From contig NZ_QUNG01000001.1 in NCBI RefSeq assembly GCF_003387375.1, positions 270,510-334,509 on the forward strand: a DNA stretch of 64,000 nucleotides, in the 5' to 3' direction. The notes beneath the pieces were generated by a model that worked only from the letters and a program-made list of their open reading frames with translations, did no database searches and was not told the origin of the DNA. Positions within the stretch are counted from its first letter, which is position 1. Each line of letters begins with the position of its first letter. The stretch comes from Marinomonas pollencensis. Its GTDB lineage: Bacteria; Pseudomonadota; Gammaproteobacteria; Pseudomonadales; Marinomonadaceae. Made by a program: the position numbers and the translations under genes. Shown here one piece after another: positions 1 to 64,000 of this stretch.

Positions 1-1
1 A

Positions 2-520
2 GGTGGGTTTTATTTAGGCAACAGTGCAAGAGAGCGCAACTGGGCTACTCCAGGGGGTAAAGCCATTGTTCACACTCATTCTCTGCCAGAATCTATCTTG
101 CCTAAAAAGGCACAAGACCTAGCCTCTGACAGCACCCTGGTGCTGCAGACCTTGCGCTCACATGACCAGTACAACACGACCATCTATGGCATGGATGACC
201 GCTATCGTGGCATTAAGGGCGAACGCCAAGTGTTGTTCATTAACCCTGCGGATATTAAACGCTTAGGCTATCAAGAAGGCGACACCGTCACCCTTCGTTC
301 ATTATGGGACGATGGTGTAGAGCGTAAAGTCAGCGGTTTTAAGTTGGTTCCTTACAGTATTCCTGCCGGCAATATTGCAGCATACTACCCTGAAACCAAC
401 CCATTGGTACCGCTCAATAGCCATGGCGAGTTCAGCTACACTCCAACCTCAAAAAGCATCGCGATTGAGCTAGAACCCTACCAAGAGCCAGCCTCTAAAA
501 TTGCTTCGGTAGCGAACTAA
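2..520 (+). CDS. FdhF/YdeP-type molybdopterin oxidoreductase, C-terminal part
   Basis: The open frame runs in from the left edge without a start, so only the C-terminal 172 codons or so are present. It reads as the molydopterin-dinucleotide-binding barrel of a formate-dehydrogenase-like oxidoreductase: a conserved stretch near the start contains GNSAREN-like spacing (residues GNSARERNW), then a domain with INPADIKRLGYQEGD, typical of this barrel, and a final PLVPLNSHGEFSYTP segment typical of YdeP/FdhF-alpha homologues. The family is cytoplasmic and binds a molybdenum cofactor; the substrate of YdeP-type members is not settled, and they are linked to acid resistance in enterobacteria. The catalytic part lies outside the window, so active-site residues cannot be judged. 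Confidence 0.8.
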   Translation, partial: GGFYLGNSARERNWATPGGKAIVHTHSLPESILPKKAQDLASDSTLVLQTLRSHDQYNTTIYGMDDRYRGIKGERQVLFINPADIKRLGYQEGDTVTLRSLWDDGVERKVSGFKLVPYSIPAGNIAAYYPETNPLVPLNSHGEFSYTPTSKSIAIELEPYQEPASKIASVAN

Positions 521-540
521 AATCAATATAACAAGGCAAT

Positions 541-580
541 AAAAAAAGCCTCACGCCAGATAAAAGTCTGGTATGAGGCT
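541..580 (-). terminator. Intrinsic terminator of the lipoprotein gene
   Basis: Hairpin with arms at 547-559 and 566-580 (AGCCTCA..CCAGA paired with TCTGG..TGAGGCT). A run of seven A at 541-547 gives the U-tract on the minus strand, so it best serves the lipoprotein gene ending at 636. It may also slow transcription leaving the oxidoreductase on the plus strand. Confidence 0.75.
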
Positions 581-635
581 AATTAATCAACGGAGTAAAT
601 AGGATTAATTTAAAAGAGTTTTCATAAAAACTCGA

Positions 636-1052
636 TTAAACCTTGGTTTCATTGTTAACTAAACACTCTTCTTTTTTGTGTAATACAACAGTTGTATTAC
701 TATCATATTTCCACATATTACCGGTTGCCCAATCAATGCCAAATCCATATATATTCAGGATATTAGCCCAGTAAGATGGGGTAACATGTTTCTTTATAGT
801 CGTTACAGTTCTGTCATAACATTTGTCTGTTACAGTCACTTTAACACCTTCATTTGAAGGAGAAGCAACGACTGTCGCTGGAAGTCTTGTAGGGTATAGC
901 CCATCACTAGATTGGACCTCAACTTTGACGCCTTCTTGACTATCAGATCCTCTTACCATCATTGTCTGACTGCCATTATTAAACATAGTAGAACAACCCG
1001 AAAGTAATACTATCGATGAAAGTAGCGCCAGCTTGATTTTAAGTTTTGACAT
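636..1052 (-). CDS. Small lipoprotein, PEGA-like/uncharacterised
   Basis: 138-residue lipoprotein precursor. The start at 1052 (MSKLKIK) is preferred over an upstream frame extension to 1121 because it opens a textbook lipoprotein signal: positive n-region, hydrophobic core and lipobox LSGC with the cysteine at about residue 20. An AGGGAT ribosome site lies just upstream. The mature part has a beta-rich region with VKVEVQSSDG and ATVVASPSNEGVKVTV, then WANILNIYGFGIDWATGNMWKYD. The G-x-G-x-D-x-x-T-G-x-x-W-x-Y pattern occurs in many small proteobacterial lipoproteins of unknown role. It is likely anchored in the outer membrane by inference from the family; no function is claimed. It stands alone with its own terminator. 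Confidence 0.75.
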   Translation of the reverse strand: MSKLKIKLALLSSIVLLSGCSTMFNNGSQTMMVRGSDSQEGVKVEVQSSDGLYPTRLPATVVASPSNEGVKVTVTDKCYDRTVTTIKKHVTPSYWANILNIYGFGIDWATGNMWKYDSNTTVVLHKKEECLVNNETKV

Positions 1053-1250
1053 TTCATATATCCCTAAAAAATCCATATTAAAAAAGACCAAATTAAAAGT
1101 AAATAAGTCACAAAAATACAATTATAAACAACAGCCTACTAATTCATACTCCCTTATTATTAACACCTAAGTTATTTTATAGCGTTCAATCCAATTTATA
1201 AAATTCATTTTTTAGCACCCACTAACTTTCCAGCTAACAAATAAACAATA

Positions 1251-2705
1251 CTAATGACGCCAAAGCACCGGAAAAAACAACACCAGCACAGTAAAGTACT
1301 CTAAACGCCCTAAAATCATCGCAAAGCTCATCATCCAAGTGCCGGTGTCAGTGAGCGGCGCAAAGCTACTGCCGAGCTCAGCAAAGCCTGGCCCAAGCAC
1401 ATTTAAACAAGCTGCAGTAGCGCTCAATGCCGCCACGAAACTGACGCCTGTGGTCATCAACAAGATGGTAAATAGCATGGTAGTGAGCGCGGCTAAACAC
1501 ATGAACCCCATTACCGAATGACGCACATCCGCACTGATGGTTCGACCCTGAAACTTCATCGCAAACACCCCATTAGGATGCACCAAACGTTTTAGCTCCA
1601 ACCCCACTGACTTTAACGAGATTATATTTCGAATCACCTTGTTGCCTCCGGCAGTGGATCCTGCACAGCCACCAATGTAACCAACAAAGATCAACACCAC
1701 CGCGGTTAACGCAGGCCACGCACTTAAGTCAGTGGCGGCAAATCCGGTACTAGTGATAAACGAAATAACATGAAAAAACGACTCGGTAAACGCGCCACCA
1801 AGCGTGGCGTCTGCACCTTTTTGGTAGAGATAAAAAGCCAACAAACAAGCAATCACAAAGACGATCAGCAAAAACGCTCGCATCTCTTCATCACGCCAAT
1901 ACAAGCGTATATTTTTTGCTAAATAGACCCGATAATGCAACGCAAAATTGGTCGCCCCTAAGAGCATAAACACATTACAAATCCACAATAATAAGGTGCT
2001 ATGAAAATACCCCATACTGGCGTCATGGGTTGAAAAACCACCCGTAGAAACGGTTGAAAGACTGTGCCCTATGGCATCAAACACAGACATGCCTGCAAGG
2101 TAATAACACAACGCACACAGGACAGTAATTGTCAGGTATACAAGCCATAAATAGTGGGTCGTGCTGGCAACTCGAGGCGAGAGTTTTTCATCTTTAATTG
2201 GCCCTGGCGTTTCTGCTTTCAATAGCCGCATACCACCAATGTTAAGCATGGGCAGAATCGCTACCACAAAAATCACCACACCTAACCCACCCATCCATTG
2301 TAAAAACTGGCGATACATCAAAAAGCTAGGCGGCATATCATCCAAACCAGATAGCACAGTAGCGCCCGTAGTGGTTAATGCACTAATGGACTCAAACACG
2401 CCATCAGTAAAAGTCACATGGGCGATGGTAATGATAGGAATGGCGCCAAGCACACCGACAGCTAACCAAGTTAAGCTCGCGAACAACATGGCTTCACGGG
2501 AAGAAACGGACGGCAGCTGGTACTTTTTAAAAGCAACAAGTAGCACTAAGGAAACGCCTAATGTGATGGACGCAGGCATGACAAAATTATTGGCTACATG
2601 GTCTTTGAACAACATAAAAGACAGCTCGCCAAACACCAACTGCACTAACCCCATCCACAAACAAGGCATGGTCAATAATCTCAGGACTAATAGAGGCCGA
2701 ATCAT
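1251..2705 (-). CDS. trkH: Trk potassium uptake protein TrkH
   Basis: 484-residue polytopic inner-membrane protein, the usual TrkH length. It takes up K+ in symport or channel mode together with the NAD-binding TrkA, which is not in this window. Four pore-like segments are recognisable, including TTTGATVLSG near residue 115, STVSTGGFSTHD near 220, TSTGFAATD near 320 and GGCAGSTAGGNKVIRN near 350; the STGG/TGF pattern is the selectivity filter of the family. The C-terminus LGRLEYFTVLVLF is characteristic. The ATG at 2705 is chosen over a TTG at 2714 because AGGAG then sits at usable spacing. Transcribed alone, away from the TRAP operon. Confidence 0.93.
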   Translation of the reverse strand: MIRPLLVLRLLTMPCLWMGLVQLVFGELSFMLFKDHVANNFVMPASITLGVSLVLLVAFKKYQLPSVSSREAMLFASLTWLAVGVLGAIPIITIAHVTFTDGVFESISALTTTGATVLSGLDDMPPSFLMYRQFLQWMGGLGVVIFVVAILPMLNIGGMRLLKAETPGPIKDEKLSPRVASTTHYLWLVYLTITVLCALCYYLAGMSVFDAIGHSLSTVSTGGFSTHDASMGYFHSTLLLWICNVFMLLGATNFALHYRVYLAKNIRLYWRDEEMRAFLLIVFVIACLLAFYLYQKGADATLGGAFTESFFHVISFITSTGFAATDLSAWPALTAVVLIFVGYIGGCAGSTAGGNKVIRNIISLKSVGLELKRLVHPNGVFAMKFQGRTISADVRHSVMGFMCLAALTTMLFTILLMTTGVSFVAALSATAACLNVLGPGFAELGSSFAPLTDTGTWMMSFAMILGRLEYFTVLVLFFPVLWRH

Positions 2706-3108
2706 GGGCGGCAAACTCTCCTATTAAAACGCAGGCATATCGTATCGAAACCCTGTTGCGGCATAGCGCCATCCTTAACGCAAAAAAATCGGCATTAACG
2801 ACAAAGGAAATGAAAACAGCCTTATCTGGCCACAGGATAAAGCTCGGTATAGTACGCCATCAGCGTGCTTTAGAGAAGATTGATCAGATGTGTACGGTAG
2901 CGACCTTTCTCATCCCCCTCTTTCCCATTGCATTATTAATTTTATCGATTCAATCATAATCTCAGCCGATACCGATCATTAGATTTTGTAATCCTTATAG
3001 CCCTTATTTCAAAATCTCCGCTTAATAAAGCGTATGCATAATCATGGCACCAACCCATCAATTTATGCGTAGAAAAAGTCAATAATAAATTTAAAAAGAG
3101 ACTAACTT
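2706..3108. other. Intergenic region trkH-dctP
   Basis: About 400 bases between divergently transcribed trkH and the TRAP operon. It should hold both promoters. A weak 49-codon open frame lies at 2810-2959 (separate entry). I see no convincing sigma54 site, terminator or long inverted repeat. Confidence 0.5.
2810..2959 (+). CDS. Possible small membrane protein
   Basis: 49-codon open frame beginning with an ATG at 2810. The N-terminal half is basic (ALSGHRIKLGIVRHQR) and the C-terminal 20 residues are strongly hydrophobic (TFLIPLFPIALLIL), which would make one membrane helix. AAAGGAA precedes the ATG but only two bases away, closer than a normal ribosome site, and the upstream frame stays open to a TTG at 2756. 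No family is recognised. It is kept as a low-confidence candidate because of the polarity pattern only. Confidence 0.25.
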   Translation: MKTALSGHRIKLGIVRHQRALEKIDQMCTVATFLIPLFPIALLILSIQS

Positions 3109-4134
3109 ATGTCAACTCATATAAAAAAAATTGTCAAAATAGGACTGATAACCCTTATTGCGGGTTCTCTCTCGATTCAGGCTGCCAGCACTTTAGCTAG
3201 TACAAACTTTCGCCTTTCACATTCCGCGCCTCCAGGATCGGATCGAGATATCTGGGCTAAAGAGTTTGCTAAGCAAGTCAAAATCCAGACAGAAGACCGC
3301 GTCACTTTTAGGGTCTACCCTGCTAACCAGTTGGGAGACTGGGAAGAAACCTATGACCAACTATCTCAAGGCTCAATTGATGCTGCAGTCCAATCACTAT
3401 CAACTAAATACGATAAACGTATAGGGATATCTTGGTTTCCATACTCTGTTAGTGATTATAAGTCAGCTGAGCAAGCTTGGAATGTTGGGGGCTTTCTCTT
3501 TGACGTTATGAATGGTCTGTTACAAAAGCAAAATTTAACGCTGCTTGCACCTTATGCGAATGGTATGGGCGGCATGGCAGTAAGTTCTAATGTTGAGCAA
3601 GCCGATAATCCAAATGCGGATCACAAAAATCTTAAAATTCGTGTGTGGCCATCCGGTGCAGCAACTCATCGCCCGGTTCTTGAACGCTTAGGTTACAACA
3701 CAACAACAATGCCTTGGGCAGAGCTCTATACTGGCGTTCAAACTGGCGTTATTGACGGAATGATAGGCGGTACACCTGAAAACGCAGTTCGAGATTGGAA
3801 TGGGATTGTAAAAACATGGGTCCAACTCAATGATCATTTTGAAGTAAATTGGTTAGTAATGAACCAATACTCCATGAGTCGCATATCAGAAAACGACCGT
3901 CAGACCATTCAAAACATTGCTAAAGAGCTAGCTACCGAGCGATTCCAACAGGTCGCTAAATCAGATGAATCATACCGTCAAGAGCTAAAAGACAGCGGCG
4001 TTACTGTTATTACCTTTAATGAGCAGGAGCTAGCCTCTATATCTGATGCGGTCCGTAAAGATGTCTGGCCACACATCAAAGACGAGCTAGGCGATGACCT
4101 CTACCAATTAATGGTAAATCACTACAACGAATAA
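3109..4134 (+). CDS. TRAP transporter solute receptor, DctP type
   Basis: 341-residue periplasmic binding protein of a tripartite ATP-independent transporter. A cleavable signal peptide spans about residues 1-30 (KKIVKIGLITLIAG core, STLA before the mature start). The mature protein begins FRLSHSAPPGSDRDIWA, a typical DctP opening. The ligand region has KIRVWPSG near residue 180, where the family arginine binds a carboxylate, followed by PWAELYTGVQTGVIDGMIGGT. The ligand is therefore expected to be an organic anion, but its identity cannot be read from sequence. It is the first gene of a five-gene operon with dctQ, dctM, a lyase and an MmgE/PrpD protein, which suggests the ligand is their substrate. 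AAGAGA precedes the ATG. Confidence 0.9.
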   Translation: MSTHIKKIVKIGLITLIAGSLSIQAASTLASTNFRLSHSAPPGSDRDIWAKEFAKQVKIQTEDRVTFRVYPANQLGDWEETYDQLSQGSIDAAVQSLSTKYDKRIGISWFPYSVSDYKSAEQAWNVGGFLFDVMNGLLQKQNLTLLAPYANGMGGMAVSSNVEQADNPNADHKNLKIRVWPSGAATHRPVLERLGYNTTTMPWAELYTGVQTGVIDGMIGGTPENAVRDWNGIVKTWVQLNDHFEVNWLVMNQYSMSRISENDRQTIQNIAKELATERFQQVAKSDESYRQELKDSGVTVITFNEQELASISDAVRKDVWPHIKDELGDDLYQLMVNHYNE

Positions 4135-4144
4135 ATTTCACCAG

Positions 4145-4177
4145 ACTGAGTCATTCCATAAAAGTTGGAATGGCTTA
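4145..4177 (+). terminator. Intercistronic hairpin dctP-dctQ
   Basis: Inverted repeat with core arms CATTCCA (4152-4158) and TGGAATG (4166-4172), extended imperfectly by CTGAG/CTTAG. A mixed T-rich stretch follows. Probably a partial terminator or mRNA-stabilising hairpin that lets the abundant receptor be made in excess over the permease; this role is inference. Confidence 0.45.
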
Positions 4178-4229
4178 GTGTTAGTTTAAAAACTGACGCT
4201 TAGGATTTTATATATTAGAGGTCAAAATC

Positions 4230-4751
4230 ATGACAACTATTAAGACATCGATTTCCTTTTTCATCGCTCTATGGCATCTTAAATTACGTCTACAGCAATG
4301 GGTTATGTTCAGTACCAGCATTGCTTTTACCTTACTTGTATTTATACAAGTAATCTCTCGATACATATTCGACTATTCTTTTTTTGGTATTGAAGAAGCC
4401 GCAAGTTATCTAGCCATCATTTTATATTTTATTGGCGCAGCCTATGGAACACACGCAAAAGGGCATATATCGGCTAGCATTGTCGATTCACTTTGCCACC
4501 CTGGACGCTTTGTTAATGCCAGCCATGTAATCACATGCTTAATCTCTACATTTCTATGTATCTATTTATGTACAGAAACATGGGAACTAGTGCAATTCAA
4601 TTTAAAAATGGACGTTCGCTCTGTCGAGTTACGCATACCAATAGCTTGGATTTATATAGGTATGCTTACAGGTATGATTCTAATGGCATTCTATTTTTTC
4701 ATCGAGATGATCGAAGCTTTCTGCCACTTATTAAAACGCCATATTAGCTGA
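4230..4751 (+). CDS. TRAP transporter small permease, DctQ type
   Basis: 173-residue membrane protein with about four hydrophobic helices, the normal DctQ architecture. Features seen are VISRYIFDYSFFGIEEAASYLAI near residues 42-70, the family pattern of an arginine-aromatic step followed by a glutamate pair, and GAAYGTHAKGHIS, matching the G-x-x-x-x-x-x-x-x-H-I loop. It forms the membrane complex with DctM encoded 10 bases downstream and receives substrate from the receptor. A GAGGTC ribosome site lies upstream. Confidence 0.88.
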   Translation: MTTIKTSISFFIALWHLKLRLQQWVMFSTSIAFTLLVFIQVISRYIFDYSFFGIEEAASYLAIILYFIGAAYGTHAKGHISASIVDSLCHPGRFVNASHVITCLISTFLCIYLCTETWELVQFNLKMDVRSVELRIPIAWIYIGMLTGMILMAFYFFIEMIEAFCHLLKRHIS

Positions 4752-4761
4752 GGATATTACC

Positions 4762-6066
4762 ATGAGCTCTATTGTTTTATGGGACGTTGCATTATTAATA
4801 ACACTGATGATGATTGGTGTTCCTGTTGCATTAACCTTTGTCGCTGCAGCACTATTTCTAATCGTTATGGGAGATTATGGGAATACCTCATTTATGATTA
4901 CTGCAGGATTCGCTAAAACCTCTTCTATGGTTTTACTGGCGATTCCTCTTTATATCCTTGCTGGCTCTATTATGACGAATGGAGGGATAGCCAAACGCTT
5001 ACTTGATGTGGCGGACAGCCTTTTTGGACACTATCGTGGAGGCCTTGGGGTTGTTACGGTTGTCACTACCGCCGTTTTTGGTGCGATTTCAGGGATGGCA
5101 TCTTCCGCTGTCGCAGCTATTGGCTCAATTATGATTCCACGAATGGTGGAGAAAGGTTACGATCGAGGTTACGCCACTTCTCTAGTCGCTTGCTCCGCTG
5201 TTCTTGCGCTACTCATTCCACCTAGCGCCACGATGATTTTATATGGCTGGGTCACCAGCACATCAATCACAGCGGTGTTTCTTGCCCCTGTCTTACCGGC
5301 TTTGTTATTAATTTCTCTATTTTGCTTTTGGAATTTCGTGTTAACTCGAAAAATGCCTCTGGTGATTGAGAAAAAAGTCAGCTTTAAAGAAGCAAAAGAA
5401 AATATCTTCTTAAAAACCCGCAAAGCTGGTTTTGGCCTGGCCATGCCAGTCATCATCTTGGGCTTTATTTATGGTGGCGTCACTACACCGACTGAAGCTG
5501 CGGCCGTCGCTGTTATGTACGCTGTACCTGTAGCTTTTTGGGTGTACAAAGATATGACATGGGGGTCCTTTTATGAAGCTGTTTGGAAAGCAGCGCAAGT
5601 TACTGCGGTACTTATGCTAGTCATATTTTGTGCCACTATGTTAGCCCGAGTACTTACCTTTGAAGATGTCCCTCAGCAAATACTGACCACGTTATTATCG
5701 ATTACTGAAAATAAAATTCTGCTACTTCTCTTAGTCAATTTATTTTTACTAATGGTTGGTATGTTTATGGAAGATGTTTCAGGAATATTATTAGCAGCAC
5801 CTTTACTGATGCCCGTCATGAATGAAATTGGTGTTCACCCTGTGCATTTTGCAGCAATAATTGGCACAAACTTAGGAATGGGATTAATAACACCGCCTAC
5901 CGCACCAATACTATATTTTGGAACATTAGTAGGGGGAGTAAAACTGCCACAAGTTATTAAACCAACACTTGTGTTTGTATTTCTCGCTTATCTCCCTGTT
6001 GTTTTGTTGACCACTTTCATTCCAGAGCTTGCCTTATGGCTTCCTCGCCTAGTCACCGGACTTTAA
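4762..6066 (+). CDS. TRAP transporter large permease, DctM type
   Basis: 434-residue polytopic protein with about 12 hydrophobic segments, the usual DctM/SiaM length. It is the sodium-coupled transport subunit. Signature stretches include GGIAKRLLDVADSLFGHYRGGLG near residue 75, ISGMASSAVAAIGSIMIP near 110, LIPPSATMILYG near 150, and the second-repeat GLITPPTAPILYFG near 375. GAGGAT precedes the ATG. Ten bases separate it from dctQ, and about 100 from the lyase gene. Confidence 0.92.
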   Translation: MSSIVLWDVALLITLMMIGVPVALTFVAAALFLIVMGDYGNTSFMITAGFAKTSSMVLLAIPLYILAGSIMTNGGIAKRLLDVADSLFGHYRGGLGVVTVVTTAVFGAISGMASSAVAAIGSIMIPRMVEKGYDRGYATSLVACSAVLALLIPPSATMILYGWVTSTSITAVFLAPVLPALLLISLFCFWNFVLTRKMPLVIEKKVSFKEAKENIFLKTRKAGFGLAMPVIILGFIYGGVTTPTEAAAVAVMYAVPVAFWVYKDMTWGSFYEAVWKAAQVTAVLMLVIFCATMLARVLTFEDVPQQILTTLLSITENKILLLLLVNLFLLMVGMFMEDVSGILLAAPLLMPVMNEIGVHPVHFAAIIGTNLGMGLITPPTAPILYFGTLVGGVKLPQVIKPTLVFVFLAYLPVVLLTTFIPELALWLPRLVTGL

Positions 6067-6165
6067 TTAATAAAATAAAAAAGCCATTAATAACGGCTCC
6101 TCATATAATTTTTTAGTAACACTATTATTAAAAAAGTAACTTATAGATTAGCTTGGAGATTCACG

Positions 6166-7593
6166 ATGCGCATTGAAAATGATGCTTTAGGTAAACGAGA
6201 AATAAAAAATGAACTGTATTATGGGATTCAAACACTTCGCGCTAAAGAAAACTTCTCTGTATCAGGTAAAACAATTTTCGACATTCCTTACTTTGTAGAA
6301 AGTATTGTTCAGATTAAAAAGGCTGCCGCTCTTGCAAATCATCAAATAGGAGCATTAGATAACTCTGTGTGTAAGGCTATCTGTCAGGCAGCCGATGATG
6401 TTTTAACACAGCCGGATCGCCAAGATTTTATTATAGATATTTACCATGGCGGAGGCGGTACCTCTGCCAACATGAATGTGAATGAAGTACTAGCAAACCG
6501 AGCTAATGAAATACTTACTGGTAGCAAAGGGTATGACAATGTACACCCAAACACCCATGTCAATATGGGACAATCAACAAATGATGTGATCCCTGCTGCA
6601 ATGAAAATGGCGGTATATCATTCATTATTCCAACTCTGCCAGGCTTTGCAACATTGCATTACATCATTAGAGAAAAAAGAGGCTGAATTTAACGAGATCG
6701 TCAAACTGGGGCGTACATGCTTCCAAGATGCGTTACCAATTACTCTCGGACAACAATTCAGCGGCTATCGAAATGCATTTGTTAGAATGCTTAAGGATGT
6801 TCAACAGGCTCAATTACTCTGTCTAGAACTTCCTTTATCTGCAACCGCAGTAGGGACTGAATTTGGGACTTTCCCTGGCTACAAAGAATGGGTTTACCGA
6901 ACCCTAGAAGAAACCACTTCTATTCAGTGGAGAGCAGAAAAGAACCTTTTCGATGGATTACAAAATGCGGATCTATGGCTAAAAATCTCAGCAACTCTAA
7001 AAGCTGTTGCACTTAACCTACATAAGCTTGCTGGAGACCTGCGCCTCATGTCTTCTGGGCCTCGCGCTGGTTTAGGTGAAATAACACTACCTGCAGTACA
7101 ACCCGGTTCATCTATTATGCCAGGTAAAGTAAATCCAGTTGTTCCCGAAATGGCAATGCAGGTATATTTTCGTGTTTTAGGCAATGACGTCGCCATTAGC
7201 CGTGCTTGCGAAGGGGAGTTAGACCTTAATGTTTGGGAGTCTCTTATTCTTAATTGTACAACGGAATCTTGTAATCTCTTAACTTCTTGCATTCCTCTGC
7301 TTATGGAAAAGTGCGTCGATGGCATTATCGCTAATAAAGAAAAGTGCCTAACAGATGCGGAACAATCGTTAGCGCTATCGACCGTTATCGCAACGCTGTT
7401 TGATTATCAAACAGCGTCAAGACTGGCGAAACAAGCAGAAGCTGAAAGTAAGACAATTAAACAAGTAGTTATCGAAAATAAGCTCATGTCTAAATCAGAA
7501 GCTGAAACATATTTAGACCCATTAATGATGACCTCGCCCCACCGCTTCAATCAATTATTTAGCAAAAAACGGAGCACCAAAGATGGCCACTAA
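6166..7593 (+). CDS. Aspartase/fumarase-superfamily lyase (AspA-like)
   Basis: 475 residues, almost exactly the length of aspartate ammonia-lyase. Motifs in order: YYGIQTLRAKENF (residues 18-30), GGTSANMNVNEVLANRA near 100, NVHPNTHVNMGQSTNDVIP near 130, GRTCFQDALPITLGQQ near 185, and the superfamily signature GSSIMPGKVNPVVPE near 320, whose first serine is the catalytic base in the family. The enzyme should eliminate an amine, ammonia or alcohol across a succinyl backbone to release fumarate. It is most like aspartase, but fusion of its operon to a TRAP transporter and an MmgE/PrpD gene argues for a substituted substrate such as iminodisuccinate. GGAG precedes the ATG, and the 3' end overlaps the next gene by 11 bases, so translation is probably coupled. 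Confidence 0.85.
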   Translation: MRIENDALGKREIKNELYYGIQTLRAKENFSVSGKTIFDIPYFVESIVQIKKAAALANHQIGALDNSVCKAICQAADDVLTQPDRQDFIIDIYHGGGGTSANMNVNEVLANRANEILTGSKGYDNVHPNTHVNMGQSTNDVIPAAMKMAVYHSLFQLCQALQHCITSLEKKEAEFNEIVKLGRTCFQDALPITLGQQFSGYRNAFVRMLKDVQQAQLLCLELPLSATAVGTEFGTFPGYKEWVYRTLEETTSIQWRAEKNLFDGLQNADLWLKISATLKAVALNLHKLAGDLRLMSSGPRAGLGEITLPAVQPGSSIMPGKVNPVVPEMAMQVYFRVLGNDVAISRACEGELDLNVWESLILNCTTESCNLLTSCIPLLMEKCVDGIIANKEKCLTDAEQSLALSTVIATLFDYQTASRLAKQAEAESKTIKQVVIENKLMSKSEAETYLDPLMMTSPHRFNQLFSKKRSTKDGH

Positions 7594-8968
7594 CACCCCT
7601 ATATTGAATCAGGCCGCTAATTTTCTAGCCAACCTAGAATACGAAAAGCTACCAGTGGACGTAACCGAATCTGCTAAACGCGCTATTCTAGACTATATCG
7701 GCGTTTCCATTCCCGGTAGTCAACAGCCTGTTGCACAAAATCTATTTGCTTGGGCAGAAAAAAGAAACTGGGGGAAAACTGCTACAGTGATTGGCCGTAA
7801 GATTAAAATGGCCCCAGAAAATGCCGCATTAATTAATGCGGCATCAGGACACGCTTTGGACTTTGACGACACAAGTTGGTCAACTATAGGACATCCCACA
7901 ACCGTTATTTTCCCAGCAATTTTAAGTTTGGCGGAAGAATATAACTGCACGGGTAAGCAAACACTACTTGCCTACATTGCAGGCTTAGAAGTTGCTCATA
8001 AAATAGCCGACCTTATGATGCCAGAAGCGTCTGAAAATGGCTGGCATACAACCGGAATTTTTTACACACTTGGCACTGCAGCAGCAGCCTGCCAACTACT
8101 ACAATTAGCGAAGGAGCAATCCGCTTTATGTATGGCACTTGCACTTTCTAAGTCGAGCGGTATAAGAAGTAACTTTGGCACTCAAGCTAAGCCTTATCAC
8201 GCAGGGATGTCTGCTAAAGCAGGGCTTGAAGCCGTCAGCCTCACATTAAGCGGCATAAACTCTTCACCTACCGCACTAGAAGATGAAGATGGTTTTATTC
8301 AATGCTATGCAAGCAGTGAACTAGCAAAAATCGTAAAAAACATGGCAAAGCCCGTTTTATTCGGATCCCCTTGGGATATAACACATAGAGGTTACGCCTT
8401 TAAAAAATACCCTAATTGCAGTGGCAATCACCCTGCTTGTGACGCCATATTAGAATGGCTTAATAAAAACCCTACCCCTATAGAGGATATTGCCTCTATA
8501 CATTGTGGTGTAAGCTTGCTTGGCCCTAAAGAACTTGTTTGTGATCAGCCTAAAACTCCTACCGAGGCAAGGTTTTCAATTCAGTTTTCTTTGGCCTGCG
8601 CCCTAACCTATGGAAAAATTACTCTTTCTGAGTTTACAGATGAGATTATTCTATCACCTCATATACAAGAGCTTATGTCTCGCATTACCATGGGAGTAGA
8701 CCAAGATTTAGCAAGGCTGGGTTTTATTGGAACCGCACCTGTCAAAATATGGATTACAAAAGTATCCGGTGAGGAAATTTATCTCGAAAACAATTTAGCC
8801 CATGGGAATCCTGAGAAGCCATTTTCTGATAATGAGTTTAATGCAAAGTTTCTGAGTTGCTGTCATGAACTAATAACAAGAGAGCAAGCGGAATTACTAT
8901 TAAAAGACATTTACCAACTTGACAAAGTAAAAGATATAAAAAAAATAACCAACCAGCTTTGTTTTTAA
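7583..8968 (+). CDS. MmgE/PrpD family protein (dehydratase/epimerase/decarboxylase)
   Basis: 461-residue member of the family containing 2-methylcitrate dehydratase PrpD, cis-aconitate decarboxylase and iminodisuccinate epimerase. Seen: DYIGVSIPGS near residue 35, NAASGHALDFDDTSW near 90 (the conserved A-H-x-x-D-x-D-D active-site segment), HPTTVIFPAILSLAE, and FKKYPNCSGNHPACDAILEW near 275, the family K-x-Y-P-x-C-x-x-x-H motif. The 11-base overlap with the lyase implies they act on the same compound. In iminodisuccinate degraders an epimerase of this family prepares substrate for a fumarate-forming lyase; that assignment here is inference, and decarboxylation or hydration of an aconitate-like acid remains possible. 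Confidence 0.85.
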   Translation: MATNTPILNQAANFLANLEYEKLPVDVTESAKRAILDYIGVSIPGSQQPVAQNLFAWAEKRNWGKTATVIGRKIKMAPENAALINAASGHALDFDDTSWSTIGHPTTVIFPAILSLAEEYNCTGKQTLLAYIAGLEVAHKIADLMMPEASENGWHTTGIFYTLGTAAAACQLLQLAKEQSALCMALALSKSSGIRSNFGTQAKPYHAGMSAKAGLEAVSLTLSGINSSPTALEDEDGFIQCYASSELAKIVKNMAKPVLFGSPWDITHRGYAFKKYPNCSGNHPACDAILEWLNKNPTPIEDIASIHCGVSLLGPKELVCDQPKTPTEARFSIQFSLACALTYGKITLSEFTDEIILSPHIQELMSRITMGVDQDLARLGFIGTAPVKIWITKVSGEEIYLENNLAHGNPEKPFSDNEFNAKFLSCCHELITREQAELLLKDIYQLDKVKDIKKITNQLCF

Positions 8969-9010
8969 TCCAGACAAAATTAACTAGAAAGCTTTTACTT
9001 TTACAAATAA

Positions 9011-9028
9011 AGGGGGAAGTAACCCCCT
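9011..9028. terminator. Shared hairpin between convergent genes
   Basis: AGGGGG (9011-9016) pairs with CCCCCT (9023-9028) around a six-base loop, in the 66-base gap between the convergent MmgE/PrpD and LysR genes. The flanks are T-rich on each strand rather than pure U-tracts, so bidirectional termination is likely but not certain. Confidence 0.5.
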
Positions 9029-9034
9029 ATTTCA

Positions 9035-10048
9035 TCACTTTATCTTATCGATCAACTCTATTGCATTATTGTCAATAACAATCTCATTATTGATGGAAGA
9101 AAATTTTTTCATTATTTCAGGAAGCAATACAGTTTTCAGCTGAAACGCACATTGCGCTAGTATTGACTCAACTAATGGCTGATATTCATTCTTTCGAGTA
9201 ATCACGTAAATTTCCCGAGTATAAGATGGCTGCGGTGCTGCTTGAATATGAATTTTTTCCAGTTTATTAGAACACTGCATCAAGCATAGAGGAGAACAAA
9301 GCCCCCACCCTAAACCATCTTCTATCATTGATAACACAACACTGGTCGTATCCGCTTCTGCTCGACTTGGTACAGTCATCCTCATTCTAGAAAAGTGTGT
9401 TTCCGCAATACGCCCTGAAGAAGAACGCGTTGAGTACTTTACAAATGATAAATCCGAATTTATTAGTTTTTGCCAGCTTATTTTTTCACCTACTAATTCT
9501 GATTTTTTTGGCAATACTAATAAATGAGGCTCTTGACATAAAAAATATCGACTTAAACCATTCACACCATCCAAAGAATCACAGGTTATAATTATATCTA
9601 CTTCTTTATTAATTAAATCATTTGCAATATTAGGAGAAATACCACTCAACACTGAGACCTGACGAGTTTGCCCAGAGAGCATTCGAATCAACGCTGGAGC
9701 AATATTCGAAGACAGCGAATCAATCACCCCAATTTTCACAATAGGCTTTAACTCATTCCTTTCACGTATTTCTTCCACAGCTTGTTCGATATCAAAAAAC
9801 TGTTTCTCCAAAAGCTCTTGTAATATGATTGCCTCAGGCTTTGGTGTAATTGGTCTTACATCTCTATCAAACAATAAAACCTCAAGGCTCTCTTCTAACT
9901 TCTGAATATTTTGAGACACTGAAGACTGACTTAAATTAAGTACTTTAGCCGCTTTAGTAAAGCTCCTATATTGGCAGACAGCAAGAAACACATTTAATGT
10001 CGAACTATATAAAACTGAATGGATTTCATCTCGTGAATTTAAAGGCAT
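9035..10048 (-). CDS. LysR-family transcriptional regulator
   Basis: About 337 residues. The N-terminal winged helix-turn-helix reads FLAVCQYRSFTKAAKVLNLSQSSVSQNIQKLEESL, a standard LysR signature, and the remainder is a periplasmic-binding-like effector domain starting near residue 95 (KIGVIDSLSS). The ATG at 10048 is preferred to a TTG at 10060 because GAGAG sits six bases upstream. It converges on the TRAP/lyase operon and ends 66 bases from it, so it is a likely local regulator of that operon, although LysR genes are more often divergent from their targets. The effector would plausibly be the imported acid; this is inference. Confidence 0.85.
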   Translation of the reverse strand: MPLNSRDEIHSVLYSSTLNVFLAVCQYRSFTKAAKVLNLSQSSVSQNIQKLEESLEVLLFDRDVRPITPKPEAIILQELLEKQFFDIEQAVEEIRERNELKPIVKIGVIDSLSSNIAPALIRMLSGQTRQVSVLSGISPNIANDLINKEVDIIITCDSLDGVNGLSRYFLCQEPHLLVLPKKSELVGEKISWQKLINSDLSFVKYSTRSSSGRIAETHFSRMRMTVPSRAEADTTSVVLSMIEDGLGWGLCSPLCLMQCSNKLEKIHIQAAPQPSYTREIYVITRKNEYQPLVESILAQCAFQLKTVLLPEIMKKFSSINNEIVIDNNAIELIDKIK

Positions 10049-10360
10049 AAACACTCTCAAATAAGATATTATTACAAATAATACAACACCCTATCGATAT
10101 CGTCTTGCAGTCTTACTTAAGTGATGCATTTAAATGGATCAAGTCTCTAAAAAAAGTGAAACAGAACGACCTGCGATAAGACCTACAAGAAACCACCTCA
10201 ATAATCATTTTATTGATTTCCTAAAAAAACACCCATCACATTCTGTTCTTACAGGAAATAACTGCTAATATTCACCAGTTTCCTACCTCCACCCCCAGCA
10301 ATCGCTTACTGGGGGTGTTTGTGATTACCATGAATTAATAACAGGCTCACCATGGGCTAT
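10049..10360. other. Intergenic region with terminator
   Basis: About 310 bases with the LysR promoter at the left end and the terminator of the potF-like gene at the right (10290-10317). No open frame of interest or repeat was seen between them. Confidence 0.4.
10290..10317 (-). terminator. Terminator-like hairpin after potF-like gene
   Basis: CACCCCCAG (10290-10298) pairs perfectly with CTGGGGGTG (10309-10317) around a ten-base loop. A short TTTGTG follows on the plus strand and no clear U-tract on the minus strand. Its position 44 bases past the minus-strand stop codon supports a terminator for that gene. Confidence 0.55.
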
Positions 10361-11485
10361 TTATTGCCCGGTTTTGACCTGCATCCATAAACGCGTCATT
10401 AGCCGGTCAATTTTAGGACCACGTAGCTTTTGCGTGAACAAGCGCTTTTTCACTTCTGCGGAAGGGTAAATACTTGGGTTGTTTGAGATTTCTTGGTCTT
10501 GTAGTTCCGTCGCTTTTAGATTCGGGTTCGCATACGCGACATAGTTGGTCACTTCAGCAATAACCTCCGGCTCCATTAAATAATTAATGAAGGCCAAAGC
10601 GGCATCTGTGTTCTTAGCCCCTTTTGGAATGCCCAACATATCAAACCAAATTTGCGTACCTTCTTTTGGAATGCTGTACTCAACCTCGACGCCATTATCT
10701 GCCTCAGCAGCACGATCTTGCGCTTGAATTACATCGCCAGACCAACCAATGGCGACGCAGATATCACCATTTGCCAGCGCGCTAATATAAGCCGAAGAAT
10801 GGAACTGGCTTACATAAGGGCGAACCGAATCAAGCAGTTTTACCGCTGGGCTATCGAGGGCGTAATCTTTCGGATTACGGGTATTTGGGTCCATGCCAAG
10901 ATAGTTTAGCGCCAGTGGATAAAGCTCATCAGGCGAGTCCAAGAACATGACACCACATTGCTGTAATTTCTTCATGTTTTCAGGTTTAAATACCAAGTCC
11001 CAGCTGTCTACCGGGGCGTCTTTGCCCAACACTTCTTCGACTTTTTTCTTGTTATAACCAATGCCGGTCGTGCCCCATAAATAAGGCACACCGTATTGGT
11101 TGCCCGGATCAGCATTTTGTAAATATGAGAGCAATTCTGGATCGATATTTTTCAAGTTAGGCAGCTTAGATTTATCCAGTTTTTGAAACGCCCCAGCTTG
11201 AATCTGACGCCCCATAAAAGAAGCGGTTGGCACCACTAGATCATAGCCAGAGCTGCCAGCCAGCAACTTGGCTTCGAGCACTTCATTACTATCAAACACA
11301 TCCGCCACCACCTTGATGCCAGTTTGCTTCTCGAAATTCTCAATCGTATGCTCACCAATGTAATCTGACCAGTTAAAGAATTTCAGTTCTTCTTGTGCCA
11401 AACCTGTTATAGGCGTGGCCACGGCGGCCATCATAGCCAATGGCGATATAATACGTTTAAACGAATGGGATAAAGCGCTTTTCAT
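10361..11485 (-). CDS. Polyamine-type ABC transporter substrate-binding protein (PotF-like)
   Basis: 374-residue periplasmic receptor. The signal peptide (SFKRIISPLAMMAAVATP core) ends near GLAQ, followed by EELKFFNWSDYIGEHTIENFEKQTGI, the classic PotF/PotD opening. Other family stretches are YDLVVPTASFMGRQI, YGVPYLWGTTGIGYN and GDICVAIGWSGDV, the last being part of the polyamine pocket. ATG 11485 is chosen over GTG 11500 because GAGG is nine bases upstream. The permease and ATPase genes are not adjacent. Seventy bases downstream of a gamma-glutamylputrescine-synthetase-like gene on the same strand, so putrescine is the most likely ligand. Confidence 0.88.
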   Translation of the reverse strand: MKSALSHSFKRIISPLAMMAAVATPITGLAQEELKFFNWSDYIGEHTIENFEKQTGIKVVADVFDSNEVLEAKLLAGSSGYDLVVPTASFMGRQIQAGAFQKLDKSKLPNLKNIDPELLSYLQNADPGNQYGVPYLWGTTGIGYNKKKVEEVLGKDAPVDSWDLVFKPENMKKLQQCGVMFLDSPDELYPLALNYLGMDPNTRNPKDYALDSPAVKLLDSVRPYVSQFHSSAYISALANGDICVAIGWSGDVIQAQDRAAEADNGVEVEYSIPKEGTQIWFDMLGIPKGAKNTDAALAFINYLMEPEVIAEVTNYVAYANPNLKATELQDQEISNNPSIYPSAEVKKRLFTQKLRGPKIDRLMTRLWMQVKTGQ

Positions 11486-11555
11486 ACCTGTATGCCTCAC
11501 TTTGTGGTGGTAGAGTGTCTGTCTTTGCTATCTCAATATCAATTCACGATGACAA

Positions 11556-12896
11556 CTATACATTCAATAAAAGGTGCTCACGTTCCCAAGAACTGATCAC
11601 TTTATTGAACGTTTCAAACTCACTGCGTTTAACGCCAATATAGGCATCCACGAATTGCTGACCCATGATGTTGCAGATTTCAGGGCAGTCTTCTAGTAAG
11701 CGCAGTGCTTCTTCCAAGGTTCGTGCCAACTCAATTTCCTCGATTTCAATGGCAGCTTCTTCACCCGATGGTTCTGTCGGACGAAGCTTTTCCTTAATGC
11801 CCAAATAGCCGCACGCCAAGCTTGTCGCAATCGCCAAATAAGGGTTGCAATCGGAACCAGGAAAACGGTTTTCAATACGAAAGGCTTCTGGCGATGATGC
11901 TGGTATGCGCAACCCTGCGGTGCGATCATCAATGCCCCATTTCATGTTTACCGGTGCCGCCATTTCGGGCGCAAAACGACGGTATGAATTCACATTCGGT
12001 GCAAAGAAGCTAATCGCATTAGGCGTGTATTTTTGCAGTCCGCCTAGGTAGTTATAGAAGGCTTCGCTGTATTTACCATTATCATTGAAGATATTTTTGC
12101 CCGTTTTAATATCAATCAAACTTTGGTGAATATGCATTGCGCTGCCAGGCTCATTTTGCATTGGCTTGGCCATAAAGGTAGCGTGAATATCATGCTTAAT
12201 TGCTGTTTCGCGCATCGTTCGTTTAAACACAAAAACCTGATCAGCCAAATCCAGCGGATCGCCGTGCAAAAAGTTAATTTCCATTTGCGCGGCACCGGAC
12301 TCGTGGATCAAAGTGTCTACATCCAAGTTTTGCGCTTCACAATAGGCGTATAAGGTATCAATCACTGGGTTAAATTCGTTCGCCGCATCGATACTGTAAG
12401 AACGGCGTGCCGTTTCCCTGCGACCAGAACGCCCCGCTGCTGGCTTTAATTCATAATCGGGGTCGTTGTTTTTTTGGATCAGATAAAACTCCATTTCCGG
12501 CGCAATAACAGGCCGCAATCCCTCTTTTTCAAACAAACTTAAGACATGTCGTAAAATGGTTCTGCTGGCCAATGGGTGTGGTTTGCCATCCGTGTCATAG
12601 CAATCATTTATCACTTGCGCCGTCGGCTCATCGGCCCAAGGAACAATGCGCAAGGTATTGGTATCAGGGACTAAGATCATATCTCGATCGCGAGCATCGA
12701 CAATGTCATAATGGTTATAAGCCCAATCCCCTGTCACACTTTGCACCAGAACCGTTTCAGGTAAGCGCCCCTCTTCCTCGGATAAAAACTTACGCGTAGG
12801 ATAAAACTTACCCCTCGCATTCCCCGTCATATCAGGCAGCGTAGACTCAATTTCTGTAATCCCATTTGCTTTAAGGAAATCCTCTAGGACACCCAT
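11556..12896 (-). CDS. puuA: Glutamine-synthetase-family gamma-glutamylpolyamine synthetase (PuuA-like)
   Basis: 446 residues, glutamine synthetase fold. Catalytic-domain landmarks are APEMEFYLI near residue 120 (metal-binding glutamates), ESGAAQMEINFLHGDPLDLADQ near 205, GSAMHIHQSL near 250 (the conserved histidine), and NSYRRFAPEMAAP near 310, RIENRFPGSDCNPYLA near 345. It is of the GS-like type that conjugates glutamate to amines rather than ammonia; the neighbouring FAD amine oxidase and polyamine receptor support gamma-glutamylputrescine synthesis, first step of the Puu route. AAGG lies upstream of the ATG. It shares a divergent promoter region with the oxidase. Confidence 0.85.
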   Translation of the reverse strand: MGVLEDFLKANGITEIESTLPDMTGNARGKFYPTRKFLSEEEGRLPETVLVQSVTGDWAYNHYDIVDARDRDMILVPDTNTLRIVPWADEPTAQVINDCYDTDGKPHPLASRTILRHVLSLFEKEGLRPVIAPEMEFYLIQKNNDPDYELKPAAGRSGRRETARRSYSIDAANEFNPVIDTLYAYCEAQNLDVDTLIHESGAAQMEINFLHGDPLDLADQVFVFKRTMRETAIKHDIHATFMAKPMQNEPGSAMHIHQSLIDIKTGKNIFNDNGKYSEAFYNYLGGLQKYTPNAISFFAPNVNSYRRFAPEMAAPVNMKWGIDDRTAGLRIPASSPEAFRIENRFPGSDCNPYLAIATSLACGYLGIKEKLRPTEPSGEEAAIEIEEIELARTLEEALRLLEDCPEICNIMGQQFVDAYIGVKRSEFETFNKVISSWEREHLLLNV

Positions 12897-13222
12897 ACAT
12901 CACCTTTTGTAGAAATTAACCGTGAATTTATCAATGAAAAACTCTGCACGTTCTTCTTTTAGGGTTAACAAACGCAACCCAAAAGTCGTCAGAGTGTTTC
13001 TCCTTTTGTGTGATCAACTAACAAACAAAAAACCGAATCATCACTCGAATTAAACCCTATTTAATGATGATCAAAAAATCAACAAAAATTTAATAAAAAG
13101 CCTGTATATCACATAATATGGTTTTTTTAATTGAATTATTATTCGGTTTTAATTAAGTTCTAGCGAACATCGGTATATTTGAAAATTCAGCAAAATTTGC
13201 TTACTTAAATTGGGGATAGGCT
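12897..13222. promoter_or_regulatory. Divergent control region puuA/puuB
   Basis: 326 AT-rich bases between the two divergent genes. It carries a widely spaced inverted pair (separate entry) and should contain both promoters. No gene is seen in it. Confidence 0.55.
13029..13150. repeat. Spaced inverted repeat, candidate operator pair
   Basis: AAAACCGAATCAT at 13029-13041 and ATTATTCGGTTTT at 13138-13150 are reverse complements at 12 of 13 positions, about 96 bases apart. Each half would sit near one divergent promoter, a geometry consistent with one repressor binding both sides. Which regulator binds is unknown; the TetR gene at 14558 is the nearest candidate. Confidence 0.5.
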
Positions 13223-14506
13223 ATGAAGAACCATGGTTTTGAAGCGTCATATTACGCTAGCAGCGCGAATCAAACCCTTAGTTTTCCATCATTAGGCGGC
13301 GATATTGAAACCGACGTATGTATTATCGGCGGTGGTTATACTGGGCTGTCTGCCGCCCTTCATTTGGCTGAAAAAGGCTTTCAAGTCACTCTTTTAGAAG
13401 GTCATGTCATTGCTTCAGGGGCATCTGGCCGCAATGGCGGACAAGTTTGCCAAGGGCATAATATGAGCCATGCTGAGCTAACAAAGAAAGCAGGACAAGA
13501 CGCGGCAGACTTGCTCTGGCGGTTATCACTCGAGTCGGTAGAATTAGTCAAAGCCTTGATCAAAGAATATCGTATAGACTGTGACTATAAACCTGGCGTA
13601 CTGCACGTTGCCTCAAAAGCCTCTCATGTGGACGATATCCGCAATGCGGTGGACTACAAAAGAAACCATCTAGGATACGATAAAGTTGACTATCTTGATG
13701 CCCAAGCGGTGGCAGAAAAGCTCGGCACCACGCACTTTCATGGTGGTGAATATTATCGTGACGCGGGCCATCTTCACCCACTCAATTATGCTCTTGGGCT
13801 AGCCAAAGCAGCGCTAGAGAAAGGTGCAACCTTGTATGAAAGAACCCAAGTTATTGATTATAAAGCGGGCGACAACCCATCGGTACGCACATCAAAAGGC
13901 ACTGTAAAGGCGAAATATCTTTTATTTGCTTGCAATGGATACCTTGGCAACTTGAATCAAAATGCCGCAAAGAAAATAATGCCAATCAATAACTTCATGA
14001 TAGCAACCGAACCTTTACCTGAGGCAGTGTATAGCCGCATAAACCCACAAGACGTGGCCATTGCAGACTCCAAGTTTGTGATTAACTACTTTCGCCTTTC
14101 TGCGGACAAACGCATGTTGTGGGGGGGAGGTGAAAACTACAGCTCGCGCTTTCCTAAAGACATAGGCGCCTTTGTTCAAAAGCACATGGTGAGTATTTAC
14201 CCCGAACTAAAAAGTGCCAATATTGATTTTAGTTGGGGAGGCACTCTGGCGATAACGCTCAACCGCATGCCGTACTTTGGCCATCAAGAAAAAAATGTCT
14301 TTTTAGCACAAGGCTATTCAGGTCATGGTGTTGCTCTGGCCACATTAGGCGGCAAACTGATGGCAGAAGCGGTAAGTGGAACCGCCGAAAGGTTCGATGT
14401 TTTTTCCAAGGTACCTAGCGCAAATTTCCCTGGCGGGACCCTGCTACGCTGGCCTGGACTCGTGGCCGGTATGCTCTATTACTCATTGCGAGATCGCTTA
14501 TCCTAA
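13223..14506 (+). CDS. puuB: FAD-dependent gamma-glutamylputrescine oxidase-like protein (PuuB-like)
   Basis: 427-residue DAO-fold flavoprotein. The N-terminal dinucleotide-binding motif IIGGGYTGLSAALHLAEKG lies at residues 35-53, followed by VTLLEG, and ASGASGRNGGQVCQGH near 70 is the FAD-contacting segment typical of PuuB/OrdL oxidases. The C-terminal GTLAITLNRMPYFG and FLAQGYSGHGVALATLGGKL complete the fold. It would oxidise gamma-glutamylputrescine to the aldehyde, releasing ammonia and hydrogen peroxide. GGGGATAGG precedes the ATG. Divergent from puuA and 51 bases before a TetR gene. Confidence 0.87.
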   Translation: MKNHGFEASYYASSANQTLSFPSLGGDIETDVCIIGGGYTGLSAALHLAEKGFQVTLLEGHVIASGASGRNGGQVCQGHNMSHAELTKKAGQDAADLLWRLSLESVELVKALIKEYRIDCDYKPGVLHVASKASHVDDIRNAVDYKRNHLGYDKVDYLDAQAVAEKLGTTHFHGGEYYRDAGHLHPLNYALGLAKAALEKGATLYERTQVIDYKAGDNPSVRTSKGTVKAKYLLFACNGYLGNLNQNAAKKIMPINNFMIATEPLPEAVYSRINPQDVAIADSKFVINYFRLSADKRMLWGGGENYSSRFPKDIGAFVQKHMVSIYPELKSANIDFSWGGTLAITLNRMPYFGHQEKNVFLAQGYSGHGVALATLGGKLMAEAVSGTAERFDVFSKVPSANFPGGTLLRWPGLVAGMLYYSLRDRLS

Positions 14507-14557
14507 TCCTGCGACTAAGGTACAATAGCAGCGCCCTGCACCCATAAAGGTTAGACT

Positions 14558-15235
14558 ATGCCGAACAAAAGCAGCAAAAACACAGTGATGCCAGATGACG
14601 GTCAAAAACAAGATCTAGCACCACGTAATGAACCGGTGCAAAGTCGCTCAATTCGCCGCTCAAAACAAATTATTGATGTGACCGGTGAGCTCTTAGAGCG
14701 GGTTGGTTTAGATGATTTAAATACCATTATCATAGCAAAAGAAGTCGGCATATCTATTGGCTCTCTCTATCACTATTTTCCTAATAAATACGCTATTTTG
14801 TATGCCATGGGTAGTCGCTGGCTAGAAAGTATCGATGCCGTCTTTATGGAAGTGCTGCGCTGGCCCTTAGAGGAGTTAGCACTCAGCGAGCTGATCGACA
14901 AAATTCTCGCTATTCATCTAAAAACCTACAAAAAGCAAAAAGCCATTTTGACCTTGGTTCAAGCTATGTTTTCTGTGAAGGAGCTGCGCGAACTGGACGC
15001 ACAACACGACGACCTAGTGATTCGTCAGATGTCTGAAGTTTTCAAGCGTATTGGCCTACAGCGACATATTCGTGAAAGAGAGCGTATTGCCCGCCTCTAC
15101 CTTGAAGTGACACACAGTACTTTTCTCGTGGTTGTTAACCAAAATGAAAACCGCGCAAAGCGCACTCTCAATGATCTAAAAAGAATGATTGAAAGCCTTT
15201 TAGCCCACCATCTTAGCAACTCGCAAGAGCGCTAA
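14558..15235 (+). CDS. TetR-family regulator
   Basis: 225 residues. The DNA-binding domain lies at about residues 29-80, with RSKQIIDVTGELLERVGLDDLNT and VGISIGSLYHYFPNKYAIL, the canonical TetR recognition helix. The rest is helical, as in ligand-binding TetR domains. A leader of about 28 polar residues precedes the domain. AAAGG lies before the ATG. It follows puuB by 51 bases and ends inside its own terminator, so it is probably co-transcribed with puuB and may control the polyamine genes; this is inference. Confidence 0.85.
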   Translation: MPNKSSKNTVMPDDGQKQDLAPRNEPVQSRSIRRSKQIIDVTGELLERVGLDDLNTIIIAKEVGISIGSLYHYFPNKYAILYAMGSRWLESIDAVFMEVLRWPLEELALSELIDKILAIHLKTYKKQKAILTLVQAMFSVKELRELDAQHDDLVIRQMSEVFKRIGLQRHIRERERIARLYLEVTHSTFLVVVNQNENRAKRTLNDLKRMIESLLAHHLSNSQER

Positions 15236-15248
15236 GATGGCCGTTTTT
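15208..15248 (+). terminator. Intrinsic terminator of puuB-tetR
   Basis: CCATCTTAGC (15208-15217) pairs perfectly with GCTAAGATGG (15231-15240); CCGTTTTT follows. The left arm lies inside the last codons of the TetR gene. Confidence 0.8.
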
Positions 15249-15516
15249 CTGCGTTAAAAAACAGCTGTTTGTTTTATATACAACACATTCTATATTTTTT
15301 CTTATTCTTATTTATGCCACATTTCTATTTTTTAACCCTGAAATAGTTTTTAAACCAATGATTTATCGCAAAAAATAAGGAATAAAGAGACAAAAAGCGT
15401 CGTCCTATTTATGAGATTTTGAATCTCATTTTTCGAGATTGCCCTCCCCAACCAATCCTTTTACTCTAGGCGCCCTTACCCTCTTCTAGACTATATTCCA
15501 CGAGCACAAAGAGCGC

Positions 15517-16659
15517 ATGACCAAGATCGAAAAACACACCCTTAAAAAGAAAAATACACTCGTTCTATTATCCTTTTTGAGCATCATAAGCGGTGTCGGG
15601 CTATATTTTTGGTGGTCATTACTAGGCCAATTTCACGAAACAACAGAAGATGCTTATGTTGCTGGAGATATCGTTAGCGTGATGTCTCAGGTATCCGGGA
15701 CTGTCACAGATATCATGGCGGACAATACCCGCCAAGTACATCAAGCCGACACCCTAGTCCAGATCAATCCACTGGATGCCCAATTAACGCTGCAGCAGTC
15801 GCAAGCAAATCTTGCCAGCACCATCCGTACGGTGCGTAATGAATTTGCCACATTAGAAGAAGAAAAAGCCAATGTCGATGTTGCTTATGAAGCCTTGAAC
15901 AAGGCTAAACATGATTACCAGCGCCGCATTCAACTGCGTAAAGACAATCTTATTTCTGCCGAAGATTTAAGCCACTATAAAAGCACCTTTACCAGTGCTA
16001 AAGCCTCCTATCACGCTGCGCTAAAAGCGTATGATGCAGGCAAAACACAAGTAGACAACACCACGGTACTCACTCACCCTGATGTATTAAAGGCGGAGTC
16101 TGCATTACGTACCGCATGGCTTACCTTACACAGAACAAAAATCCTCGCACCAGTAGAGGGTTATATCGCACAACGTAGCGTGCAAGTTGGTCAGTACGTT
16201 AGCGCAGGTAGCAATTTAATGTCGGTCATCCCGCTCAAAGGCGTTTGGGTTACCGCGAACTTCAAAGAAACTCAAATTGGGAATATTCGCGCAGGTCAAG
16301 ATGTCATTCTACAGTCGGATGTCTATGGTTCCCATGTTGTCTACCATGGAAAAGTGCTGGGCATTGAGCCCGGAACGGGTAGCGCCTTTTCCTTACTGCC
16401 ATCATCTAATGCAACGGGAAATTGGATAAAGGTTGTACAGCGCGTTCCTGTCAGAATCGTATTAAACGAAACAGAGCTTGAACAACACCCACTTCGCCCT
16501 GGGCTTTCAATGCATGTGGACGTCAATACAGAAAATGCTGGTAAGCCAGCATTAGGTACGCTTTCTGGCAACCCCCAACCATGGCGTACGAATGTCTTTG
16601 ATCATAACGATAAGGAAGTCGACGCTATTATCCAAAAGATCATTAAAGACAACGTTTAA
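15517..16659 (+). CDS. HlyD/EmrA-type membrane fusion protein
   Basis: 380 residues: one N-terminal membrane helix (TLVLLSFLSIISGVGLYFWW), then TTEDAYVAGDIVSVMSQVSGTV, the usual EmrA beta-barrel/lipoyl entry, a coiled-coil hairpin (about residues 100-200), and the second lipoyl half with APVEGYIAQRSVQVGQYV near 210. It bridges an inner-membrane pump to the outer membrane. The gene is two bases before a 14-helix major facilitator gene, the EmrAB arrangement. The 281 bases upstream hold the previous terminator and an AT-rich promoter region, with no other gene seen. Confidence 0.88.
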   Translation: MTKIEKHTLKKKNTLVLLSFLSIISGVGLYFWWSLLGQFHETTEDAYVAGDIVSVMSQVSGTVTDIMADNTRQVHQADTLVQINPLDAQLTLQQSQANLASTIRTVRNEFATLEEEKANVDVAYEALNKAKHDYQRRIQLRKDNLISAEDLSHYKSTFTSAKASYHAALKAYDAGKTQVDNTTVLTHPDVLKAESALRTAWLTLHRTKILAPVEGYIAQRSVQVGQYVSAGSNLMSVIPLKGVWVTANFKETQIGNIRAGQDVILQSDVYGSHVVYHGKVLGIEPGTGSAFSLLPSSNATGNWIKVVQRVPVRIVLNETELEQHPLRPGLSMHVDVNTENAGKPALGTLSGNPQPWRTNVFDHNDKEVDAIIQKIIKDNV

Positions 16660-16661
16660 CC

Positions 16662-18227
16662 ATGATTAGACGCATTGCTCAGCACAGATACGTACCCGAT
16701 TTGTCCCATGAGTGGTTAATGGTTACGACTATTTTCCTGCTTATGATCATTAACTTCTTGCAAGTGGGAATGATCGCCTTTGCGGCGTCTCCTCTGATGG
16801 GAGAGTTAGGAGTATCACCTCAAGAGTACAGTCTAACGTCTGCAGCTTATGCTGCAGTGGCGATTGTGACTATTTCCAAACAACGCTGGTTAGTTGAGAG
16901 AATGGGATGGAAGCGTTACATATTAACTTCAATCCTCATCTTTTTTCTGGGTTGTAGCGTCTGCTTTAGTAGCCGAAATTTTAGTCAGTTTTTGATTGGG
17001 CATGTCACTATGGGGGTTGGGGGTGCGGCCTTTATGAGTGGCGCTCGCACTATGATCACTCTGTTACCTGCAGGCCCTTTACGCTTTAAAGGCTTAAAAG
17101 GCTATGTCTATGGCTTAACCATTGGGATGGCGCTGTCGCCTTTTCTGTCAGCCTGTTTGTTTATTTACGCTTCTTGGAATTATCTGTTTCTTGTTCTATT
17201 GGGGCTCTGTATTTTAGCGGCTGCGAGTGCATCATTTTGCCTTCCTGGCATTCCCCCTAAGGAAGCATTGCGTAGCCAATCTCACCCTTATTTTTTGATG
17301 GCACTTGCCACTGGCTCATTTTTAACCCTCTACGCATTAGACTCAGGCAGCTATGAGTTTTACAGCAATACCATCCTAGTCAGCGTCATTTTACTCTTGG
17401 GGTTAACCAGTATTTATTATTTTTTTCGTAGCATGATACGCCACCAGCATGCAGCACCACTGCTTTCTATGAAGCCGCTACTGGATAATAAAAGATTCCG
17501 TTCTGGCATATTAGTATTTTTTCTTTGCTACTTAATCATGGGATCTAATAGCTATTTTTTGCCCCAGGTATTGGAAAAAGGATTAGGCTTTGGTTGGGGC
17601 ACTGTTGGCACTTGGTATAGCCTGGGGTTAACATCCATGGTGATTGGCGCCTGGGTTCAGTTAAAATGCCTTCCTAAAAGCCCCAATGGCAAAAAGTACT
17701 TCCTCATTGGTTTTTCCTGTATCTGTGCATACGGCTACCTGATGTCACGGCTATCTTCTAGCACAGACATTCAAACCTATATCCTGCCATGTATTGTGCT
17801 ATACGGTGTGTTCGGCATTTTTCTGCAAGCAACTGCCGCTGCGAAAACATTTGGCGAATTAGAAAACAATGAAGTGATGTTTTCACACGGCCAACAATTT
17901 AAAAATATGATCTCCCAAATCGGCCAATCTATGGGGGTTGCGCTGGCCAGTATTGGGTTACAATGGCGCACTACCGTTCATTATGATTTGCTCAATGATC
18001 GCGTTACCAGCCACAACCCCATTTACCAAAAAACCTTAGCACAAGTCGCTGACCAATATGCCAAGCACACGGATTCAGTGGTGGCGCAAAAAATAGCCTT
18101 TAGCTGGATCGAAAGTTTACTCAATGAACAATCTATATTGTTAGCTGGGATTGATTATTTCACTTTGCTGTTTTTTGTTGGCATCATTGGTTTTGTGATT
18201 ATGCTCATTCAAAAACGACTTAATTAA
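16662..18227 (+). CDS. Major facilitator efflux protein, DHA2/EmrB-like
   Basis: 521 residues with about 14 hydrophobic helices, the DHA2 family topology. Seen: FLQVGMIAFAASPLMGELGVSP at residues 27-48 (helix 1 and its loop), RWLVERMGWKR between helices 2 and 3, and GHVTMGVGGAAFMSGARTMI, motif C-like. It is expected to expel lipophilic compounds by proton antiport, using the fusion protein encoded immediately upstream. The start follows the preceding stop by two bases, so the two are surely one unit. Substrate unknown. Confidence 0.87.
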   Translation: MIRRIAQHRYVPDLSHEWLMVTTIFLLMIINFLQVGMIAFAASPLMGELGVSPQEYSLTSAAYAAVAIVTISKQRWLVERMGWKRYILTSILIFFLGCSVCFSSRNFSQFLIGHVTMGVGGAAFMSGARTMITLLPAGPLRFKGLKGYVYGLTIGMALSPFLSACLFIYASWNYLFLVLLGLCILAAASASFCLPGIPPKEALRSQSHPYFLMALATGSFLTLYALDSGSYEFYSNTILVSVILLLGLTSIYYFFRSMIRHQHAAPLLSMKPLLDNKRFRSGILVFFLCYLIMGSNSYFLPQVLEKGLGFGWGTVGTWYSLGLTSMVIGAWVQLKCLPKSPNGKKYFLIGFSCICAYGYLMSRLSSSTDIQTYILPCIVLYGVFGIFLQATAAAKTFGELENNEVMFSHGQQFKNMISQIGQSMGVALASIGLQWRTTVHYDLLNDRVTSHNPIYQKTLAQVADQYAKHTDSVVAQKIAFSWIESLLNEQSILLAGIDYFTLLFFVGIIGFVIMLIQKRLN

Positions 18228-18249
18228 CTTCTTTTTTATCAGGTAAAAC

Positions 18250-19185
18250 ATGGATTTTAATGACATCTACTACTTTTACCTTACCGCAGAAAACCGTGGT
18301 TTCACCGCAGCAGAACGCGCTTCAGGTATTACTAAATCACTGCTAAGTCGACGTGTGGCCCAGCTTGAAGAAAAAGTCGGTGTGCAATTAATTCAACGTA
18401 ATAGCCGTCAATTTTCCCTCACTGAAGCGGGTCGACAGCTATACGAAGGTGCCATTAACATGGTGTCAGAAGGCCAGTCTGCGTATGACTCTGTGGCGCT
18501 TTTACGCTCCGAGCCATCGGGTATAGTAAAGGTCAGTTGCCCCACCGTTTTAGCACAACATCATTTATCTCTATTGCTGCCTGATTTTATGCGGCAATAT
18601 CCTAAAATTTCTGTCTCTCTTGATGCCACAGATCGACACGTTCAAGTGATTGAAGAAGGGATCGATATTGCACTACGCTCAACAAAATCAATTGATAACG
18701 AGCCTGGTTTAATCACAAGAGCATTAGCAACGACCAAAATGATTCTGGTGGCAAGTCCTAGTTTTATCGAGCAATACGGCACTCCGACTCACCCTAATCA
18801 ATTGGTACGAATGCCAACTCTCTGCAACGAGATAGAGCGGCGAGAAAGTGAATATAAGTGGGAATTATTCGGTCCTGAAGGCAGTCATTGTATTATCAAG
18901 CATCATCCTAGACTGTTCTGCTTTAATCGCTGGGTGCAATTAGAATCCGCAGTTCAAGGCATTGGTTTAGGCTTGCTGCCAAACCCAGTGGCCGCGCACA
19001 GTTTAGAAAACGGCAAGCTGCTCCATGTACTGCCTGAGTGGACTACGAAAGCTCAGGTTATCTACGCTGTGTTTTCAAAAAGAAAAGGAATGAACCCAGC
19101 TTCACGCGCTTTTCTTGATTACCTTATCCTGCACCTACCTGAGATACTAACCGCCCCCTCCTTTGACAATAATTTTTTCACATAA
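18250..19185 (+). CDS. LysR-family regulator of the efflux pair
   Basis: 311 residues. The N-terminal helix-turn-helix is FYLTAENRGFTAAERASGITKSLLSRRVAQLEEKVG, of the AaeR/DsdC-like class that starts with a short MDFNDIYYF leader. The effector domain begins near residue 92 (GIVKVSCPTVLAQ). AGGT precedes the ATG. It lies 22 bases downstream of the pump gene on the same strand, so it is probably co-transcribed with it and regulates it; the inducer is unknown. Confidence 0.85.
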   Translation: MDFNDIYYFYLTAENRGFTAAERASGITKSLLSRRVAQLEEKVGVQLIQRNSRQFSLTEAGRQLYEGAINMVSEGQSAYDSVALLRSEPSGIVKVSCPTVLAQHHLSLLLPDFMRQYPKISVSLDATDRHVQVIEEGIDIALRSTKSIDNEPGLITRALATTKMILVASPSFIEQYGTPTHPNQLVRMPTLCNEIERRESEYKWELFGPEGSHCIIKHHPRLFCFNRWVQLESAVQGIGLGLLPNPVAAHSLENGKLLHVLPEWTTKAQVIYAVFSKRKGMNPASRAFLDYLILHLPEILTAPSFDNNFFT

Positions 19186-19298
19186 GCTTGGTTACACTGT
19201 GTCTTCTATTTGTATATTTGTGTAAAAAATGTGGATTATCAACAAATTACGTGGTTTAGTGTATTCCAGCACTAAAAACAATACTGAGGAGAGCTGAG

Positions 19299-19418
19299 AT
19301 GGAAAACTTTATATTAGATGACGCATTAAACCTAACGGCACTGGCTATTATTCTTGGCAGTTTTTCTGTATTGGCCGTCACCAATCTCGTGCAAACGATC
19401 AAGAAAAACCTTGCTTAA
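19299..19418 (+). CDS. 39-residue single-helix membrane microprotein
   Basis: A 40-codon frame (ATG to TAA) encoding an acidic N-terminus (MENFILDD), one hydrophobic helix of about 20 residues (TALAIILGSFSVLAVTNLV) and a basic tail (KKNLA), so it should insert with the N-terminus outside and C-terminus in the cytoplasm. GAGGAGA lies ideally upstream of the ATG, and an intrinsic terminator begins 27 bases after the stop. A complete set of expression signals around so short a frame makes it a probable real gene. No homologue is recognised. Its neighbours are the efflux regulator upstream and the hybrid kinase converging downstream. Confidence 0.65.
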   Translation: MENFILDDALNLTALAIILGSFSVLAVTNLVQTIKKNLA

Positions 19419-19444
19419 CCTTTTCTGTCCATAAATACCCTCGT

Positions 19445-19483
19445 AAGCTCTTTCGTAACAAAATGAAAGAGCTTTATTTTTTT
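19445..19483 (+). terminator. Intrinsic terminator after microprotein gene
   Basis: AAGCTCTTTC (19445-19454) pairs perfectly with GAAAGAGCTT (19465-19474), followed by TATTTTTTT. Strong on the plus strand. Confidence 0.88.
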
Positions 19484-19495
19484 GCGCAGCCAACA

Positions 19496-22400
19496 TTATG
19501 CACAGCTAGATAGCTCCAATAACACTTTCTCTAAATCTTCTTTTACTTGCTGACGATACTCCGCAAGGTCCAAGGTTACTGTAATTTTCTCTAGTACATT
19601 ATCATTCGTTGATTTTTTAAGCTCTGCTTCAACTTGTGCGATTTCATCAGAACAAGCTTTAAGCCCCATGGTGCCAGTGGAGCCTTTTAATGTATGTGAA
19701 ATTTTCTGTAATTGCGTCACATCGCCTTCTGCTAACGCCAGCTCAAACGTATTCAGTAAGCCTTCTGTCTCCTGTAAAAAACTATCCCTTAAGCTTTGGT
19801 AAAGTTCACGATTCTCAGCAAATCGCGTCAAAATAGAGCGGCTATCTTCAACCCGATCTTGTGTCTCTACCGTCTGACAAGACGGCTCATTGGGTGTTTC
19901 TTGAAGATGAAGCTCAGGGGGATTTTCTGCCCCTAAACAGCCCACATTTTTTCTAATCACGGCTATCATCAATTCAATATCTAGCGGCTTACCAAGGTGA
20001 TCGTTCATACCGGCATGCAAACAAGCCGCTTGATCTGCTTTCGACACATTGGCCGTCATAGCAACAATAGGAAGCTGGGTGAAACGTACGTCACGTCGTA
20101 TTCTTCGCGTCGCTTCTAAACCATCTACATTGGGCATTTGCATATCCATCAACACCAAATCAAACGCCTTTGCTCCAGCTTCATCAAGCATGGCAACCCC
20201 TTCTTCTCCGCCTTCAGCCATGGTCACACGTGCTCCCTCAGCTTCTAACAACTCCTTAGCAACTTGTCGATTTAACGCGTTATCTTCAACGACAAGAAGG
20301 CTCATCCCTTGCAATCGATGTGTGCCCACCAATGAAGCTACAGCACTGAGGCGCTGATGAATCGCCTTGCTTTCTTTTTCGTCTACTTTGGGTAATGCCA
20401 AAGAAAAATAAAAATGACTGCCTTCTCCTAGCACGCTTTCAACCATCAGCTCGCCGCCCATTAAACGCACTAGACGGCGGGAGATTACCAAACCAAGACC
20501 CGATCCTCCGAAGCGACGAGCGGTAGATGATTCTGCCTGAGAAAACACCTCAAAGATGCTTTCCTTTTGACTAATATCAATCCCTATACCTGTATCTCTC
20601 ACACTGAATTGCAAATACGCGGCATCAGCGCGAGCAGAAATTTGAGAGATAACAATGTCTACAGACCCTTCTAAAGTAAATTTCAATGCGTTACTGCATA
20701 AGTTGGTCAACACCTGCAATAACCGCAAATGATCACCGACTAGGTAGTCCGGTATATTGTTATCAATTTCATAGCGAAGCGTGACATTTTTATTGATGAC
20801 TAGACCTGAAAGCAGCGTATCCAACTGAGAGATAAGCTTCTTCATTTCAAACGGTGCGTGTTCGATTTCCAGCTTGCCGGCATCTACTTTGGAATAATCC
20901 AAAATATCATTAATCAAGCTTAAAAGAGATGTGGCTGCCACATGGGCTTTAGTAATGTAGTCTTCTTGCTGAGAATCCAATGCGGTGCGCTGCACTAATT
21001 GCAACATACCTAACACAGCGTTCATTGGTGTACGAATTTCATGGCTCATATTGGCTAAGAATTCTGATTTCGACAAACTGGCTGCATCGGCTTCCTCTTT
21101 AGCTCGTCTTAACCAAGTTTCAAGTTCATATTCTTGCGTAATATCCCGGTTAATACCGGTGACGGCTATCACATTTCCTTGCCTATCTCGCTCCATATAA
21201 GCCCTTGCCTGGATATAGCGCACCCTTTGTTCAGGCAAAACAATGCGAAACATATGATCAATCTTGCCACCACCAACAATGGCTTCTTGCAGCACCTCCT
21301 CAAAGAATATTTTGTCATCTATATGCAAACGCTCAACCCAATGCTGGTACATCAGGCCTTCTTGGTTCAGGCTTAACGGCTGTTGGTAAATTTGAAACAT
21401 CATGTCGTTCCACTCCAACTCATCCGTTTTTACATTCCATGTCCAAATACCTAACTGCGCCACATTGGCCGCCATTAATAATTGGTCTCGCACCGATACA
21501 ATTTCAGCGTTGGCTTTTTTCTGCTTGGTAATATCAATCGCCATGTTCAAAAAGCCGATCACCGCGCCTTTGTTATCGTGCATTGGTGTGATCACAACAG
21601 AGACATCAAGCTGCTTGCCATATTTATCAATATAGGTCCATTCTCGACTGTCGGACTCCTGATGCAGCGCATGATAGAAAAGCGAAGCGGAATCAGAGTC
21701 TATCGTTTCTTGAATATTGTCACTCAAACTGTCTCTTAATTGCGCCAACTCTTCAGGTAAATGAAAATGAACAGGCGTTAAGTGACCTACGACCTCATCG
21801 GCAGTGTATTTCAACATGCGTTGTGCGCCGGAATTAAATAAGCTGATCGTGCCATTAATATCCGTAGCGATAATGGCGATCTCAGAAGAGGCATTCAATA
21901 CGTCATTGAGAACAAGGTTTAGCTTTTGTAACTCAGATGTTCGTTCTTTTACTTGAGTTTCTAGGGTACTGTTTAGTTCATGGATTTTCGCTTCTGCGGC
22001 TTTTTGTAGGGAAATATCTCGAATCGATTTTGATGCGCCTACCACATAACCACTGGAGCCATAAATAGGTGAGATTGCGACAGAGACCGCGACTTTCCCT
22101 CCCCCTTTTACCTTTCTTAAGGTATCAAAGTGCGATACTTCTTCACCTTTTTTGATTCGCTCAAAGAGTTTACGTTCCTCTTTATAGAAAGCTTCAGGTA
22201 TTAATAGCTGATATACCGACTCCCCCAAAACTTCGCTTTGCGGATAACCAAAGATTTTCTCAGCACCTTGGTTCCAGCTGGTTATTATCCCTTCTAAAGT
22301 AATTCCTATAATACCGTCAGAAGAGCTTTCAACAATGGCGGCAATCTTCGCTTGCTGTGAGATCACCTCTTTTCTATGCTGGCGACTGACACCAAAAACC

Positions 22401-23383
22401 CCTAACAAGGCGGCACTCAAAAAACTAATCAACACCCCAATGGCAAAGATATCTCGCGGTTTTGGTAGGTTAAGATTTTCAATAAAGGAAGGGTAGACAG
22501 AAAACTGGCTTTCCCAAGAGCGACCATAAATAGAAAGCACTTTAGTTTGCCGATACAGACCGTGAGGTTGGCTGAAATCACTGTTATAAAAGCGCTCTCG
22601 TTTGCCTGGATCAGTAATATCAAAGAGCTCTAAATGCACTTGGTTGGTGTCTAAACCTAAGTCTGCCATCACCTCTTGCATCAATAATGGCGCATAACTC
22701 CAGCCAAACGCTCGGTCTTGGCGATCTTGTAAAGTACTAGGAACTGAGCCGCTGTTATAAATCGGCATTAGAATCAAAAAAGACTGCTGAGGGTTACCCG
22801 TTGCTTGCACTAGAGTGATGGGACCTGTGAGATGCACTTTGCCTGTCTCTATAGCGGCTTTAGCGGCGCTTCTGCGATTAACCTCAGAGGCAATATCTAA
22901 CCCAACAGCCTGTAAATTTCGGGCCACTGGCTCAATATATTGAATCACATAACGCTCACCAGAGTTCGGCGCTAACTCTTTGATGTGGAAGTCCAACCAG
23001 CCATCTTGTTGAGCACGAGCAACAAATCGATCCACTTCAAAAGGTTGAACACGGCGAATAAAACCAAAGCCACGAGCGCCAGGAAACTCTTGGTCTGTGT
23101 CTCGGCTCAAGCTATAGCGCATAAACACTCGCCGCGACAAACTGTATTCTCCCGCCGTTAAAATAGCCCCCCTCGCACCGCGTAAGCCATACTGATAAAG
23201 CCTGATACGATCATTTACCGTTTTCACTGCTTGGTCTGACGCTTGCTGAACCGCCTTAGTAATAAAAACTTCATTGTTTGTCTTGATCTGTTCTGTCACC
23301 AAAATAGTAAGGCACAGACCGACAAGTAGAGTCGCTAAAACCCACTGACTATTGATCGAATACAAGAACTTCCATTTCTTCAT
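19496..23383 (-). CDS. CHASE/PAS hybrid sensor histidine kinase with receiver and Hpt domains
   Basis: About 1295 residues (ATGs at 23392 and 23383 and a GTG at 23395 are all possible starts). Order: membrane helix near residue 20; periplasmic CHASE sensor about 70-290; second helix about 315-335; PAS near 350-460 (SSSDGIIGITLEG, WNQGAEKIFGY); a second PAS 490-620; a third with PAC 630-750; HisKA with SKSEFLANMSHEIRTPMNAV near 780 (phosphorylated histidine); HATPase with DTGIGI and GGSGLGLVI; receiver near 1035-1150 with LVLMDMQMPNVDG (phosphorylated aspartate); Hpt with ISHTLKGSTGTMG near 1215. It is a BarA/ArcB-type phosphorelay protein without HAMP. The ligand and output regulator are unknown. 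Confidence 0.92.
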   Translation of the reverse strand: MKKWKFLYSINSQWVLATLLVGLCLTILVTEQIKTNNEVFITKAVQQASDQAVKTVNDRIRLYQYGLRGARGAILTAGEYSLSRRVFMRYSLSRDTDQEFPGARGFGFIRRVQPFEVDRFVARAQQDGWLDFHIKELAPNSGERYVIQYIEPVARNLQAVGLDIASEVNRRSAAKAAIETGKVHLTGPITLVQATGNPQQSFLILMPIYNSGSVPSTLQDRQDRAFGWSYAPLLMQEVMADLGLDTNQVHLELFDITDPGKRERFYNSDFSQPHGLYRQTKVLSIYGRSWESQFSVYPSFIENLNLPKPRDIFAIGVLISFLSAALLGVFGVSRQHRKEVISQQAKIAAIVESSSDGIIGITLEGIITSWNQGAEKIFGYPQSEVLGESVYQLLIPEAFYKEERKLFERIKKGEEVSHFDTLRKVKGGGKVAVSVAISPIYGSSGYVVGASKSIRDISLQKAAEAKIHELNSTLETQVKERTSELQKLNLVLNDVLNASSEIAIIATDINGTISLFNSGAQRMLKYTADEVVGHLTPVHFHLPEELAQLRDSLSDNIQETIDSDSASLFYHALHQESDSREWTYIDKYGKQLDVSVVITPMHDNKGAVIGFLNMAIDITKQKKANAEIVSVRDQLLMAANVAQLGIWTWNVKTDELEWNDMMFQIYQQPLSLNQEGLMYQHWVERLHIDDKIFFEEVLQEAIVGGGKIDHMFRIVLPEQRVRYIQARAYMERDRQGNVIAVTGINRDITQEYELETWLRRAKEEADAASLSKSEFLANMSHEIRTPMNAVLGMLQLVQRTALDSQQEDYITKAHVAATSLLSLINDILDYSKVDAGKLEIEHAPFEMKKLISQLDTLLSGLVINKNVTLRYEIDNNIPDYLVGDHLRLLQVLTNLCSNALKFTLEGSVDIVISQISARADAAYLQFSVRDTGIGIDISQKESIFEVFSQAESSTARRFGGSGLGLVISRRLVRLMGGELMVESVLGEGSHFYFSLALPKVDEKESKAIHQRLSAVASLVGTHRLQGMSLLVVEDNALNRQVAKELLEAEGARVTMAEGGEEGVAMLDEAGAKAFDLVLMDMQMPNVDGLEATRRIRRDVRFTQLPIVAMTANVSKADQAACLHAGMNDHLGKPLDIELMIAVIRKNVGCLGAENPPELHLQETPNEPSCQTVETQDRVEDSRSILTRFAENRELYQSLRDSFLQETEGLLNTFELALAEGDVTQLQKISHTLKGSTGTMGLKACSDEIAQVEAELKKSTNDNVLEKITVTLDLAEYRQQVKEDLEKVLLELSSCA

Positions 23384-23811
23384 CCTAAGCATCACCTTAT
23401 TTGCCCCAATAATGGGCTATCTGTGAAATCACCACATCTCTTACTTTGCAAGAAAAGAGACAACGTCAGTTAGGGAGGGTACCAACAAGCCCTTCGGGGC
23501 TGAGACGACTTATTCGCACCTTACTTGGATCAAAGACAAAGTCACGCTCTGCCTCTTAATTAGCCTTTACTATAAAAAGCGATACTCAAGCTTTGACTTA
23601 ATTGGTTACAAAAACAAACATTCAAAAAACGGGGCTTTACCCATCTGGCTATACCGTTAAGCGCTAACTATAGACGAAATCTACCCTTTTAAATCCCTTA
23701 TCAAGCGCATGGTTACAATAAAAAACATTTACAATACAGTGGATTCAATTCACTAACACAATAGTGACCTTATGTCATAATGCACCATACACAATTCAAT
23801 CTGGAGGCAGT
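23384..23811. other. Intergenic region with structured segment
   Basis: About 430 bases between divergent genes. A very stable hairpin, AGCCC-TTCG-GGGCT, lies at 23488-23501 within a GC-rich stretch (about 23470-23530) that contrasts with the AT-rich remainder. It could be part of a leader of the kinase gene (minus strand) or of an RNA on the plus strand. No open frame worth reporting was seen. Confidence 0.4.
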
Positions 23812-24138
23812 ATGCGATTGATTTTTACCCTATTCATAGCCACGTTAATAACCAGTTGCAGTTTGATTAATCAAAAGGCACTGAGCTTACAAGTCGGCAT
23901 GGGCAAAACCGAGGTGTCAGAGATCATGGGGACACCTGAAAGGCGATCATTTAATGGCACCACAGAAGCCTGGCAATATGCAGATTTCATCAGCAAGGAC
24001 CAGTGCAGCTACATCACCGCCTGGTTTAAAGGAGAGAGCTTAGCCGCCCTTACTTCGCGAGAAGAAACGCGAATGAGAGATTGCAGTAAAGGCATTTTAG
24101 ATATTGATTGGACACAAATACCCATGGGCGTAAATTAG
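23812..24138 (+). CDS. BamE/SmpA-like small lipoprotein
   Basis: 108-residue precursor. The start at 23812 is set by GGAGG just upstream and by the lipoprotein signal it opens (MRLIFTLFIATLITSC, cysteine at 16). Mature sequence follows the SmpA/OmlA pattern: VGMGKTEVSEIMGTPERRSF, then TEAWQYADF and a closing beta strand ITAWFKGE. Proteins of this fold are outer-membrane lipoproteins, BamE being the best known, but this one is shorter and has a CSYITAW variant, so a direct BamE role is not claimed. Single gene. Confidence 0.75.
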   Translation: MRLIFTLFIATLITSCSLINQKALSLQVGMGKTEVSEIMGTPERRSFNGTTEAWQYADFISKDQCSYITAWFKGESLAALTSREETRMRDCSKGILDIDWTQIPMGVN

Positions 24139-24262
24139 AAAAGATTGCGCAAATGAGTAGTATTCACGTCGCTAATGGTTACTTTTTAACCACAGATAGG
24201 CCTATTCTGTCGAAAGGTGCATAGCATCTAGTCTCTCATAACAATAAGTACAGGATGTCGAT

Positions 24263-25456
24263 ATGAATAATCATGCAAACCGTGGTGTTGTCTATCAAGG
24301 TAACGGCACCGTCAAAGTAGAAGCCATTCCTTTCCCCGAACTTGCCATTGGCCAACGTCGTTGTGATCACGGCGTTATTCTTAAGGTCGTCACGACCAAT
24401 ATTTGCGGCAGCGACCAACACATGGTTCGAGGCCGCACTACCGCTCCAAATGGTCTAGTGCTTGGGCATGAGATTACCGGCGAAGTCATCGAATGTGGCC
24501 GCGATGTAGAGTTTATACAGGTTGGTGATTTAGTTTCTGTGCCTTTTAACATTGCCTGTGGCCGCTGCCGCCATTGTAAAGAAGGCAAAACAGGCATCTG
24601 CCTGAACGTTAACCCTGCCCGTCCCGGTGCAGCTTATGGCTATGTAGACATGGGCGGCTGGGTGGGTGGACAAGCCGATTACGTCATGGTGCCTTATGCT
24701 GATTTCAACTTATTAAAGTTCCCTAACGCAGACCAAGCCCGCGAAAAAATTCAGGATTTAACACTCTTATCTGATATTTTCCCAACTGGATTCCATGGCT
24801 GTATCACTGCTGGTGTTGGTCCAGGTTCAACCGTCTATATTGCTGGAGCTGGCCCTGTTGGATTGGCCGCTGCGGCCTCAGCAAAACTGCTAGGCGCCGC
24901 CTGTATTATCGTTGGCGATATGGTAGAAGACAGATTAAACCAAGCTCGCTCTTTTGGTTGTGAAACCATCGACCTGAAACAAGAAGGCGACATGCAAGAC
25001 AAAATTGAAGCCATACTTGGCGAACGCGAAGTGGATGCGTTTGTCGATTGTGTCGGCTTTGAAGCGCACGCTTGCGGTTGCAACCATCACCAAGAATCTC
25101 CCGCTGTAGTGTTAAATTCAGCAATGCAAATTACCCGTGCAGGGGGGCAAATTGGCATACCTGGCTTGTATGTAACAGAAGATCCGGGAGCGGCCGACGT
25201 GGCTGCACAGCAAGGCAGCTTGAGTATGCGCTTCGGCCTTGGCTGGGCCAAATCTCACTCACTGCAAACCGGCCAATGCCCTGTGATGAAATACCATCGC
25301 CAACTGATGCAAGCCATTTTGTTCGACAAGATTGAAATCGCTAAAGCCGTCAATGTACAAATGATCTCCTTAGATCAAGCACCGCAAGGCTATGCTGATT
25401 TTGATGGCGGAGCGGCTAAAAAGTTCGTTATCGACCCGCATAAAATGGTGAGCTAA
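24263..25456 (+). CDS. fdhA: Glutathione-independent formaldehyde dehydrogenase
   Basis: 397-residue zinc-dependent medium-chain dehydrogenase, the usual length of Pseudomonas-type FdhA. Catalytic zinc ligands appear in NICGSDQHM (Cys near residue 46) and GHEITGEVIE (His-Glu near 67). The structural zinc loop is CGRCRHCKEGKTGIC near 97-111, and the NAD-binding motif is GAGPVGLAAAAS near 195. Long insert ARPGAAYGYVDMGGWVGGQADYV is typical of FdhA/dismutase rather than ordinary alcohol dehydrogenases. It oxidises formaldehyde to formate with tightly bound NAD+. AGGAT precedes the ATG. An ATAGGCCTAT palindrome at 24196-24205 may be an operator. Single gene with its own terminator. Confidence 0.93.
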   Translation: MNNHANRGVVYQGNGTVKVEAIPFPELAIGQRRCDHGVILKVVTTNICGSDQHMVRGRTTAPNGLVLGHEITGEVIECGRDVEFIQVGDLVSVPFNIACGRCRHCKEGKTGICLNVNPARPGAAYGYVDMGGWVGGQADYVMVPYADFNLLKFPNADQAREKIQDLTLLSDIFPTGFHGCITAGVGPGSTVYIAGAGPVGLAAAASAKLLGAACIIVGDMVEDRLNQARSFGCETIDLKQEGDMQDKIEAILGEREVDAFVDCVGFEAHACGCNHHQESPAVVLNSAMQITRAGGQIGIPGLYVTEDPGAADVAAQQGSLSMRFGLGWAKSHSLQTGQCPVMKYHRQLMQAILFDKIEIAKAVNVQMISLDQAPQGYADFDGGAAKKFVIDPHKMVS

Positions 25457-25508
25457 ACGCTCTCCGTGCACAGAAAAACAACAACCTCAGGCTCACTCAC
25501 ACGAGAAC

Positions 25509-25543
25509 AGCGCTTTCCTTAGGGAAAGCGCTTTTTATTTTTC
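25509..25543 (+). terminator. Intrinsic terminator of fdhA
   Basis: AGCGCTTTCC (25509-25518) pairs with GGAAAGCGCT (25523-25532), followed by TTTTATTTTT. Confidence 0.9.
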
Positions 25544-25701
25544 TCCCCCTCTAAGCAACCACTCGCTCAGCAGCATTATTCAGCGCACGACCTCAGCATG
25601 GAAAATCAATAAAGGAACGAAGAAATTTCGTAATTGCTGGCTTTTTAAAAAACATCAAAGATAAAGGCATCATTAAAACAATAACAAGCTAGGAGTTCAG
25701 C

Positions 25702-27021
25702 ATGAGCCAGTATTTTGAAAACGTCCCTTTTATCAAGTATGAAGGGAAAACGTCCTCTAACCCATTCGCCTTCAAACATTATGACGCCAATAAAATGCTA
25801 ATGGGAAAGACCATGGCTGAACACTTACGCATGTCAGCATGTTATTGGCATAACTTCTGTTGGCAAGGCAGCGATGTGTTTGGCGCCAATACTTTTGATC
25901 GAGCTTGGCACAAACCAACAAATGAAATGGAAGCGGCTAAAATGAAAGCGGATGCGGCATTCGAATTTTTCAGCAAACTGGGAATTCCATACTACAGCTT
26001 CCACGATGTGGATGTTTGCCCAGAAGGGCATTCCATAAAAGAATACATAGCAAACTTTTCGGCCATGATTGATGTACTAGAAGCCAAGCAAGAAGAGACC
26101 GGCACTCAATTATTATGGGGCACCGCAAACGCCTTCTCGAACCCACGCTATATGTCGGGCGCCGCGTCCAACCCAGACCCTGAAATTTTCACCTACGCCG
26201 CAACTCAAGTGTTTCATGCAATGAATGCGACCAAAAGATTAAAAGGAGCTAACTATGTACTTTGGGGAGGCCGCGAAGGCTATGAGACTCTGCTCAACAC
26301 TGACCTAAAACGCGAACGGGCGCAGCTAGGTCGCTTTATGCAAATGGTGGTTGACCATAAATACAAAATTGGTTTCACAGGCTCCCTATTAATTGAGCCA
26401 AAACCCGCTGAGCCCACCAAGCATCAATACGACTATGACACTGCCACTGTCTATGGTTTCTTAAAAGAATTTGGCTTAGAGAATGAAATCAGGGTAAATA
26501 TTGAAGCCAACCACGCCACTTTAGCAGGCCATAGTTTTCATCATGAAATTGCCACCGCCTGCTCACTAGGTATATTAGGCTCTGTTGACGCCAACCAAGG
26601 GGACGCGCAACTTGGTTGGGATACCGACCAATTCCCAAGCAGCGTAGAAGAATACACGCTAGTCACATACGAGATCTTAAAAGCAGGCGGTTTTAAAACC
26701 GGCGGCTATATGTTTGATACTAAATTACGTCGCCAATCCATTGATCTTGAGGACATGTTCCATGCCCATATTGGTGCCATGGACACACTCGCCTTATCGC
26801 TAGAGCGAGCGGTAAAAATGCTTGAGGACGACCAATTAGCGGCACTGGTAGAGCAACGTTACGCCCGCTGGGGGCATACCCTCGGCCAAGATATTTTAGC
26901 AGGAAAGCACTCATTACAAGACCTTGCTGACTACGCATTACGAAACAACATTAACCCAAGTCCAATTTCTGGTCGTCAGGAAATGCTAGAAAACATCGTA
27001 AATGGGTATATTTATCGGTAA
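25702..27021 (+). CDS. xylA: Xylose isomerase
   Basis: 439 residues, the length of class II xylose isomerases such as the E. coli enzyme. Seen in order: [17 protein letters not shown] near residue 20, [17 protein letters not shown] near 47, [13 protein letters not shown] near 98 (catalytic His-Asp pair), [17 protein letters not shown] near 230 (metal glutamate), [17 protein letters not shown] near 268, and [19 protein letters not shown] near 295 (metal aspartates). It converts D-xylose to D-xylulose in the cytoplasm. AGGAG precedes the ATG. It is convergent with the broken xylR, while xylB and the xylFGH transporter lie further on the opposite strand. Confidence 0.96.
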
Positions 27022-27030
27022 AGCGACACG

Positions 27031-27067
27031 CCTCAATGCCCACTTGTGAAGACAGTTGGCATTGAGG
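27031..27067 (+). terminator. Hairpin after xylA
   Basis: CCTCAATGCC (27031-27040) pairs perfectly with GGCATTGAGG (27058-27067). No T-run follows, so termination efficiency is uncertain; it lies ten bases after the xylA stop. Confidence 0.55.
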
Positions 27068-27137
27068 CCTACTAAAAACGCACCTAGCAGTGCCTCTTAC
27101 ATAGTTTCGCTGTCGATATTGGGGAAGCTTTATTGAG

Positions 27138-28140
27138 TTAAAATTCTTTGCCTTGCTCTTTGCCAAGACGCGACGAAATTCGGTACTCTTTAGGTGTCAT
27201 TCCGACATTTTTTCGCATCACTGTGTACATGTATTGCACCGATGGATAACCACAAGTACGAGCAATCTCATCAAAGGCAAGATTCGTAGCCGTAACCAAC
27301 TCACAAGCACGGGAGAACTTCGTCATATGCAATTGCTCATGCATCGAACAACCGATTTCTTCTACAAACCGAGTTTCTAAATTAGTCCGAGACAAACCGA
27401 CATAATCCACCACTTGGGCTACCTTCACCCCTCGACACGCATTGTGGCGAATAAAGTGCATCGCCTGAATAACATAAGGGTCATTTAATGCCGATAATCG
27501 CGATTTCTTCTGGCACCATAATATTCAAGTGATCACAGGCCTGCAATAAATGCCTCGCCCGTGAATCCGTCACCGCAACAATACCAATGGGTTTAGGCAA
27601 ACTGTTTAACCAGCTGGCTAAATCATGTTGCGCCGTTTGCCAAGATTCTGCACTCGTTGGAAGACCAAGGTTCACATAAGGTTGGTAGCCATCAGATCGC
27701 ACTTGCTCAACAAAGGCGCTCTCTCTTTCACCCGCCCAACGACTGTAAGGCGTACTGGGTACACCATAAAAAGCAAACTCTGTTAGCCCCTTTTTTTTCA
27801 GATGATCATAAGCAAGCTCGACCAAAGCCGCGTTATCCGTCGCCACATATGGCAACCATGGATAATCACTCTTGTGTGTGTATGAGCCACCAACCGCAAC
27901 CGTTGGTATGGTCGACTCTTTTAGAATTGCCTCCACCTCTGGATTATCAAAGTCGGCGATAATACCGTCACCTTGCCAGTGCATCAGACCCTCTAATCGG
28001 GAACGAAAATCGTCCTCAAAATAAACATCCCAGTCACATTGAGCCGCTTGTAAATACTCACCAATGCCTTCTACTACTTGACGGTCATAGACTTTATTTG
28101 CATTAAAGACGAGATTAAGCCGATATCGTTTTTCGAACAT
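27138..28140 (-). pseudogene. xylR: xylR, xylose operon activator, broken by internal deletion
   Basis: Two fragments of a XylR homologue read in order on the minus strand. The first (28140 to 27481) is the periplasmic-binding-like sugar domain, MFEKRYRLNLVFNANKVYDR through VPEEIAIIGIK, then TGA. The second resumes in another frame (NDPYVIQAMHFIRHNACRG, from about 27491) and continues as the complete C-terminal AraC helix-turn-helix, ending near 27138. Compared from memory with E. coli XylR, about 60 residues linking the two domains are missing between IIGI and DPYVIQAM, and the frame is shifted. A point error in sequencing cannot explain this. The separated C-terminal piece could start at ATG 27461 but lacks the ligand domain. 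Xylose-responsive activation is therefore probably lost. Confidence 0.88.
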
Positions 28141-28251
28141 ACACATTCATCTCTTTTTTTATTGCTATCAATGATGGTGTTTTATCATACACAGGTACTT
28201 ACTTGAGATTATGCCAGATCATAAAAAAAGAAAAGCGGGGGCAGTGCATCA

Positions 28252-29715
28252 CTAAAGCCCTTTTACCCGCTGATACAAAGACTGATATTGCTGACGCTTT
28301 TCCTGATAATAATCCTGATAAGTCAAATCCGCCTCAAAGCGAGCGATTCGGTTAGGCTTACGGCAAATATCCTCTAACCCACTCGCCCCCTGTACGGCAA
28401 GCGCTGCAAGTCGCGCCGCACCTAATGATGGCCCTACCTCTCCACCTTCTCGATAGTCCATCGGCACTGCCAATACGTTAGCCAGTAATTGCAGCCAATA
28501 ATGACTTCGCGCACCGCCGCCTATCACATCAATACTGTCACTTACCTGCTGCACAGACTTCACCGCATCAAGCCCATCAAGTAATGCAAATGAAACCCCT
28601 TCAAGTACTGCACGAAACAGATCAAGCGGCTGAGTATCATGGCTTAATCCATAAAAAACCCCTTTTGCATTTGGGTCGTTATGGGGGGTTCTTTCACCGC
28701 TTAAATAAGGTAAAAAAACCACCTTGCAATATGGCTCAAATTGGCTTTTCTTAGGCTGTTTTTCTAGCGCCTGAAAAGCTTCTGCGACGCTACTAAATCG
28801 AGTCAGCCGCACGACCCAATCCACACAACTTGCCGCACTTAAAATCACCGACATGGTGTGCCAAGTATTAGGCAGCGCATGACCAAAGCTATGCAGAGCC
28901 GCGTCAGGGTTTGCAGTGAAGCCATCACTGACTGAAAAAATCACTCCAGACGTGCCTAGCGACAACATAGTTTCTTCTTTGTGGATAACGCCCATACCAA
29001 CTGCGCCGGCTGCATTATCACCGCCACCAGCAGCAATTGGCACACAAGGCAGGGACCAACGCTTGGCCACGGCGGCACTTAGCTCACCGGTGATTTCACT
29101 GCCTTCATAAACCCTTGGCATCTGCGCCATTGTCAGCCCTGTTGCCTGTAGCATTCGCTCACTCCAGGCTCGTTCTTCCATATCAAGCCATAGGGTGCCT
29201 GACGCATCTGAAACGTCCGTCGCAAAATCGCCACTCATGCGCCAGCGCAGATAATCTTTTGGCAATAATACTTTTGCAATGCGCTGAAAAGTTTCTGGTT
29301 CATTTTCTTTTACCCACAATAGCTTGGGCGCAGTAAAACCTGGCATCACCAAATTGCCGGTTATTGCCTGTACTTCTGGACACTGGAGCTGCAACTGTTG
29401 GCAGGCTTGAAAAGCACGACCATCGTTCCACAACATAGCAGGCCTTAGCGCCTGGTGTTGCTTATCTAACAATGTCGCTCCATGCATTTGCCCAGATAAA
29501 CCAATTGCTTTGACCGCCTTCAGATCATGTTGCGCCGCTAACGCTAACATGGCTTTATCTGTGGCTTGCCACCAGCTTTCAGGGTCTTGTTCTGACCACA
29601 AAGGGTGAGGCCTAGAAACGCTAAGCGGTGCCGTTTGGCTAGCGATCACTTGCCCATCTTCTGCCAGCAGAATAACTTTTACCCCAGAAGTACCAAGATC
29701 AATTCCTAAATACAT
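28252..29715 (-). CDS. xylB: Xylulokinase
   Basis: 487-residue FGGY-family sugar kinase, normal for XylB. The N-terminal phosphate loop is YLGIDLGTSGVKVILL (residues 2-17), the substrate pocket includes GLSGQMHGATLLD near 75, and the C-terminal ATP region has IDVIGGGARSHYWLQLLANVL near 390. It phosphorylates D-xylulose to xylulose 5-phosphate for the pentose phosphate pathway. AAAGGA lies upstream of the ATG. Last intact gene of xylFGHB, 37 bases after xylH, and about 110 bases before the xylR remnant on the same strand. Confidence 0.95.
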   Translation of the reverse strand: MYLGIDLGTSGVKVILLAEDGQVIASQTAPLSVSRPHPLWSEQDPESWWQATDKAMLALAAQHDLKAVKAIGLSGQMHGATLLDKQHQALRPAMLWNDGRAFQACQQLQLQCPEVQAITGNLVMPGFTAPKLLWVKENEPETFQRIAKVLLPKDYLRWRMSGDFATDVSDASGTLWLDMEERAWSERMLQATGLTMAQMPRVYEGSEITGELSAAVAKRWSLPCVPIAAGGGDNAAGAVGMGVIHKEETMLSLGTSGVIFSVSDGFTANPDAALHSFGHALPNTWHTMSVILSAASCVDWVVRLTRFSSVAEAFQALEKQPKKSQFEPYCKVVFLPYLSGERTPHNDPNAKGVFYGLSHDTQPLDLFRAVLEGVSFALLDGLDAVKSVQQVSDSIDVIGGGARSHYWLQLLANVLAVPMDYREGGEVGPSLGAARLAALAVQGASGLEDICRKPNRIARFEADLTYQDYYQEKRQQYQSLYQRVKGL

Positions 29716-29752
29716 ACGATGTCCTTTTGAAGCTATGCGATGAATGCTCGTA

Positions 29753-30883
29753 TTACTGGGCTTTTTTCGTTTTCACATCCAACCACACCGCCAGCAGCAA
29801 GATGCCACCTTTGACGATCAGCTGCCAAAACGTCGGCACATCGAGCATACTCATGCCATTGTCCAGACTCGACATAATCAAGGCGCCCATAATGGCACCA
29901 AACACAGTACCAACACCGCCAGCAAGACTGGTGCCCCCGATGACACATGCAGCAATCGCATCCAACTCCGCCATATTGCCAGCTGCAGGCGAGCCAGCAC
30001 CTAAACGTGAGGTTAAAATCAACGCCGCCACCGCCACCATCATGCCGTTGAAGCCAAACACAAACATCTTGTTTCGCTCAACATTAACACCTGACATTCT
30101 CGTCGCTTCAATGTTGCCACCAATGGCATACACACGACGTCCAAAAGCGGTTCTTTTAGCGATATAAGCCGCCACCAAAATCAGCACACCCATGATCAGA
30201 ATCGGTGTCGGAATGCCTCGATACCCTTCTAATATCGCCAGTAAACTGAGTAAAACAGCAATCGACACTAAGGCTTTAAGGTATTCGAATTTAGCAGAAT
30301 CATTGACCACACCATGTTTCTGCTTGGCCTGACGACGACGGTATACTTTTGCAATGACCCCAAGGCACAATAACAACACCAAACTCACACCCCATCCAGT
30401 GGGCACATAACTCTGGCCAATCACCCCCAATGCACTGGTAGTAGGCGCCACGGTGGCACCATCAGTTAACCCTACTAAAATGCCACGAAACGCGAGCATG
30501 CCTGCCAAAGTCACAATAAAAGAAGGCACCTTCTGATACGCAACCCACCAGCCGTTAAATAATCCCAGCAACAAGCCTGTGCCAATGGTAATTAGGATGG
30601 TGAGCATAATAGGAAAATGCAGCCAGACGTCTAATACCGCCGCGATACCACCTAATAGGCCCATCATAGAGCCAACTGAGAGGTCGATCTCTGCACTGAT
30701 AATGACAAATACCATACCGATCGCGAGCACCCCGACTATGGCAGTTTGGCGAAATAAATTAGACACGTTACGAGGTGAAATAAACGCACCATCGGTCGCA
30801 AAAGAAAAGAACAGCACAATAAGAAGCATTGCGGTTAACATCGCCAACAGCTGCAATTGATTGGTTTTTATTGTTTTTAACAT
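29753..30883 (-). CDS. xylH: Xylose ABC transporter permease
   Basis: 376 residues when started at ATG 30883, which AAGGAAG precedes at ideal spacing; a longer frame to 30925 would overlap xylG. Ten or so membrane segments of the BPD_transp_2 family. Family stretches include [20 protein letters not shown] near residue 60, [18 protein letters not shown] near 260 and [20 protein letters not shown] near 315. It forms the membrane channel with XylG ATPase, fed by XylF. Thirteen bases separate it from xylG. Confidence 0.93.
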
Positions 30884-30896
30884 ATCAGATACTTCC

Positions 30897-32423
30897 TTAA
30901 GCTGATTCGGCTTCTTTAATAGCACAGTTCATAATTTTTTCTTGAGTAAGACCTTGATGGTCAAATTCCCCTTTTAAACGCCCCTCATGCATCACCAGTA
31001 CCCGGTCGCTAATACCAATCACTTCAGGCAATTCGGATGACACCATAATGATGGAAACGCCTTCTTTGACGAGGGCAAACATCAGCTTATAAATTTCGTA
31101 TTTGGCGCCCACATCGATACCACGAGTCGGTTCGTCCAAGATCAAAATTTTGGGTTTGGTTAACAGAAAACGAGCGATAATGGCTTTTTGCTGGTTGCCA
31201 CCACTGAGGTTTTTAATGGCTAGCTCTGACGTGGCGGTTTTGACCTTGAGACGCGCAATGGCGTCATGGATATCATGGGATTCTTGCTCTTCATCAATCG
31301 CACCGAACCAAGCCGTGTATCGATCCAGAATAGATAAGGTGATATTGCGCCCTACTCCCATAATTGGAACTATGCCATGACGTTTACGGTCTTCTGGCAC
31401 CATGGCAATACCTGCTTTTAACGCCGCTCGCTGAGAACGTATTTGCAGCGTTTGACCAGACAGTTCAATGGTCGCTTGATAATCCCCATCGTAACAACCA
31501 TATAAACACTGCATAAGCTCCGTTCGGCCAGAGCCAATCAAGCCTGCGACACCGAGAATTTCTCCTTTGCGAAGCGAGAAACTCACATCCTCTACTTGGC
31601 AGCGCGAAGCCCCCGGCTGACTGGCCTTGGCATGAGTGACTTGCAAAATAGTCTCGCCAATTTGATGGTTTTCCCTTGGAAACAACTCATCCAGCTGGCG
31701 CCCCACCATCATGCTAATAATGTCATTTTGGGTCAGCTCGGCGGCGGCTTTTGTCGCAATATGATTACCATCTCGAATCACCGCGACCCAGTTTGATAAT
31801 GCAAGCACTTCGTCCAATTTATGGGAAATGTACACACAAGCAATGCCCTGCCCTTTTAGCTCCTGCACAATACCCAATAGAATATCAATCTCGTTATTGG
31901 TCAAAGACGAGGTTGGCTCATCTAAAATCAACAACTTGACGTTTTTATTCAGCGCTTTAGCAATTTCTACAAGCTGCTGCTGACCTACCCCCAACTCTCG
32001 AATTAAGGTATCCGGGGAAATATTAAGCTTTACTTGGGCCAATAACTCACGCGTTCGGCTGTGCATCATTTCATCGTTTAAACTCACACAAGAGCCAAGT
32101 TCGTTGCCAAGAAAGATATTTTCCATTACAGAAAGCTCTTTCACCAAGGCTAACTCCTGATGAATAATCACAATGCCTAAGGCTTCTGTATCGCGAATAC
32201 CACTCGCCTTAACTTGTTGACCTTGAAAGTAAATCTCACCATCGTAGGAGCCATAAGGCCAAACTCCACTCAGCACCTTCATCAAGGTAGATTTCCCTGA
32301 GCCATTTTCACCACAGAGCGACAACACTTCACCGTCACCTAAAGTAATGCTGACACCATTTAAAGCACGCACACCGGAAAAACTTTTTACGATATTGCGC
32401 ATATCTAATAGGGGTTGCTTCAT
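30897..32423 (-). CDS. xylG: Xylose ABC transporter ATP-binding protein
   Basis: 508 residues with two tandem ABC domains, as in sugar importers of the CUT2 class. First domain: Walker [10 protein letters not shown] near residue 37, signature [15 protein letters not shown] near 145, Walker [13 protein letters not shown]. Second domain: degenerate Walker [10 protein letters not shown] near 295, signature [14 protein letters not shown] near 405, Walker [13 protein letters not shown]. It energises D-xylose import. AGAGGTG precedes the ATG. Second gene of xylFGHB, 56 bases after xylF. Confidence 0.95.
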
Positions 32424-32479
32424 ACCGACACCTCTATGAAAAGCAAAAGCGCCCTAACGAGCGCCTTATCATCAATAAT

Positions 32480-33475
32480 TTAAGGGTTATAAACGTCTTT
32501 ATGGGTATGGAAGCCATCGGCAATAATAGTGCTATCGATGTTGTCTTTAGAGACCGCAATTGGCGTCAGCAAAACAGAAGGCACCTCTTTTTTATCATTG
32601 TTCACCGTATCATTCGTGGTTATTTTTTCACCACGAGCTAACTTCACCGCCAGCTCAGCACTGGTTGTGGCTAGCTTTGAAATCGGTTTGTAGACGGTCA
32701 TGGTTTGGGTACCCGCCACAATTCGTCGAATCGCGGCTAAGTCCGCATCTTGGCCAGAAATAGCCACCTTGCCAGCCAATCCTTGAGCGTTCAGCGCTTG
32801 AATCGCACCTCCAGCCGTAGAGTCATTAGATGCCACCACCGCATCAATTTTATTCTGATTCGCCGTCAGACCATTTTCCATAATGTTCAATGCTGCTTCG
32901 GCCGACCAGCCGGTGGCCCATTGATCACCGACAACCTTAATGTCACCACGGTCAATAGCAGGTTTTAGCACCTTCATCTGTCCTGCTCGAAACATTTTGG
33001 CGTTGTTATCCGTTGGCGCACCGCCTAACAAGAAGTAATTACCTTTCGGTACGCGCTTCATCAAGGCTTGCGCCTGCATTTCACCGACACGGACATTGTC
33101 AAACGACACATAAAGGTCAATATCTGCAAACTTAATCAAACGGTCATAGGCCAGCACCTTAATGCCTTCTGCCTTTGCTTCAGCCAGCACATTACCCAAC
33201 ACTTCGCCGTTTTCTGAAACAATGACGAGCACATCAACGCCTCGAGAGATCATGTTTTCAATTTGAGAGATTTGTGTGCTTGCGTCCCCATTAGCGGATT
33301 GGGTATAAACCTTTGCACCTAAAGCTTCGGCGGCATGGGTAAAAAGGTCACTGTCTTTTTGCCAACGCTCAAGACGTAAATCAGACATCAACAAACCAAT
33401 TTTTTCACCGGCGGCCATGACTGGGCTGGCGGAGACAATTGCAGCCAACAGCCCAAGAGAAATGAGTTTCTTCAT
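32480..33475 (-). CDS. xylF: D-xylose-binding periplasmic protein
   Basis: 331 residues, with signal peptide KKLISLGLLAAIVSASPVMA and mature start near residue 22. Sequence IGLLMSDLRLERWQKDSDLF near residue 27 is the conserved XylF N-lobe, followed by YDRLIKFADIDLYVSFDNVRVGE near 115 and VVASNDSTAGGAIQAL near 210, which provides ligand contacts in the E. coli protein. It binds D-xylose and delivers it to XylGH. AAAAGGA precedes the ATG. First gene of the operon. Confidence 0.95.
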   Translation of the reverse strand: MKKLISLGLLAAIVSASPVMAAGEKIGLLMSDLRLERWQKDSDLFTHAAEALGAKVYTQSANGDASTQISQIENMISRGVDVLVIVSENGEVLGNVLAEAKAEGIKVLAYDRLIKFADIDLYVSFDNVRVGEMQAQALMKRVPKGNYFLLGGAPTDNNAKMFRAGQMKVLKPAIDRGDIKVVGDQWATGWSAEAALNIMENGLTANQNKIDAVVASNDSTAGGAIQALNAQGLAGKVAISGQDADLAAIRRIVAGTQTMTVYKPISKLATTSAELAVKLARGEKITTNDTVNNDKKEVPSVLLTPIAVSKDNIDSTIIADGFHTHKDVYNP

Positions 33476-33825
33476 GTTACATTCCTTTTATTTTTATTAA
33501 GTGAACGCTCTCCTGAAGGAGTCATTAAAAGGTAAGCAAATGAGCGAGATAGGGACATTATCTTTTTTTGTAAGTGTGTAGCGTTTTTTATAAAACAAAA
33601 AAAAGCCACGCCCCACTGTTATCAGTGGGAAGTGGCTCAAACATTACCATTTTATAGACGGTCAAAAGACCCGCTTTAACAATAGAGTATTCTCTTTGTT
33701 TAAAGCTCAATAACAGCAAAAGCACCCTTTCTAATACGGGGAGGCCGCTGTTTAGCTGCCATTAAAAAGCATGCGCCTGCTGATTCTTTTAGTAGCCATA
33801 AAGCGCTACTTTTTTATAACTCGAC
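33476..33825. other. Intergenic region xylF-atoE
   Basis: 350 bases. It contains the xylF promoter region near 33476-33590 (AT-rich; no confident -35/-10 pair) and the terminator of the upstream ato operon at 33590-33637. The stretch 33640-33825 shows no gene. Confidence 0.5.
33590..33637 (-). terminator. Intrinsic terminator of the ato operon
   Basis: Arms AGCCAC..CCACTG (33604-33618) and CAGTGG..GTGGCT (33623-33637), with an A-rich run at about 33592-33604 giving the minus-strand U-tract. It separates the ato operon from the xylF promoter. Confidence 0.85.
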
Positions 33826-35199
33826 TTAAAAGATTAGGAAACCCAGTGAAATAATCACCCCTGAACCCAACAAGGCCATGATGCAATACCCCATCACGTC
33901 TTTCGCACCAAGACCAGCAATTGCCAAGGCAGGCAGAGCCCAGAAAGGCTGAATCATATTTGTCCAAGCATCACCCCAAGCAATGGCCATGGCGGTTTTC
34001 GCAGCATCAACTCCAAGAGCAGCACCCGCAGGCATCATCACTGGCGCTTGAACCGCCCACTGACCACCGCCTGATGGCACAAAGAAGTTCACGATACCGG
34101 CACTTAAGAAGGTGAATAATGGGAAAGTAGTTTCATTAGAAATCGACACAAACCACTGGGAAATAACGCCTGCCAATGAAGCACCATTGTCACCTGTTGC
34201 TGTCATCATCCCCATAATGCCCGCATAAAAAGGAAATTGCAGTAGGATTCCTGAACAATTACGCGCCCCTTGAGAGACCGAATTTAACAGGCTTTTTGGC
34301 GTACCATGAAGCAAAATAGCAGTGAACAAAAAAGTAAAGTTCACTATGTTCAGGTTCAAAGCAAAACCGTTCGTAATGAAGTAATAAATAATATAAGCAA
34401 AACCCATCGCCCCTAATAATAAAGATAGAGTACGACTGTTTTCCATACGCTCCGCTGGCGTCATCTTCTCTGTTTTCGGCGCTTCCACAACCTCTTCTTC
34501 CAGCAAGGAAGCATCAATTGTAACCGTGTCTTGCGCCGCAGGATGCATCAGTCGGTTTAGTAACGGAATCGCCACCAACATAACTGCCAAAATGGTTAAG
34601 TTCATTGGAGAAAAAATGGTTGCTGAAGTAGGAATCGCTGAGGTCACCGCACCATTAGTCACAGTACTAATGTTGGCACCACCGGCAATCGCTAACGGAA
34701 TCGAGCCAGACAAGCCCGCATGCCAAAATAAGAAGCCGCTGTACGCAGAAGCAATCAACAGACGGTAATCAACACCTTTTACTTTGGAAGCCAATTCGCG
34801 AGCAAAAATAGCACCCACAACCAAGCCAAAGCCCCAGTTAACCCAGCAAGCAATGGCACTGATCGCCGTGACTAATAAAATCGCCTGACCCGGTGTTTTA
34901 GCAATGCCGGCCAGCATAGCGAGCTTACGCTTAAACGCTGGCGCACTGGCCATCGCATGACCAGTCACCACCACCATAGCCATCTGCATTGAGAAGCTAA
35001 GCAACTTCCAAAAGCCACCAGCCCACGCTTCTACGACCTGCATTGGCCCTTGGCTAGTACTTGGCATGACTAAGACAAACACCACCAAGGTGAGCACGAT
35101 CGCAAAGATAAATGGGTCCGGTAGATAGCGTTGAAGAAGGGTAACGAAAAATTTACTCAAGCGCTGCAAAGCAGTCTGTTTTACTGCGTAATTAGTCAT
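33826..35199 (-). CDS. atoE: Short-chain fatty acid transporter, AtoE family
   Basis: 457 residues with about 11 membrane helices. Characteristic AtoE sequences are LLQRYLPDPFIFAIVLTL near residue 22, NWGFGLVVGAIFARELA near 122, ASAYSGFLFWHAGLSGSIPL near 150 and NFFVPSGGGQWAVQAPVMMPAG near 370. It imports short-chain fatty acids such as butyrate or acetoacetate. AGGGAAAA precedes the ATG. It is the last gene of an operon with the CoA-transferase and thiolase genes, so its cargo is expected to be a four-carbon acid. Confidence 0.92.
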   Translation of the reverse strand: MTNYAVKQTALQRLSKFFVTLLQRYLPDPFIFAIVLTLVVFVLVMPSTSQGPMQVVEAWAGGFWKLLSFSMQMAMVVVTGHAMASAPAFKRKLAMLAGIAKTPGQAILLVTAISAIACWVNWGFGLVVGAIFARELASKVKGVDYRLLIASAYSGFLFWHAGLSGSIPLAIAGGANISTVTNGAVTSAIPTSATIFSPMNLTILAVMLVAIPLLNRLMHPAAQDTVTIDASLLEEEVVEAPKTEKMTPAERMENSRTLSLLLGAMGFAYIIYYFITNGFALNLNIVNFTFLFTAILLHGTPKSLLNSVSQGARNCSGILLQFPFYAGIMGMMTATGDNGASLAGVISQWFVSISNETTFPLFTFLSAGIVNFFVPSGGGQWAVQAPVMMPAGAALGVDAAKTAMAIAWGDAWTNMIQPFWALPALAIAGLGAKDVMGYCIMALLGSGVIISLGFLIF

Positions 35200-35233
35200 T
35201 GGTTTTCCCTAATATTATAGTTATTTTAGGTGA

Positions 35234-35264
35234 AAGCCAGCGCGCTTGATGTGCGCACTGGCTT
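35234..35264. terminator. Intercistronic hairpin atoB-atoE
   Basis: AAGCCAG plus GCGC (35234-35245) pairs with GCGC plus CTGGCTT (35253-35264), one mismatch in the stem. It lies between the thiolase and transporter genes; TTCATTTTTT follows only on the plus strand, so on the operon strand it more likely stabilises or modulates the message. Confidence 0.45.
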
Positions 35265-35301
35265 CATTTTTTATGATTTATATTTCGGTCATCTCGACCT
35301 T

Positions 35302-36477
35302 TTATCGTGACACTAACATGGCAATTCCCATGCCTCCGCCAATACAAAGCGTCGCCAATCCCTTATGACGCTCCTGACGTTTCATTTCATGCAATAAGGT
35401 AATCAGTATGCGACAACCAGATGCACCAATAGGATGACCTAAGGCGACCGCACCACCATTTACATTGACCTTGCTGGCATCCAAAGCAAGCTCTTGATTC
35501 ACACACAGTGCCTGGACTGCAAAAGCTTCATTGGCTTCAATTAAATCCAAATCATCCATCGACCAATCGGCTTTTTGCAATACTTTCTTAGTGGCTGCAA
35601 TAGGGCCTGTGCCCATGATTTCAGGGTCAACGCCCGCACTACTGGCCGCTTCTATTACCGCTAAAACGGGCAAACCTAGACGCTTTGCTTCCTCATCAGA
35701 AGTAACAATCACCATAGCCGCGCCATCATTTAATGTGGAAGCATTTCCCGCGGTAACTGAACCCTCTCGATTAAAAACAGGACGTAATTTAGCTAGGGCT
35801 TCTTCAGTGGCATTGGAGCGAATTTGTTCGTCGTGTTCGACAACAACTGGATCCCCTTTTCGCTGAGGAATAACCACAGGGATGATTTCTTCAACAAAAT
35901 GTCCGGCCGATTGCGCCCGTGCGGCTTTTTGCTGAGACTGCACAGCAAAGGCATCTTGCTGTTCACGGCTGATATTCCAGCGCGACGCAATGTTTTCTGC
36001 GGTTTGGCCCATATGGTAATCATTAAAGGCATCCCACAGACCATCGGTCACCATGCTGTCTAGCATTTCCCAATTGCCCATTTTTTTACCTGAGCGACTG
36101 TTGGGCAATACATGGGCCGCTTGGCTCATGCTTTCTTGACCGCCTGCGACCACCATTTTAGCGTCGCCATTTAAGACGGCTTGCGCCGCCAGCTGAACCG
36201 CTTTTAAACCAGAACCACAGACCTTATTAATGGTCATCGCCGATACTTGTTTCGCAAGACCTGCGTGAATCGCAGTTTGACGAGCCGGGTTTTGACCGCA
36301 GCCTGCGGCCAACACTTGGCCTAAGATCACTTCATCTATGTGTTCTTTAAGAGCTGGCTCTTTGGCTAACAAACCGGTTAATAGCTGAGTACCTATTTCT
36401 ACCGCACTCAAGGAAGACAAAGCCCCATTAAAGGCACCAATCGGCGTTCTTCCTGCGGCAACAATGACTGCTTTCAT
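35302..36477 (-). CDS. atoB: Acetyl-CoA acetyltransferase (thiolase II)
   Basis: 391 residues from ATG 36477, chosen because GGAG is nine bases upstream. Starts KAVIVAAGRTPIGAF; the nucleophilic cysteine is in NKVCGSGLKAV near residue 88, the catalytic histidine in NGGAVALGHPIGASG near 348, and the second cysteine in CIGGGMGIAM near 378. It splits acetoacetyl-CoA into two acetyl-CoA. Nine to thirty bases follow the CoA-transferase B gene on the same strand. Part of the acetoacetate operon. Confidence 0.95.
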   Translation of the reverse strand: MKAVIVAAGRTPIGAFNGALSSLSAVEIGTQLLTGLLAKEPALKEHIDEVILGQVLAAGCGQNPARQTAIHAGLAKQVSAMTINKVCGSGLKAVQLAAQAVLNGDAKMVVAGGQESMSQAAHVLPNSRSGKKMGNWEMLDSMVTDGLWDAFNDYHMGQTAENIASRWNISREQQDAFAVQSQQKAARAQSAGHFVEEIIPVVIPQRKGDPVVVEHDEQIRSNATEEALAKLRPVFNREGSVTAGNASTLNDGAAMVIVTSDEEAKRLGLPVLAVIEAASSAGVDPEIMGTGPIAATKKVLQKADWSMDDLDLIEANEAFAVQALCVNQELALDASKVNVNGGAVALGHPIGASGCRILITLLHEMKRQERHKGLATLCIGGGMGIAMLVSR

Positions 36478-36506
36478 GATTCTATTCTCCATTAACATAG
36501 GTCGGA

Positions 36507-37166
36507 TTAAGCAAACACCATCTCAGGTACATGATCCGGAACGATCAGCTTACCCTGTGTTTTCTCTTGGATTTCCTCTATAGAAACACCCGGAGCGCGC
36601 TCTTTCAAAATAAAAGCCCCCTCTTCGATTTCTAACCAAGCCAAATCTGTTAAGACCTTCTTAATACAACCTTTGCCAGTTAATGGTAAAGCACATTCAG
36701 TTAATAATTTTGATTCACCCGATTTCGACGCATGAGTCATGGTAACAATAATATTATCCGCACCAGCAACCAAATCCATCGCGCCGCCCATGCCTTTAAC
36801 CAGTTTATTAGGGATCATCCAAGACGCAATATTGCCATTTACATCAACCTCAAAAGCACCTAAAACAGTCAGATCCACATGGCCGCCTCGGATCATCGCG
36901 AACGACTCGGCGGACGAAAATATCGATGCCCCCTTCACCGCGGTGACCGTTTGTTTGCCGGCATTGATCATATCCGCATCCACCGTCTCTTCAGTGGGAA
37001 ACTCTCCCATACCAAGCAGACCATTTTCCGACTGCAGCATCACTTCCATGCCCTCAGGAATAAAGTTCGCCACCAAGGTAGGAATACCAATCCCTAGGTT
37101 CACGTAAAAACCATCTTGCATTTCTCTGGCGACACGCTGCGCCATTTGTTCTCTAGTAAGTGCCAT
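36507..37166 (-). CDS. scoB: 3-oxoacid/acetoacetate CoA-transferase subunit B
   Basis: 219 residues, the standard beta-subunit length. The catalytic glutamate is in the motif QSENGLLGMG near residue 45-55, and GIGIPTLVANF near 25 and KGMGGAMDLVAGADNIIVTMTH near 125 are family hallmarks. With subunit A it transfers CoA from succinyl-CoA or acetyl-CoA to acetoacetate. AGAGG precedes the ATG. Either ScoB (succinyl) or AtoA (acetyl) type; the symbols overlap and the donor cannot be read from sequence. Confidence 0.93.
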   Translation of the reverse strand: MALTREQMAQRVAREMQDGFYVNLGIGIPTLVANFIPEGMEVMLQSENGLLGMGEFPTEETVDADMINAGKQTVTAVKGASIFSSAESFAMIRGGHVDLTVLGAFEVDVNGNIASWMIPNKLVKGMGGAMDLVAGADNIIVTMTHASKSGESKLLTECALPLTGKGCIKKVLTDLAWLEIEEGAFILKERAPGVSIEEIQEKTQGKLIVPDHVPEMVFA

Positions 37167-37217
37167 TTTGCGCCTCTTATTATTTGTCTATTTTATTCGT
37201 CAATATGACAGGGCAAT

Positions 37218-37922
37218 TTAGTCAGTAGATCGGACCGTGCGTTTTTCGATGCGTTTTTCAAACGAACCTTGGATGATGCGATCAACATAAATACCAGGCG
37301 TGTGAATCTGAGCAGGGTCAAGCTCGTCAACTTCGACAATTTCTTCCACTTCAACCACAGTAATTTTGCCCGCTGTTGCCGCTAGAGGATTAAAATTTTG
37401 CGCCGTATGGCGATAAATCACATTGCCATAACGGTCTGCTTTCCAGCCTTTCACTATGGCAAAATCACCTGTAATGGCTTCTTCCATCAGGTATTCACGG
37501 CCATTAAAGATTCGCGTTTCTTTGCCTTCGCCAACCGGTGTACCAACGCCAGTTGCCGTAAAGAAGGCAGGAATACCCGCGCCACCGGCACGCATTTTCT
37601 CGGCAAGAGTGCCTTGAGGAGTGAGTTCGACTTCTAACTCACCTTGGAGGAGTTGTTTCTCGAAAAGGGCGTTTTCACCCACATAGGAAGAAATCATTTT
37701 GCGGACTTGCTTGTCTTCAAGCAATACTCCCAAGCCAAAGCCATCTACGCCGCAATTGTTCGACACTATGGTTAAATCACGTGTCTGTCGTCGTTTGATT
37801 TCTTGAATCAGATTTTCAGGGATACCACATAAACCAAAGCCACCGGCCAATACGGTCATGCCGTCTTCTAGCCCAGCCATGGCGTCTGCATAGGACGTGA
37901 CTACTTTGTCAAAACCCGCCAT
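37218..37922 (-). CDS. scoA: 3-oxoacid/acetoacetate CoA-transferase subunit A
   Basis: 234 residues. Motifs: [13 protein letters not shown] near residue 27 (the G-G-F-G-x-x-G-x-P oxyanion region), [13 protein letters not shown] near 52, [20 protein letters not shown] near 116 and [20 protein letters not shown] near 142. It forms the active transferase with the next gene, 51 bases downstream. TAGGAG precedes the ATG. First gene of the minus-strand ato operon, divergent from a LysR gene 145 bases away. Confidence 0.94.
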
Positions 37923-38067
37923 TACTTTCTCCTAATTATTATTGTGTGAGCGTATTTTTATTAATGCTAAAAATAGTGTGTAACCATTCGAGTTAATATC
38001 AGTTTGACTCAGGACGATAAATAAATTAATTTTATTTTTTATATTTATTAATAAGAATTACAAATAA

Positions 38068-38994
38068 ATGAATTTAAAACAGATTCGCGCTTTCCTCGCT
38101 GTCGCCGACGCCATGAGTTTTGCCAGCGCAGCAAACCAATTGCATTTGTCGCAACCGGCACTTAGCTTATCCATCAAGAGCCTTGAAGAAAGCTTAGGGG
38201 GCAAGCTGCTTACGCGCACCACCCGAACCCTTTCCCTCACCCCAGAAGGGGAAGCTCTAGTGCCCATTGCTCGGCGAATTTTAGCCCAATGGGAAAATGC
38301 AGAAGACGAGATGAAACAACGCTTTGCTCTGCAATTAGGCAAAATATCCATTGCTTCTATGCCCTCTTTCGCCGCATCCTTGCTGCCCAGAGCCATTCAT
38401 AATTACCATCAATATTATCCTCACATACAAGTAGCGATAGACGATGTTTTATCGGATATTGTCGTCGACATGGTAGGCAACAATCAGGTGGAACTAGGGA
38501 TTTGCTTTGAACCAAGCAACTTGTTGGAATTGGCTTTTTACCCGCTTTACGAAGACAGCTTTATTGCTATTTTTCCCGAGGAGCACCCACTCAACACAGC
38601 TAAAGAAGTCACTTGGCAATCTTTGTTAGAGTACGATTTCATTACCTTACAACGCCCATCTAGTGTACGCGCCATGATCGAAACGTCTCTTCAAGAAGCA
38701 GGGATAGAGCTTAAGGTTGCGTTTGATGCTCATCAGTTAACCACCGTGGTGAGAATGGTCAGTGAAGGTATGGGAGTGGCGGTAGTACCGGTTATTTGTC
38801 GCCAACAAGCCAACGAGCAACACCTCATTTGTCGCCCTATTGTTAAACCAGAAATCGGTCGCCGAGTGGGGGTTGTCTGCAAACCCAGATCGAGCCTTTC
38901 CATTGCAGCAGCGGCCATGCTCGATGTTCTTATTGATACCTATGCCACCATTGGCGAAGTCATACCCGCAAAAAAAACCATCGTTCGTCCATAA
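38068..38994 (+). CDS. LysR-family regulator of the ato operon
   Basis: 308 residues. Helix-turn-helix FLAVADAMSFASAANQLHLSQPALSLSIKSLEESLGG at about 8-45 is canonical, and the effector domain begins near 90 (GKISIASMPSFAASLLP). No strong ribosome site is seen before the ATG. It is divergent from scoA across an AT-rich 145-base gap, the usual arrangement for a LysR activator and its target, so control of acetoacetate catabolism is likely. The inducer is not known. Confidence 0.88.
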   Translation: MNLKQIRAFLAVADAMSFASAANQLHLSQPALSLSIKSLEESLGGKLLTRTTRTLSLTPEGEALVPIARRILAQWENAEDEMKQRFALQLGKISIASMPSFAASLLPRAIHNYHQYYPHIQVAIDDVLSDIVVDMVGNNQVELGICFEPSNLLELAFYPLYEDSFIAIFPEEHPLNTAKEVTWQSLLEYDFITLQRPSSVRAMIETSLQEAGIELKVAFDAHQLTTVVRMVSEGMGVAVVPVICRQQANEQHLICRPIVKPEIGRRVGVVCKPRSSLSIAAAAMLDVLIDTYATIGEVIPAKKTIVRP

Positions 38995-39133
38995 CATAGG
39001 TATGAATAGCAGGTTTTAGATCCTTGTATTTTGCCCTCTTGCCGTTTGTTTAAGGTAAAGGCTATGCTCTTAATAAAGCATAACGGGGCAAAAATAATAG
39101 CTCATCTAATTTGGCCATTGCATGGAGTCGACA

Positions 39134-40552
39134 ATGCCACTGAAGAAAACAGAAAAGCTCACGCAAGCCGCAAACACTTATAAATCAATTTTAAATGCCA
39201 TGGAAGAATGGGTGGTGATCGTCGACCATCAGTCAAAAATCTTTTTTATTAATCGACCTTATGCGCGCTTTTTAGGCGTTAAAGCCGAAGACGTCAAAGG
39301 CAAAAAAGTCACCGATGTGATCGAAAATACCCGTATGCACATCACGGTTCAAACAGGCAAAGCAGAACGTCTTTCCTTACAGAAAATCCTCGGCAGTAAC
39401 ATGATTGCCAGCCGCTTTCCGATCATCGAACAAGGGGAAGTCATCGGTGCTATTGGCACGGTCATTTTCCACGACACTCACGAGTGGAAGCAGATCAACA
39501 CACACATTAAAGCCCTACTAACCGAACAGGACTTTAATCATCAAAAGCAACTAACATCCGATAAAGCACTCTCTGGTGCTAGCTTCCACCTGAATGATGT
39601 GATTGGTGACAGTCAAATCATGAAGGCTTTGAGCGCTAAGGTGAAGCAGGTCTCATCTGGGGATGTCACTGTGTTAATTCGTGGGGAATCTGGTACCGGA
39701 AAGGAGCTTTACGCTCATGCTATTCATCAACTATCAGACCGAGCAGAATCTCCTTTTATTAAAGTAAATTGCGCGGCCATTCCTGAAAACCTATTAGAAA
39801 GTGAGCTGTTTGGTTACGAAGAAGGGGCCTTTACTGGTGCCAAACGGGGCGGCAAAGCTGGAAAGTTTCAACTCGCGAACGGTGGCACCTTATTTCTCGA
39901 CGAGATCGGTGACATGCCACTGCCAATGCAAGCCAAGCTACTGCGTGTATTACAAGACAGAGAAGTCGAATCGGTCGGTGGAACTCATGCCACTCCGCTC
40001 AATATTCGCTTAATTACCGCGACTCATCGCCCTCTCGAGAACTTGATCGCCTCGGGGGCGTTTCGTGCAGATCTGTATTACCGGATCAATGTGGTGTCGA
40101 TTGCTCTGCCCCCGTTGCGAGAACGTCGTGAGGACATTGCCAAGCTGGCCGACTTTTTTCTTCAAAAGTTGTCACGCCGCACCGGAAGGCGCGCCCCAAA
40201 ACTCACTGTGCAAGCGCTAACTGCAATGCTTGCCTATGATTGGCCTGGTAACATTCGCGAACTAGAAAATGTCATGGAAGCGGCGTTTTACACCAGTCAT
40301 GATAGAAAAATCCCCTTGTCGCTGCTGCCTGCTCAGCTGTCACAAACTCCCACTAACGTAGCACCAACAGCAACCGATATAACGGCCAGCCAAACGTCAG
40401 GCAGTTTAAAGGAACAGTTGAACGCCGCAGAAAGAAACATCATTAAAGCCGCACTGATTGAATGTGGAGACAATCGCACCAAAGCCGCCCAAAAATTGGG
40501 AATAAGCAAGTCCACTTTTTATGAAAAGATCGACAAATATGGGATAAGCTAA
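39134..40552 (+). CDS. Sigma54-dependent activator with PAS domain
   Basis: 472 residues from ATG 39134, which GGAG precedes by six bases (an ATG at 39122 lacks a site). N-terminal PAS domain at about 20-125 (WVVIVDHQSKIFFINRPYAR, RFPIIEQGEVIGAIGTV). AAA+ domain at about 155-390 with Walker A GESGTGKE, sigma54-contact GAFTGA, Walker B LFLDEIGDMP and NIRELENVME. C-terminal Fis-type helix-turn-helix RTKAAQKLGISKSTFYEKI. It should open sigma54 promoters of the TRAP/3-hydroxybutyrate operon that follows. The arrangement resembles HbcR-type regulation of hydroxybutyrate use in Pseudomonas. Confidence 0.92.
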   Translation: MPLKKTEKLTQAANTYKSILNAMEEWVVIVDHQSKIFFINRPYARFLGVKAEDVKGKKVTDVIENTRMHITVQTGKAERLSLQKILGSNMIASRFPIIEQGEVIGAIGTVIFHDTHEWKQINTHIKALLTEQDFNHQKQLTSDKALSGASFHLNDVIGDSQIMKALSAKVKQVSSGDVTVLIRGESGTGKELYAHAIHQLSDRAESPFIKVNCAAIPENLLESELFGYEEGAFTGAKRGGKAGKFQLANGGTLFLDEIGDMPLPMQAKLLRVLQDREVESVGGTHATPLNIRLITATHRPLENLIASGAFRADLYYRINVVSIALPPLRERREDIAKLADFFLQKLSRRTGRRAPKLTVQALTAMLAYDWPGNIRELENVMEAAFYTSHDRKIPLSLLPAQLSQTPTNVAPTATDITASQTSGSLKEQLNAAERNIIKAALIECGDNRTKAAQKLGISKSTFYEKIDKYGIS

Positions 40553-40593
40553 TCACCTTCTTTACAATAAAGCCACAAAACAACAAAAAAACG

Positions 40594-40680
40594 TCCGGAA
40601 AATCGGTCGCAGTCTGGAAAATCGGACTTCTTTTAGGGATTTTTGGCCCTTTATTTTGACTAATCGTCCGATTTTTCGGA
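40594..40680 (+). promoter_or_regulatory. Three upstream activator sites for the sigma54 regulator
   Basis: Three copies of a 13-base near-palindrome: TCCGGAAAATCGG at 40594-40606, TCTGGAAAATCGG at 40613-40625, and inverted CCGATTTTTCGGA at 40668-40680. The last differs from the first at one position after inversion. They lie roughly 75-160 bases upstream of a sigma54-like promoter and just after the regulator gene, the normal enhancer position. A weak AGGG/CCCT hairpin at about 40635-40650 lies between sites 2 and 3. Confidence 0.75.
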
Positions 40681-40753
40681 AAGATCACAAAAAGCACTCA
40701 ACACTTTATTAAACTGAAATATAACCAACTGAAATATAAGAATAATATTTTTG

Positions 40754-40768
40754 TGGCATCATTTTTGA
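40754..40768 (+). promoter_or_regulatory. Sigma54-type -24/-12 promoter
   Basis: TGGCATCATTTTTGA: the -24 element TGGCA and a -12 element TTGA, with GG and the expected GC separated by ten bases; the -12 has GA instead of GC. Position between the activator sites and dctP supports it. Confidence 0.6.
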
Positions 40769-40874
40769 TAGAAGATTTTACAGTGCGGCCGTCGTCTTGG
40801 GTTTCATTCACACCCATCACGTCTGCAAAGGATGCACCACAATGAAAGACAATAAAAATAATAGGATTACACTC

Positions 40875-41933
40875 ATGAAAAAAGCTCTGATTACCGCGAC
40901 CTGTCTCACCGGACTTACCTTCGCCACCGCTTCTCATGCCGACTTCGATAAGATTCGCTGGCAAGTTCCCATGGCATTCTCTTCTTCTCTAATCGCCCTT
41001 GGCGACACCATGCCTGAAGTTTCTAAAATGGTAAAAGAAACCAGTGGCGGTAGAGTAAATTTACAAGTCTTTGAACCTGGTACATTAATCCCTGCACTGA
41101 GTATTTTTGATAATGTCAGTTCTGGCAACTTATCGGCGGGCTACTCTTGGATGGGGTATGAATGGGGACAAATTCCTGCAGCGGCACTGTTCGGAGCAAC
41201 TCCATTTGGTCTAGAATCCAATGAGTTCACAGCTTGGATGTACTTCCACGGCGGCGACAAATTGCTGAAAAAGCTGTTTAAGCCTTATGATGTTTACCCT
41301 ATTCTTTGTGGCACCATCAGCCCAGAAGCGGCAGGTTGGTTCCGTAAAGAAATTAAATCTGTGGATGATCTAAACGGTCTTAAATTCCGTGCCGCAGGCC
41401 TTGGCGGTGAAATCATGTCTGAATTTGGCATGTCGATTAACGTCTTCCCTGGCGGCGAACTCTACCAAGCATTGGAAACCGGCGTATTAGACGGCACCGA
41501 GTTCTCTATCCCTACCGTAGATGAGCAGCTTGGTTTCTATCAAGTGGCGAAACATTATTATCTGCCTGGCTGGCATCAGCCTTCTACCAATCAGTTCCTT
41601 TACATCAACACCAATGACTGGCAGAAGCTGAATAAGCAAACCCAATCATTGATCGAAAACAGCTGTATGGCGGCCAATACCCTTGCAATTTCGAAGTCCG
41701 AAGCACTGCAAGGCGGCATATTAGCTAAGTTCGAAGAGAAGGGTGTGAATTTACATCAGTATTCTCCTGAAATTCTCAAAGCGTTCGAAGCGGCAACCGA
41801 TAAAGTCATGGCGAAACACTCCCAAGAAGACCCTCAATTTGCAGAAATTTATACGTCAATGAAGGCCTTCCAGAAAGAGCATCGCCCATGGAAAAAATTG
41901 GGCTACTTGCCACGTGATTGGGATACAAAATAA
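40875..41933 (+). CDS. TRAP transporter solute receptor (DctP) of the hydroxybutyrate operon
   Basis: 352 residues from ATG 40875 (AGGA eight bases upstream); an ATG at 40842 also has a ribosome site and is a real alternative. Signal peptide KKALITATCLTGLTFATASHA, then DFDKIRWQVPMAFSSS. Family features: GGRVNLQVFEPGTLIPALSIFD near residue 55, LKFRAAGLGGEIMSEFGMS near 170 (carboxylate-binding arginine), PGGELYQALETGVLDGTEFS. This sequence style is that of TRAP receptors for larger or lactate-like acids. With the dehydrogenase at the end of the operon, 3-hydroxybutyrate is the most likely ligand; that is inference. Confidence 0.88.
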   Translation: MKKALITATCLTGLTFATASHADFDKIRWQVPMAFSSSLIALGDTMPEVSKMVKETSGGRVNLQVFEPGTLIPALSIFDNVSSGNLSAGYSWMGYEWGQIPAAALFGATPFGLESNEFTAWMYFHGGDKLLKKLFKPYDVYPILCGTISPEAAGWFRKEIKSVDDLNGLKFRAAGLGGEIMSEFGMSINVFPGGELYQALETGVLDGTEFSIPTVDEQLGFYQVAKHYYLPGWHQPSTNQFLYINTNDWQKLNKQTQSLIENSCMAANTLAISKSEALQGGILAKFEEKGVNLHQYSPEILKAFEAATDKVMAKHSQEDPQFAEIYTSMKAFQKEHRPWKKLGYLPRDWDTK

Positions 41934-41958
41934 CTCTATTTGACACTCTGTTTAGTGA

Positions 41959-41993
41959 GTCGGCATGGAAGCACCTTCCATGCCGACGTTTTT
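41959..41993 (+). terminator. Strong intercistronic terminator-like hairpin dctP-dctQ
   Basis: GTCGGCATGGAA (41959-41970) pairs perfectly with TTCCATGCCGAC (41976-41987) around a five-base loop, and GTTTTTT follows. It is a complete intrinsic terminator inside the operon, 26 bases after dctP. Most likely it lets much more receptor mRNA than permease mRNA be made. Confidence 0.8.
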
Positions 41994-42030
41994 CACTGGG
42001 TGCTTGCGCCTAGAATCAAAGGAGAAAAGT

Positions 42031-42633
42031 ATGCCTGATCATACTAACGAGCTGGATTTGGCGGAAATTGAAGCCTCTTTATCAAACTCTAACCTAAACC
42101 AGTTACCACACACAAAACTCTCAAGACAGATCGAATCTATCATCGAAAAAATCGGCCAATACTCCTCTTGGTTATGGTTGATACTGATGTTGCTTATCGT
42201 CGGCAACGCACTGATGCGCTACTGCTTTAACACCACTTTTGTCGCCTTAGAAGAACTTCAATGGCATCTCTATGCGGTGGGCTTCATGCTCGGCCTTTCT
42301 TACTGTTTTATCCATGACGGTCACGTTCGTGTTGATGCCCTAGCAGAGCACTGGTCACTTAGAAAAAGAGCTTGGATAGAGGTCTTCGGACTGACTTTTT
42401 TACTGCTGCCTTTTTGCATTGTTATGTTCAGTTACGCCCTACCATTTGTAGAGCGAGCGTATCGAATGAACGAGGTTTCCCCTTCTTTTGACGGGCTTCC
42501 TATGCGCTGGGTGATCAAATCTTTCATCCTTATTGCCTTAGCCTTATTAATGATCGCGGCAACATCCCGCTGGCTGCGCTGCGTCTCTTTTCTGCTCAAG
42601 GCGCCTAGCAATCAAAGCCAAACAACACACTAG
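42031..42633 (+). CDS. TRAP transporter small permease, DctQ type
   Basis: 200 residues from ATG 42031, chosen because AAAGGAG precedes it; the longer frame from 41965 begins inside the hairpin. About four membrane helices. Family stretch GNALMRYCFNTTFVALEELQWHLYAVG near residue 60 has the arginine-aromatic and glutamate positions of DctQ, and CFIHDGHVRVDALAEHW follows. The N-terminal 35 residues are polar and acidic, longer than usual. It pairs with DctM encoded 17 bases downstream. Confidence 0.87.
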   Translation: MPDHTNELDLAEIEASLSNSNLNQLPHTKLSRQIESIIEKIGQYSSWLWLILMLLIVGNALMRYCFNTTFVALEELQWHLYAVGFMLGLSYCFIHDGHVRVDALAEHWSLRKRAWIEVFGLTFLLLPFCIVMFSYALPFVERAYRMNEVSPSFDGLPMRWVIKSFILIALALLMIAATSRWLRCVSFLLKAPSNQSQTTH

Positions 42634-42650
42634 TTTTTTAGGGGTAGAAT

Positions 42651-44012
42651 GTGTTCGAAACATATGAGTTTTTAGTCCTTGCCATGCTCGGCAGCTTCAT
42701 CTTACTGATTTTCTCAGGCTTTCCTGTTGCTTGGGTGTTGGCTGGTTTGGCCATCGTCTTTAGCGTGATTGGTGTTTTATCGTCTCAATACCTGGATTGG
42801 GACACCTACTATATGAATGATTGGCGTATTTACGGCACCATAATACAAAGGATCTATGCTCAAATGAGCAATTGGGTTCTGGTCGCCTTGCCCATGTTTA
42901 TCTTTATGGGGTTGATGCTGGAACGCTCTGGTGTCGCGGAACGCTTAATGGTCAATTTTGTAAACCTATTTGGCCGCTTTCGCGGTGGACTAGGCGTGGC
43001 GGTTATTCTGATTGGTATCTTGTTTGCTGCCTCTACCGGGATCGTGGGCGCCTCTGTGGTACTGTTGGCCATGCTGTCTATGCCAGTTATGCTTGAACAA
43101 AAGTACTCGCCTTCGTTTGCCAGTGGTATTGTTGCTTCTTCTGGCACCTTAGGTATTTTGATTCCACCCAGCATCATGCTAATCATCATGGCAGATCAAC
43201 TGTCACTGTCCGTTGGTAACCTTTTCATGGGCGCGTTAATGCCCGGTTTATTACTCGGCTCCTTGTATATTGTTTATGTGATTTTAACCGCAATTTTTAA
43301 CCCAAAAGTTTGTCATCCCCCATTGGATTTACCGCCGATCAGTAAAGAACTGGTTTGGTCAACAGTGAAAGCTGTATTCCCACCTTTAGCACTGATTCTG
43401 TCTGTTTTAGGATCTATCTTTATGGGCATAGTCTCGCCAACAGAAGCCGCTGGGGTGGGCGCATTTGGTGCGACTTTATTAGCGATTATTAATAAACGTT
43501 TCAACCTCACTATGCTGGCAGAAGTGTGCCGAAAAACCACTATCACTACCTCATTTGTGTTTGGTATTTTTCTTGGTGCTACCGCCTTTGCCGTGGTGTT
43601 AAGAACATTAGGCGGCGATGAGTTTATTAGCAGTCTATTACAGAGCATTCCCCTGTCTCCGTCTGGCATCATCATTGTCATCCTCTTGATCGCTTTTGTC
43701 GCAGGCTTCTTCTTAGACTGGCTTGAAATCAGCCTAATTCTATTGCCTTTGGTTGGTCCTGTTGTGGTCGCTCTAGACTTTAATTTGGTGTGGTTTGTGG
43801 TGTTGTTTGCTCTGGCGTTACAAACATCATTTTTGACCCCTCCCGTCGGTTTTTCACTCTTCTATTTGAAAGGTGTCGCCCCTGCTGGTGTAACGACCAT
43901 GCATATTTACAAAGGGGTTATCCCGTTCATTTTATTGCAATTATTAGCCGTATTTCTGGTCTTTGCCTTCCCAGATCTGGTGCTTTGGTTGCCTAAAGTC
44001 ATCTATGGCTAA
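42651..44012 (+). CDS. TRAP transporter large permease, DctM type
   Basis: 453 residues from a GTG start with AGGGG six bases upstream. About 12 helices. Signatures: FLVLAMLGSFILLIFSGFPVAWV near residue 7, ERLMVNFVNLFGRFRGGLGVAVI near 95, ASTGIVGASVVLLAMLSMPVML near 125, GTLGILIPPSIMLIIMADQLSL near 165 and LQTSFLTPPVGFSLFYLKGVAP near 390. The extra loop near 50-70 (TYYMNDWRIYGTIIQRIY) matches the larger-loop subgroup seen for mannitol/chloroaromatic and pyruvate-like TRAP systems. Third gene of the operon. Confidence 0.92.
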   Translation: MFETYEFLVLAMLGSFILLIFSGFPVAWVLAGLAIVFSVIGVLSSQYLDWDTYYMNDWRIYGTIIQRIYAQMSNWVLVALPMFIFMGLMLERSGVAERLMVNFVNLFGRFRGGLGVAVILIGILFAASTGIVGASVVLLAMLSMPVMLEQKYSPSFASGIVASSGTLGILIPPSIMLIIMADQLSLSVGNLFMGALMPGLLLGSLYIVYVILTAIFNPKVCHPPLDLPPISKELVWSTVKAVFPPLALILSVLGSIFMGIVSPTEAAGVGAFGATLLAIINKRFNLTMLAEVCRKTTITTSFVFGIFLGATAFAVVLRTLGGDEFISSLLQSIPLSPSGIIIVILLIAFVAGFFLDWLEISLILLPLVGPVVVALDFNLVWFVVLFALALQTSFLTPPVGFSLFYLKGVAPAGVTTMHIYKGVIPFILLQLLAVFLVFAFPDLVLWLPKVIYG

Positions 44013-44031
44013 GCCTGACAGTCTTGTTTGA

Positions 44032-44052
44032 AGGGCGCTCATTGGGCGCCCT
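44032..44052 (+). repeat. Intercistronic hairpin dctM-bdhA
   Basis: AGGGCGC (44032-44038) pairs with GCGCCCT (44046-44052) seven bases apart, between dctM and the dehydrogenase gene. No T-run, so probably an mRNA-stability element. Confidence 0.4.
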
Positions 44053-44068
44053 GGTTTGGAGAATAAAA

Positions 44069-44842
44069 ATGAATAAAAAAACCGTTCTAATTACCGGCGC
44101 GGCGAGCGGCATTGGGCTAGAAATCGCCCATGCCTTTCTGGACGCAGGCATGCAAGTGGCTATTTTAGACTTTAGCCAACACGCCATTGATAACGCTAAA
44201 AGCCAAGTTTCTGACTTTTCAAATGAGTGTGCTTTTTTTATCTGTGACGTGACCAACGAAGACCAGTTTCTCGCCGCGATTGACGAGGCGGTAGCGAGGT
44301 TCGGCCACATTGATATCTTGATAAATAATGCTGGGGTACAGTACATAGCCCCAATCGAGGAGTTCCCTTCGGACACCTATCGAAAGCTTATTGATATCAT
44401 GTTAATCGCCCCTTTCATCGCCATCAAAAAAATACTGCCTTTGATGAAGAAGAAAGGCGAAGGCCGAATTATTAACATGGCGTCCATTAACGGTTTAATT
44501 GGCTTTGCCGGTAAAGCAGGCTACAACTCGGCGAAACATGGTGTTATTGGCTTAACTAAGGTGTCGGCATTAGAAGCAGCGCCTTTTGGTGTTACCGTCA
44601 ATGCCCTATGCCCAGGCTATGTAGACACTCCTTTAGTCAGAAACCAGTTAGAAGGACTTGCCAGCACTCGAAATGTGCCGCTTGATGATGTGTTAGAAGA
44701 AGTAATATGGCCGTTGGTGCCTCAAAAGCGCTTACTCAGTGTCAAAGAGATTTCCGACTATTGCTTATTTCTTGCCAGCCCATCCGCCAAAGGTGTAACA
44801 GGGCAAGCCATCGTGATTGACGGTGGTTATACTGCTCAATAA
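44069..44842 (+). CDS. bdhA: D-3-hydroxybutyrate dehydrogenase (short-chain dehydrogenase)
   Basis: 257 residues from ATG 44069, with GGAGAA upstream. NAD-binding LITGAASGIGLEIAHAF near residue 7, the NNAG motif in ILINNAGVQYIAP near 88, and the catalytic Ser/Tyr/Lys in NMASINGLIGFAGKAGYNSAKHG near 140. LCPGYVDTPLVRNQ near 185 and the C-terminal GQAIVIDGGYTAQ are typical of 3-hydroxybutyrate dehydrogenases. It oxidises imported 3-hydroxybutyrate to acetoacetate, which the nearby CoA-transferase and thiolase can finish. Last gene of the sigma54-controlled operon, 57 bases after dctM. Confidence 0.88.
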   Translation: MNKKTVLITGAASGIGLEIAHAFLDAGMQVAILDFSQHAIDNAKSQVSDFSNECAFFICDVTNEDQFLAAIDEAVARFGHIDILINNAGVQYIAPIEEFPSDTYRKLIDIMLIAPFIAIKKILPLMKKKGEGRIINMASINGLIGFAGKAGYNSAKHGVIGLTKVSALEAAPFGVTVNALCPGYVDTPLVRNQLEGLASTRNVPLDDVLEEVIWPLVPQKRLLSVKEISDYCLFLASPSAKGVTGQAIVIDGGYTAQ

Positions 44843-45005
44843 TAGCAAAAGGAATAAATCGTAAAGTACATTGCGCTAGGCTTTTCAGGCCATGGGGTAA
44901 GCAGCGCAAAGTGTTGCTATACGCTGTTTCGTTAAGAGCGAGAAGAGCCAAGAAATACTTGTTTTGCCTCCACTTGGCTAATGGAGAAAATCGGTTGCTG
45001 CAATA

Positions 45006-45044
45006 CTCCTTCCCTGTCGATAATATCATCAGACAGAGAAGGAG
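45006..45044. terminator. Hairpin between bdhA and chemoreceptor gene
   Basis: CTCCTTC plus CTGTC (45006-45018) pairs with GACAG plus GAAGGAG (45032-45044), one mismatch. It lies in the 236-base gap between convergent genes. No clean T-run, though CTTTTTGATC follows on the plus strand after 45050. Nothing else is seen in this gap. Confidence 0.5.
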
Positions 45045-45078
45045 AGATCAGCCTTTTTGATCCATTAGTCAATCAATA

Positions 45079-47190
45079 CTAGAGTACAAACTTACTCACC
45101 AGCTCTTTCATTCGCCCTGAATAAGATTCAAGTTGCTGGCTGGTCTCATTTGATTGCGTGGCACCAGAAGCCGTTTGACTTGCTACCGCAGTAATATTAT
45201 TGACATTAACACTGATACTGTCTGTCACACTGCGCTGTTGCTCAGCTGCACTGGATACTTGGATAATAAGATCATTAAGCTCATCGATATTATCTAAGAT
45301 TTCTTTTAGCTTCTGGTTGGCATCAAGGGTTTTCGACTCGGACTCTTCTGCTTTTTCACTGCCCTGCTTCATAGCCTCTACCGCCTCTAGGGCGCTCGCT
45401 TGTAAACGCTCTATTTGATCTTGTATAGCAGAAGTCGATTCTTGTGTTCGTTTTGCCAGTGAGCGAACTTCGTCCGCTACCACAGCAAAGCCACGCCCTT
45501 GTTCCCCCGCACGAGCGGCCTCAATAGCGGCGTTCAGGGCCAATAAGTTGGTTTGCTCTGCAATCTCTCGGATAACATCCATAACAGTTTGAATTTCTTG
45601 ACTATCACGGCTGACACGATTGATCACATCGCTAGAGTACTTAACGTTCTGCGATAAGGCTTGCATCGCCCCATTGGATTCATTGAGTACTTCTTGCCCT
45701 TGACCGGCAATGCTCTTCATCTCTTGAGTAGATTGCGCAGCGGTAATCGTATTATCCGCCACATTCTGTGCCGTCGCACTCAGCTCTGTTAACGCCGATG
45801 CCAATTGAATAACATCCTCTTGTTGCTGACTCGCACCTTGTAATGTTTCTGCTGAGATAGCGGCAGATTGACTCGCAAACGAAGTAATCTGGTTACTTGA
45901 ATCAACCACTTGCTTTAATAACGGTTGAATTTGATCTAAGAACTGATTGCATGCCTTACTTAATTGCCCAACTTCATCAGCTGATTGATGATCTATTCGT
46001 TGTCGAAAGTCTCCCTTCGCAACAAGGCTCATAAATTGGGTCAACTTTTTAATCGGTTTCGATATTTTTCCCGATAACCACCAAATGATAACGATGGAAA
46101 GTAAGGTAATAAGCAAACCAGCAGCAACAAACCATACAGTTTGAGTAAATTGCTTTTCGTTGGTTGCTTTATTAAGAGCCAAGAAGTCCGCCATCACAAC
46201 GTCTTTTGGTACACGAACCCATAACGCCCAGTTTTCAACCCCTTTGCCAACTTTAATACTGCTAACCGCTTCAAAATACCCTTCATTGGCTGAACTAAGT
46301 AACTGAAACTTTTTCTGCGTCATGGTAGCAAGGAGACTATCCGCTCTATTGTTAAAGGCGGCAGAGAGTTTTTTCCCTGAATACTCTCCATTACTATCCG
46401 ACACAATGGTGCCATTACGGCTAATAATCATGACTTGACTCTGACCATGATATAACTCATTGCTTAATTCACTAGAGATAGTATCGAAGCTCTTAAGGGA
46501 GATATCTAACCCTGAAATCCCCATAAACTGACCCTTTACCATAATCGGATGGATAATAGAGGTCATCATAGTGTCGACGCCATTTACCGGATAAGAATAT
46601 GGGTCCAAAACACAAGCTCGCTGGGTTTGCTTTGGGCAGAGGTAATATGCCTCAGCACTGACGTTACTTTGTGTATCGTCATAACCTTCCATAAGCTCCA
46701 CAACCCCCCCACCATCTTTAGAGTTGGTCCAATAAGGAACCAAACGCCCGTTGCGATCATTGCCTGTTGCCGTTTTGCCACGATACTCAGCGTCTCGCCC
46801 ATCCAAAGCATTTGGCTCCCAACCAGTATAAACCCCTAAAAGGTCAGGCTGTTCAATGATTGTATTTTTAAGAACCGCATTTATCCCATCTCTTAAATTC
46901 GAGTAATTAGCTTGAGAATCCGCTGTTTCCTTTAAGCTACGAAATGTATTCGCCATGCTTTCACTTAAGACAAACGACTGCTGCATTAAATTACTAATAT
47001 GCTGCGCGCTATTATCTAAGCGACCTTCCAACTGCTTTTCAAAGAGGTCATTTACTAAACGACCTGTATTTTCTTGCACATTCTCATGCAGCTGTTTATT
47101 GGACAAAAACGAAAACACAGATAGAAAGAAAATTGCACATAATGTGGATAAACCTGAGAATGTGGCAATTTTTAATTGGATTGACTTCAC
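45079..47190 (-). CDS. Methyl-accepting chemotaxis protein, dCache type
   Basis: 703 residues from a GTG start with GGAG six bases upstream. N-terminal helix near 10-28; periplasmic dCache_1-like region about 35-340, containing [17 protein letters not shown] and [21 protein letters not shown], typical of amine or amino-acid sensing Cache domains; second helix near 350-372 ([20 protein letters not shown]); HAMP about 373-425; cytoplasmic signalling domain to the end with hairpin tip [26 protein letters not shown]. The C-terminus has no CheR-tethering pentapeptide. Ligand unknown. Transcribed alone. Confidence 0.92.
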
Positions 47191-48248
47191 TAATTACTCC
47201 TTTTTATTTTAGGGATTACAAGTCGCTTATTTAATGCTTGAAACGCCATTCTTATGTAACACAGTGTAACTGTGGCGCGGATTGTAATCTGCTTTTCCTA
47301 TTCTGACTATGGCACTTTCATAAATTATTATTTTTTACTTAAATTCAATTTTTTCTACTTTATAAATCAAAATTAATCAAAATAGCCAATAGTTTGTTAA
47401 GCGTAGCCACTCAAAAAATGCGAGAAGCCCTAGCCGACAGAGCTAGCAGGTTGCGTTCAGAACGCTCAATCCATTACCCATCCACAGCCTAGCTAACGAG
47501 AATAATTACTTTATTTTCAATAACTTAAAAAACAACTCACCAAGATATCGCCTTTGTGGCTTTTCTATTACGAATAGAAAAAGACACTCTTGGCAAGAGT
47601 ATTATCCATCGCCCTTGTTACATTCAAAATATCGATGCTTAATACCCCCCATTACCAAGAAAGTAAAAAAACAACGTTTTTTTCTATAATACGATGAGGT
47701 AGAGAGTTACTTCTTATTCAATCGAAGCAAGATATTAAACTAATTAAGACATCTGTACGGAACGTCAAACTGTTGAATGAGTTCATCTCGACACAGAATG
47801 GTGTGTATGATGCTTATGCACTTTTTATGGAGATAATCCCCCACCTCAGCCTCATACGCGGTTACATAACCGTTAAAGCAGAGCAAAAGATATAGGCATA
47901 ATGCTATGTCTCATTTTCTGAGCCTATTCCATTAAATAGAAGTCTTTACGCTTCACCATATGAAAGCTGCTCAGCGCTGATACGTTTTTTCGATTTGATC
48001 TATCCAGCTGTCTAGTATGAAGAGTTTGATTGGCCGCCAGCAGAAAGGTTTTCCCCTATCACCACTGAATACCTCCCCTTCCTTGTCTAATGAGCTAGTC
48101 TCAATGAGCAAGGAACACCGTTAGAAGGCAGTGCTATTTTGAAAAAAAACCCCAATGTCGGCTTACCAACGATTGGGGTCTTCGCTTAATAAAAGCATTA
48201 AGGCTATAGAAGGTACGAGTTAAGGCACCCTACCTTTTCAAAGTTTCG
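47191..48248. other. 1.06-kb region without a confident gene
   Basis: Between two chemoreceptor genes on the same strand. It contains the promoter of the 45079 gene at its left, the terminator of the next gene at 48142-48179, and AT-rich sequence. A startless 65-codon plus-strand frame at 47698-47895 (ELLLIQSKQDIKLIKTS... to a TAG) reads like protein and may be the tail of a lost gene, but a minus-strand frame (47740 to about 47910) overlaps it and neither has a start or ribosome site. A short hairpin ACTCTTGGCAAGAGT lies near 47585. Confidence 0.35.
48142..48179 (-). terminator. Intrinsic terminator of chemoreceptor gene
   Basis: ACCCCAAT (48149-48156) pairs with ATTGGGGT (48172-48179); eight A at 48142-48149 give the minus-strand U-tract. 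Serves the gene ending at 48249. Confidence 0.88.
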
Positions 48249-50129
48249 CTATATCTTAAATTTGTCTAAAGATCTTGCCTGATCTATCGTAATTTGAACC
48301 ATATCTTCTGACAATTTAGACTGATTTTGAGCGGTTTCTGAAACAGATTGGCTAATATCACGAATATTCGTGGTGTTGCGATTGATTTCATTAGAAGTTG
48401 CACTCTGCTCTTCCGCTGCTGCCGCTATCTGCACCGTCATATCATTAATCTCATGAATTCTGGTACGAATTTCTGCTAACGACTGTTTCGCTTGATTCGC
48501 TACTTCTTGAGTCTGATTAGCGCTCTCTTGGCTTTCATGAATCACACTTTCTGCATCTCGCACACCGCTCTGTAACTGTTGAATCATACCTTGGATCTGC
48601 TCAGTAGACTCTTGAGTTTTCGATGCCAGTGTACGCACTTCATCCGCCACCACAGCAAAGCCTCGTCCATGCTCACCTGCACGAGCGGCCTCAATCGCGG
48701 CATTCAAAGCCAACAAGTTAGTTTGATCCGCAATGGCGGTAATAACCGTTAAGATAGACTCAATATTGTCGCTGTAAGTCACCAGATCGTTAATCGTTGT
48801 GACCACTCCGCCCATTTGATCAGCCAACTGGGTAATAGACTCGGTAGTACGATCAACAATGGCTTCCCCTTGTGCCGCCGACACATCTGCTTGACTCGCA
48901 CGATCAGCGGTAGCTTGCGCATTATCCGCTACATCATGAGCCGTGGCAGACATTTCATGCATGGCCGTTGCTAGCTGGTCCAGCTCTCCTAGCTGAGTAT
49001 AGAGCTGCTGTGCCGCTTGTTGGGAAGAAATAGCCGCTTCATCGGTGTTTTCGCGCACATGCTGAGAACGCGCTTTTACTTCACCAATTAGCTGCTGTAG
49101 ATAATTAATAAAAGTATTAAATTCAGTAGAAACTTGGCCAAACTCATCGTTTGTAGTGACCGTCAAACGCTTAGTCAGATCGCCATCCCCACTATTAATA
49201 TCCTGCAAAGACTCTTGCAACGCACGCAGCGGCTGTAATAATCGAGTGACCACCAAATAAAGAACCACAGACACCAACAGTGCTGCAATTAAGGTACTCC
49301 AAAACGCTATCCAACCAAAATCATGCGCGCTTGCAAACAGCTTGTCTTTATCCAGCACAACACCAATATACCAATCTGCCCCGTTAAGGTTCGGTACCGA
49401 ACTATATGACACGTACACAGGTGTGCCATCTAACAAATGCTGCTCTTCAAGCTGATCACTAAGACCATGCTCACCTTCGCGCAGCAACTTAGTTACCTCT
49501 TCACCATTAAAATCCGCGTTCGGGTGGGAAATGATTTTCCCCCCCTTGGTCATTAAGAACGCGTACCCCATACCATTGAAATTCAGGGTATTCACCGCAT
49601 CAGAAACGGTTTTTAAACTTATATCCCCACCGAATCCTCCTTTAAACTGACCATGGTCAGAGAATCGCGAAACAACCGAAATCAGCAATTCCCCTTTGGT
49701 AGACAAATAAGGTTCCGTTAACGCCGCTTGAGAATATTTTTTCGCTGTCGGATACCAAGGACGCTGACGGGCATCCCAGCCTGGCGGATTCCAAGAAGGG
49801 GTGTTACTCATTCCTTTACCATCTGTGTCTAAACCACCAAACAGCAACAGAAACTCATCTTTATAAATAGGCAGATCGAAAGCCTGCTGGATGGTTTGCT
49901 TACTGAAATTTTCATCCACCCTTTGCCGAATAACGTCAATCAACGCCATCTTGCTTTTCAACCAATGATTTACTTGTAAAGCCAATACCTTACTGCTTTC
50001 TTGAGTGCTGGTTGTTGCGCTCTGATATAAGGCATTTTTCGCACTATTATACTGAAACCACGAATACATCGAGAATGCGAGAAGCACAACTGTGCAGGCG
50101 CACAAAACAACCTTATGAGATACCTTCAC
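48249..50129 (-). CDS. Methyl-accepting chemotaxis protein, dCache type
   Basis: 626 residues from GTG 50129, which AAGGAT precedes by ten bases; a TTG at 50153 is the alternative. First helix about 5-25, periplasmic dCache domain about 35-270 with [17 protein letters not shown] (the conserved W-x-x-R-x-R-x-W-Y of Cache domains) and [25 protein letters not shown], second helix about 275-300, HAMP, then the signalling domain with [26 protein letters not shown] near 475. W-x-x-x-R-x-x-W-Y motifs are found in sensors of amino acids and polyamines; the actual ligand is unknown. Its own terminator follows. Confidence 0.92.
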
Positions 50130-50384
50130 TATTTCACTATCCTTAATTAACAAATAAAGTAAAACTACTCACTATAGGGAGCCAGCGTTGCTCTTTAGTA
50201 ACACCAAATTATGACAAATAAAAGAAATGGGATAACAAACAAGCCAACGCAGTGTCTATATTGAGCAAGGTAATTATCTCATAGGAGCGGCAACACTTGA
50301 GAGATCAATCTGTGCAAAAAAGAAAATTTACAATACGCTGTTCAGGAAGGTCCATTCAGCCCTTCCTACACTTGTTACTTAAAG

Positions 50385-52154
50385 TCAGAGAATAATCTGA
50401 TCTCTACCCGTATTTTTAGCTTGATAAAGCTTTTTGTCGGCTTGTTCTATGAGCGCTTCCATGCTGATAACTTCTCCTTCACAGACATGCACCACACCAA
50501 AACTCATTGTGATATGCTCCCCCTTCACCACAGGGTTTTGCGCAAAGCCTCGTCGAATACGGTTCAGCCTTAGCAACACTTGCTCTATATCAGCATTCAA
50601 AAACACCAAAGCAAATTCCTCCCCGCCATAACGAGCCACAATATCTGAAGCAAAACGTACATGGTGCTTAAGATTCATCGCCACAGAAACCAAAGCAAGG
50701 TCACCAACACTGTGGCCAAATTCATCATTAACGCGTTTAAAATGATCAATATCGCACAACACAAAGGTCAATTGCTGACCTTTTTCTTGACTGTAGACCA
50801 ATGCTTCTTCGATAGCCTGATTAAAGCCACGCCGATTGTACAATCCGGTTAACTCATCGGTCAGGGCGCTTTCTAGAAGGTGCTCATTCTCCCCTTGTAA
50901 ATAAGAGGTTCTTTCTGCGACCTTATCTTCTAGGTTTTGCATGATGTCTGAGAGGTTATCTGCCATTGAGCTTAAGCCTTGGCTGAGGGCATTAATCTCA
51001 CGAACGCCACTCATTGCCGTGGGCAGCTGCTGAATACTTTTCAAATTATTCCCCTTCGCCGCCTGACTAAGACGGTGAATCGGCTTACCAATATACCAAG
51101 CAACTAAAGAACCTACCCCAGCAATACAGATAAACAGAAGTAATGTGATGACAATCACACTTTGTGTGTAGCTATCAAGAAAACCTTGCTGGTATGAACG
51201 CGGAATCAGGATACCTATCTGCCACTGTTTTCCGTATTTAAGGTCAATAGAGCGCTGATAATAAAGGTAATTTTCCCCTTCAACCGCTATTTCTTGCATG
51301 CCTTCTTTTGCGCTTTGGCTGGCTAATTGAAAGGCTTTATTTGAATGGTCATTTAAATTCGAACGTGTGATCACACCATTTTCCGTTTGATACAAGGCAC
51401 CTTGCCCTGAGGTTGCGATTAAGTCACCGTTATTCTCGGCCAAAAAAAGGTAAGCCCCTTCCACCAGCTCCAAAGACGCTAGATACTTATCCAACTCGAC
51501 CAAAGCAATACTGGTCGCGGTTACCCCAAGCAAAGTGCCGTTTTCATCGTATATCGGTGCTGACAAATCAATGCCAAGGGTTGGAAAGCCATAATAAGGC
51601 TCGATATTTCCCCAGGTAATTTGTTTGTTATTGACTGCCCGCCGGTAGAACGGGCGCTCTCTAGGGTCATAAAGAAAGGTCGGATCCGCTTCAATTTTAG
51701 GGCCAATAAAAGTTTTCGGATCGTATTCAAAGCCAGCCATAACAAAGGGCTCATAGACAAAATTTGCCGCAATATTATGCTGACCGCTTTTCATCGGGCT
51801 TTGTGTGGAGTTCACATAACGTCCATCTGCCGTTGCAACCGATATAAACGTCATTTGAGAATAAGGTAATGCCTGCTCATAAAAGCGCCCCGCAACTGCG
51901 GGCAAATCATTCAACAGCTCAGGCCGGTGAGTAAAAGCCGCAAGGTTCACTTCCGCTATACTAATGAAAGGCGTGACAAAATCTTGCACCCTATCATAGA
52001 TACGACCTTCCACTTCTTTAATATATTGCTTGCCTATCTTATCGGCAATATCCGCTATGGTAACACTGGAGAGCAAATACATCGCCGCTCCCAAAACAAC
52101 AGCAAGCACAACAAACGGAATAACAATTAACCAACGTAACGGAACCGTTTTCAC
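50385..52154 (-). CDS. Diguanylate cyclase with dCache sensor
   Basis: 589 residues from a GTG start. N-terminal helix about 8-30; periplasmic dCache domain about 40-315 with DPRERPFYRRAVNNKQITWG; second helix near 330-352; HAMP-like segment; a short coiled coil near 400-425; GGDEF domain about 430-589 with ALTDELTGLYNRRGFN, CDIDHFKRVNDEFGHSVGD and active-site RYGGEEFALVF. GGEEF is an active variant. The usual inhibitory RxxD before it reads FASD, so product inhibition at that site is probably absent. It makes cyclic di-GMP in response to an external small molecule. A hairpin AGGAAGG/CCTTCCT lies downstream at 50344-50367. Confidence 0.92.
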   Translation of the reverse strand: MKTVPLRWLIVIPFVVLAVVLGAAMYLLSSVTIADIADKIGKQYIKEVEGRIYDRVQDFVTPFISIAEVNLAAFTHRPELLNDLPAVAGRFYEQALPYSQMTFISVATADGRYVNSTQSPMKSGQHNIAANFVYEPFVMAGFEYDPKTFIGPKIEADPTFLYDPRERPFYRRAVNNKQITWGNIEPYYGFPTLGIDLSAPIYDENGTLLGVTATSIALVELDKYLASLELVEGAYLFLAENNGDLIATSGQGALYQTENGVITRSNLNDHSNKAFQLASQSAKEGMQEIAVEGENYLYYQRSIDLKYGKQWQIGILIPRSYQQGFLDSYTQSVIVITLLLFICIAGVGSLVAWYIGKPIHRLSQAAKGNNLKSIQQLPTAMSGVREINALSQGLSSMADNLSDIMQNLEDKVAERTSYLQGENEHLLESALTDELTGLYNRRGFNQAIEEALVYSQEKGQQLTFVLCDIDHFKRVNDEFGHSVGDLALVSVAMNLKHHVRFASDIVARYGGEEFALVFLNADIEQVLLRLNRIRRGFAQNPVVKGEHITMSFGVVHVCEGEVISMEALIEQADKKLYQAKNTGRDQIIL

Positions 52155-52352
52155 TTATTAGTTACTCTTCTTATCCATGAAACCCTAAAACTAGCCAATT
52201 ATTGAGAATAAACTCAATTCTTTACAATACTATACTATGAAGCCAGCAAACTGTGTAAATTATGTGCACAAAAAAGCTTAAATTAGCACTGACGAGCCAG
52301 CAGCAAGACGTAATAGTTATAGAGTGTAAGCAAGTAGCCGTAGTGGCAAGAC

Positions 52353-52389
52353 GGGTGTGTGTCTCTGGCACAACACAAGAAACACACCC
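52353..52389. repeat. Hairpin upstream of the cyclase gene
   Basis: GGGTGTGT (52353-52360) pairs with ACACACCC (52382-52389), 21 bases apart, in the 287-base gap before the barrel protein gene's end. Probably the terminator region of the outer-membrane gene, although no U-tract is present. Confidence 0.35.
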
Positions 52390-52441
52390 TAAGAAGTCAT
52401 TCGTAAAACGAGAGAAAAGCTTTACTGATTTTTAACAACAA

Positions 52442-53149
52442 TTATTCAAAGTAGTAATTCATGCTGACAAACAATAACTGTGACTTTTGATCCGCTGAAT
52501 GTTTTTCTCCAGCATCACATATAAAGGCATCAGATCCCTCACAATTATCATCGGTGCTAATTTCTCCTGCATCGGTGTAACGATACCCAAAACCAACCAT
52601 TAATGTTTCAGCCATACTATAGTTAGCCCCTATTACGACACTCCACATGAAGTTTGTATCAGAGGCCTCTGCAAAAGAAGCCGATCTACTGGTTGCAGGC
52701 TCATCCGACTGAGTTGCACTCACCTTGGATCTGAGCACACCCACACCAGCACCTATATAGGGTTTAAAAACGTTACTTTTGATATCAATATCGTACAAGA
52801 GGTTAAACATGAGTGATTCTTGTTTGATGTTTGTAGTTGTTCGCTCATTTCCAGAACTAGTAAAAACTGTGTCTTCTATAAAACTCTGATCTCCAAATGA
52901 ACTGTATACGATCTCGGATCTAAGGGGGCTATTTTCCCAATTGATACCAACCCCAACACTAAAATAAGAAGAGCTGTCTGAGTCGTCAACAACCTCAGTT
53001 GTCGTGTTTGCTTCAGGGGTAGATGCTTCTAAATTACTGAAATCACTATGTGAAAGACCCATCTCTAAAACACCATAATATTGAGGTGCAGCGACTAGGT
53101 TCGTGGAAATATACAAAAGGCTGGAAGCTAGAATAGCTTTATTCATACA
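52442..53149 (-). CDS. Outer-membrane beta-barrel protein, OmpA-like/opacity family
   Basis: 235 residues from ATG 53149 (ATG 53161 is possible). Signal peptide NKAILASSLLYISTNLVAA, then QYYGVLEMGLSHSDF, the start of an eight-stranded barrel. Strand pattern is clear: YFSVGVGINWENSP, LRSEIVYSSFG, LYDIDIKSNVFKPYIGAGVGVLRSK, FMWSVVIGANYSMAETLMVGFGYRYTDAG, and a terminal aromatic LLFVSMNYYFE for BAM recognition. KPYIGAGVG and the closing F are typical of opacity/porin-like surface proteins. Two cysteines (NCEGSDAFICDAG) sit in one extracellular loop and may form a disulfide. Function unknown. Confidence 0.8.
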   Translation of the reverse strand, partial: CMNKAILASSLLYISTNLVAAPQYYGVLEMGLSHSDFSNLEASTPEANTTTEVVDDSDSSSYFSVGVGINWENSPLRSEIVYSSFGDQSFIEDTVFTSSGNERTTTNIKQESLMFNLLYDIDIKSNVFKPYIGAGVGVLRSKVSATQSDEPATSRSASFAEASDTNFMWSVVIGANYSMAETLMVGFGYRYTDAGEISTDDNCEGSDAFICDAGEKHSADQKSQLLFVSMNYYFE

Positions 53150-53405
53150 CCTTAAAATCATACAGGGCCTACTTTGTTGTCTATTTTAGATGGTTTTACC
53201 TAATAATAAATAAAATTTACTAATCGTTAAATATTATTTTCAAGTAATTATGAGAAATATAGAAATCACTTTAATTTAGAATACATCATCTAGCGAACTT
53301 CCATAGATAATGCAATGGGGGTAGAAATGGCATTGAATTTCGAAAAATATAACAAAGGACAGGAGTGCTAGATATTGGTTTAACGTTAATAGGTGTCTAG
53401 GGAAG

Positions 53406-53606
53406 TCAGTTCTTGGGTAATCGATCAACAGACACAGTCCCAGAATTTAAAAGATTTGCATTATGATATTGCGGATACGGATCATCTTCTGCTTCATGCT
53501 CTTCAACATTTTGATAAATTTTACGAGTGTCTGTTACTGCGCTATCACTATCAACCTCAGCAACCTTTCCCACATAACAAGTGATTCCATTACTGTCTGT
53601 GTAATC
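53406..53606 (-). pseudogene. Phage tail-fibre/collar protein fragment
   Basis: A 66-codon minus-strand frame without start, bounded by a stop upstream at 53607-53609. It reads DYTDSNGITCYVGKVAEVD..., then EDDPYPQYHNANLLNSGTVSVDRLPKN. The segment D-P-x-P-Q-Y followed by L-x-S-G-T-x-x-x-x-R-L-P is a recurring motif of P2-like tail-fibre and collar proteins. The natural N-terminal part is missing, and the frame ends early for a fibre. It is therefore a small relic of prophage tail genes. Confidence 0.6.
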
Positions 53607-53923
53607 TTATTGCTCTTCATTCTTAATCAATACTTCCACTACACAAAAGCACAACGAAGCAGCCCTTGCTGAAAAGCTGGAACAACTTATCCAAACACTA
53701 AGCAAACCAAAAGTAGCAGATAAAAAAACCCTTTGGACATCCGATGAATGCGCTGCTTACCTTGGTTTGTCAAAAAAGAAATTCATGGGCGACGTAGCGT
53801 GCAAACGCACTTTCCCACAAGCAAGAAACGTAGGCGGATCAGCAAACCGCACCAACTGGCAACTGGCGCTGGATCGCAAGCGAAGTCATGTCATGGGCAC
53901 TCGCTCAGAAAATGACACACTGA
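53605..53923 (+). pseudogene. AlpA/excisionase-like gene, 5'-truncated and frameshifted
   Basis: Plus-strand frame with no start codon, entering after a stop at 53602-53604: NTSTTQKHNEAALAEKLEQLIQ..., then WTSDECAAYLGLSKKKF, a helix-turn-helix of the AlpA/excisionase kind. At 53854-53867 the heptamer AACTGGC is duplicated in tandem. Removing one copy restores NRTNWRWIASEVMSWALAQKMTH and a stop at 53921-53923, a plausible natural C-terminus; with both copies the frame drifts to NWQLALDRKRSH. Two lesions, a lost 5' end and a 7-base duplication, mark it as dead. Confidence 0.7.
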
Positions 53924-53942
53924 ATTGATTTACGACAGACAT

Positions 53943-53971
53943 AAAAAAAACCGCCCATGAGGCGGTTTTTT
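53943..53971. terminator. Bidirectional intrinsic terminator
   Basis: AACCGCC (53949-53955) pairs with GGCGGTT (53961-53967); eight A precede and six T follow. It serves both the excisionase remnant and the minus-strand gene ending at 53980. Confidence 0.88.
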
Positions 53972-53979
53972 ATCACTGA

Positions 53980-54447
53980 TTATTTATTCAAAGCATCAAC
54001 AAACTCTCTAATTCTCAGATTAAAATGCCCGCTTGATACAATTTCTTTCATAACATCAATCAGCTCCACTTGATTACTACATACCATTTCATTTCGTTGA
54101 AAAACAATATTTATAGGATAAACATTGCTTGATTCTTTGTACTTAAATAAAACCTTGTACGGGTTATCTGAGCCTTTCTCTGTTAAACGAACCTCAAAAT
54201 ACCCAGTTCTTTTTTTAATATCTTTATTATTCCCATAGAGCATTCCAATTTGAACCGTAGCAGCCATAAAAGGACTCAAATCACCACCTTCTACTTCATG
54301 GTAGTGCTCAAGTTTTACATCTCTTTCTATAAAGCTCGACAAGTTTTCCTGTAGAGTAGAAAAAACAGAATTAAATCCTTCTTTTAAACTAAGAAGTTCA
54401 TCCGCTTTATCTTTCCCATCGCTTAAAGAATCGCTAAAATCAAACAT
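53980..54447 (-). CDS. Unknown partner of the EEP-fold gene
   Basis: 155 residues, no family recognised. The N-terminal half is helical and acidic (FDFSDSLSDGKDKADELL, FNSVFSTLQENLSSFIERD); the C-terminal half alternates hydrophobic strands (YFEVRLTE, YKVLFKYKESS, YPINIVFQ) then EIVSSGHFNLRIREFVDAL. No signal peptide or membrane helix. Its ATG is eight bases after the stop of the upstream EEP-fold gene, with AGAGG before it, so the two are translated together. A regulatory or antitoxin-like role for the enzyme is possible but only inferred from pairing. Confidence 0.75.
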   Translation of the reverse strand: MFDFSDSLSDGKDKADELLSLKEGFNSVFSTLQENLSSFIERDVKLEHYHEVEGGDLSPFMAATVQIGMLYGNNKDIKKRTGYFEVRLTEKGSDNPYKVLFKYKESSNVYPINIVFQRNEMVCSNQVELIDVMKEIVSSGHFNLRIREFVDALNK

Positions 54448-54455
54448 AAAAACCT

Positions 54456-55367
54456 CTAAACTCTTAAAATCTCAGCTATAACTGGCATGTGATCTATATG
54501 ACAGTCTTTTTTATCAAAATCCATTTTGAATTCACAGTCATCAATAACCGTAGTATTAGATTCATTAAGATGCCATTTGCTATGACCTAAAAAACAACCA
54601 GATAAAATAATCTGATCAAATGAATGCCACCTTACACCTTCTTTTGTTTGGTAATTATAGGTGCCAGAGCTAAATTTCCCACTAGAATTCGAATGACTAT
54701 ACTCAATAGAAGATACTACAGTCTTCCAAAACGGGTTATAAAGAAGGTCAATAGGATGTTTCTTTACTGAATCTAAGCATCTACTTGCCCTTAACGTTTT
54801 CATAAGACTTTCATCATAGGGATTATCATTAAAATCCCCCATAACAACGACTTCTTTTATTCCATTTTCAATAAAGTAGCTCTGAATGCTGTCATATATA
54901 TGTTGCGCAGCAAACTTTCTATTTTCACTACCTGAATCTTGCATTCTACTGGACCAATGACAAAGATAAATCCTAAAAACTTCCTTATCATCGATGTTTT
55001 CAATATGTAAAACTTGGCCTGACTTTATTCTTGACCCCATATAAGGCTTAATTAAATTAGTATGCTCCTGTATCTTTATTTTCTTTGCATTGTACATTAC
55101 ACAAACATCGAACCTAGTACGTGGAATATTGTCAACTAGAGAGGCAACTCCAACATTTTCAAGGTCTAAGTTATTTTTTATATAAGTAACATCTTCTTCT
55201 GAAACTTCACACAAAGCTAAAAAATCGCATTCGTAGTCTAGAAAAAGCCTTACTATATGATCATAATTCCTTTTACTTGTTTCAGGCGTGGCCTTCGTCT
55301 CCGCTTTGTTCGAAGCTGGAGACAACCCCGTATTCCACCAAGCAAAACGCAACTTATATAAAAGCAC
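54456..55367 (-). CDS. Endonuclease/exonuclease/phosphatase-fold enzyme
   Basis: 303 residues from a GTG start with GAGGGAT upstream. Fold landmarks: LRFAWWNTGLSP at residues 6-17 (metal/active-site asparagine), FLALCEVSEED near 55 (catalytic glutamate), LCHWSSRM near 138, VVMGDFNDNPYDE near 175 (catalytic Asp-Asn), HSFDQIILSG near 260 and DCHIDHMPVIAEIL at the end (Asp-His). The catalytic set is complete, so it should be an active metal-dependent phosphodiesterase or nuclease. No signal peptide. First gene of a two-gene operon in the island; it could be a nuclease of a defence or toxin module, or a lipid phosphodiesterase. Confidence 0.82.
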   Translation of the reverse strand: MLLYKLRFAWWNTGLSPASNKAETKATPETSKRNYDHIVRLFLDYECDFLALCEVSEEDVTYIKNNLDLENVGVASLVDNIPRTRFDVCVMYNAKKIKIQEHTNLIKPYMGSRIKSGQVLHIENIDDKEVFRIYLCHWSSRMQDSGSENRKFAAQHIYDSIQSYFIENGIKEVVVMGDFNDNPYDESLMKTLRASRCLDSVKKHPIDLLYNPFWKTVVSSIEYSHSNSSGKFSSGTYNYQTKEGVRWHSFDQIILSGCFLGHSKWHLNESNTTVIDDCEFKMDFDKKDCHIDHMPVIAEILRV

Positions 55368-55543
55368 TTTTATCCCTCACAAACTTATCTCAACAATCAA
55401 CTTCAAAAGTAATTAATTCCATTCTATGTTTTTATTATCTTTTTCATAAGATCAATACCACGCAAATCTATTGCTTAGTGTCAGTTTCACCTTACATTAA
55501 AACGTTTTGCGCGTTCATGCCAGCCTAGCCTAACATCACATCC

Positions 55544-55566
55544 AAAAAAACCGCACTTAGGCGGTT
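55544..55566 (-). terminator. Intrinsic terminator of the 55590 relic
   Basis: AACCGC (55549-55554) pairs with GCGGTT (55561-55566), seven A before it forming the minus-strand U-tract. Together with the EEP-operon promoter it fills the 222-base gap 55368-55589. Confidence 0.7.
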
Positions 55567-55589
55567 AATTATGAATATAAAAGGCACTT

Positions 55590-55950
55590 CTATCGAACAA
55601 ATTTAGTGTAACCAGGATATTGCATTAACATAAATTTCATAATATTAACTTTCAACTTAGGATTATGATGAGCCGTGGCATATGCACCTGCTCCAACCTC
55701 CATACCAGGTAAGTAGAAAGTTATAAATGACCTATCGTGTTTTCGTTCTTTGCTAACCAAGAACTTAGACAATTCAGCAAGCTCTCTTTCATTTGGAAGC
55801 CTTCCATCAATCAAAGGAACCTCTACATCAATTGAAATTTTAATTAATTACATTTCTGATCTATCCAATATTTTATACGGTATTTGGCTTTGATCTGCGT
55901 AAACCGATAAAGACATAATCGACATTAGTAAAACAATAATAAACTTCATC
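55590..55950 (-). pseudogene. Secreted-protein gene with a frameshift and a nonsense codon
   Basis: AAAGGAG and ATG 55950 open a signal peptide MKFIIVLLMS, which loses frame after ten codons; one base later, in the other frame, it continues as IMSLSVYADQSQIPYKILDRSEM (a normal h-region, cleavage site and mature start), hits TAA at 55848-55850, and then reads on without interruption as ISIDVEVPLIDGRLPN to LMQYPGYTKFV, stop at 55590. Fusing the three parts gives a plausible secreted protein of about 118 residues. A shorter product from TTG 55814 would lack export signals. The family is not recognised beyond a small conserved periplasmic type. Confidence 0.65.
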
Positions 55951-55977
55951 TCTACTCCTTTAGAATATTCAGTGAAT

Positions 55978-56205
55978 TTAATCATCAGCCATTTCATCAA
56001 GATTGTTTCCTTTTTCACCATCTGGTCTTGTTCGGATGTATTTGTTATTTTTAGTCTCTACCGCAACCAAATCCACTATTCCTTTCTTAGCCATCTCATG
56101 CGCTTTTTCAGAAGAAATGAAGTTTACATTTCCCTCAAGTAGTACACCAGTAATATTGCCATCTTTGTCACGTTTTGCACCAATTACTTTACGCTTGTTA
56201 GTCAT
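55978..56205 (-). CDS. DUF3892-type small protein
   Basis: 75 residues. The order KVIGAKRDKDGNITGVLLEGN, then EKAHEMAKKGIVDLV and YIRTRPDGEKGNNLDEM matches DUF3892: a G-x-I-x-x-V core, an A-x-x-M-A-K-K-G helix and a terminal R-T-x-P-D-x-x-x-x-N-N-L-D. The family is small, cytoplasmic and uncharacterised, common on mobile elements. AAGGAA precedes the ATG. Last intact gene before the broken secreted-protein gene, 27 bases away. Confidence 0.75.
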   Translation of the reverse strand: MTNKRKVIGAKRDKDGNITGVLLEGNVNFISSEKAHEMAKKGIVDLVAVETKNNKYIRTRPDGEKGNNLDEMADD

Positions 56206-56260
56206 CTATTATTCCTTAATTTTGAAGTCCTAATCAGAAAAATAATAATAGTACAGAAAC

Positions 56261-56289
56261 AAAAAAAACCGCCACTTGGGCGGTTTTTT
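56261..56289. terminator. Bidirectional intrinsic terminator
   Basis: CCGCC (56269-56273) pairs with GGCGG (56279-56283), eight A before and six T after. It follows the minus-strand gene ending at 56310. The stem is the same as that of the terminator at 53943-53971. Confidence 0.85.
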
Positions 56290-56309
56290 AATCAATCAAA
56301 ATATTTTGA

Positions 56310-56882
56310 TCACATAGCAATTCTAGATTTATCATTAAACAACGAACCATTTATAGCAGAAGGCTTTGCAACCATACAAAACTCTAACATTTCGTTTGCT
56401 CTTCTCTTAACCTTGTCATAAATAACCCCTACTAACTTCACAACAATAATAAAAGGAAGCAGGTACAGAGACATCATGATTGTGTTAACCATAAAAACAT
56501 CTTTAAGAACGTTATTAACGTCTTTCACAATAAGACCTGGAGTCTTATCGTGCGAATTATCTAATAATGCATGAAATCTTCTAAGAGACTCTTCATATTC
56601 GACATTATTATGCTTGGCATCAAGCATTGCTCTAACAAAGTTTGAAAATGTCAAAAGATGCAATCTATTTAATGAACGATTAATTACATCATCGACTTCT
56701 TTAAAAGCCCGAAGCGTTGTTTTATTTTCGGTATGCTGTACGTTTATGTATTGAGCTCTTAGAGTATCTCTCAACACAAACAACCTATCTCGAGCTGCTT
56801 GTCTGTAGCTCGGTAGAATTACAGCCTGATATATATAATGCACTACACATAAGATAAAGGCGATAACCCCTAAATATTGCAT
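56310..56882 (-). CDS. Unknown two-helix membrane protein
   Basis: 190 residues with hydrophobic helices at residues 3-22 (LGVIAFILCVVHYIYQAVIL) and about 133-155 (MVNTIMMSLYLLPFIIVVKLVGVIY). Between them is a charged, helical cytoplasmic region (RDRLFVLRDTLRAQYINVQHTEN). No catalytic motif is seen and no family is recognised. GGGAG precedes the ATG. It follows the 121-residue membrane protein by about 30 bases on the same strand, so the two probably form an operon. Confidence 0.75.
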   Translation of the reverse strand: MQYLGVIAFILCVVHYIYQAVILPSYRQAARDRLFVLRDTLRAQYINVQHTENKTTLRAFKEVDDVINRSLNRLHLLTFSNFVRAMLDAKHNNVEYEESLRRFHALLDNSHDKTPGLIVKDVNNVLKDVFMVNTIMMSLYLLPFIIVVKLVGVIYDKVKRRANEMLEFCMVAKPSAINGSLFNDKSRIAM

Positions 56883-56913
56883 AATACTTTCTCCCTACTA
56901 AATAGACTGTCTT

Positions 56914-57279
56914 TTAGCGAGTTTCGCTAGAGCCAAGTCCATTGTTGACTTGCTGCTGTTGCAGTCTTGATTTTTCAATTCCAATTCTTTTATATTCTGA
57001 GCTGTGACTTCGTCTCATAGCTCTTGCATGACCAGCCCAAAGTATAGATACAAGCCCCATTCCTAACCAACCGATCAAGGAAAAATCTTTAAATCCTGAA
57101 AGAAGACTTAAAAAGGCATCATATACATGCTCTTCTGGCATTTTAAAAATTAAAGCCAAAGCACCGATGAAGAAAAACAGAGGAAACAATTGACCTCTAT
57201 CCATTGCTTTCAAAACGATATCTCTAAAGGCATGAGCCCAAGTAACTTTTTGTGATGATTTTTTTGAAGCTTTTGCCAT
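56914..57279 (-). CDS. Unknown small membrane protein
   Basis: 121 residues. Basic N-terminus (AKASKKSSQKVTW), then helices near 30-47 (LFPLFFFIGALALIF) and 66-83 (FSLIGWLGMGLVSILWAG), and a basic, glutamine-rich tail (RLQQQQVNN). Phage and island genes of this shape are common; no function can be assigned. A perfect inverted repeat lies 40 bases upstream. Likely co-transcribed with the 190-residue membrane gene. Confidence 0.7.
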   Translation of the reverse strand: MAKASKKSSQKVTWAHAFRDIVLKAMDRGQLFPLFFFIGALALIFKMPEEHVYDAFLSLLSGFKDFSLIGWLGMGLVSILWAGHARAMRRSHSSEYKRIGIEKSRLQQQQVNNGLGSSETR

Positions 57280-57315
57280 ACCTAACTTACTTTATATTAA
57301 TATCCATTTATTAAA

Positions 57316-57337
57316 ATTCAATGGCTGAGCATTGAAT
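57316..57337. repeat. Inverted repeat at island promoter
   Basis: ATTCAATG (57316-57323) and CATTGAAT (57330-57337) are exact reverse complements separated by six bases, in the 168-base gap between the integrase stop and the 121-residue gene start. It may be an operator for the island's membrane genes. Confidence 0.45.
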
Positions 57338-57447
57338 GAGGCAAACTTCCACAATTGTCGAACTGAGTGAAAAGCGTGCAAATATTACTTTACAAAAACC
57401 TTATAAGCAATTGTTTGATAATTATGATACATACACGATGGTGCCAA

Positions 57448-58467
57448 CTAGTCCAGCATCAAGGCTATGTCACCCATATCTGGTGCGTAGTACACCCTTT
57501 GTAAAATTCTAAGATCAGTATGGCCTGAAATCTTGGCTAAGTTAAGCACATCCACTTTAGTTGCTAGCCGTGTCAGTGCTTCTCGCCTTAGGTCGTGAAA
57601 GTGTAGATCATCTATCAGGCACTTATTACGAATCTTCCTGAAATTCACATCAAGGGAATCTGACTTTAGGTTAAAGGCATTGCGCTTGCAGTCATCTAGT
57701 GTCTTGAGCTTTTCTAATACTTTCACCGCGGTAGTCGATAACGGTACGGTACGAGGGTTGCCGTTCTTTGTTTTGGCTAAATGAACGGTGCGTCTTTCTA
57801 AATTCACGTCTTCCCATGTTATGCCGCAAATCTCACCGGCACGCATTGCGGTTTCGATGGCAAATACAATGGCCGCGCCTATTCGCTCGCTCTTGGATTC
57901 TGGCGGTATCTCTATATCGTATTGTGTGGCTATCATCAGTTGTTCAAATTCGCCTGGTAACAGCCTCCTAGTCCGGGCATCCGGCTCTTTGGGACGCTTC
58001 ACCCTTGTCATTGGGTTTTCTTTCAACCAGCCCCATTCCTTCGCACATTGGCTACAAATAGAAGAAAGTACAGTCCATTCACGTAACACAGTACCAACGG
58101 CTACTTTTTGCAGGCGCCTGTCTCGCCATTCGGCAAAGTGTTTTGATTGAATATCTTGGAGGGAAATAAAACAAAGTGGGTCTGCAGGCTCATCAGCGCT
58201 TTTACCCAACCAGCGTTCAATTCTTCGTATTTCGAATTTCTGGCCACGTTTGGTCACACTGACCGTATCACGGTAGCGTTCAAGTGCTTTACTAAAAGGA
58301 CGATCTGGAATGTCAGAGGAAGTACTTTCTTTTGCTTCGCGCTCTAGATCGGACGCCCATGCTTGCGCCTCACGCTTTGTAGAGAAGCCACGCTTCGTCT
58401 TACGCTTACCTTTCACGCTAACTTGAGCGCACCATGTTCCATCATCGGTTTTAAAAATAGACGCCAC
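57448..58467 (-). CDS. Tyrosine recombinase/integrase
   Basis: 339 residues from GTG 58467 with GGAG upstream. N-terminal arm-binding domain (IFKTDDGTWCAQVSVKGKRKTKRGF, like AP2-type integrase N-termini), core-binding domain about 60-155, catalytic domain about 165-339 with first arginine in ETAMRAGEICGITWEDV near 210, HDLRREALTRL near 293 (H-x-x-R), SGHTDLRILQRVYY near 316 (His and the nucleophilic tyrosine). All five family residues are present, so it should be active. It lies beside tRNA-Leu, transcribed away from it, the standard orientation of an island integrase at its attachment site. Confidence 0.92.
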   Translation of the reverse strand: MASIFKTDDGTWCAQVSVKGKRKTKRGFSTKREAQAWASDLEREAKESTSSDIPDRPFSKALERYRDTVSVTKRGQKFEIRRIERWLGKSADEPADPLCFISLQDIQSKHFAEWRDRRLQKVAVGTVLREWTVLSSICSQCAKEWGWLKENPMTRVKRPKEPDARTRRLLPGEFEQLMIATQYDIEIPPESKSERIGAAIVFAIETAMRAGEICGITWEDVNLERRTVHLAKTKNGNPRTVPLSTTAVKVLEKLKTLDDCKRNAFNLKSDSLDVNFRKIRNKCLIDDLHFHDLRREALTRLATKVDVLNLAKISGHTDLRILQRVYYAPDMGDIALMLD

Positions 58468-58631
58468 TGAATATTCTCCGGTGCAATGTGCGGTGCAGTT
58501 TCGGTGCAGAATTTCAGAAAAGATAGCATATAAGCGGAAAAGCTTACAATTTGAAGTAGTACTAAGAAAATGCTGGAGAGTAGATATTTAAAGGGATTGA
58601 GTAAGATAAGAACTTTTTAGAAAGGTATGGG

Positions 58632-58659
58632 CAAAAAAAAAGGCACCATAAATGGTGCC
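58632..58659 (-). terminator. Terminator of the tRNA operon
   Basis: GGCACCAT (58642-58649) pairs with ATGGTGCC (58652-58659); eight A at 58633-58640 form the U-tract on the minus strand. The right arm overlaps the tRNA-Leu 3' end, so the hairpin begins within it. Confidence 0.85.
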
Positions 58660-58739
58660 CGGGACCGGAATCGAACCGGTACGCTCGTTAAAGCGCAAGA
58701 TTTTAAGTCTTGTGTGTCTACCAATTTCACCACCCGGGC
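58653..58739 (-). tRNA. tRNA-Leu (anticodon TAA)
   Basis: 87 bases including an encoded CCA. Acceptor GCCCGGG, T-arm with GGTTCGATTCC, a long variable arm (type II), and anticodon loop CTTAAAA giving TAA. The 3' end adjoins the island. Confidence 0.95.
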
Positions 58740-58749
58740 ATTTCTGATA

Positions 58750-58823
58750 TGGAGGCCGGAGTCGGAATCGAACCGGCGTTCACGGAGTTGCAGTCCGCTG
58801 CATGACCACTCTGCCATCCGGCC
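58750..58823 (-). tRNA. tRNA-Cys (anticodon GCA)
   Basis: 74 bases with encoded CCA; acceptor GGCCGGA, T-arm GGTTCGATTCC, anticodon loop CTGCAAC reads GCA. Confidence 0.95.
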
Positions 58824-58848
58824 TTCAATATATCAGACATCTTTTAAG

Positions 58849-58923
58849 TGGAGCGGGAAACGAGGCTCGAACTCGCGACCCCAACCTTGGCAAGGTTGTG
58901 CTCTACCACTGAGCTATTCCCGC
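58849..58923 (-). tRNA. tRNA-Gly (anticodon GCC)
   Basis: 75 bases with encoded CCA; acceptor GCGGGAA, D-arm AGCTCAGTGGTAGAGC, anticodon loop TTGCCAA reads GCC, T-arm GAGTTCGAGCC. Confidence 0.95.
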
Positions 58924-59019
58924 GTCTCAAAAGATGGTGCATATTCTATGCATTTGAACTTTCACGTCAAGGAAAAAATCTAAATAAATAGCTAACTTAG
59001 CGACTTTTTTTATTTTTGA

Positions 59020-59580
59020 TTATTTTTTATCCGCTTTCTTGGGTACTAGGTCTGGCCAAGCCGCTTTTAAGTAAATATACATGGACCAAAGTGTCAGCAA
59101 TGCCGCCACCACCAACACCGACATACCGAACAATGACCACATAGTGCCTGGCGGACTACCCAACAAAATAAAAATAGCCAACATCTGCATCGCCGTTTTT
59201 AGTTTGCCAATGTAAGACACGGCGACACTGGCACGCTTGCCCATTTCCGCCATCCATTCACGCAATGCGGAAATAACAATCTCACGACCAACAATAACCA
59301 CGCCTGCCAATGTCATTAATGGATCGGAATAACTAGCCACCAACATAATCAGCGCAACCGACACCATCAGCTTATCTGCTACTGGGTCAAAGAAGGCACC
59401 AAAGGGCGTCGTCTGGTTGAGCTTTCTTGCTAAATAACCATCAAGCCAATCCGTCCAAGCGGCTAAGGCAAACACAGCTGCACAAGTGTAATAACGCCCT
59501 TCCCACGGCAAATAATAAATAGCCACCAAAATCGGGATCATAAAAATCCGCAGGGAGGTTAATATATTCGGTATGTTCAT
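59020..59580 (-). CDS. pgsA: Phosphatidylglycerophosphate synthase
   Basis: 186 residues, the normal PgsA length. It has the CDP-alcohol phosphotransferase motif D-G-x-x-A-R-x8-G-x3-D-x3-D in DWLDGYLARKLNQTTPFGAFFDPVADK (from about residue 42), and about four membrane helices. It couples CDP-diacylglycerol to glycerol 3-phosphate in the inner membrane. It lies 35 bases after uvrC on the same strand and about 100 before the tRNA cluster, a conserved gammaproteobacterial order. Confidence 0.95.
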   Translation of the reverse strand: MNIPNILTSLRIFMIPILVAIYYLPWEGRYYTCAAVFALAAWTDWLDGYLARKLNQTTPFGAFFDPVADKLMVSVALIMLVASYSDPLMTLAGVVIVGREIVISALREWMAEMGKRASVAVSYIGKLKTAMQMLAIFILLGSPPGTMWSLFGMSVLVVAALLTLWSMYIYLKAAWPDLVPKKADKK

Positions 59581-59615
59581 TTTTTTCCTATTTCAGTCTG
59601 TAAACGTATGACAAA

Positions 59616-61436
59616 TCAATTTTTATGCAGATGCAGATAAATTTCTTCCGCTTTTTTAACACCAATGCCTTTCACTTTTGCAATGTCGGCTTGGCTTGCG
59701 GCTAATAACTCTTGGTAGCCCCCAAAAGTAGACAATAATTCTTTACGTCGACTGGGTCCAATCCCTGGTATGTCTTCCAATACCGAATGACGTCTTTTTT
59801 TATCTCGACGACGGCGATGGCTCTTGACGGCAAAACGGTGCGCTTCATCCCGTATATGTTGAATCAAATGAAGCGCGGAGGAATCAGGTGGTAATACTAC
59901 TTCATCCTCCTTCGACCCTATATACAAGGTTTCTAAGCCAGGTTTTCGCGTATCCCCTTTGGCCACCCCTAATAAAAAGATGTCGACCAACCCCAGCTCT
60001 TTCAATACCGCTTCAGCTTGGGTTAGCTGGCCTTTGCCACCGTCAATCAACAGTACGTCTGGCGCTTCTAACTCACCACTTTTAACCCGCTTATAACGAC
60101 GCAAGAGCGCTTGCTTCATCGCACCATAATCATCCCCAGGCTCAACGCCTTCAATATTAAAGGAGCGATAACGCTTTTTATCAGGGCCATCAGGACCAAA
60201 CACCACACAGGATGCCACCGTCGCCTCACCACTAGAATGACTAATATCAAAACATTCCATATGGCTTGGCGGCTCTTTAAAGCCTAATATTTTCTGTAGC
60301 GCCGTTACCCGACTAAAATGATTGCGCTTATCCGATAAGCGCGCTTGCAAACCTTGCTCTGCGTTAAGTTTAGCCAAATCCATCCAGCGGGCACGCTGCC
60401 CTCGAACATTATGCAACACTTCTATGCGCTTTTGTGTGGTTTCAAAAATCCCTTCCACCAGCGCGTCACCGTCTTCTAGTTCATGACTGCTAATCAAGAC
60501 TTTTGGTAGCTCTTGAATTCCCCCTAAATAGAACTGGGCAATAAACGACGATAACAATTCACCCTCGGTGATTTCAATGGGCATTTTAGGATAATGACTT
60601 TTACTGCCAACCACCTTGCCATGGCGCACCATCATGACATGTACGCACAATCCCCCTGGCTGAATAATCGCGGCTAATACATCCGCATCGCCGGTTTGAC
60701 CGTACACATCTTGCTGCTCTTGGATGTGTTTTAGCTGGATCATTTGATCTCGCAGCTCAGCCGCCCGCTCAAACTCCATTTCGATGGCCGCCGCTTTCAT
60801 TTTGTCGGCTATTTCACTGGTTAATTCTTGGTTTTTACCTTCAAGAAACATTCTCGCATGTCGTACATCATCGGCGTACTGCTCGTCGTCAATCAAGCCG
60901 ACACACGGACCAGAGCAACGCTTTATTTGATACTGTAAACAAGGCCGTGAACGGTTCGCATAAGTGCCATCTTCACACTGTCGCACCTTAAAAACCTTTT
61001 GCATGGTGTTTAAACTTTCACGAACCGCCGTTCCACTAGGAAAAGGGCCATAGAGTTTACCCGCCGTGGTTTTATTGCCACGCCGAAACAAGAGTGCTGG
61101 ATGTTGATGCTGGGAGAGCAATATATAAGGATACGATTTGTCATCTCGTAGCAAGATATTGTAAGGCGGACGGTGTTGCTTGATCAGTGTTTGTTCAAGC
61201 AACAGGGCTTCTGTTTCGCTTTTCGTGACAGTGATTTCGATATCATCGATGCGACTCACCAAGGCCATGGTTTTGGTGGTCAGTCCGGTCGCACGAAAAT
61301 AACTAGAGACGCGGTTTTTTAAGTTTTTTGCCTTCCCCACATACAACAACACCCCCTTGCCATACATGCGATAGACGCCCGGGCGAGTGGTTAAATGGCT
61401 GACAAAATGTTTTGGATCAAATTCTGCGTGAGTCAA
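59616..61436 (-). CDS. uvrC: Excinuclease ABC subunit C
   Basis: 606 residues. GIY-YIG nuclease domain at about 14-95 (TTRPGVYRMYGKGVLLYVGKAKNLKNRVSSYF), UvrB-binding UVR motif near 205-240, RNase H-like endonuclease domain near 380-540 (MECFDISHSSGEATVASCVVF, DVLLIDGGKGQL), and C-terminal helix-hairpin-helix pair (EDIPGIGPSRRKELLSTFGG, VKGIGVKKAEEIYLHL). It makes both incisions in nucleotide excision repair. 11 bases after gacA, so part of the conserved gacA-uvrC-pgsA operon. Confidence 0.97.
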   Translation of the reverse strand: MTHAEFDPKHFVSHLTTRPGVYRMYGKGVLLYVGKAKNLKNRVSSYFRATGLTTKTMALVSRIDDIEITVTKSETEALLLEQTLIKQHRPPYNILLRDDKSYPYILLSQHQHPALLFRRGNKTTAGKLYGPFPSGTAVRESLNTMQKVFKVRQCEDGTYANRSRPCLQYQIKRCSGPCVGLIDDEQYADDVRHARMFLEGKNQELTSEIADKMKAAAIEMEFERAAELRDQMIQLKHIQEQQDVYGQTGDADVLAAIIQPGGLCVHVMMVRHGKVVGSKSHYPKMPIEITEGELLSSFIAQFYLGGIQELPKVLISSHELEDGDALVEGIFETTQKRIEVLHNVRGQRARWMDLAKLNAEQGLQARLSDKRNHFSRVTALQKILGFKEPPSHMECFDISHSSGEATVASCVVFGPDGPDKKRYRSFNIEGVEPGDDYGAMKQALLRRYKRVKSGELEAPDVLLIDGGKGQLTQAEAVLKELGLVDIFLLGVAKGDTRKPGLETLYIGSKEDEVVLPPDSSALHLIQHIRDEAHRFAVKSHRRRRDKKRRHSVLEDIPGIGPSRRKELLSTFGGYQELLAASQADIAKVKGIGVKKAEEIYLHLHKN

Positions 61437-61447
61437 ACAAACCTCGT

Positions 61448-62110
61448 TTACGACCCCATACCAAGGACATTGTAACGCACCGCTAAATGAATAAGCTCCA
61501 CGTCACTTTCTATGTTCAGTTTTGAAAAGATACGCGTCCGATAAGTACTTACCGTTTTAGGACTCACGTTTAAATGCTCTGCAATCTCTGTTGAACGTTT
61601 ACAATCCACTATCATCTGGGCAACTTGTAATTCACGGTCCGACAAGGTCTCAAGTGGCGACCCTTTACTATCGATCGTGTATTTTGCTAACGCCATTTTC
61701 TGCGCCACGCTCTTAGCAATATAACGCTCACCTTTATGAACCGCATGCAAAGCCTCTAGCAGTTCATCGGTGTTGGTGCCTTTGGTTAAATAGCCAGAAG
61801 CGCCTGCTTCTAGCAGTTTGACCGGATATAAGCTGTCTTCAAGCGCAGACAAAGCAATCACCTTCACTTTTGGCGTGAGGCGTTTTATTTCTTTCGTCGC
61901 TCCCAAACCACCAATTCCGGGCATATGAACATCCATCAACACAATATCAGGTAAAAGCAAGCGTGACTGTACGATGGCTTCTTCGCCACTGTGAACAATA
62001 CCCACCACGGTTACACCTGAGACATCCTGTAAAACACGGCTAATTCCTTGACTCACCATATCGTGGTCATCAACTATCAGGATTTTTAACAAAGGAACCA
62101 CCTTACTCAC
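61448..62110 (-). CDS. gacA: Response regulator GacA/UvrY
   Basis: 220 residues. Receiver at about 8-125 with LIVDDHDMVSQGI, phospho-aspartate in DIVLMDVHMPGIGG near 58, and the usual T/K positions (IALSALEDS, SGYLTKGTN). C-terminal LuxR-type helix-turn-helix near 155-212 (LSDRELQVAQMIVDCKRSTEIAEHLNVSPKTVSTYRTRIFSKLNI). It works with a BarA/GacS kinase to activate small RNAs that titrate CsrA. Position before uvrC confirms orthology. It may receive phosphate from a hybrid kinase elsewhere. Confidence 0.95.
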   Translation of the reverse strand: MSKVVPLLKILIVDDHDMVSQGISRVLQDVSGVTVVGIVHSGEEAIVQSRLLLPDIVLMDVHMPGIGGLGATKEIKRLTPKVKVIALSALEDSLYPVKLLEAGASGYLTKGTNTDELLEALHAVHKGERYIAKSVAQKMALAKYTIDSKGSPLETLSDRELQVAQMIVDCKRSTEIAEHLNVSPKTVSTYRTRIFSKLNIESDVELIHLAVRYNVLGMGS

Positions 62111-62207
62111 TAGTTAACTTAGTCCTCTATTACTATGTTAACCATAATGACACGGGTCTCATAGCGCTGAGAACATTTTATTTTTTCTATTAACCTAACC
62201 ACTTAGG

Positions 62208-63008
62208 TCACTCTGGTAAGGTGCCGCTGTAGCCCATTGCTTTCAGTTTCTCTGCTGCGATAAGGCGATATCGCTGGCGAATCCCTGTGCCCAAGGTTTT
62301 TTGCGTGTAATACAGCACAGGAGCAACCTCTTCTTCAGGCAAATTCAAGGCCTTAGCAATGTCGCTAATAAGCGTATCGACACCGACTGAGTATTTGTTT
62401 TCGATCATCGTCACTTTCGGCACAACAAGGCGCTCACCAGAAATCACCCGATCGACAATATTACGATAATTTTCTTCGTAAAGAGGCCACGAGACACGCT
62501 CCTCTTCTGACTTAAGCTTGTACCAGCCAGTTTGCGTACCTGCAAAATACACCGCAGGGTGAGACCAATGAAACAGCAAAGGGTCTGAACGACAAGCGCA
62601 GGCTTCTAAATAAGCAGAACGCGGGTCCAACAAACCATAAGCTTTATAAGCTGTATTAATCAGCTTAAGAAACTCTGAAATGGTTGGAGGCCATGCATAC
62701 ACTTCTTTGGTACGTTCTACCGCATATGCCAGCAGCGGCTCCTGAAACCCCTTTAACGCAACCGCCCACTCACGCTTAGCCAGCTTTACCTCATCAGGAT
62801 TACTGTAAGCCGAGGCAAATTTGTGGGTATAAATCGCTTTAAAACGAGCAAACAACATGTTCACCAAGACGCGCGTTTGCTGCTGCGCTTCGTCTCTCTG
62901 ACTATCCTGCTGGGTATTACCAGTCTGTGTCGTGGATGTTGGTGAGGGCGTCGCTAACTTGCTCTCGAGAGGTTTTATTAAATTTTGTACTGCCTGAGGT
63001 TCCTTCAT
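62208..63008 (-). CDS. Replication protein P-like helicase loader
   Basis: 266 residues. The region from about residue 48 resembles phage lambda replication protein P: NMLFARFKAIYTHKFASA, AKREWAVALKGF, WPPTISEFLKLI, SHPAVYFAGTQTGWYKL. Lambda P brings the DnaB helicase to an origin. The N-terminal 45 residues are polar and low-complexity (TPSPTSTTQTGN), in a region that overlaps the upstream gene by 92 bases. No ribosome site is visible at the ATG 63008, so translation probably depends on the upstream gene; a start near 62855 is possible. It pairs with the DnaT-like gene and lies 98 bases from gacA. Confidence 0.72.
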   Translation of the reverse strand: MKEPQAVQNLIKPLESKLATPSPTSTTQTGNTQQDSQRDEAQQQTRVLVNMLFARFKAIYTHKFASAYSNPDEVKLAKREWAVALKGFQEPLLAYAVERTKEVYAWPPTISEFLKLINTAYKAYGLLDPRSAYLEACACRSDPLLFHWSHPAVYFAGTQTGWYKLKSEEERVSWPLYEENYRNIVDRVISGERLVVPKVTMIENKYSVGVDTLISDIAKALNLPEEEVAPVLYYTQKTLGTGIRQRYRLIAAEKLKAMGYSGTLPE

Positions 63009-63780
63009 AAGAAGATCGATCCGATTGTTTGTACTGCCACTGACGTTTTACGTATTTAAAAAATTCGCTGTTCCAAGTTCTGACATTTTTTCGCTGCTCT
63101 TTAATACGCAACAAGAACTCCGCTTGCAGCGATAAGGCAAACTCTTTACTAATGCCCGCTTGCGCAACCTGTTCCAACGTCGCTTCTTCTGGTTGCCATT
63201 GATCGGGCTGGCGAGAGCGCTCCTTTTGCTCTAAATACAAGTCAAAGTCGGTCACTCCACGCCTATCATTAACCACTGGCGGTGTTGCATATTCTTGATG
63301 TCGCGCCGTGTGCCTTGGCGCATAGCTGGCCTTAGGAGCACTCGACTGAGGCGGCTTCGGGGTGAACTGTGATTGTGGTGCCCCTGTCGGTGTTGCAGAT
63401 GCCCTATTTAGGCTGGCGTTATCACGTGCTTCTTGCTGCAAACGATTGACTTTGGTCATCAATAAATCATCGCCACCAGCAGGCGCTGAATGCGTTTCTT
63501 TTCTTGCTCCTGACGCCTCAACCAGATGAATCTCTAACAATTGGTCATGGCGCTGAAAACTCAGTAACTGGCTAATTTGTAAGTTTGCCAATAAGCGCAT
63601 CACCATAGGCACAGTCCAAAACGGCAACTGAGTACTTAAGTGTGCGATTTCTATTTTCAAAACAGCGGAGTTCAGCACATAAGTCTGTTGTTTTAAAAAG
63701 GTTAAAAGCACCGTCTCTTCTAGGCCTACCTGTGCTGCCATAGAAAAAGAAATAGGTAATAAATAATCGTTGTTCAACAT
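62917..63780 (-). CDS. DnaT-like primosomal protein
   Basis: 287 residues. N-terminal winged-helix-like domain (about 1-95: LLPISFSMAAQVGLEETVLLTFL, LSTQLPFWTVPMVMRLLANL), a flexible Pro/Ser/Ala linker (about 96-180), and a C-terminal DnaT-like ssDNA-binding domain (about 190-260: WQPEEATLEQVAQAGISKEFALSLQAEFLLR, NSEFFKYVKRQWQYK). DnaT acts with PriA/PriB and a helicase loader in replication restart. Its last 92 bases also encode the start of the lambda-P-like gene in another frame. Confidence 0.8.
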   Translation of the reverse strand: MLNNDYLLPISFSMAAQVGLEETVLLTFLKQQTYVLNSAVLKIEIAHLSTQLPFWTVPMVMRLLANLQISQLLSFQRHDQLLEIHLVEASGARKETHSAPAGGDDLLMTKVNRLQQEARDNASLNRASATPTGAPQSQFTPKPPQSSAPKASYAPRHTARHQEYATPPVVNDRRGVTDFDLYLEQKERSRQPDQWQPEEATLEQVAQAGISKEFALSLQAEFLLRIKEQRKNVRTWNSEFFKYVKRQWQYKQSDRSSYEGTSGSTKFNKTSREQVSDALTNIHDTDW

Positions 63781-64000
63781 CGTTCTCGCTTCACACGTTT
63801 AGCCTCTCAGTCTAACAAAAGCTCGCCTCATAAGCACGATAACCCGTAAAACCCTTGGCCTGCAATCTAAGGTTTTTTTCACTAACAAAGACTAATGACA
63901 ATTACATTACCGTTACATTAAGCATCATTGACAGCACCAAAATGGACTTCTATGCTCAGGCTGTAGGTCACTAAAAACCCCTACCCAAATCAACTTTACT

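Follow-up and report, generated by a model that had tools for sequence, protein, structure and literature searches.

A six-gene cassette of Marinomonas pollencensis combines a TRAP importer with a divergent aspartase-superfamily lyase and an MmgE/PrpD protein and may serve substituted-aspartate catabolism

A 64,000-nucleotide stretch of the Marinomonas pollencensis genome (the window) carries, at approximately 2887-10356, six genes encoding a TRAP importer, an aspartase/fumarase-superfamily lyase, an MmgE/PrpD-family protein (hereafter MmgE) and a LysR-type regulator, which are missing between TrkH and PotF in relatives (blastn). The explanation we favour, tentatively, is that they form a mobile catabolic cassette for a substituted aspartate, which would be taken up and undergo beta-elimination to fumarate, its succinyl core also being the site of MmgE action. 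On sequence grounds the lyase is probably not a plain aspartase, nor is MmgE an iminodisuccinate (IDS) epimerase as judged by a tyrosine proposed to be catalytic, because the lyases of this type form a separate branch with Cys at an amine-contact position in 11 of 11 sequences, and the tyrosine is missing from all eight members of the MmgE group.

All three TRAP components are present on the plus strand, encoded by dctP (solute-binding protein; 3109-4134; PF03480, 142 bits), dctQ (small permease; 4230-4751; PF04290, 87 bits) and dctM (large permease; 4762-6066; PF06808, 302 bits), and their products are, respectively, 79, 76 and 92% identical to those of a Motiliproteus locus (L012). The genes for the lyase (6166-7593; 475 aa; PF00206 and PF10415) and MmgE (7583-8968; 461 aa; PF03972 and PF19305) follow on the same strand, and the Pfam matches of each of the five proteins exceed their own cut-offs. 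Reading frames and matches bear out the five genes of the first-pass annotation and the 11-base overlap (7583-7593) that it reported between the last two. The tight spacing it claimed holds for this overlap and for the 10-base gap between dctQ and dctM, but not for the gaps of 95 bases after dctP and 99 bases before the lyase gene, the former harbouring a terminator-like stem-loop of 14 pairs (4145-4179, plus strand) that is a possible attenuator. The regulator gene (9035-10060, minus strand; PF00126 and PF03466), which is convergent to the five-gene set and has a terminator-like stem at its 3′ side (9010-9028, minus strand), is also part of the unit, although it had been omitted earlier. When 2700-10400 was scanned on both strands, promoter-like sites were rarer (11 versus 20.8) and terminator-like sites commoner (12 versus 6.2) than in shuffled sequences, and a single transcript for the gene set is therefore plausible as a prediction.

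In two close relatives (L077 and L078), TrkH and PotF adjoin each other without the six genes, which on that account are treated as a cassette. With window positions 1-14600 as query for blastn, L077 matched to 2751 plus 2842-2886 and again from 10362, and L078 to 2751 and again from 10357; at seven of seven loci from relatives, none of the six proteins was found at the same place. MmgE adjoins the lyase at 4 of the 11 lyase loci, namely the window, Motiliproteus (L012), genome G1300 (L053) and Photobacterium (L021), which supports the first-pass view of the two genes as a pair. This recurrence, together with the absence of the cassette from the seven loci, argues that the association is more than chance. 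The carriers at these loci are TRAP (window and L012), amino-acid ABC (L053) and Dcu (L021), and the window regulator is 69, 53 and 29% identical to its counterparts in L012, L053 and L021, respectively. An MmgE gene is lacking near seven of the 11 lyases, as is a lyase gene near four of the eight MmgE loci; one of the latter (L013) is cut upstream by a contig end.

Neighbours of the lyase relatives include amino-acid ABC importers, FAD amine-oxidase-like proteins, RidA and asparaginase. Asparaginase-family genes lie beside the lyase in L012, L040 and L041 (the last by likeness only) and 6 kb from it in L044, which also carries a cystathionine beta-lyase-like gene; M20 genes are found in L020 and L044, and DadA-like and Asp/Glu-racemase-like genes beside MmgE in L011. 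These neighbourhoods are consistent with an aspartate-derived nitrogen compound, and the asparaginase, M20 and cystathionine lyase genes are compatible with other readings as well. The TRAP receptor was uninformative as a guide to the ligand, the best solved relative of DctP scoring 74 bits.

The 11 lyase-type sequences form one branch (support 100/100), apart from the 9 aspartase-type and 5 fumarase-type sequences compared, and identity of the lyase to AspA/AspB aspartases and class II fumarase is about 36-42%. AspB positions 101, 140-142, 187, 318, 319, 321, 324, 326 and 331 are conserved in all 11; the carboxylate-binding and base residues of aspartase are retained, with Ser315 as the predicted base of the window lyase. 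AspB His188, which like Asn142 also contacts the amine (passages of PMC11744663), gives way to Cys in every one of the 11 lyases (Cys185 in the window), while the aspartase-type sequences have Gln (8 of 9) or His (1 of 9) there, and AspB Ala99 is Gly in every lyase. Such changes in the ammonia pocket would be expected if the leaving group were larger than ammonia, although the fixed differences show no significant clustering in core motifs (4 of 11, P = 0.07). The predicted fold matches 3oce (Z 49.6), 3r6v (48.4) and fumarase C 6nzb (47.6), yet pLDDT is below 50 at residues 185-187 and 316-319, and Cys185 is not placed by the model. The lyase scores below the equivalog cut-offs for AspA (TIGR00839; 487.5 versus 681.2 bits) and class II fumarase (TIGR00979; 406.8 versus 664.75 bits) and above that of the broad NCBIfam model PRK12273, named aspartate ammonia-lyase (548.8 versus 510). 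The same genome also contains a gene (L001; 39% identity to the window lyase) with the usual aspartase motifs, and with the window lyase outside the aspartase branch a plain housekeeping aspartase was set aside as the main reading; the lyase is probably not that enzyme, in line with the first-pass annotation. As for the relative L029, its in-frame stops fall where the match runs out at the C terminus (residues 459 and 468 of 475), so that gene is not considered broken.

MmgE is 42-64% identical to members of its own group and 26-34% to the remaining sequences, including 26% to IDS epimerase, 34% to Bacillus subtilis ‘IRG1' (BsIRG1) and 27% to cis-aconitate decarboxylase (CAD). The tree of 15 sequences has long branches and places the group on one side of a branch in 32% of bootstraps; because of this weak support, the grouping relies on identity and shared residues. 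The bases proposed for IDS epimerase are His99 and Tyr145, and the residues given for human CAD are His277 and Tyr318 (passages of PMC7347537). In MmgE, His104 is retained and Ser150 replaces the epimerase tyrosine: all 8 members of the group have Ser at this second-base position, whereas IDS epimerase, BsIRG1 and each of 4 further bacterial homologues in the comparison have Tyr; CAD, with which the group has Trp99 in common, has Asp. By that test MmgE would not be the IDS epimerase-like enzyme that the first-pass annotation had suggested, and its identity to that enzyme is no closer than to IRG1 or CAD. The structural comparison proposed there did recover the IDS epimerase fold (2hp0, Z 42.1; model pLDDT 84.4), but CAD was tied (Z 42.4) and fold was dropped as a discriminator. 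A methylcitrate-cycle PrpD was rejected, all scores lying below the NCBIfam equivalog cut-offs (25.8 versus 458, 31.5 versus 575 and 43.6 versus 950 bits). The genome has two more MmgE/PrpD genes elsewhere.

In the mechanism that we infer, from substrate class and both reactions to direction of transport and regulation, the substrate would be a 1,4-dicarboxylate (succinyl) core whose C2 bears an amine or an amino acid. The LysR protein would turn the gene set on and the TRAP importer would take up the anion; Ser315 of the lyase would take the C3 proton, and the C2 amine would leave, giving fumarate and a free amine or amino acid. MmgE would bind the same succinyl core and shift the C2 proton, bringing a stereoisomer unusable by the lyase into the pathway. 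Known substrates of MmgE/PrpD enzymes have a four-carbon 1,4-dicarboxylate core in common (passages of PMC12290011), and the mmgE gene of the pTiEU6 succinamopine region, described below, also speaks for this reading (passages of PMC6733357). Of the aspartate-adduct proposal made earlier, the lyase residues and neighbourhoods thus still fit, but the epimerase assignment does not.

Several other explanations were weighed. The cassette might scavenge isomers of aspartate or asparagine, the lyase being an aspartase specialised for aspartate without a substituent and MmgE a cofactor-free aspartate racemase, or with the lyase itself taking D-aspartate, supplied by asparaginase in some relatives. 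Every carboxylate contact of aspartase is retained, and the asparaginase-family genes near four lyases, the DadA-like and racemase-like genes of L011 and the Dcu carrier of L021 (a C4-dicarboxylate family) would all suit this; however, Cys replaces the amine-contact His/Gln in all lyases of a branch outside the aspartases, L001 already offers aspartase motifs, and a racemase requires two bases, the known second of which is absent from MmgE, so we consider it rather unlikely. A further reading, also unlikely, is that the MmgE group represents a new type of C-N (or C-X) lyase that needs no cofactor and, like the dehydratases and decarboxylases of this fold, relies on one His as its base. MmgE would then expel the amine from the substituted-aspartate stereoisomer closed to the aspartase-fold lyase; one cassette would hold two unrelated lyases for mirror-image substrates, and the MmgE proteins of Cocleimonas and Methylobacterium would act without an aspartase-fold lyase. 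Very unlikely is a carbon-substituted or unsaturated acid (3-methylaspartate, an aconitate-type acid or some other branched dicarboxylate), which MmgE would decarboxylate or dehydrate with one base to give the substrate of the lyase: the missing tyrosine, the shared Trp99 and the tied Z scores recall CAD, but identity to CAD is no higher than to other branches, the lyase has changed at the amine contact with its carboxylate contacts unaltered, and relatives have amino-acid importers and amine-oxidase-like neighbours.

Breakdown of an S-(2-succino) thioether, as in yxe/scm clusters, is another unlikely alternative, in which the lyase would split a fumarate-thiol adduct and MmgE would take the role of YxeQ. 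We take YxeQ to be an MmgE/PrpD protein, and BsIRG1 presumably is YxeQ. According to passages of PMC9706529, 2SL, a lyase of the same superfamily, replaces a monooxygenase in yxe loci that may also carry YxeQ, function unassigned, and an ABC importer. Among nine of the 47 records matching plasmid BsIRG1-like genes, flavin monooxygenases lie nearby in all 9 neighbourhoods and genes for amino-acid ABC systems in 7 of them, and the cystathionine beta-lyase-like and M20 genes described above would also be in keeping; a 2SL beside these plasmid genes was sought, and none is annotated in the nine neighbourhoods. Acetylation, called a conserved step of S-(2-succino)cysteine breakdown in those passages (PMC9706529), has no counterpart in the cassette and flanks, where no acetyltransferase or deacetylase gene was found (gene list; Pfam on nine proteins). 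Moreover, the tyrosine kept in BsIRG1 is missing from the MmgE group, and the FAD amine-oxidase-like and asparaginase neighbours indicate nitrogen.

If the favoured substituted-aspartate reading is true, the lyase would belong to a third branch of the aspartase/fumarase superfamily with an altered leaving-group pocket, and MmgE to a group that transfers protons with a different set of residues; one small testable cassette would hold both. The role of YxeQ-type proteins in fumarate-adduct breakdown would become directly testable, our working idea being that they deal with the stereocentre that arises when fumarate is added, and lyases taking larger amines would have practical value for the synthesis of N-substituted aspartates.

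Of the described systems compared, the iminodisuccinate pathway of Agrobacterium tumefaciens BY6, which reportedly employs an IDS epimerase and a C-N lyase, resembles the cassette in joining an MmgE/PrpD protein to a fumarate-releasing lyase (the latter likened by description) and differs from it in the TRAP importer found here. IDS epimerase (2hp0/2hp3) has the fold and the His base of MmgE, but only 26% identity and Tyr145 in place of Ser150. The yxe/scm cluster likewise has a same-superfamily lyase (2SL, likened from description), YxeQ and a dedicated importer, yet that importer is ABC, acetylation and deacetylation genes are present and the substrate is a thioether (passages of PMC9706529). 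Methylsuccinate isomerase, an MmgE/PrpD protein likened by description, is proposed to move the C2 proton of a 1,4-dicarboxylate via His102 and Tyr148, and differs in its itaconate/methylsuccinate cluster and in having the tyrosine (passages of PMC12290011). The pTiEU6 region for succinamopine, an asparagine-derived opine, holds asparaginase, LysR, importers and an mmgE gene (likened by description) but also opine-oxidase-type genes (passages of PMC6733357), and ‘lyase' occurs 0 times in the text of that paper; YxeQ, MmgE, PrpD, racemase and epimer occur 0 times in PMC12757645. The first-pass annotation had called the pair with a TRAP transporter unassigned, and in the open-licence literature no report joined MmgE, aspartase and epimerase, or PrpD, TRAP and aspartate ammonia-lyase; a cluster of lyase and YxeQ is, however, published (PMC9706529). 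AspA/AspB and class II fumarase have the fold and the carboxylate and base residues of the window lyase, which is unlike them in its Cys at the amine contact and its separate branch. The pairing of lyase and MmgE itself appears to be known in kind, with the S-(2-succino)cysteine clusters as precedent if YxeQ is, as we assume, an MmgE/PrpD protein.

Open reading frame calling bore out the coordinates of the five plus-strand genes reported by the first-pass annotation (DctP, 3109-4134; DctQ, 4230-4751; DctM, 4762-6066; an aspartase/fumarase-superfamily lyase, 6166-7593; and an MmgE/PrpD-family protein, hereafter MmgE, 7583-8968), each scoring above the Pfam cut-off of its own family, as well as the 11-base overlap between the last two. 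A single operon from dctP to the MmgE gene is plausible, yet the spacing, previously described as tight, is uneven (gaps of 95, 10, 99 and −11 bases). A stem of 14 pairs lies 3′ of dctP. The minus-strand LysR gene (9035-10060) belongs to the unit, as it is absent together with the other five genes from the loci of relatives; the initial observation is thus confirmed and widened to a six-gene cassette. Elsewhere in the window, inspection of the ORF list by eye picked out a second TRAP-like set at 40797-44842, made up of a binding protein with a small and a large permease and followed by an SDR-like ORF, and 54001-58923, of low GC (33.5% at 54-56 kb), with an integrase-like ORF by eye (57448-58467) and beside a tRNA-Leu/Cys/Gly cluster, looks like an integrated element.

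At seven corresponding loci from genus mates (L077, L078 and, each covered over 9.4 to 16 kb, L079 to L083), no match to any of the six cassette proteins appeared at E≤1e-20. TrkH directly adjoins PotF in L077 (genome G1769; 282 bases between) and L078 (G1775; 357 bases), with PotF, TrkH and the glutamine-synthetase-like protein being, respectively, 95.5, 94.5 and 97.8% (L077) and 87.3, 90.3 and 94.4% (L078) identical to those of the window. TrkH adjoins the synthetase-like gene in L079 and L080, while other genes lie beyond PotF in L081 and L082 and beyond the synthetase-like gene in L083. The PotF-like binding protein, glutamine-synthetase-like protein and FAD oxidoreductase adjoining the cassette (10361-14506), kept in several relatives, form a probable polyamine catabolism locus.

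Absence at the locus alone fits both gain in M. pollencensis and loss in its relatives; gain is favoured, because the lyase and MmgE are rare among the genomes searched. Searches for the lyase with cut-offs between 1e-120 and 1e-130 gave hits in 1 of 194 genomes from the host's order (M. pollencensis itself), 2 of 398 from the phylum (M. pollencensis and G613), 5 of 247 in the family of G613 and 1 of 385 in its class; none of seven genus mates from another genome sample had it at E≤1e-120. MmgE was found in 3 of 111, 2 of 99 and 1 of 63 genomes in three samples (E≤1e-80); among 369 genomes of the host's class, its four matches at E≤1e-60 were its own gene plus three at 32-35% identity.

An MmgE gene adjoins the lyase in 4 of the 11 lyase loci. 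Motiliproteus coralliicola (L012) shares the gene order of the window (identities: DctP 79%, DctQ 76%, DctM 92%, lyase 74%, MmgE 62%, LysR 69%), apart from a 171-aa single-domain asparaginase-family ORF (L012 8048-8563; PF00710, 62 bits) between dctM and the lyase, where the window has 99 bases. In G1300 (L053), of the same family, lyase (70%), MmgE (55%) and a divergent LysR (53%) are accompanied by an ABC importer of amino-acid type, its binding protein identified as PF00497 and its remaining parts by eye. The Photobacterium sp. DA100 locus (L021) combines a divergent LysR (29%) with a lyase (54%) overlapped by MmgE (42%) and with a Dcu-family carrier. No MmgE gene was found near the lyase in the other seven loci (Rhizobium L019, Shinella L020 and L040-L044; stretches of 13 to 21 kb). 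Asparaginase-family genes lie 3′ of the lyase in L040 and L041 and ~6 kb off in L044 (L040 and L044 by domain scan, L041 by likeness), the L040 and L044 proteins passing Pfam or approaching the type II cut-off without reaching it. In L042, two FAD amine-oxidase-like genes flank the lyase, followed by a RidA-family gene, and L019 (annotation) and L043 (likeness) resemble it; M20 genes are near the lyase in L020 (annotation) and L044, the latter also with a cystathionine-beta-lyase-like gene below equivalog cut-offs.

Conversely, the lyase adjoins MmgE in four of the eight MmgE-group loci, the others being L011, L051, L052 and L013, which ends at a contig end. MmgE is accompanied by DadA-like and Asp/Glu-racemase-family genes in Cocleimonas (L011; importer genes by eye), and, in two genomes from the genus of Methylobacterium planeticum, G1201 and G1202, by an SBP_bac_3 protein and a FAD protein of the DAO family (L051 by domain scan, L052 by likeness). 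Elsewhere in the Cocleimonas and M. planeticum genomes, the best lyase relatives are only 40 and 39% identical.

In a tree of 25 sequences, the 11 lyases form one group (support 100/100) outside the aspartase and fumarase types. Carboxylate and base positions of the aspartase AspB are conserved in all 11, while His188 is replaced by Cys in every member (Gln in 8 of 9 aspartase-type rows) and Ala99 by Gly. Since His188, which together with Asn142 also interacts with the product amine according to PMC11744663, is the residue replaced, the altered side of the pocket is the leaving-group side. Two results caution against making too much of this: the core motifs hold no significant excess of the 11 fixed differences (P value=0.07), and the predicted structure (pLDDT 87 overall), which matches 3oce (Z 49.6), aspartate-bound AspB 3r6v (Z 48.4) and fumarase C (Z 47.6), falls under pLDDT 50 at residues 185-187 and 316-319.

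In MmgE, His90, Asp93, His104, His155, Lys203 and Lys274 are conserved in all eight group members and correspond, by motif, to residues named for methylsuccinate isomerase in PMC12290011 (His88, Glu91, His102, His152, Lys202 and Lys266). The second base proposed there is Tyr148, and for iminodisuccinate epimerase Tyr145 (PMC7347537); the position is Ser in all eight members (Ser150 in the window), Tyr in iminodisuccinate epimerase, the B. subtilis protein BsIRG1, the host's own L010 and the other bacterial homologues L015, L016 and L017, and Asp in cis-aconitate decarboxylase (CAD). Identities are 34% to BsIRG1, 26% to the epimerase and 27% to CAD, among which fold scores made no choice. Because of the missing Tyr, these identities and the undecisive fold scores, MmgE was not classified as an iminodisuccinate epimerase; the interpretation of the first-pass annotation is supported in part. 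These results make an iminodisuccinate epimerase less probable, but not action on a succinyl core.

The most likely reading, though a tentative one, is a mobile catabolic cassette for substituted aspartates as the putative substrate class. Unsubstituted aspartate isomers as the substrate are unlikely, and carbon-substituted acids the least probable of the options weighed. S-succino thioethers, somewhat less likely than the aspartate isomers, bring in the yxe/scm clusters. YxeQ is presumably an MmgE/PrpD protein, and we take BsIRG1 to be YxeQ. Agreeing with these identities, BsIRG1-like MmgE/PrpD genes on plasmids (L055-L063) have a flavin or nitrilotriacetate-type monooxygenase in nine of nine neighbourhoods and amino-acid ABC genes in seven, which fits a yxe-type cluster better than itaconate synthesis; BsIRG1 probably has a function other than cis-aconitate decarboxylase, according to PMC12290011.

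As described in PMC9706529, the yxe/scm set includes YxeQ, of unknown function, and the monooxygenase YxeK can be replaced by 2SL, an aspartase/fumarase-superfamily lyase that releases fumarate and N-acetylcysteine by cleaving N-acetyl-S-(2-succino)cysteine. Unlike that cluster, the window cassette contains neither acetyltransferase nor deacetylase, and the thioether reading is therefore kept as a rival. The succinamopine region of pTiEU6 holds, according to PMC6733357, an asparaginase, a LysR and an mmgE gene, the last assigned a propionate role by the authors; this gene content speaks mildly for aspartyl-nitrogen compounds.
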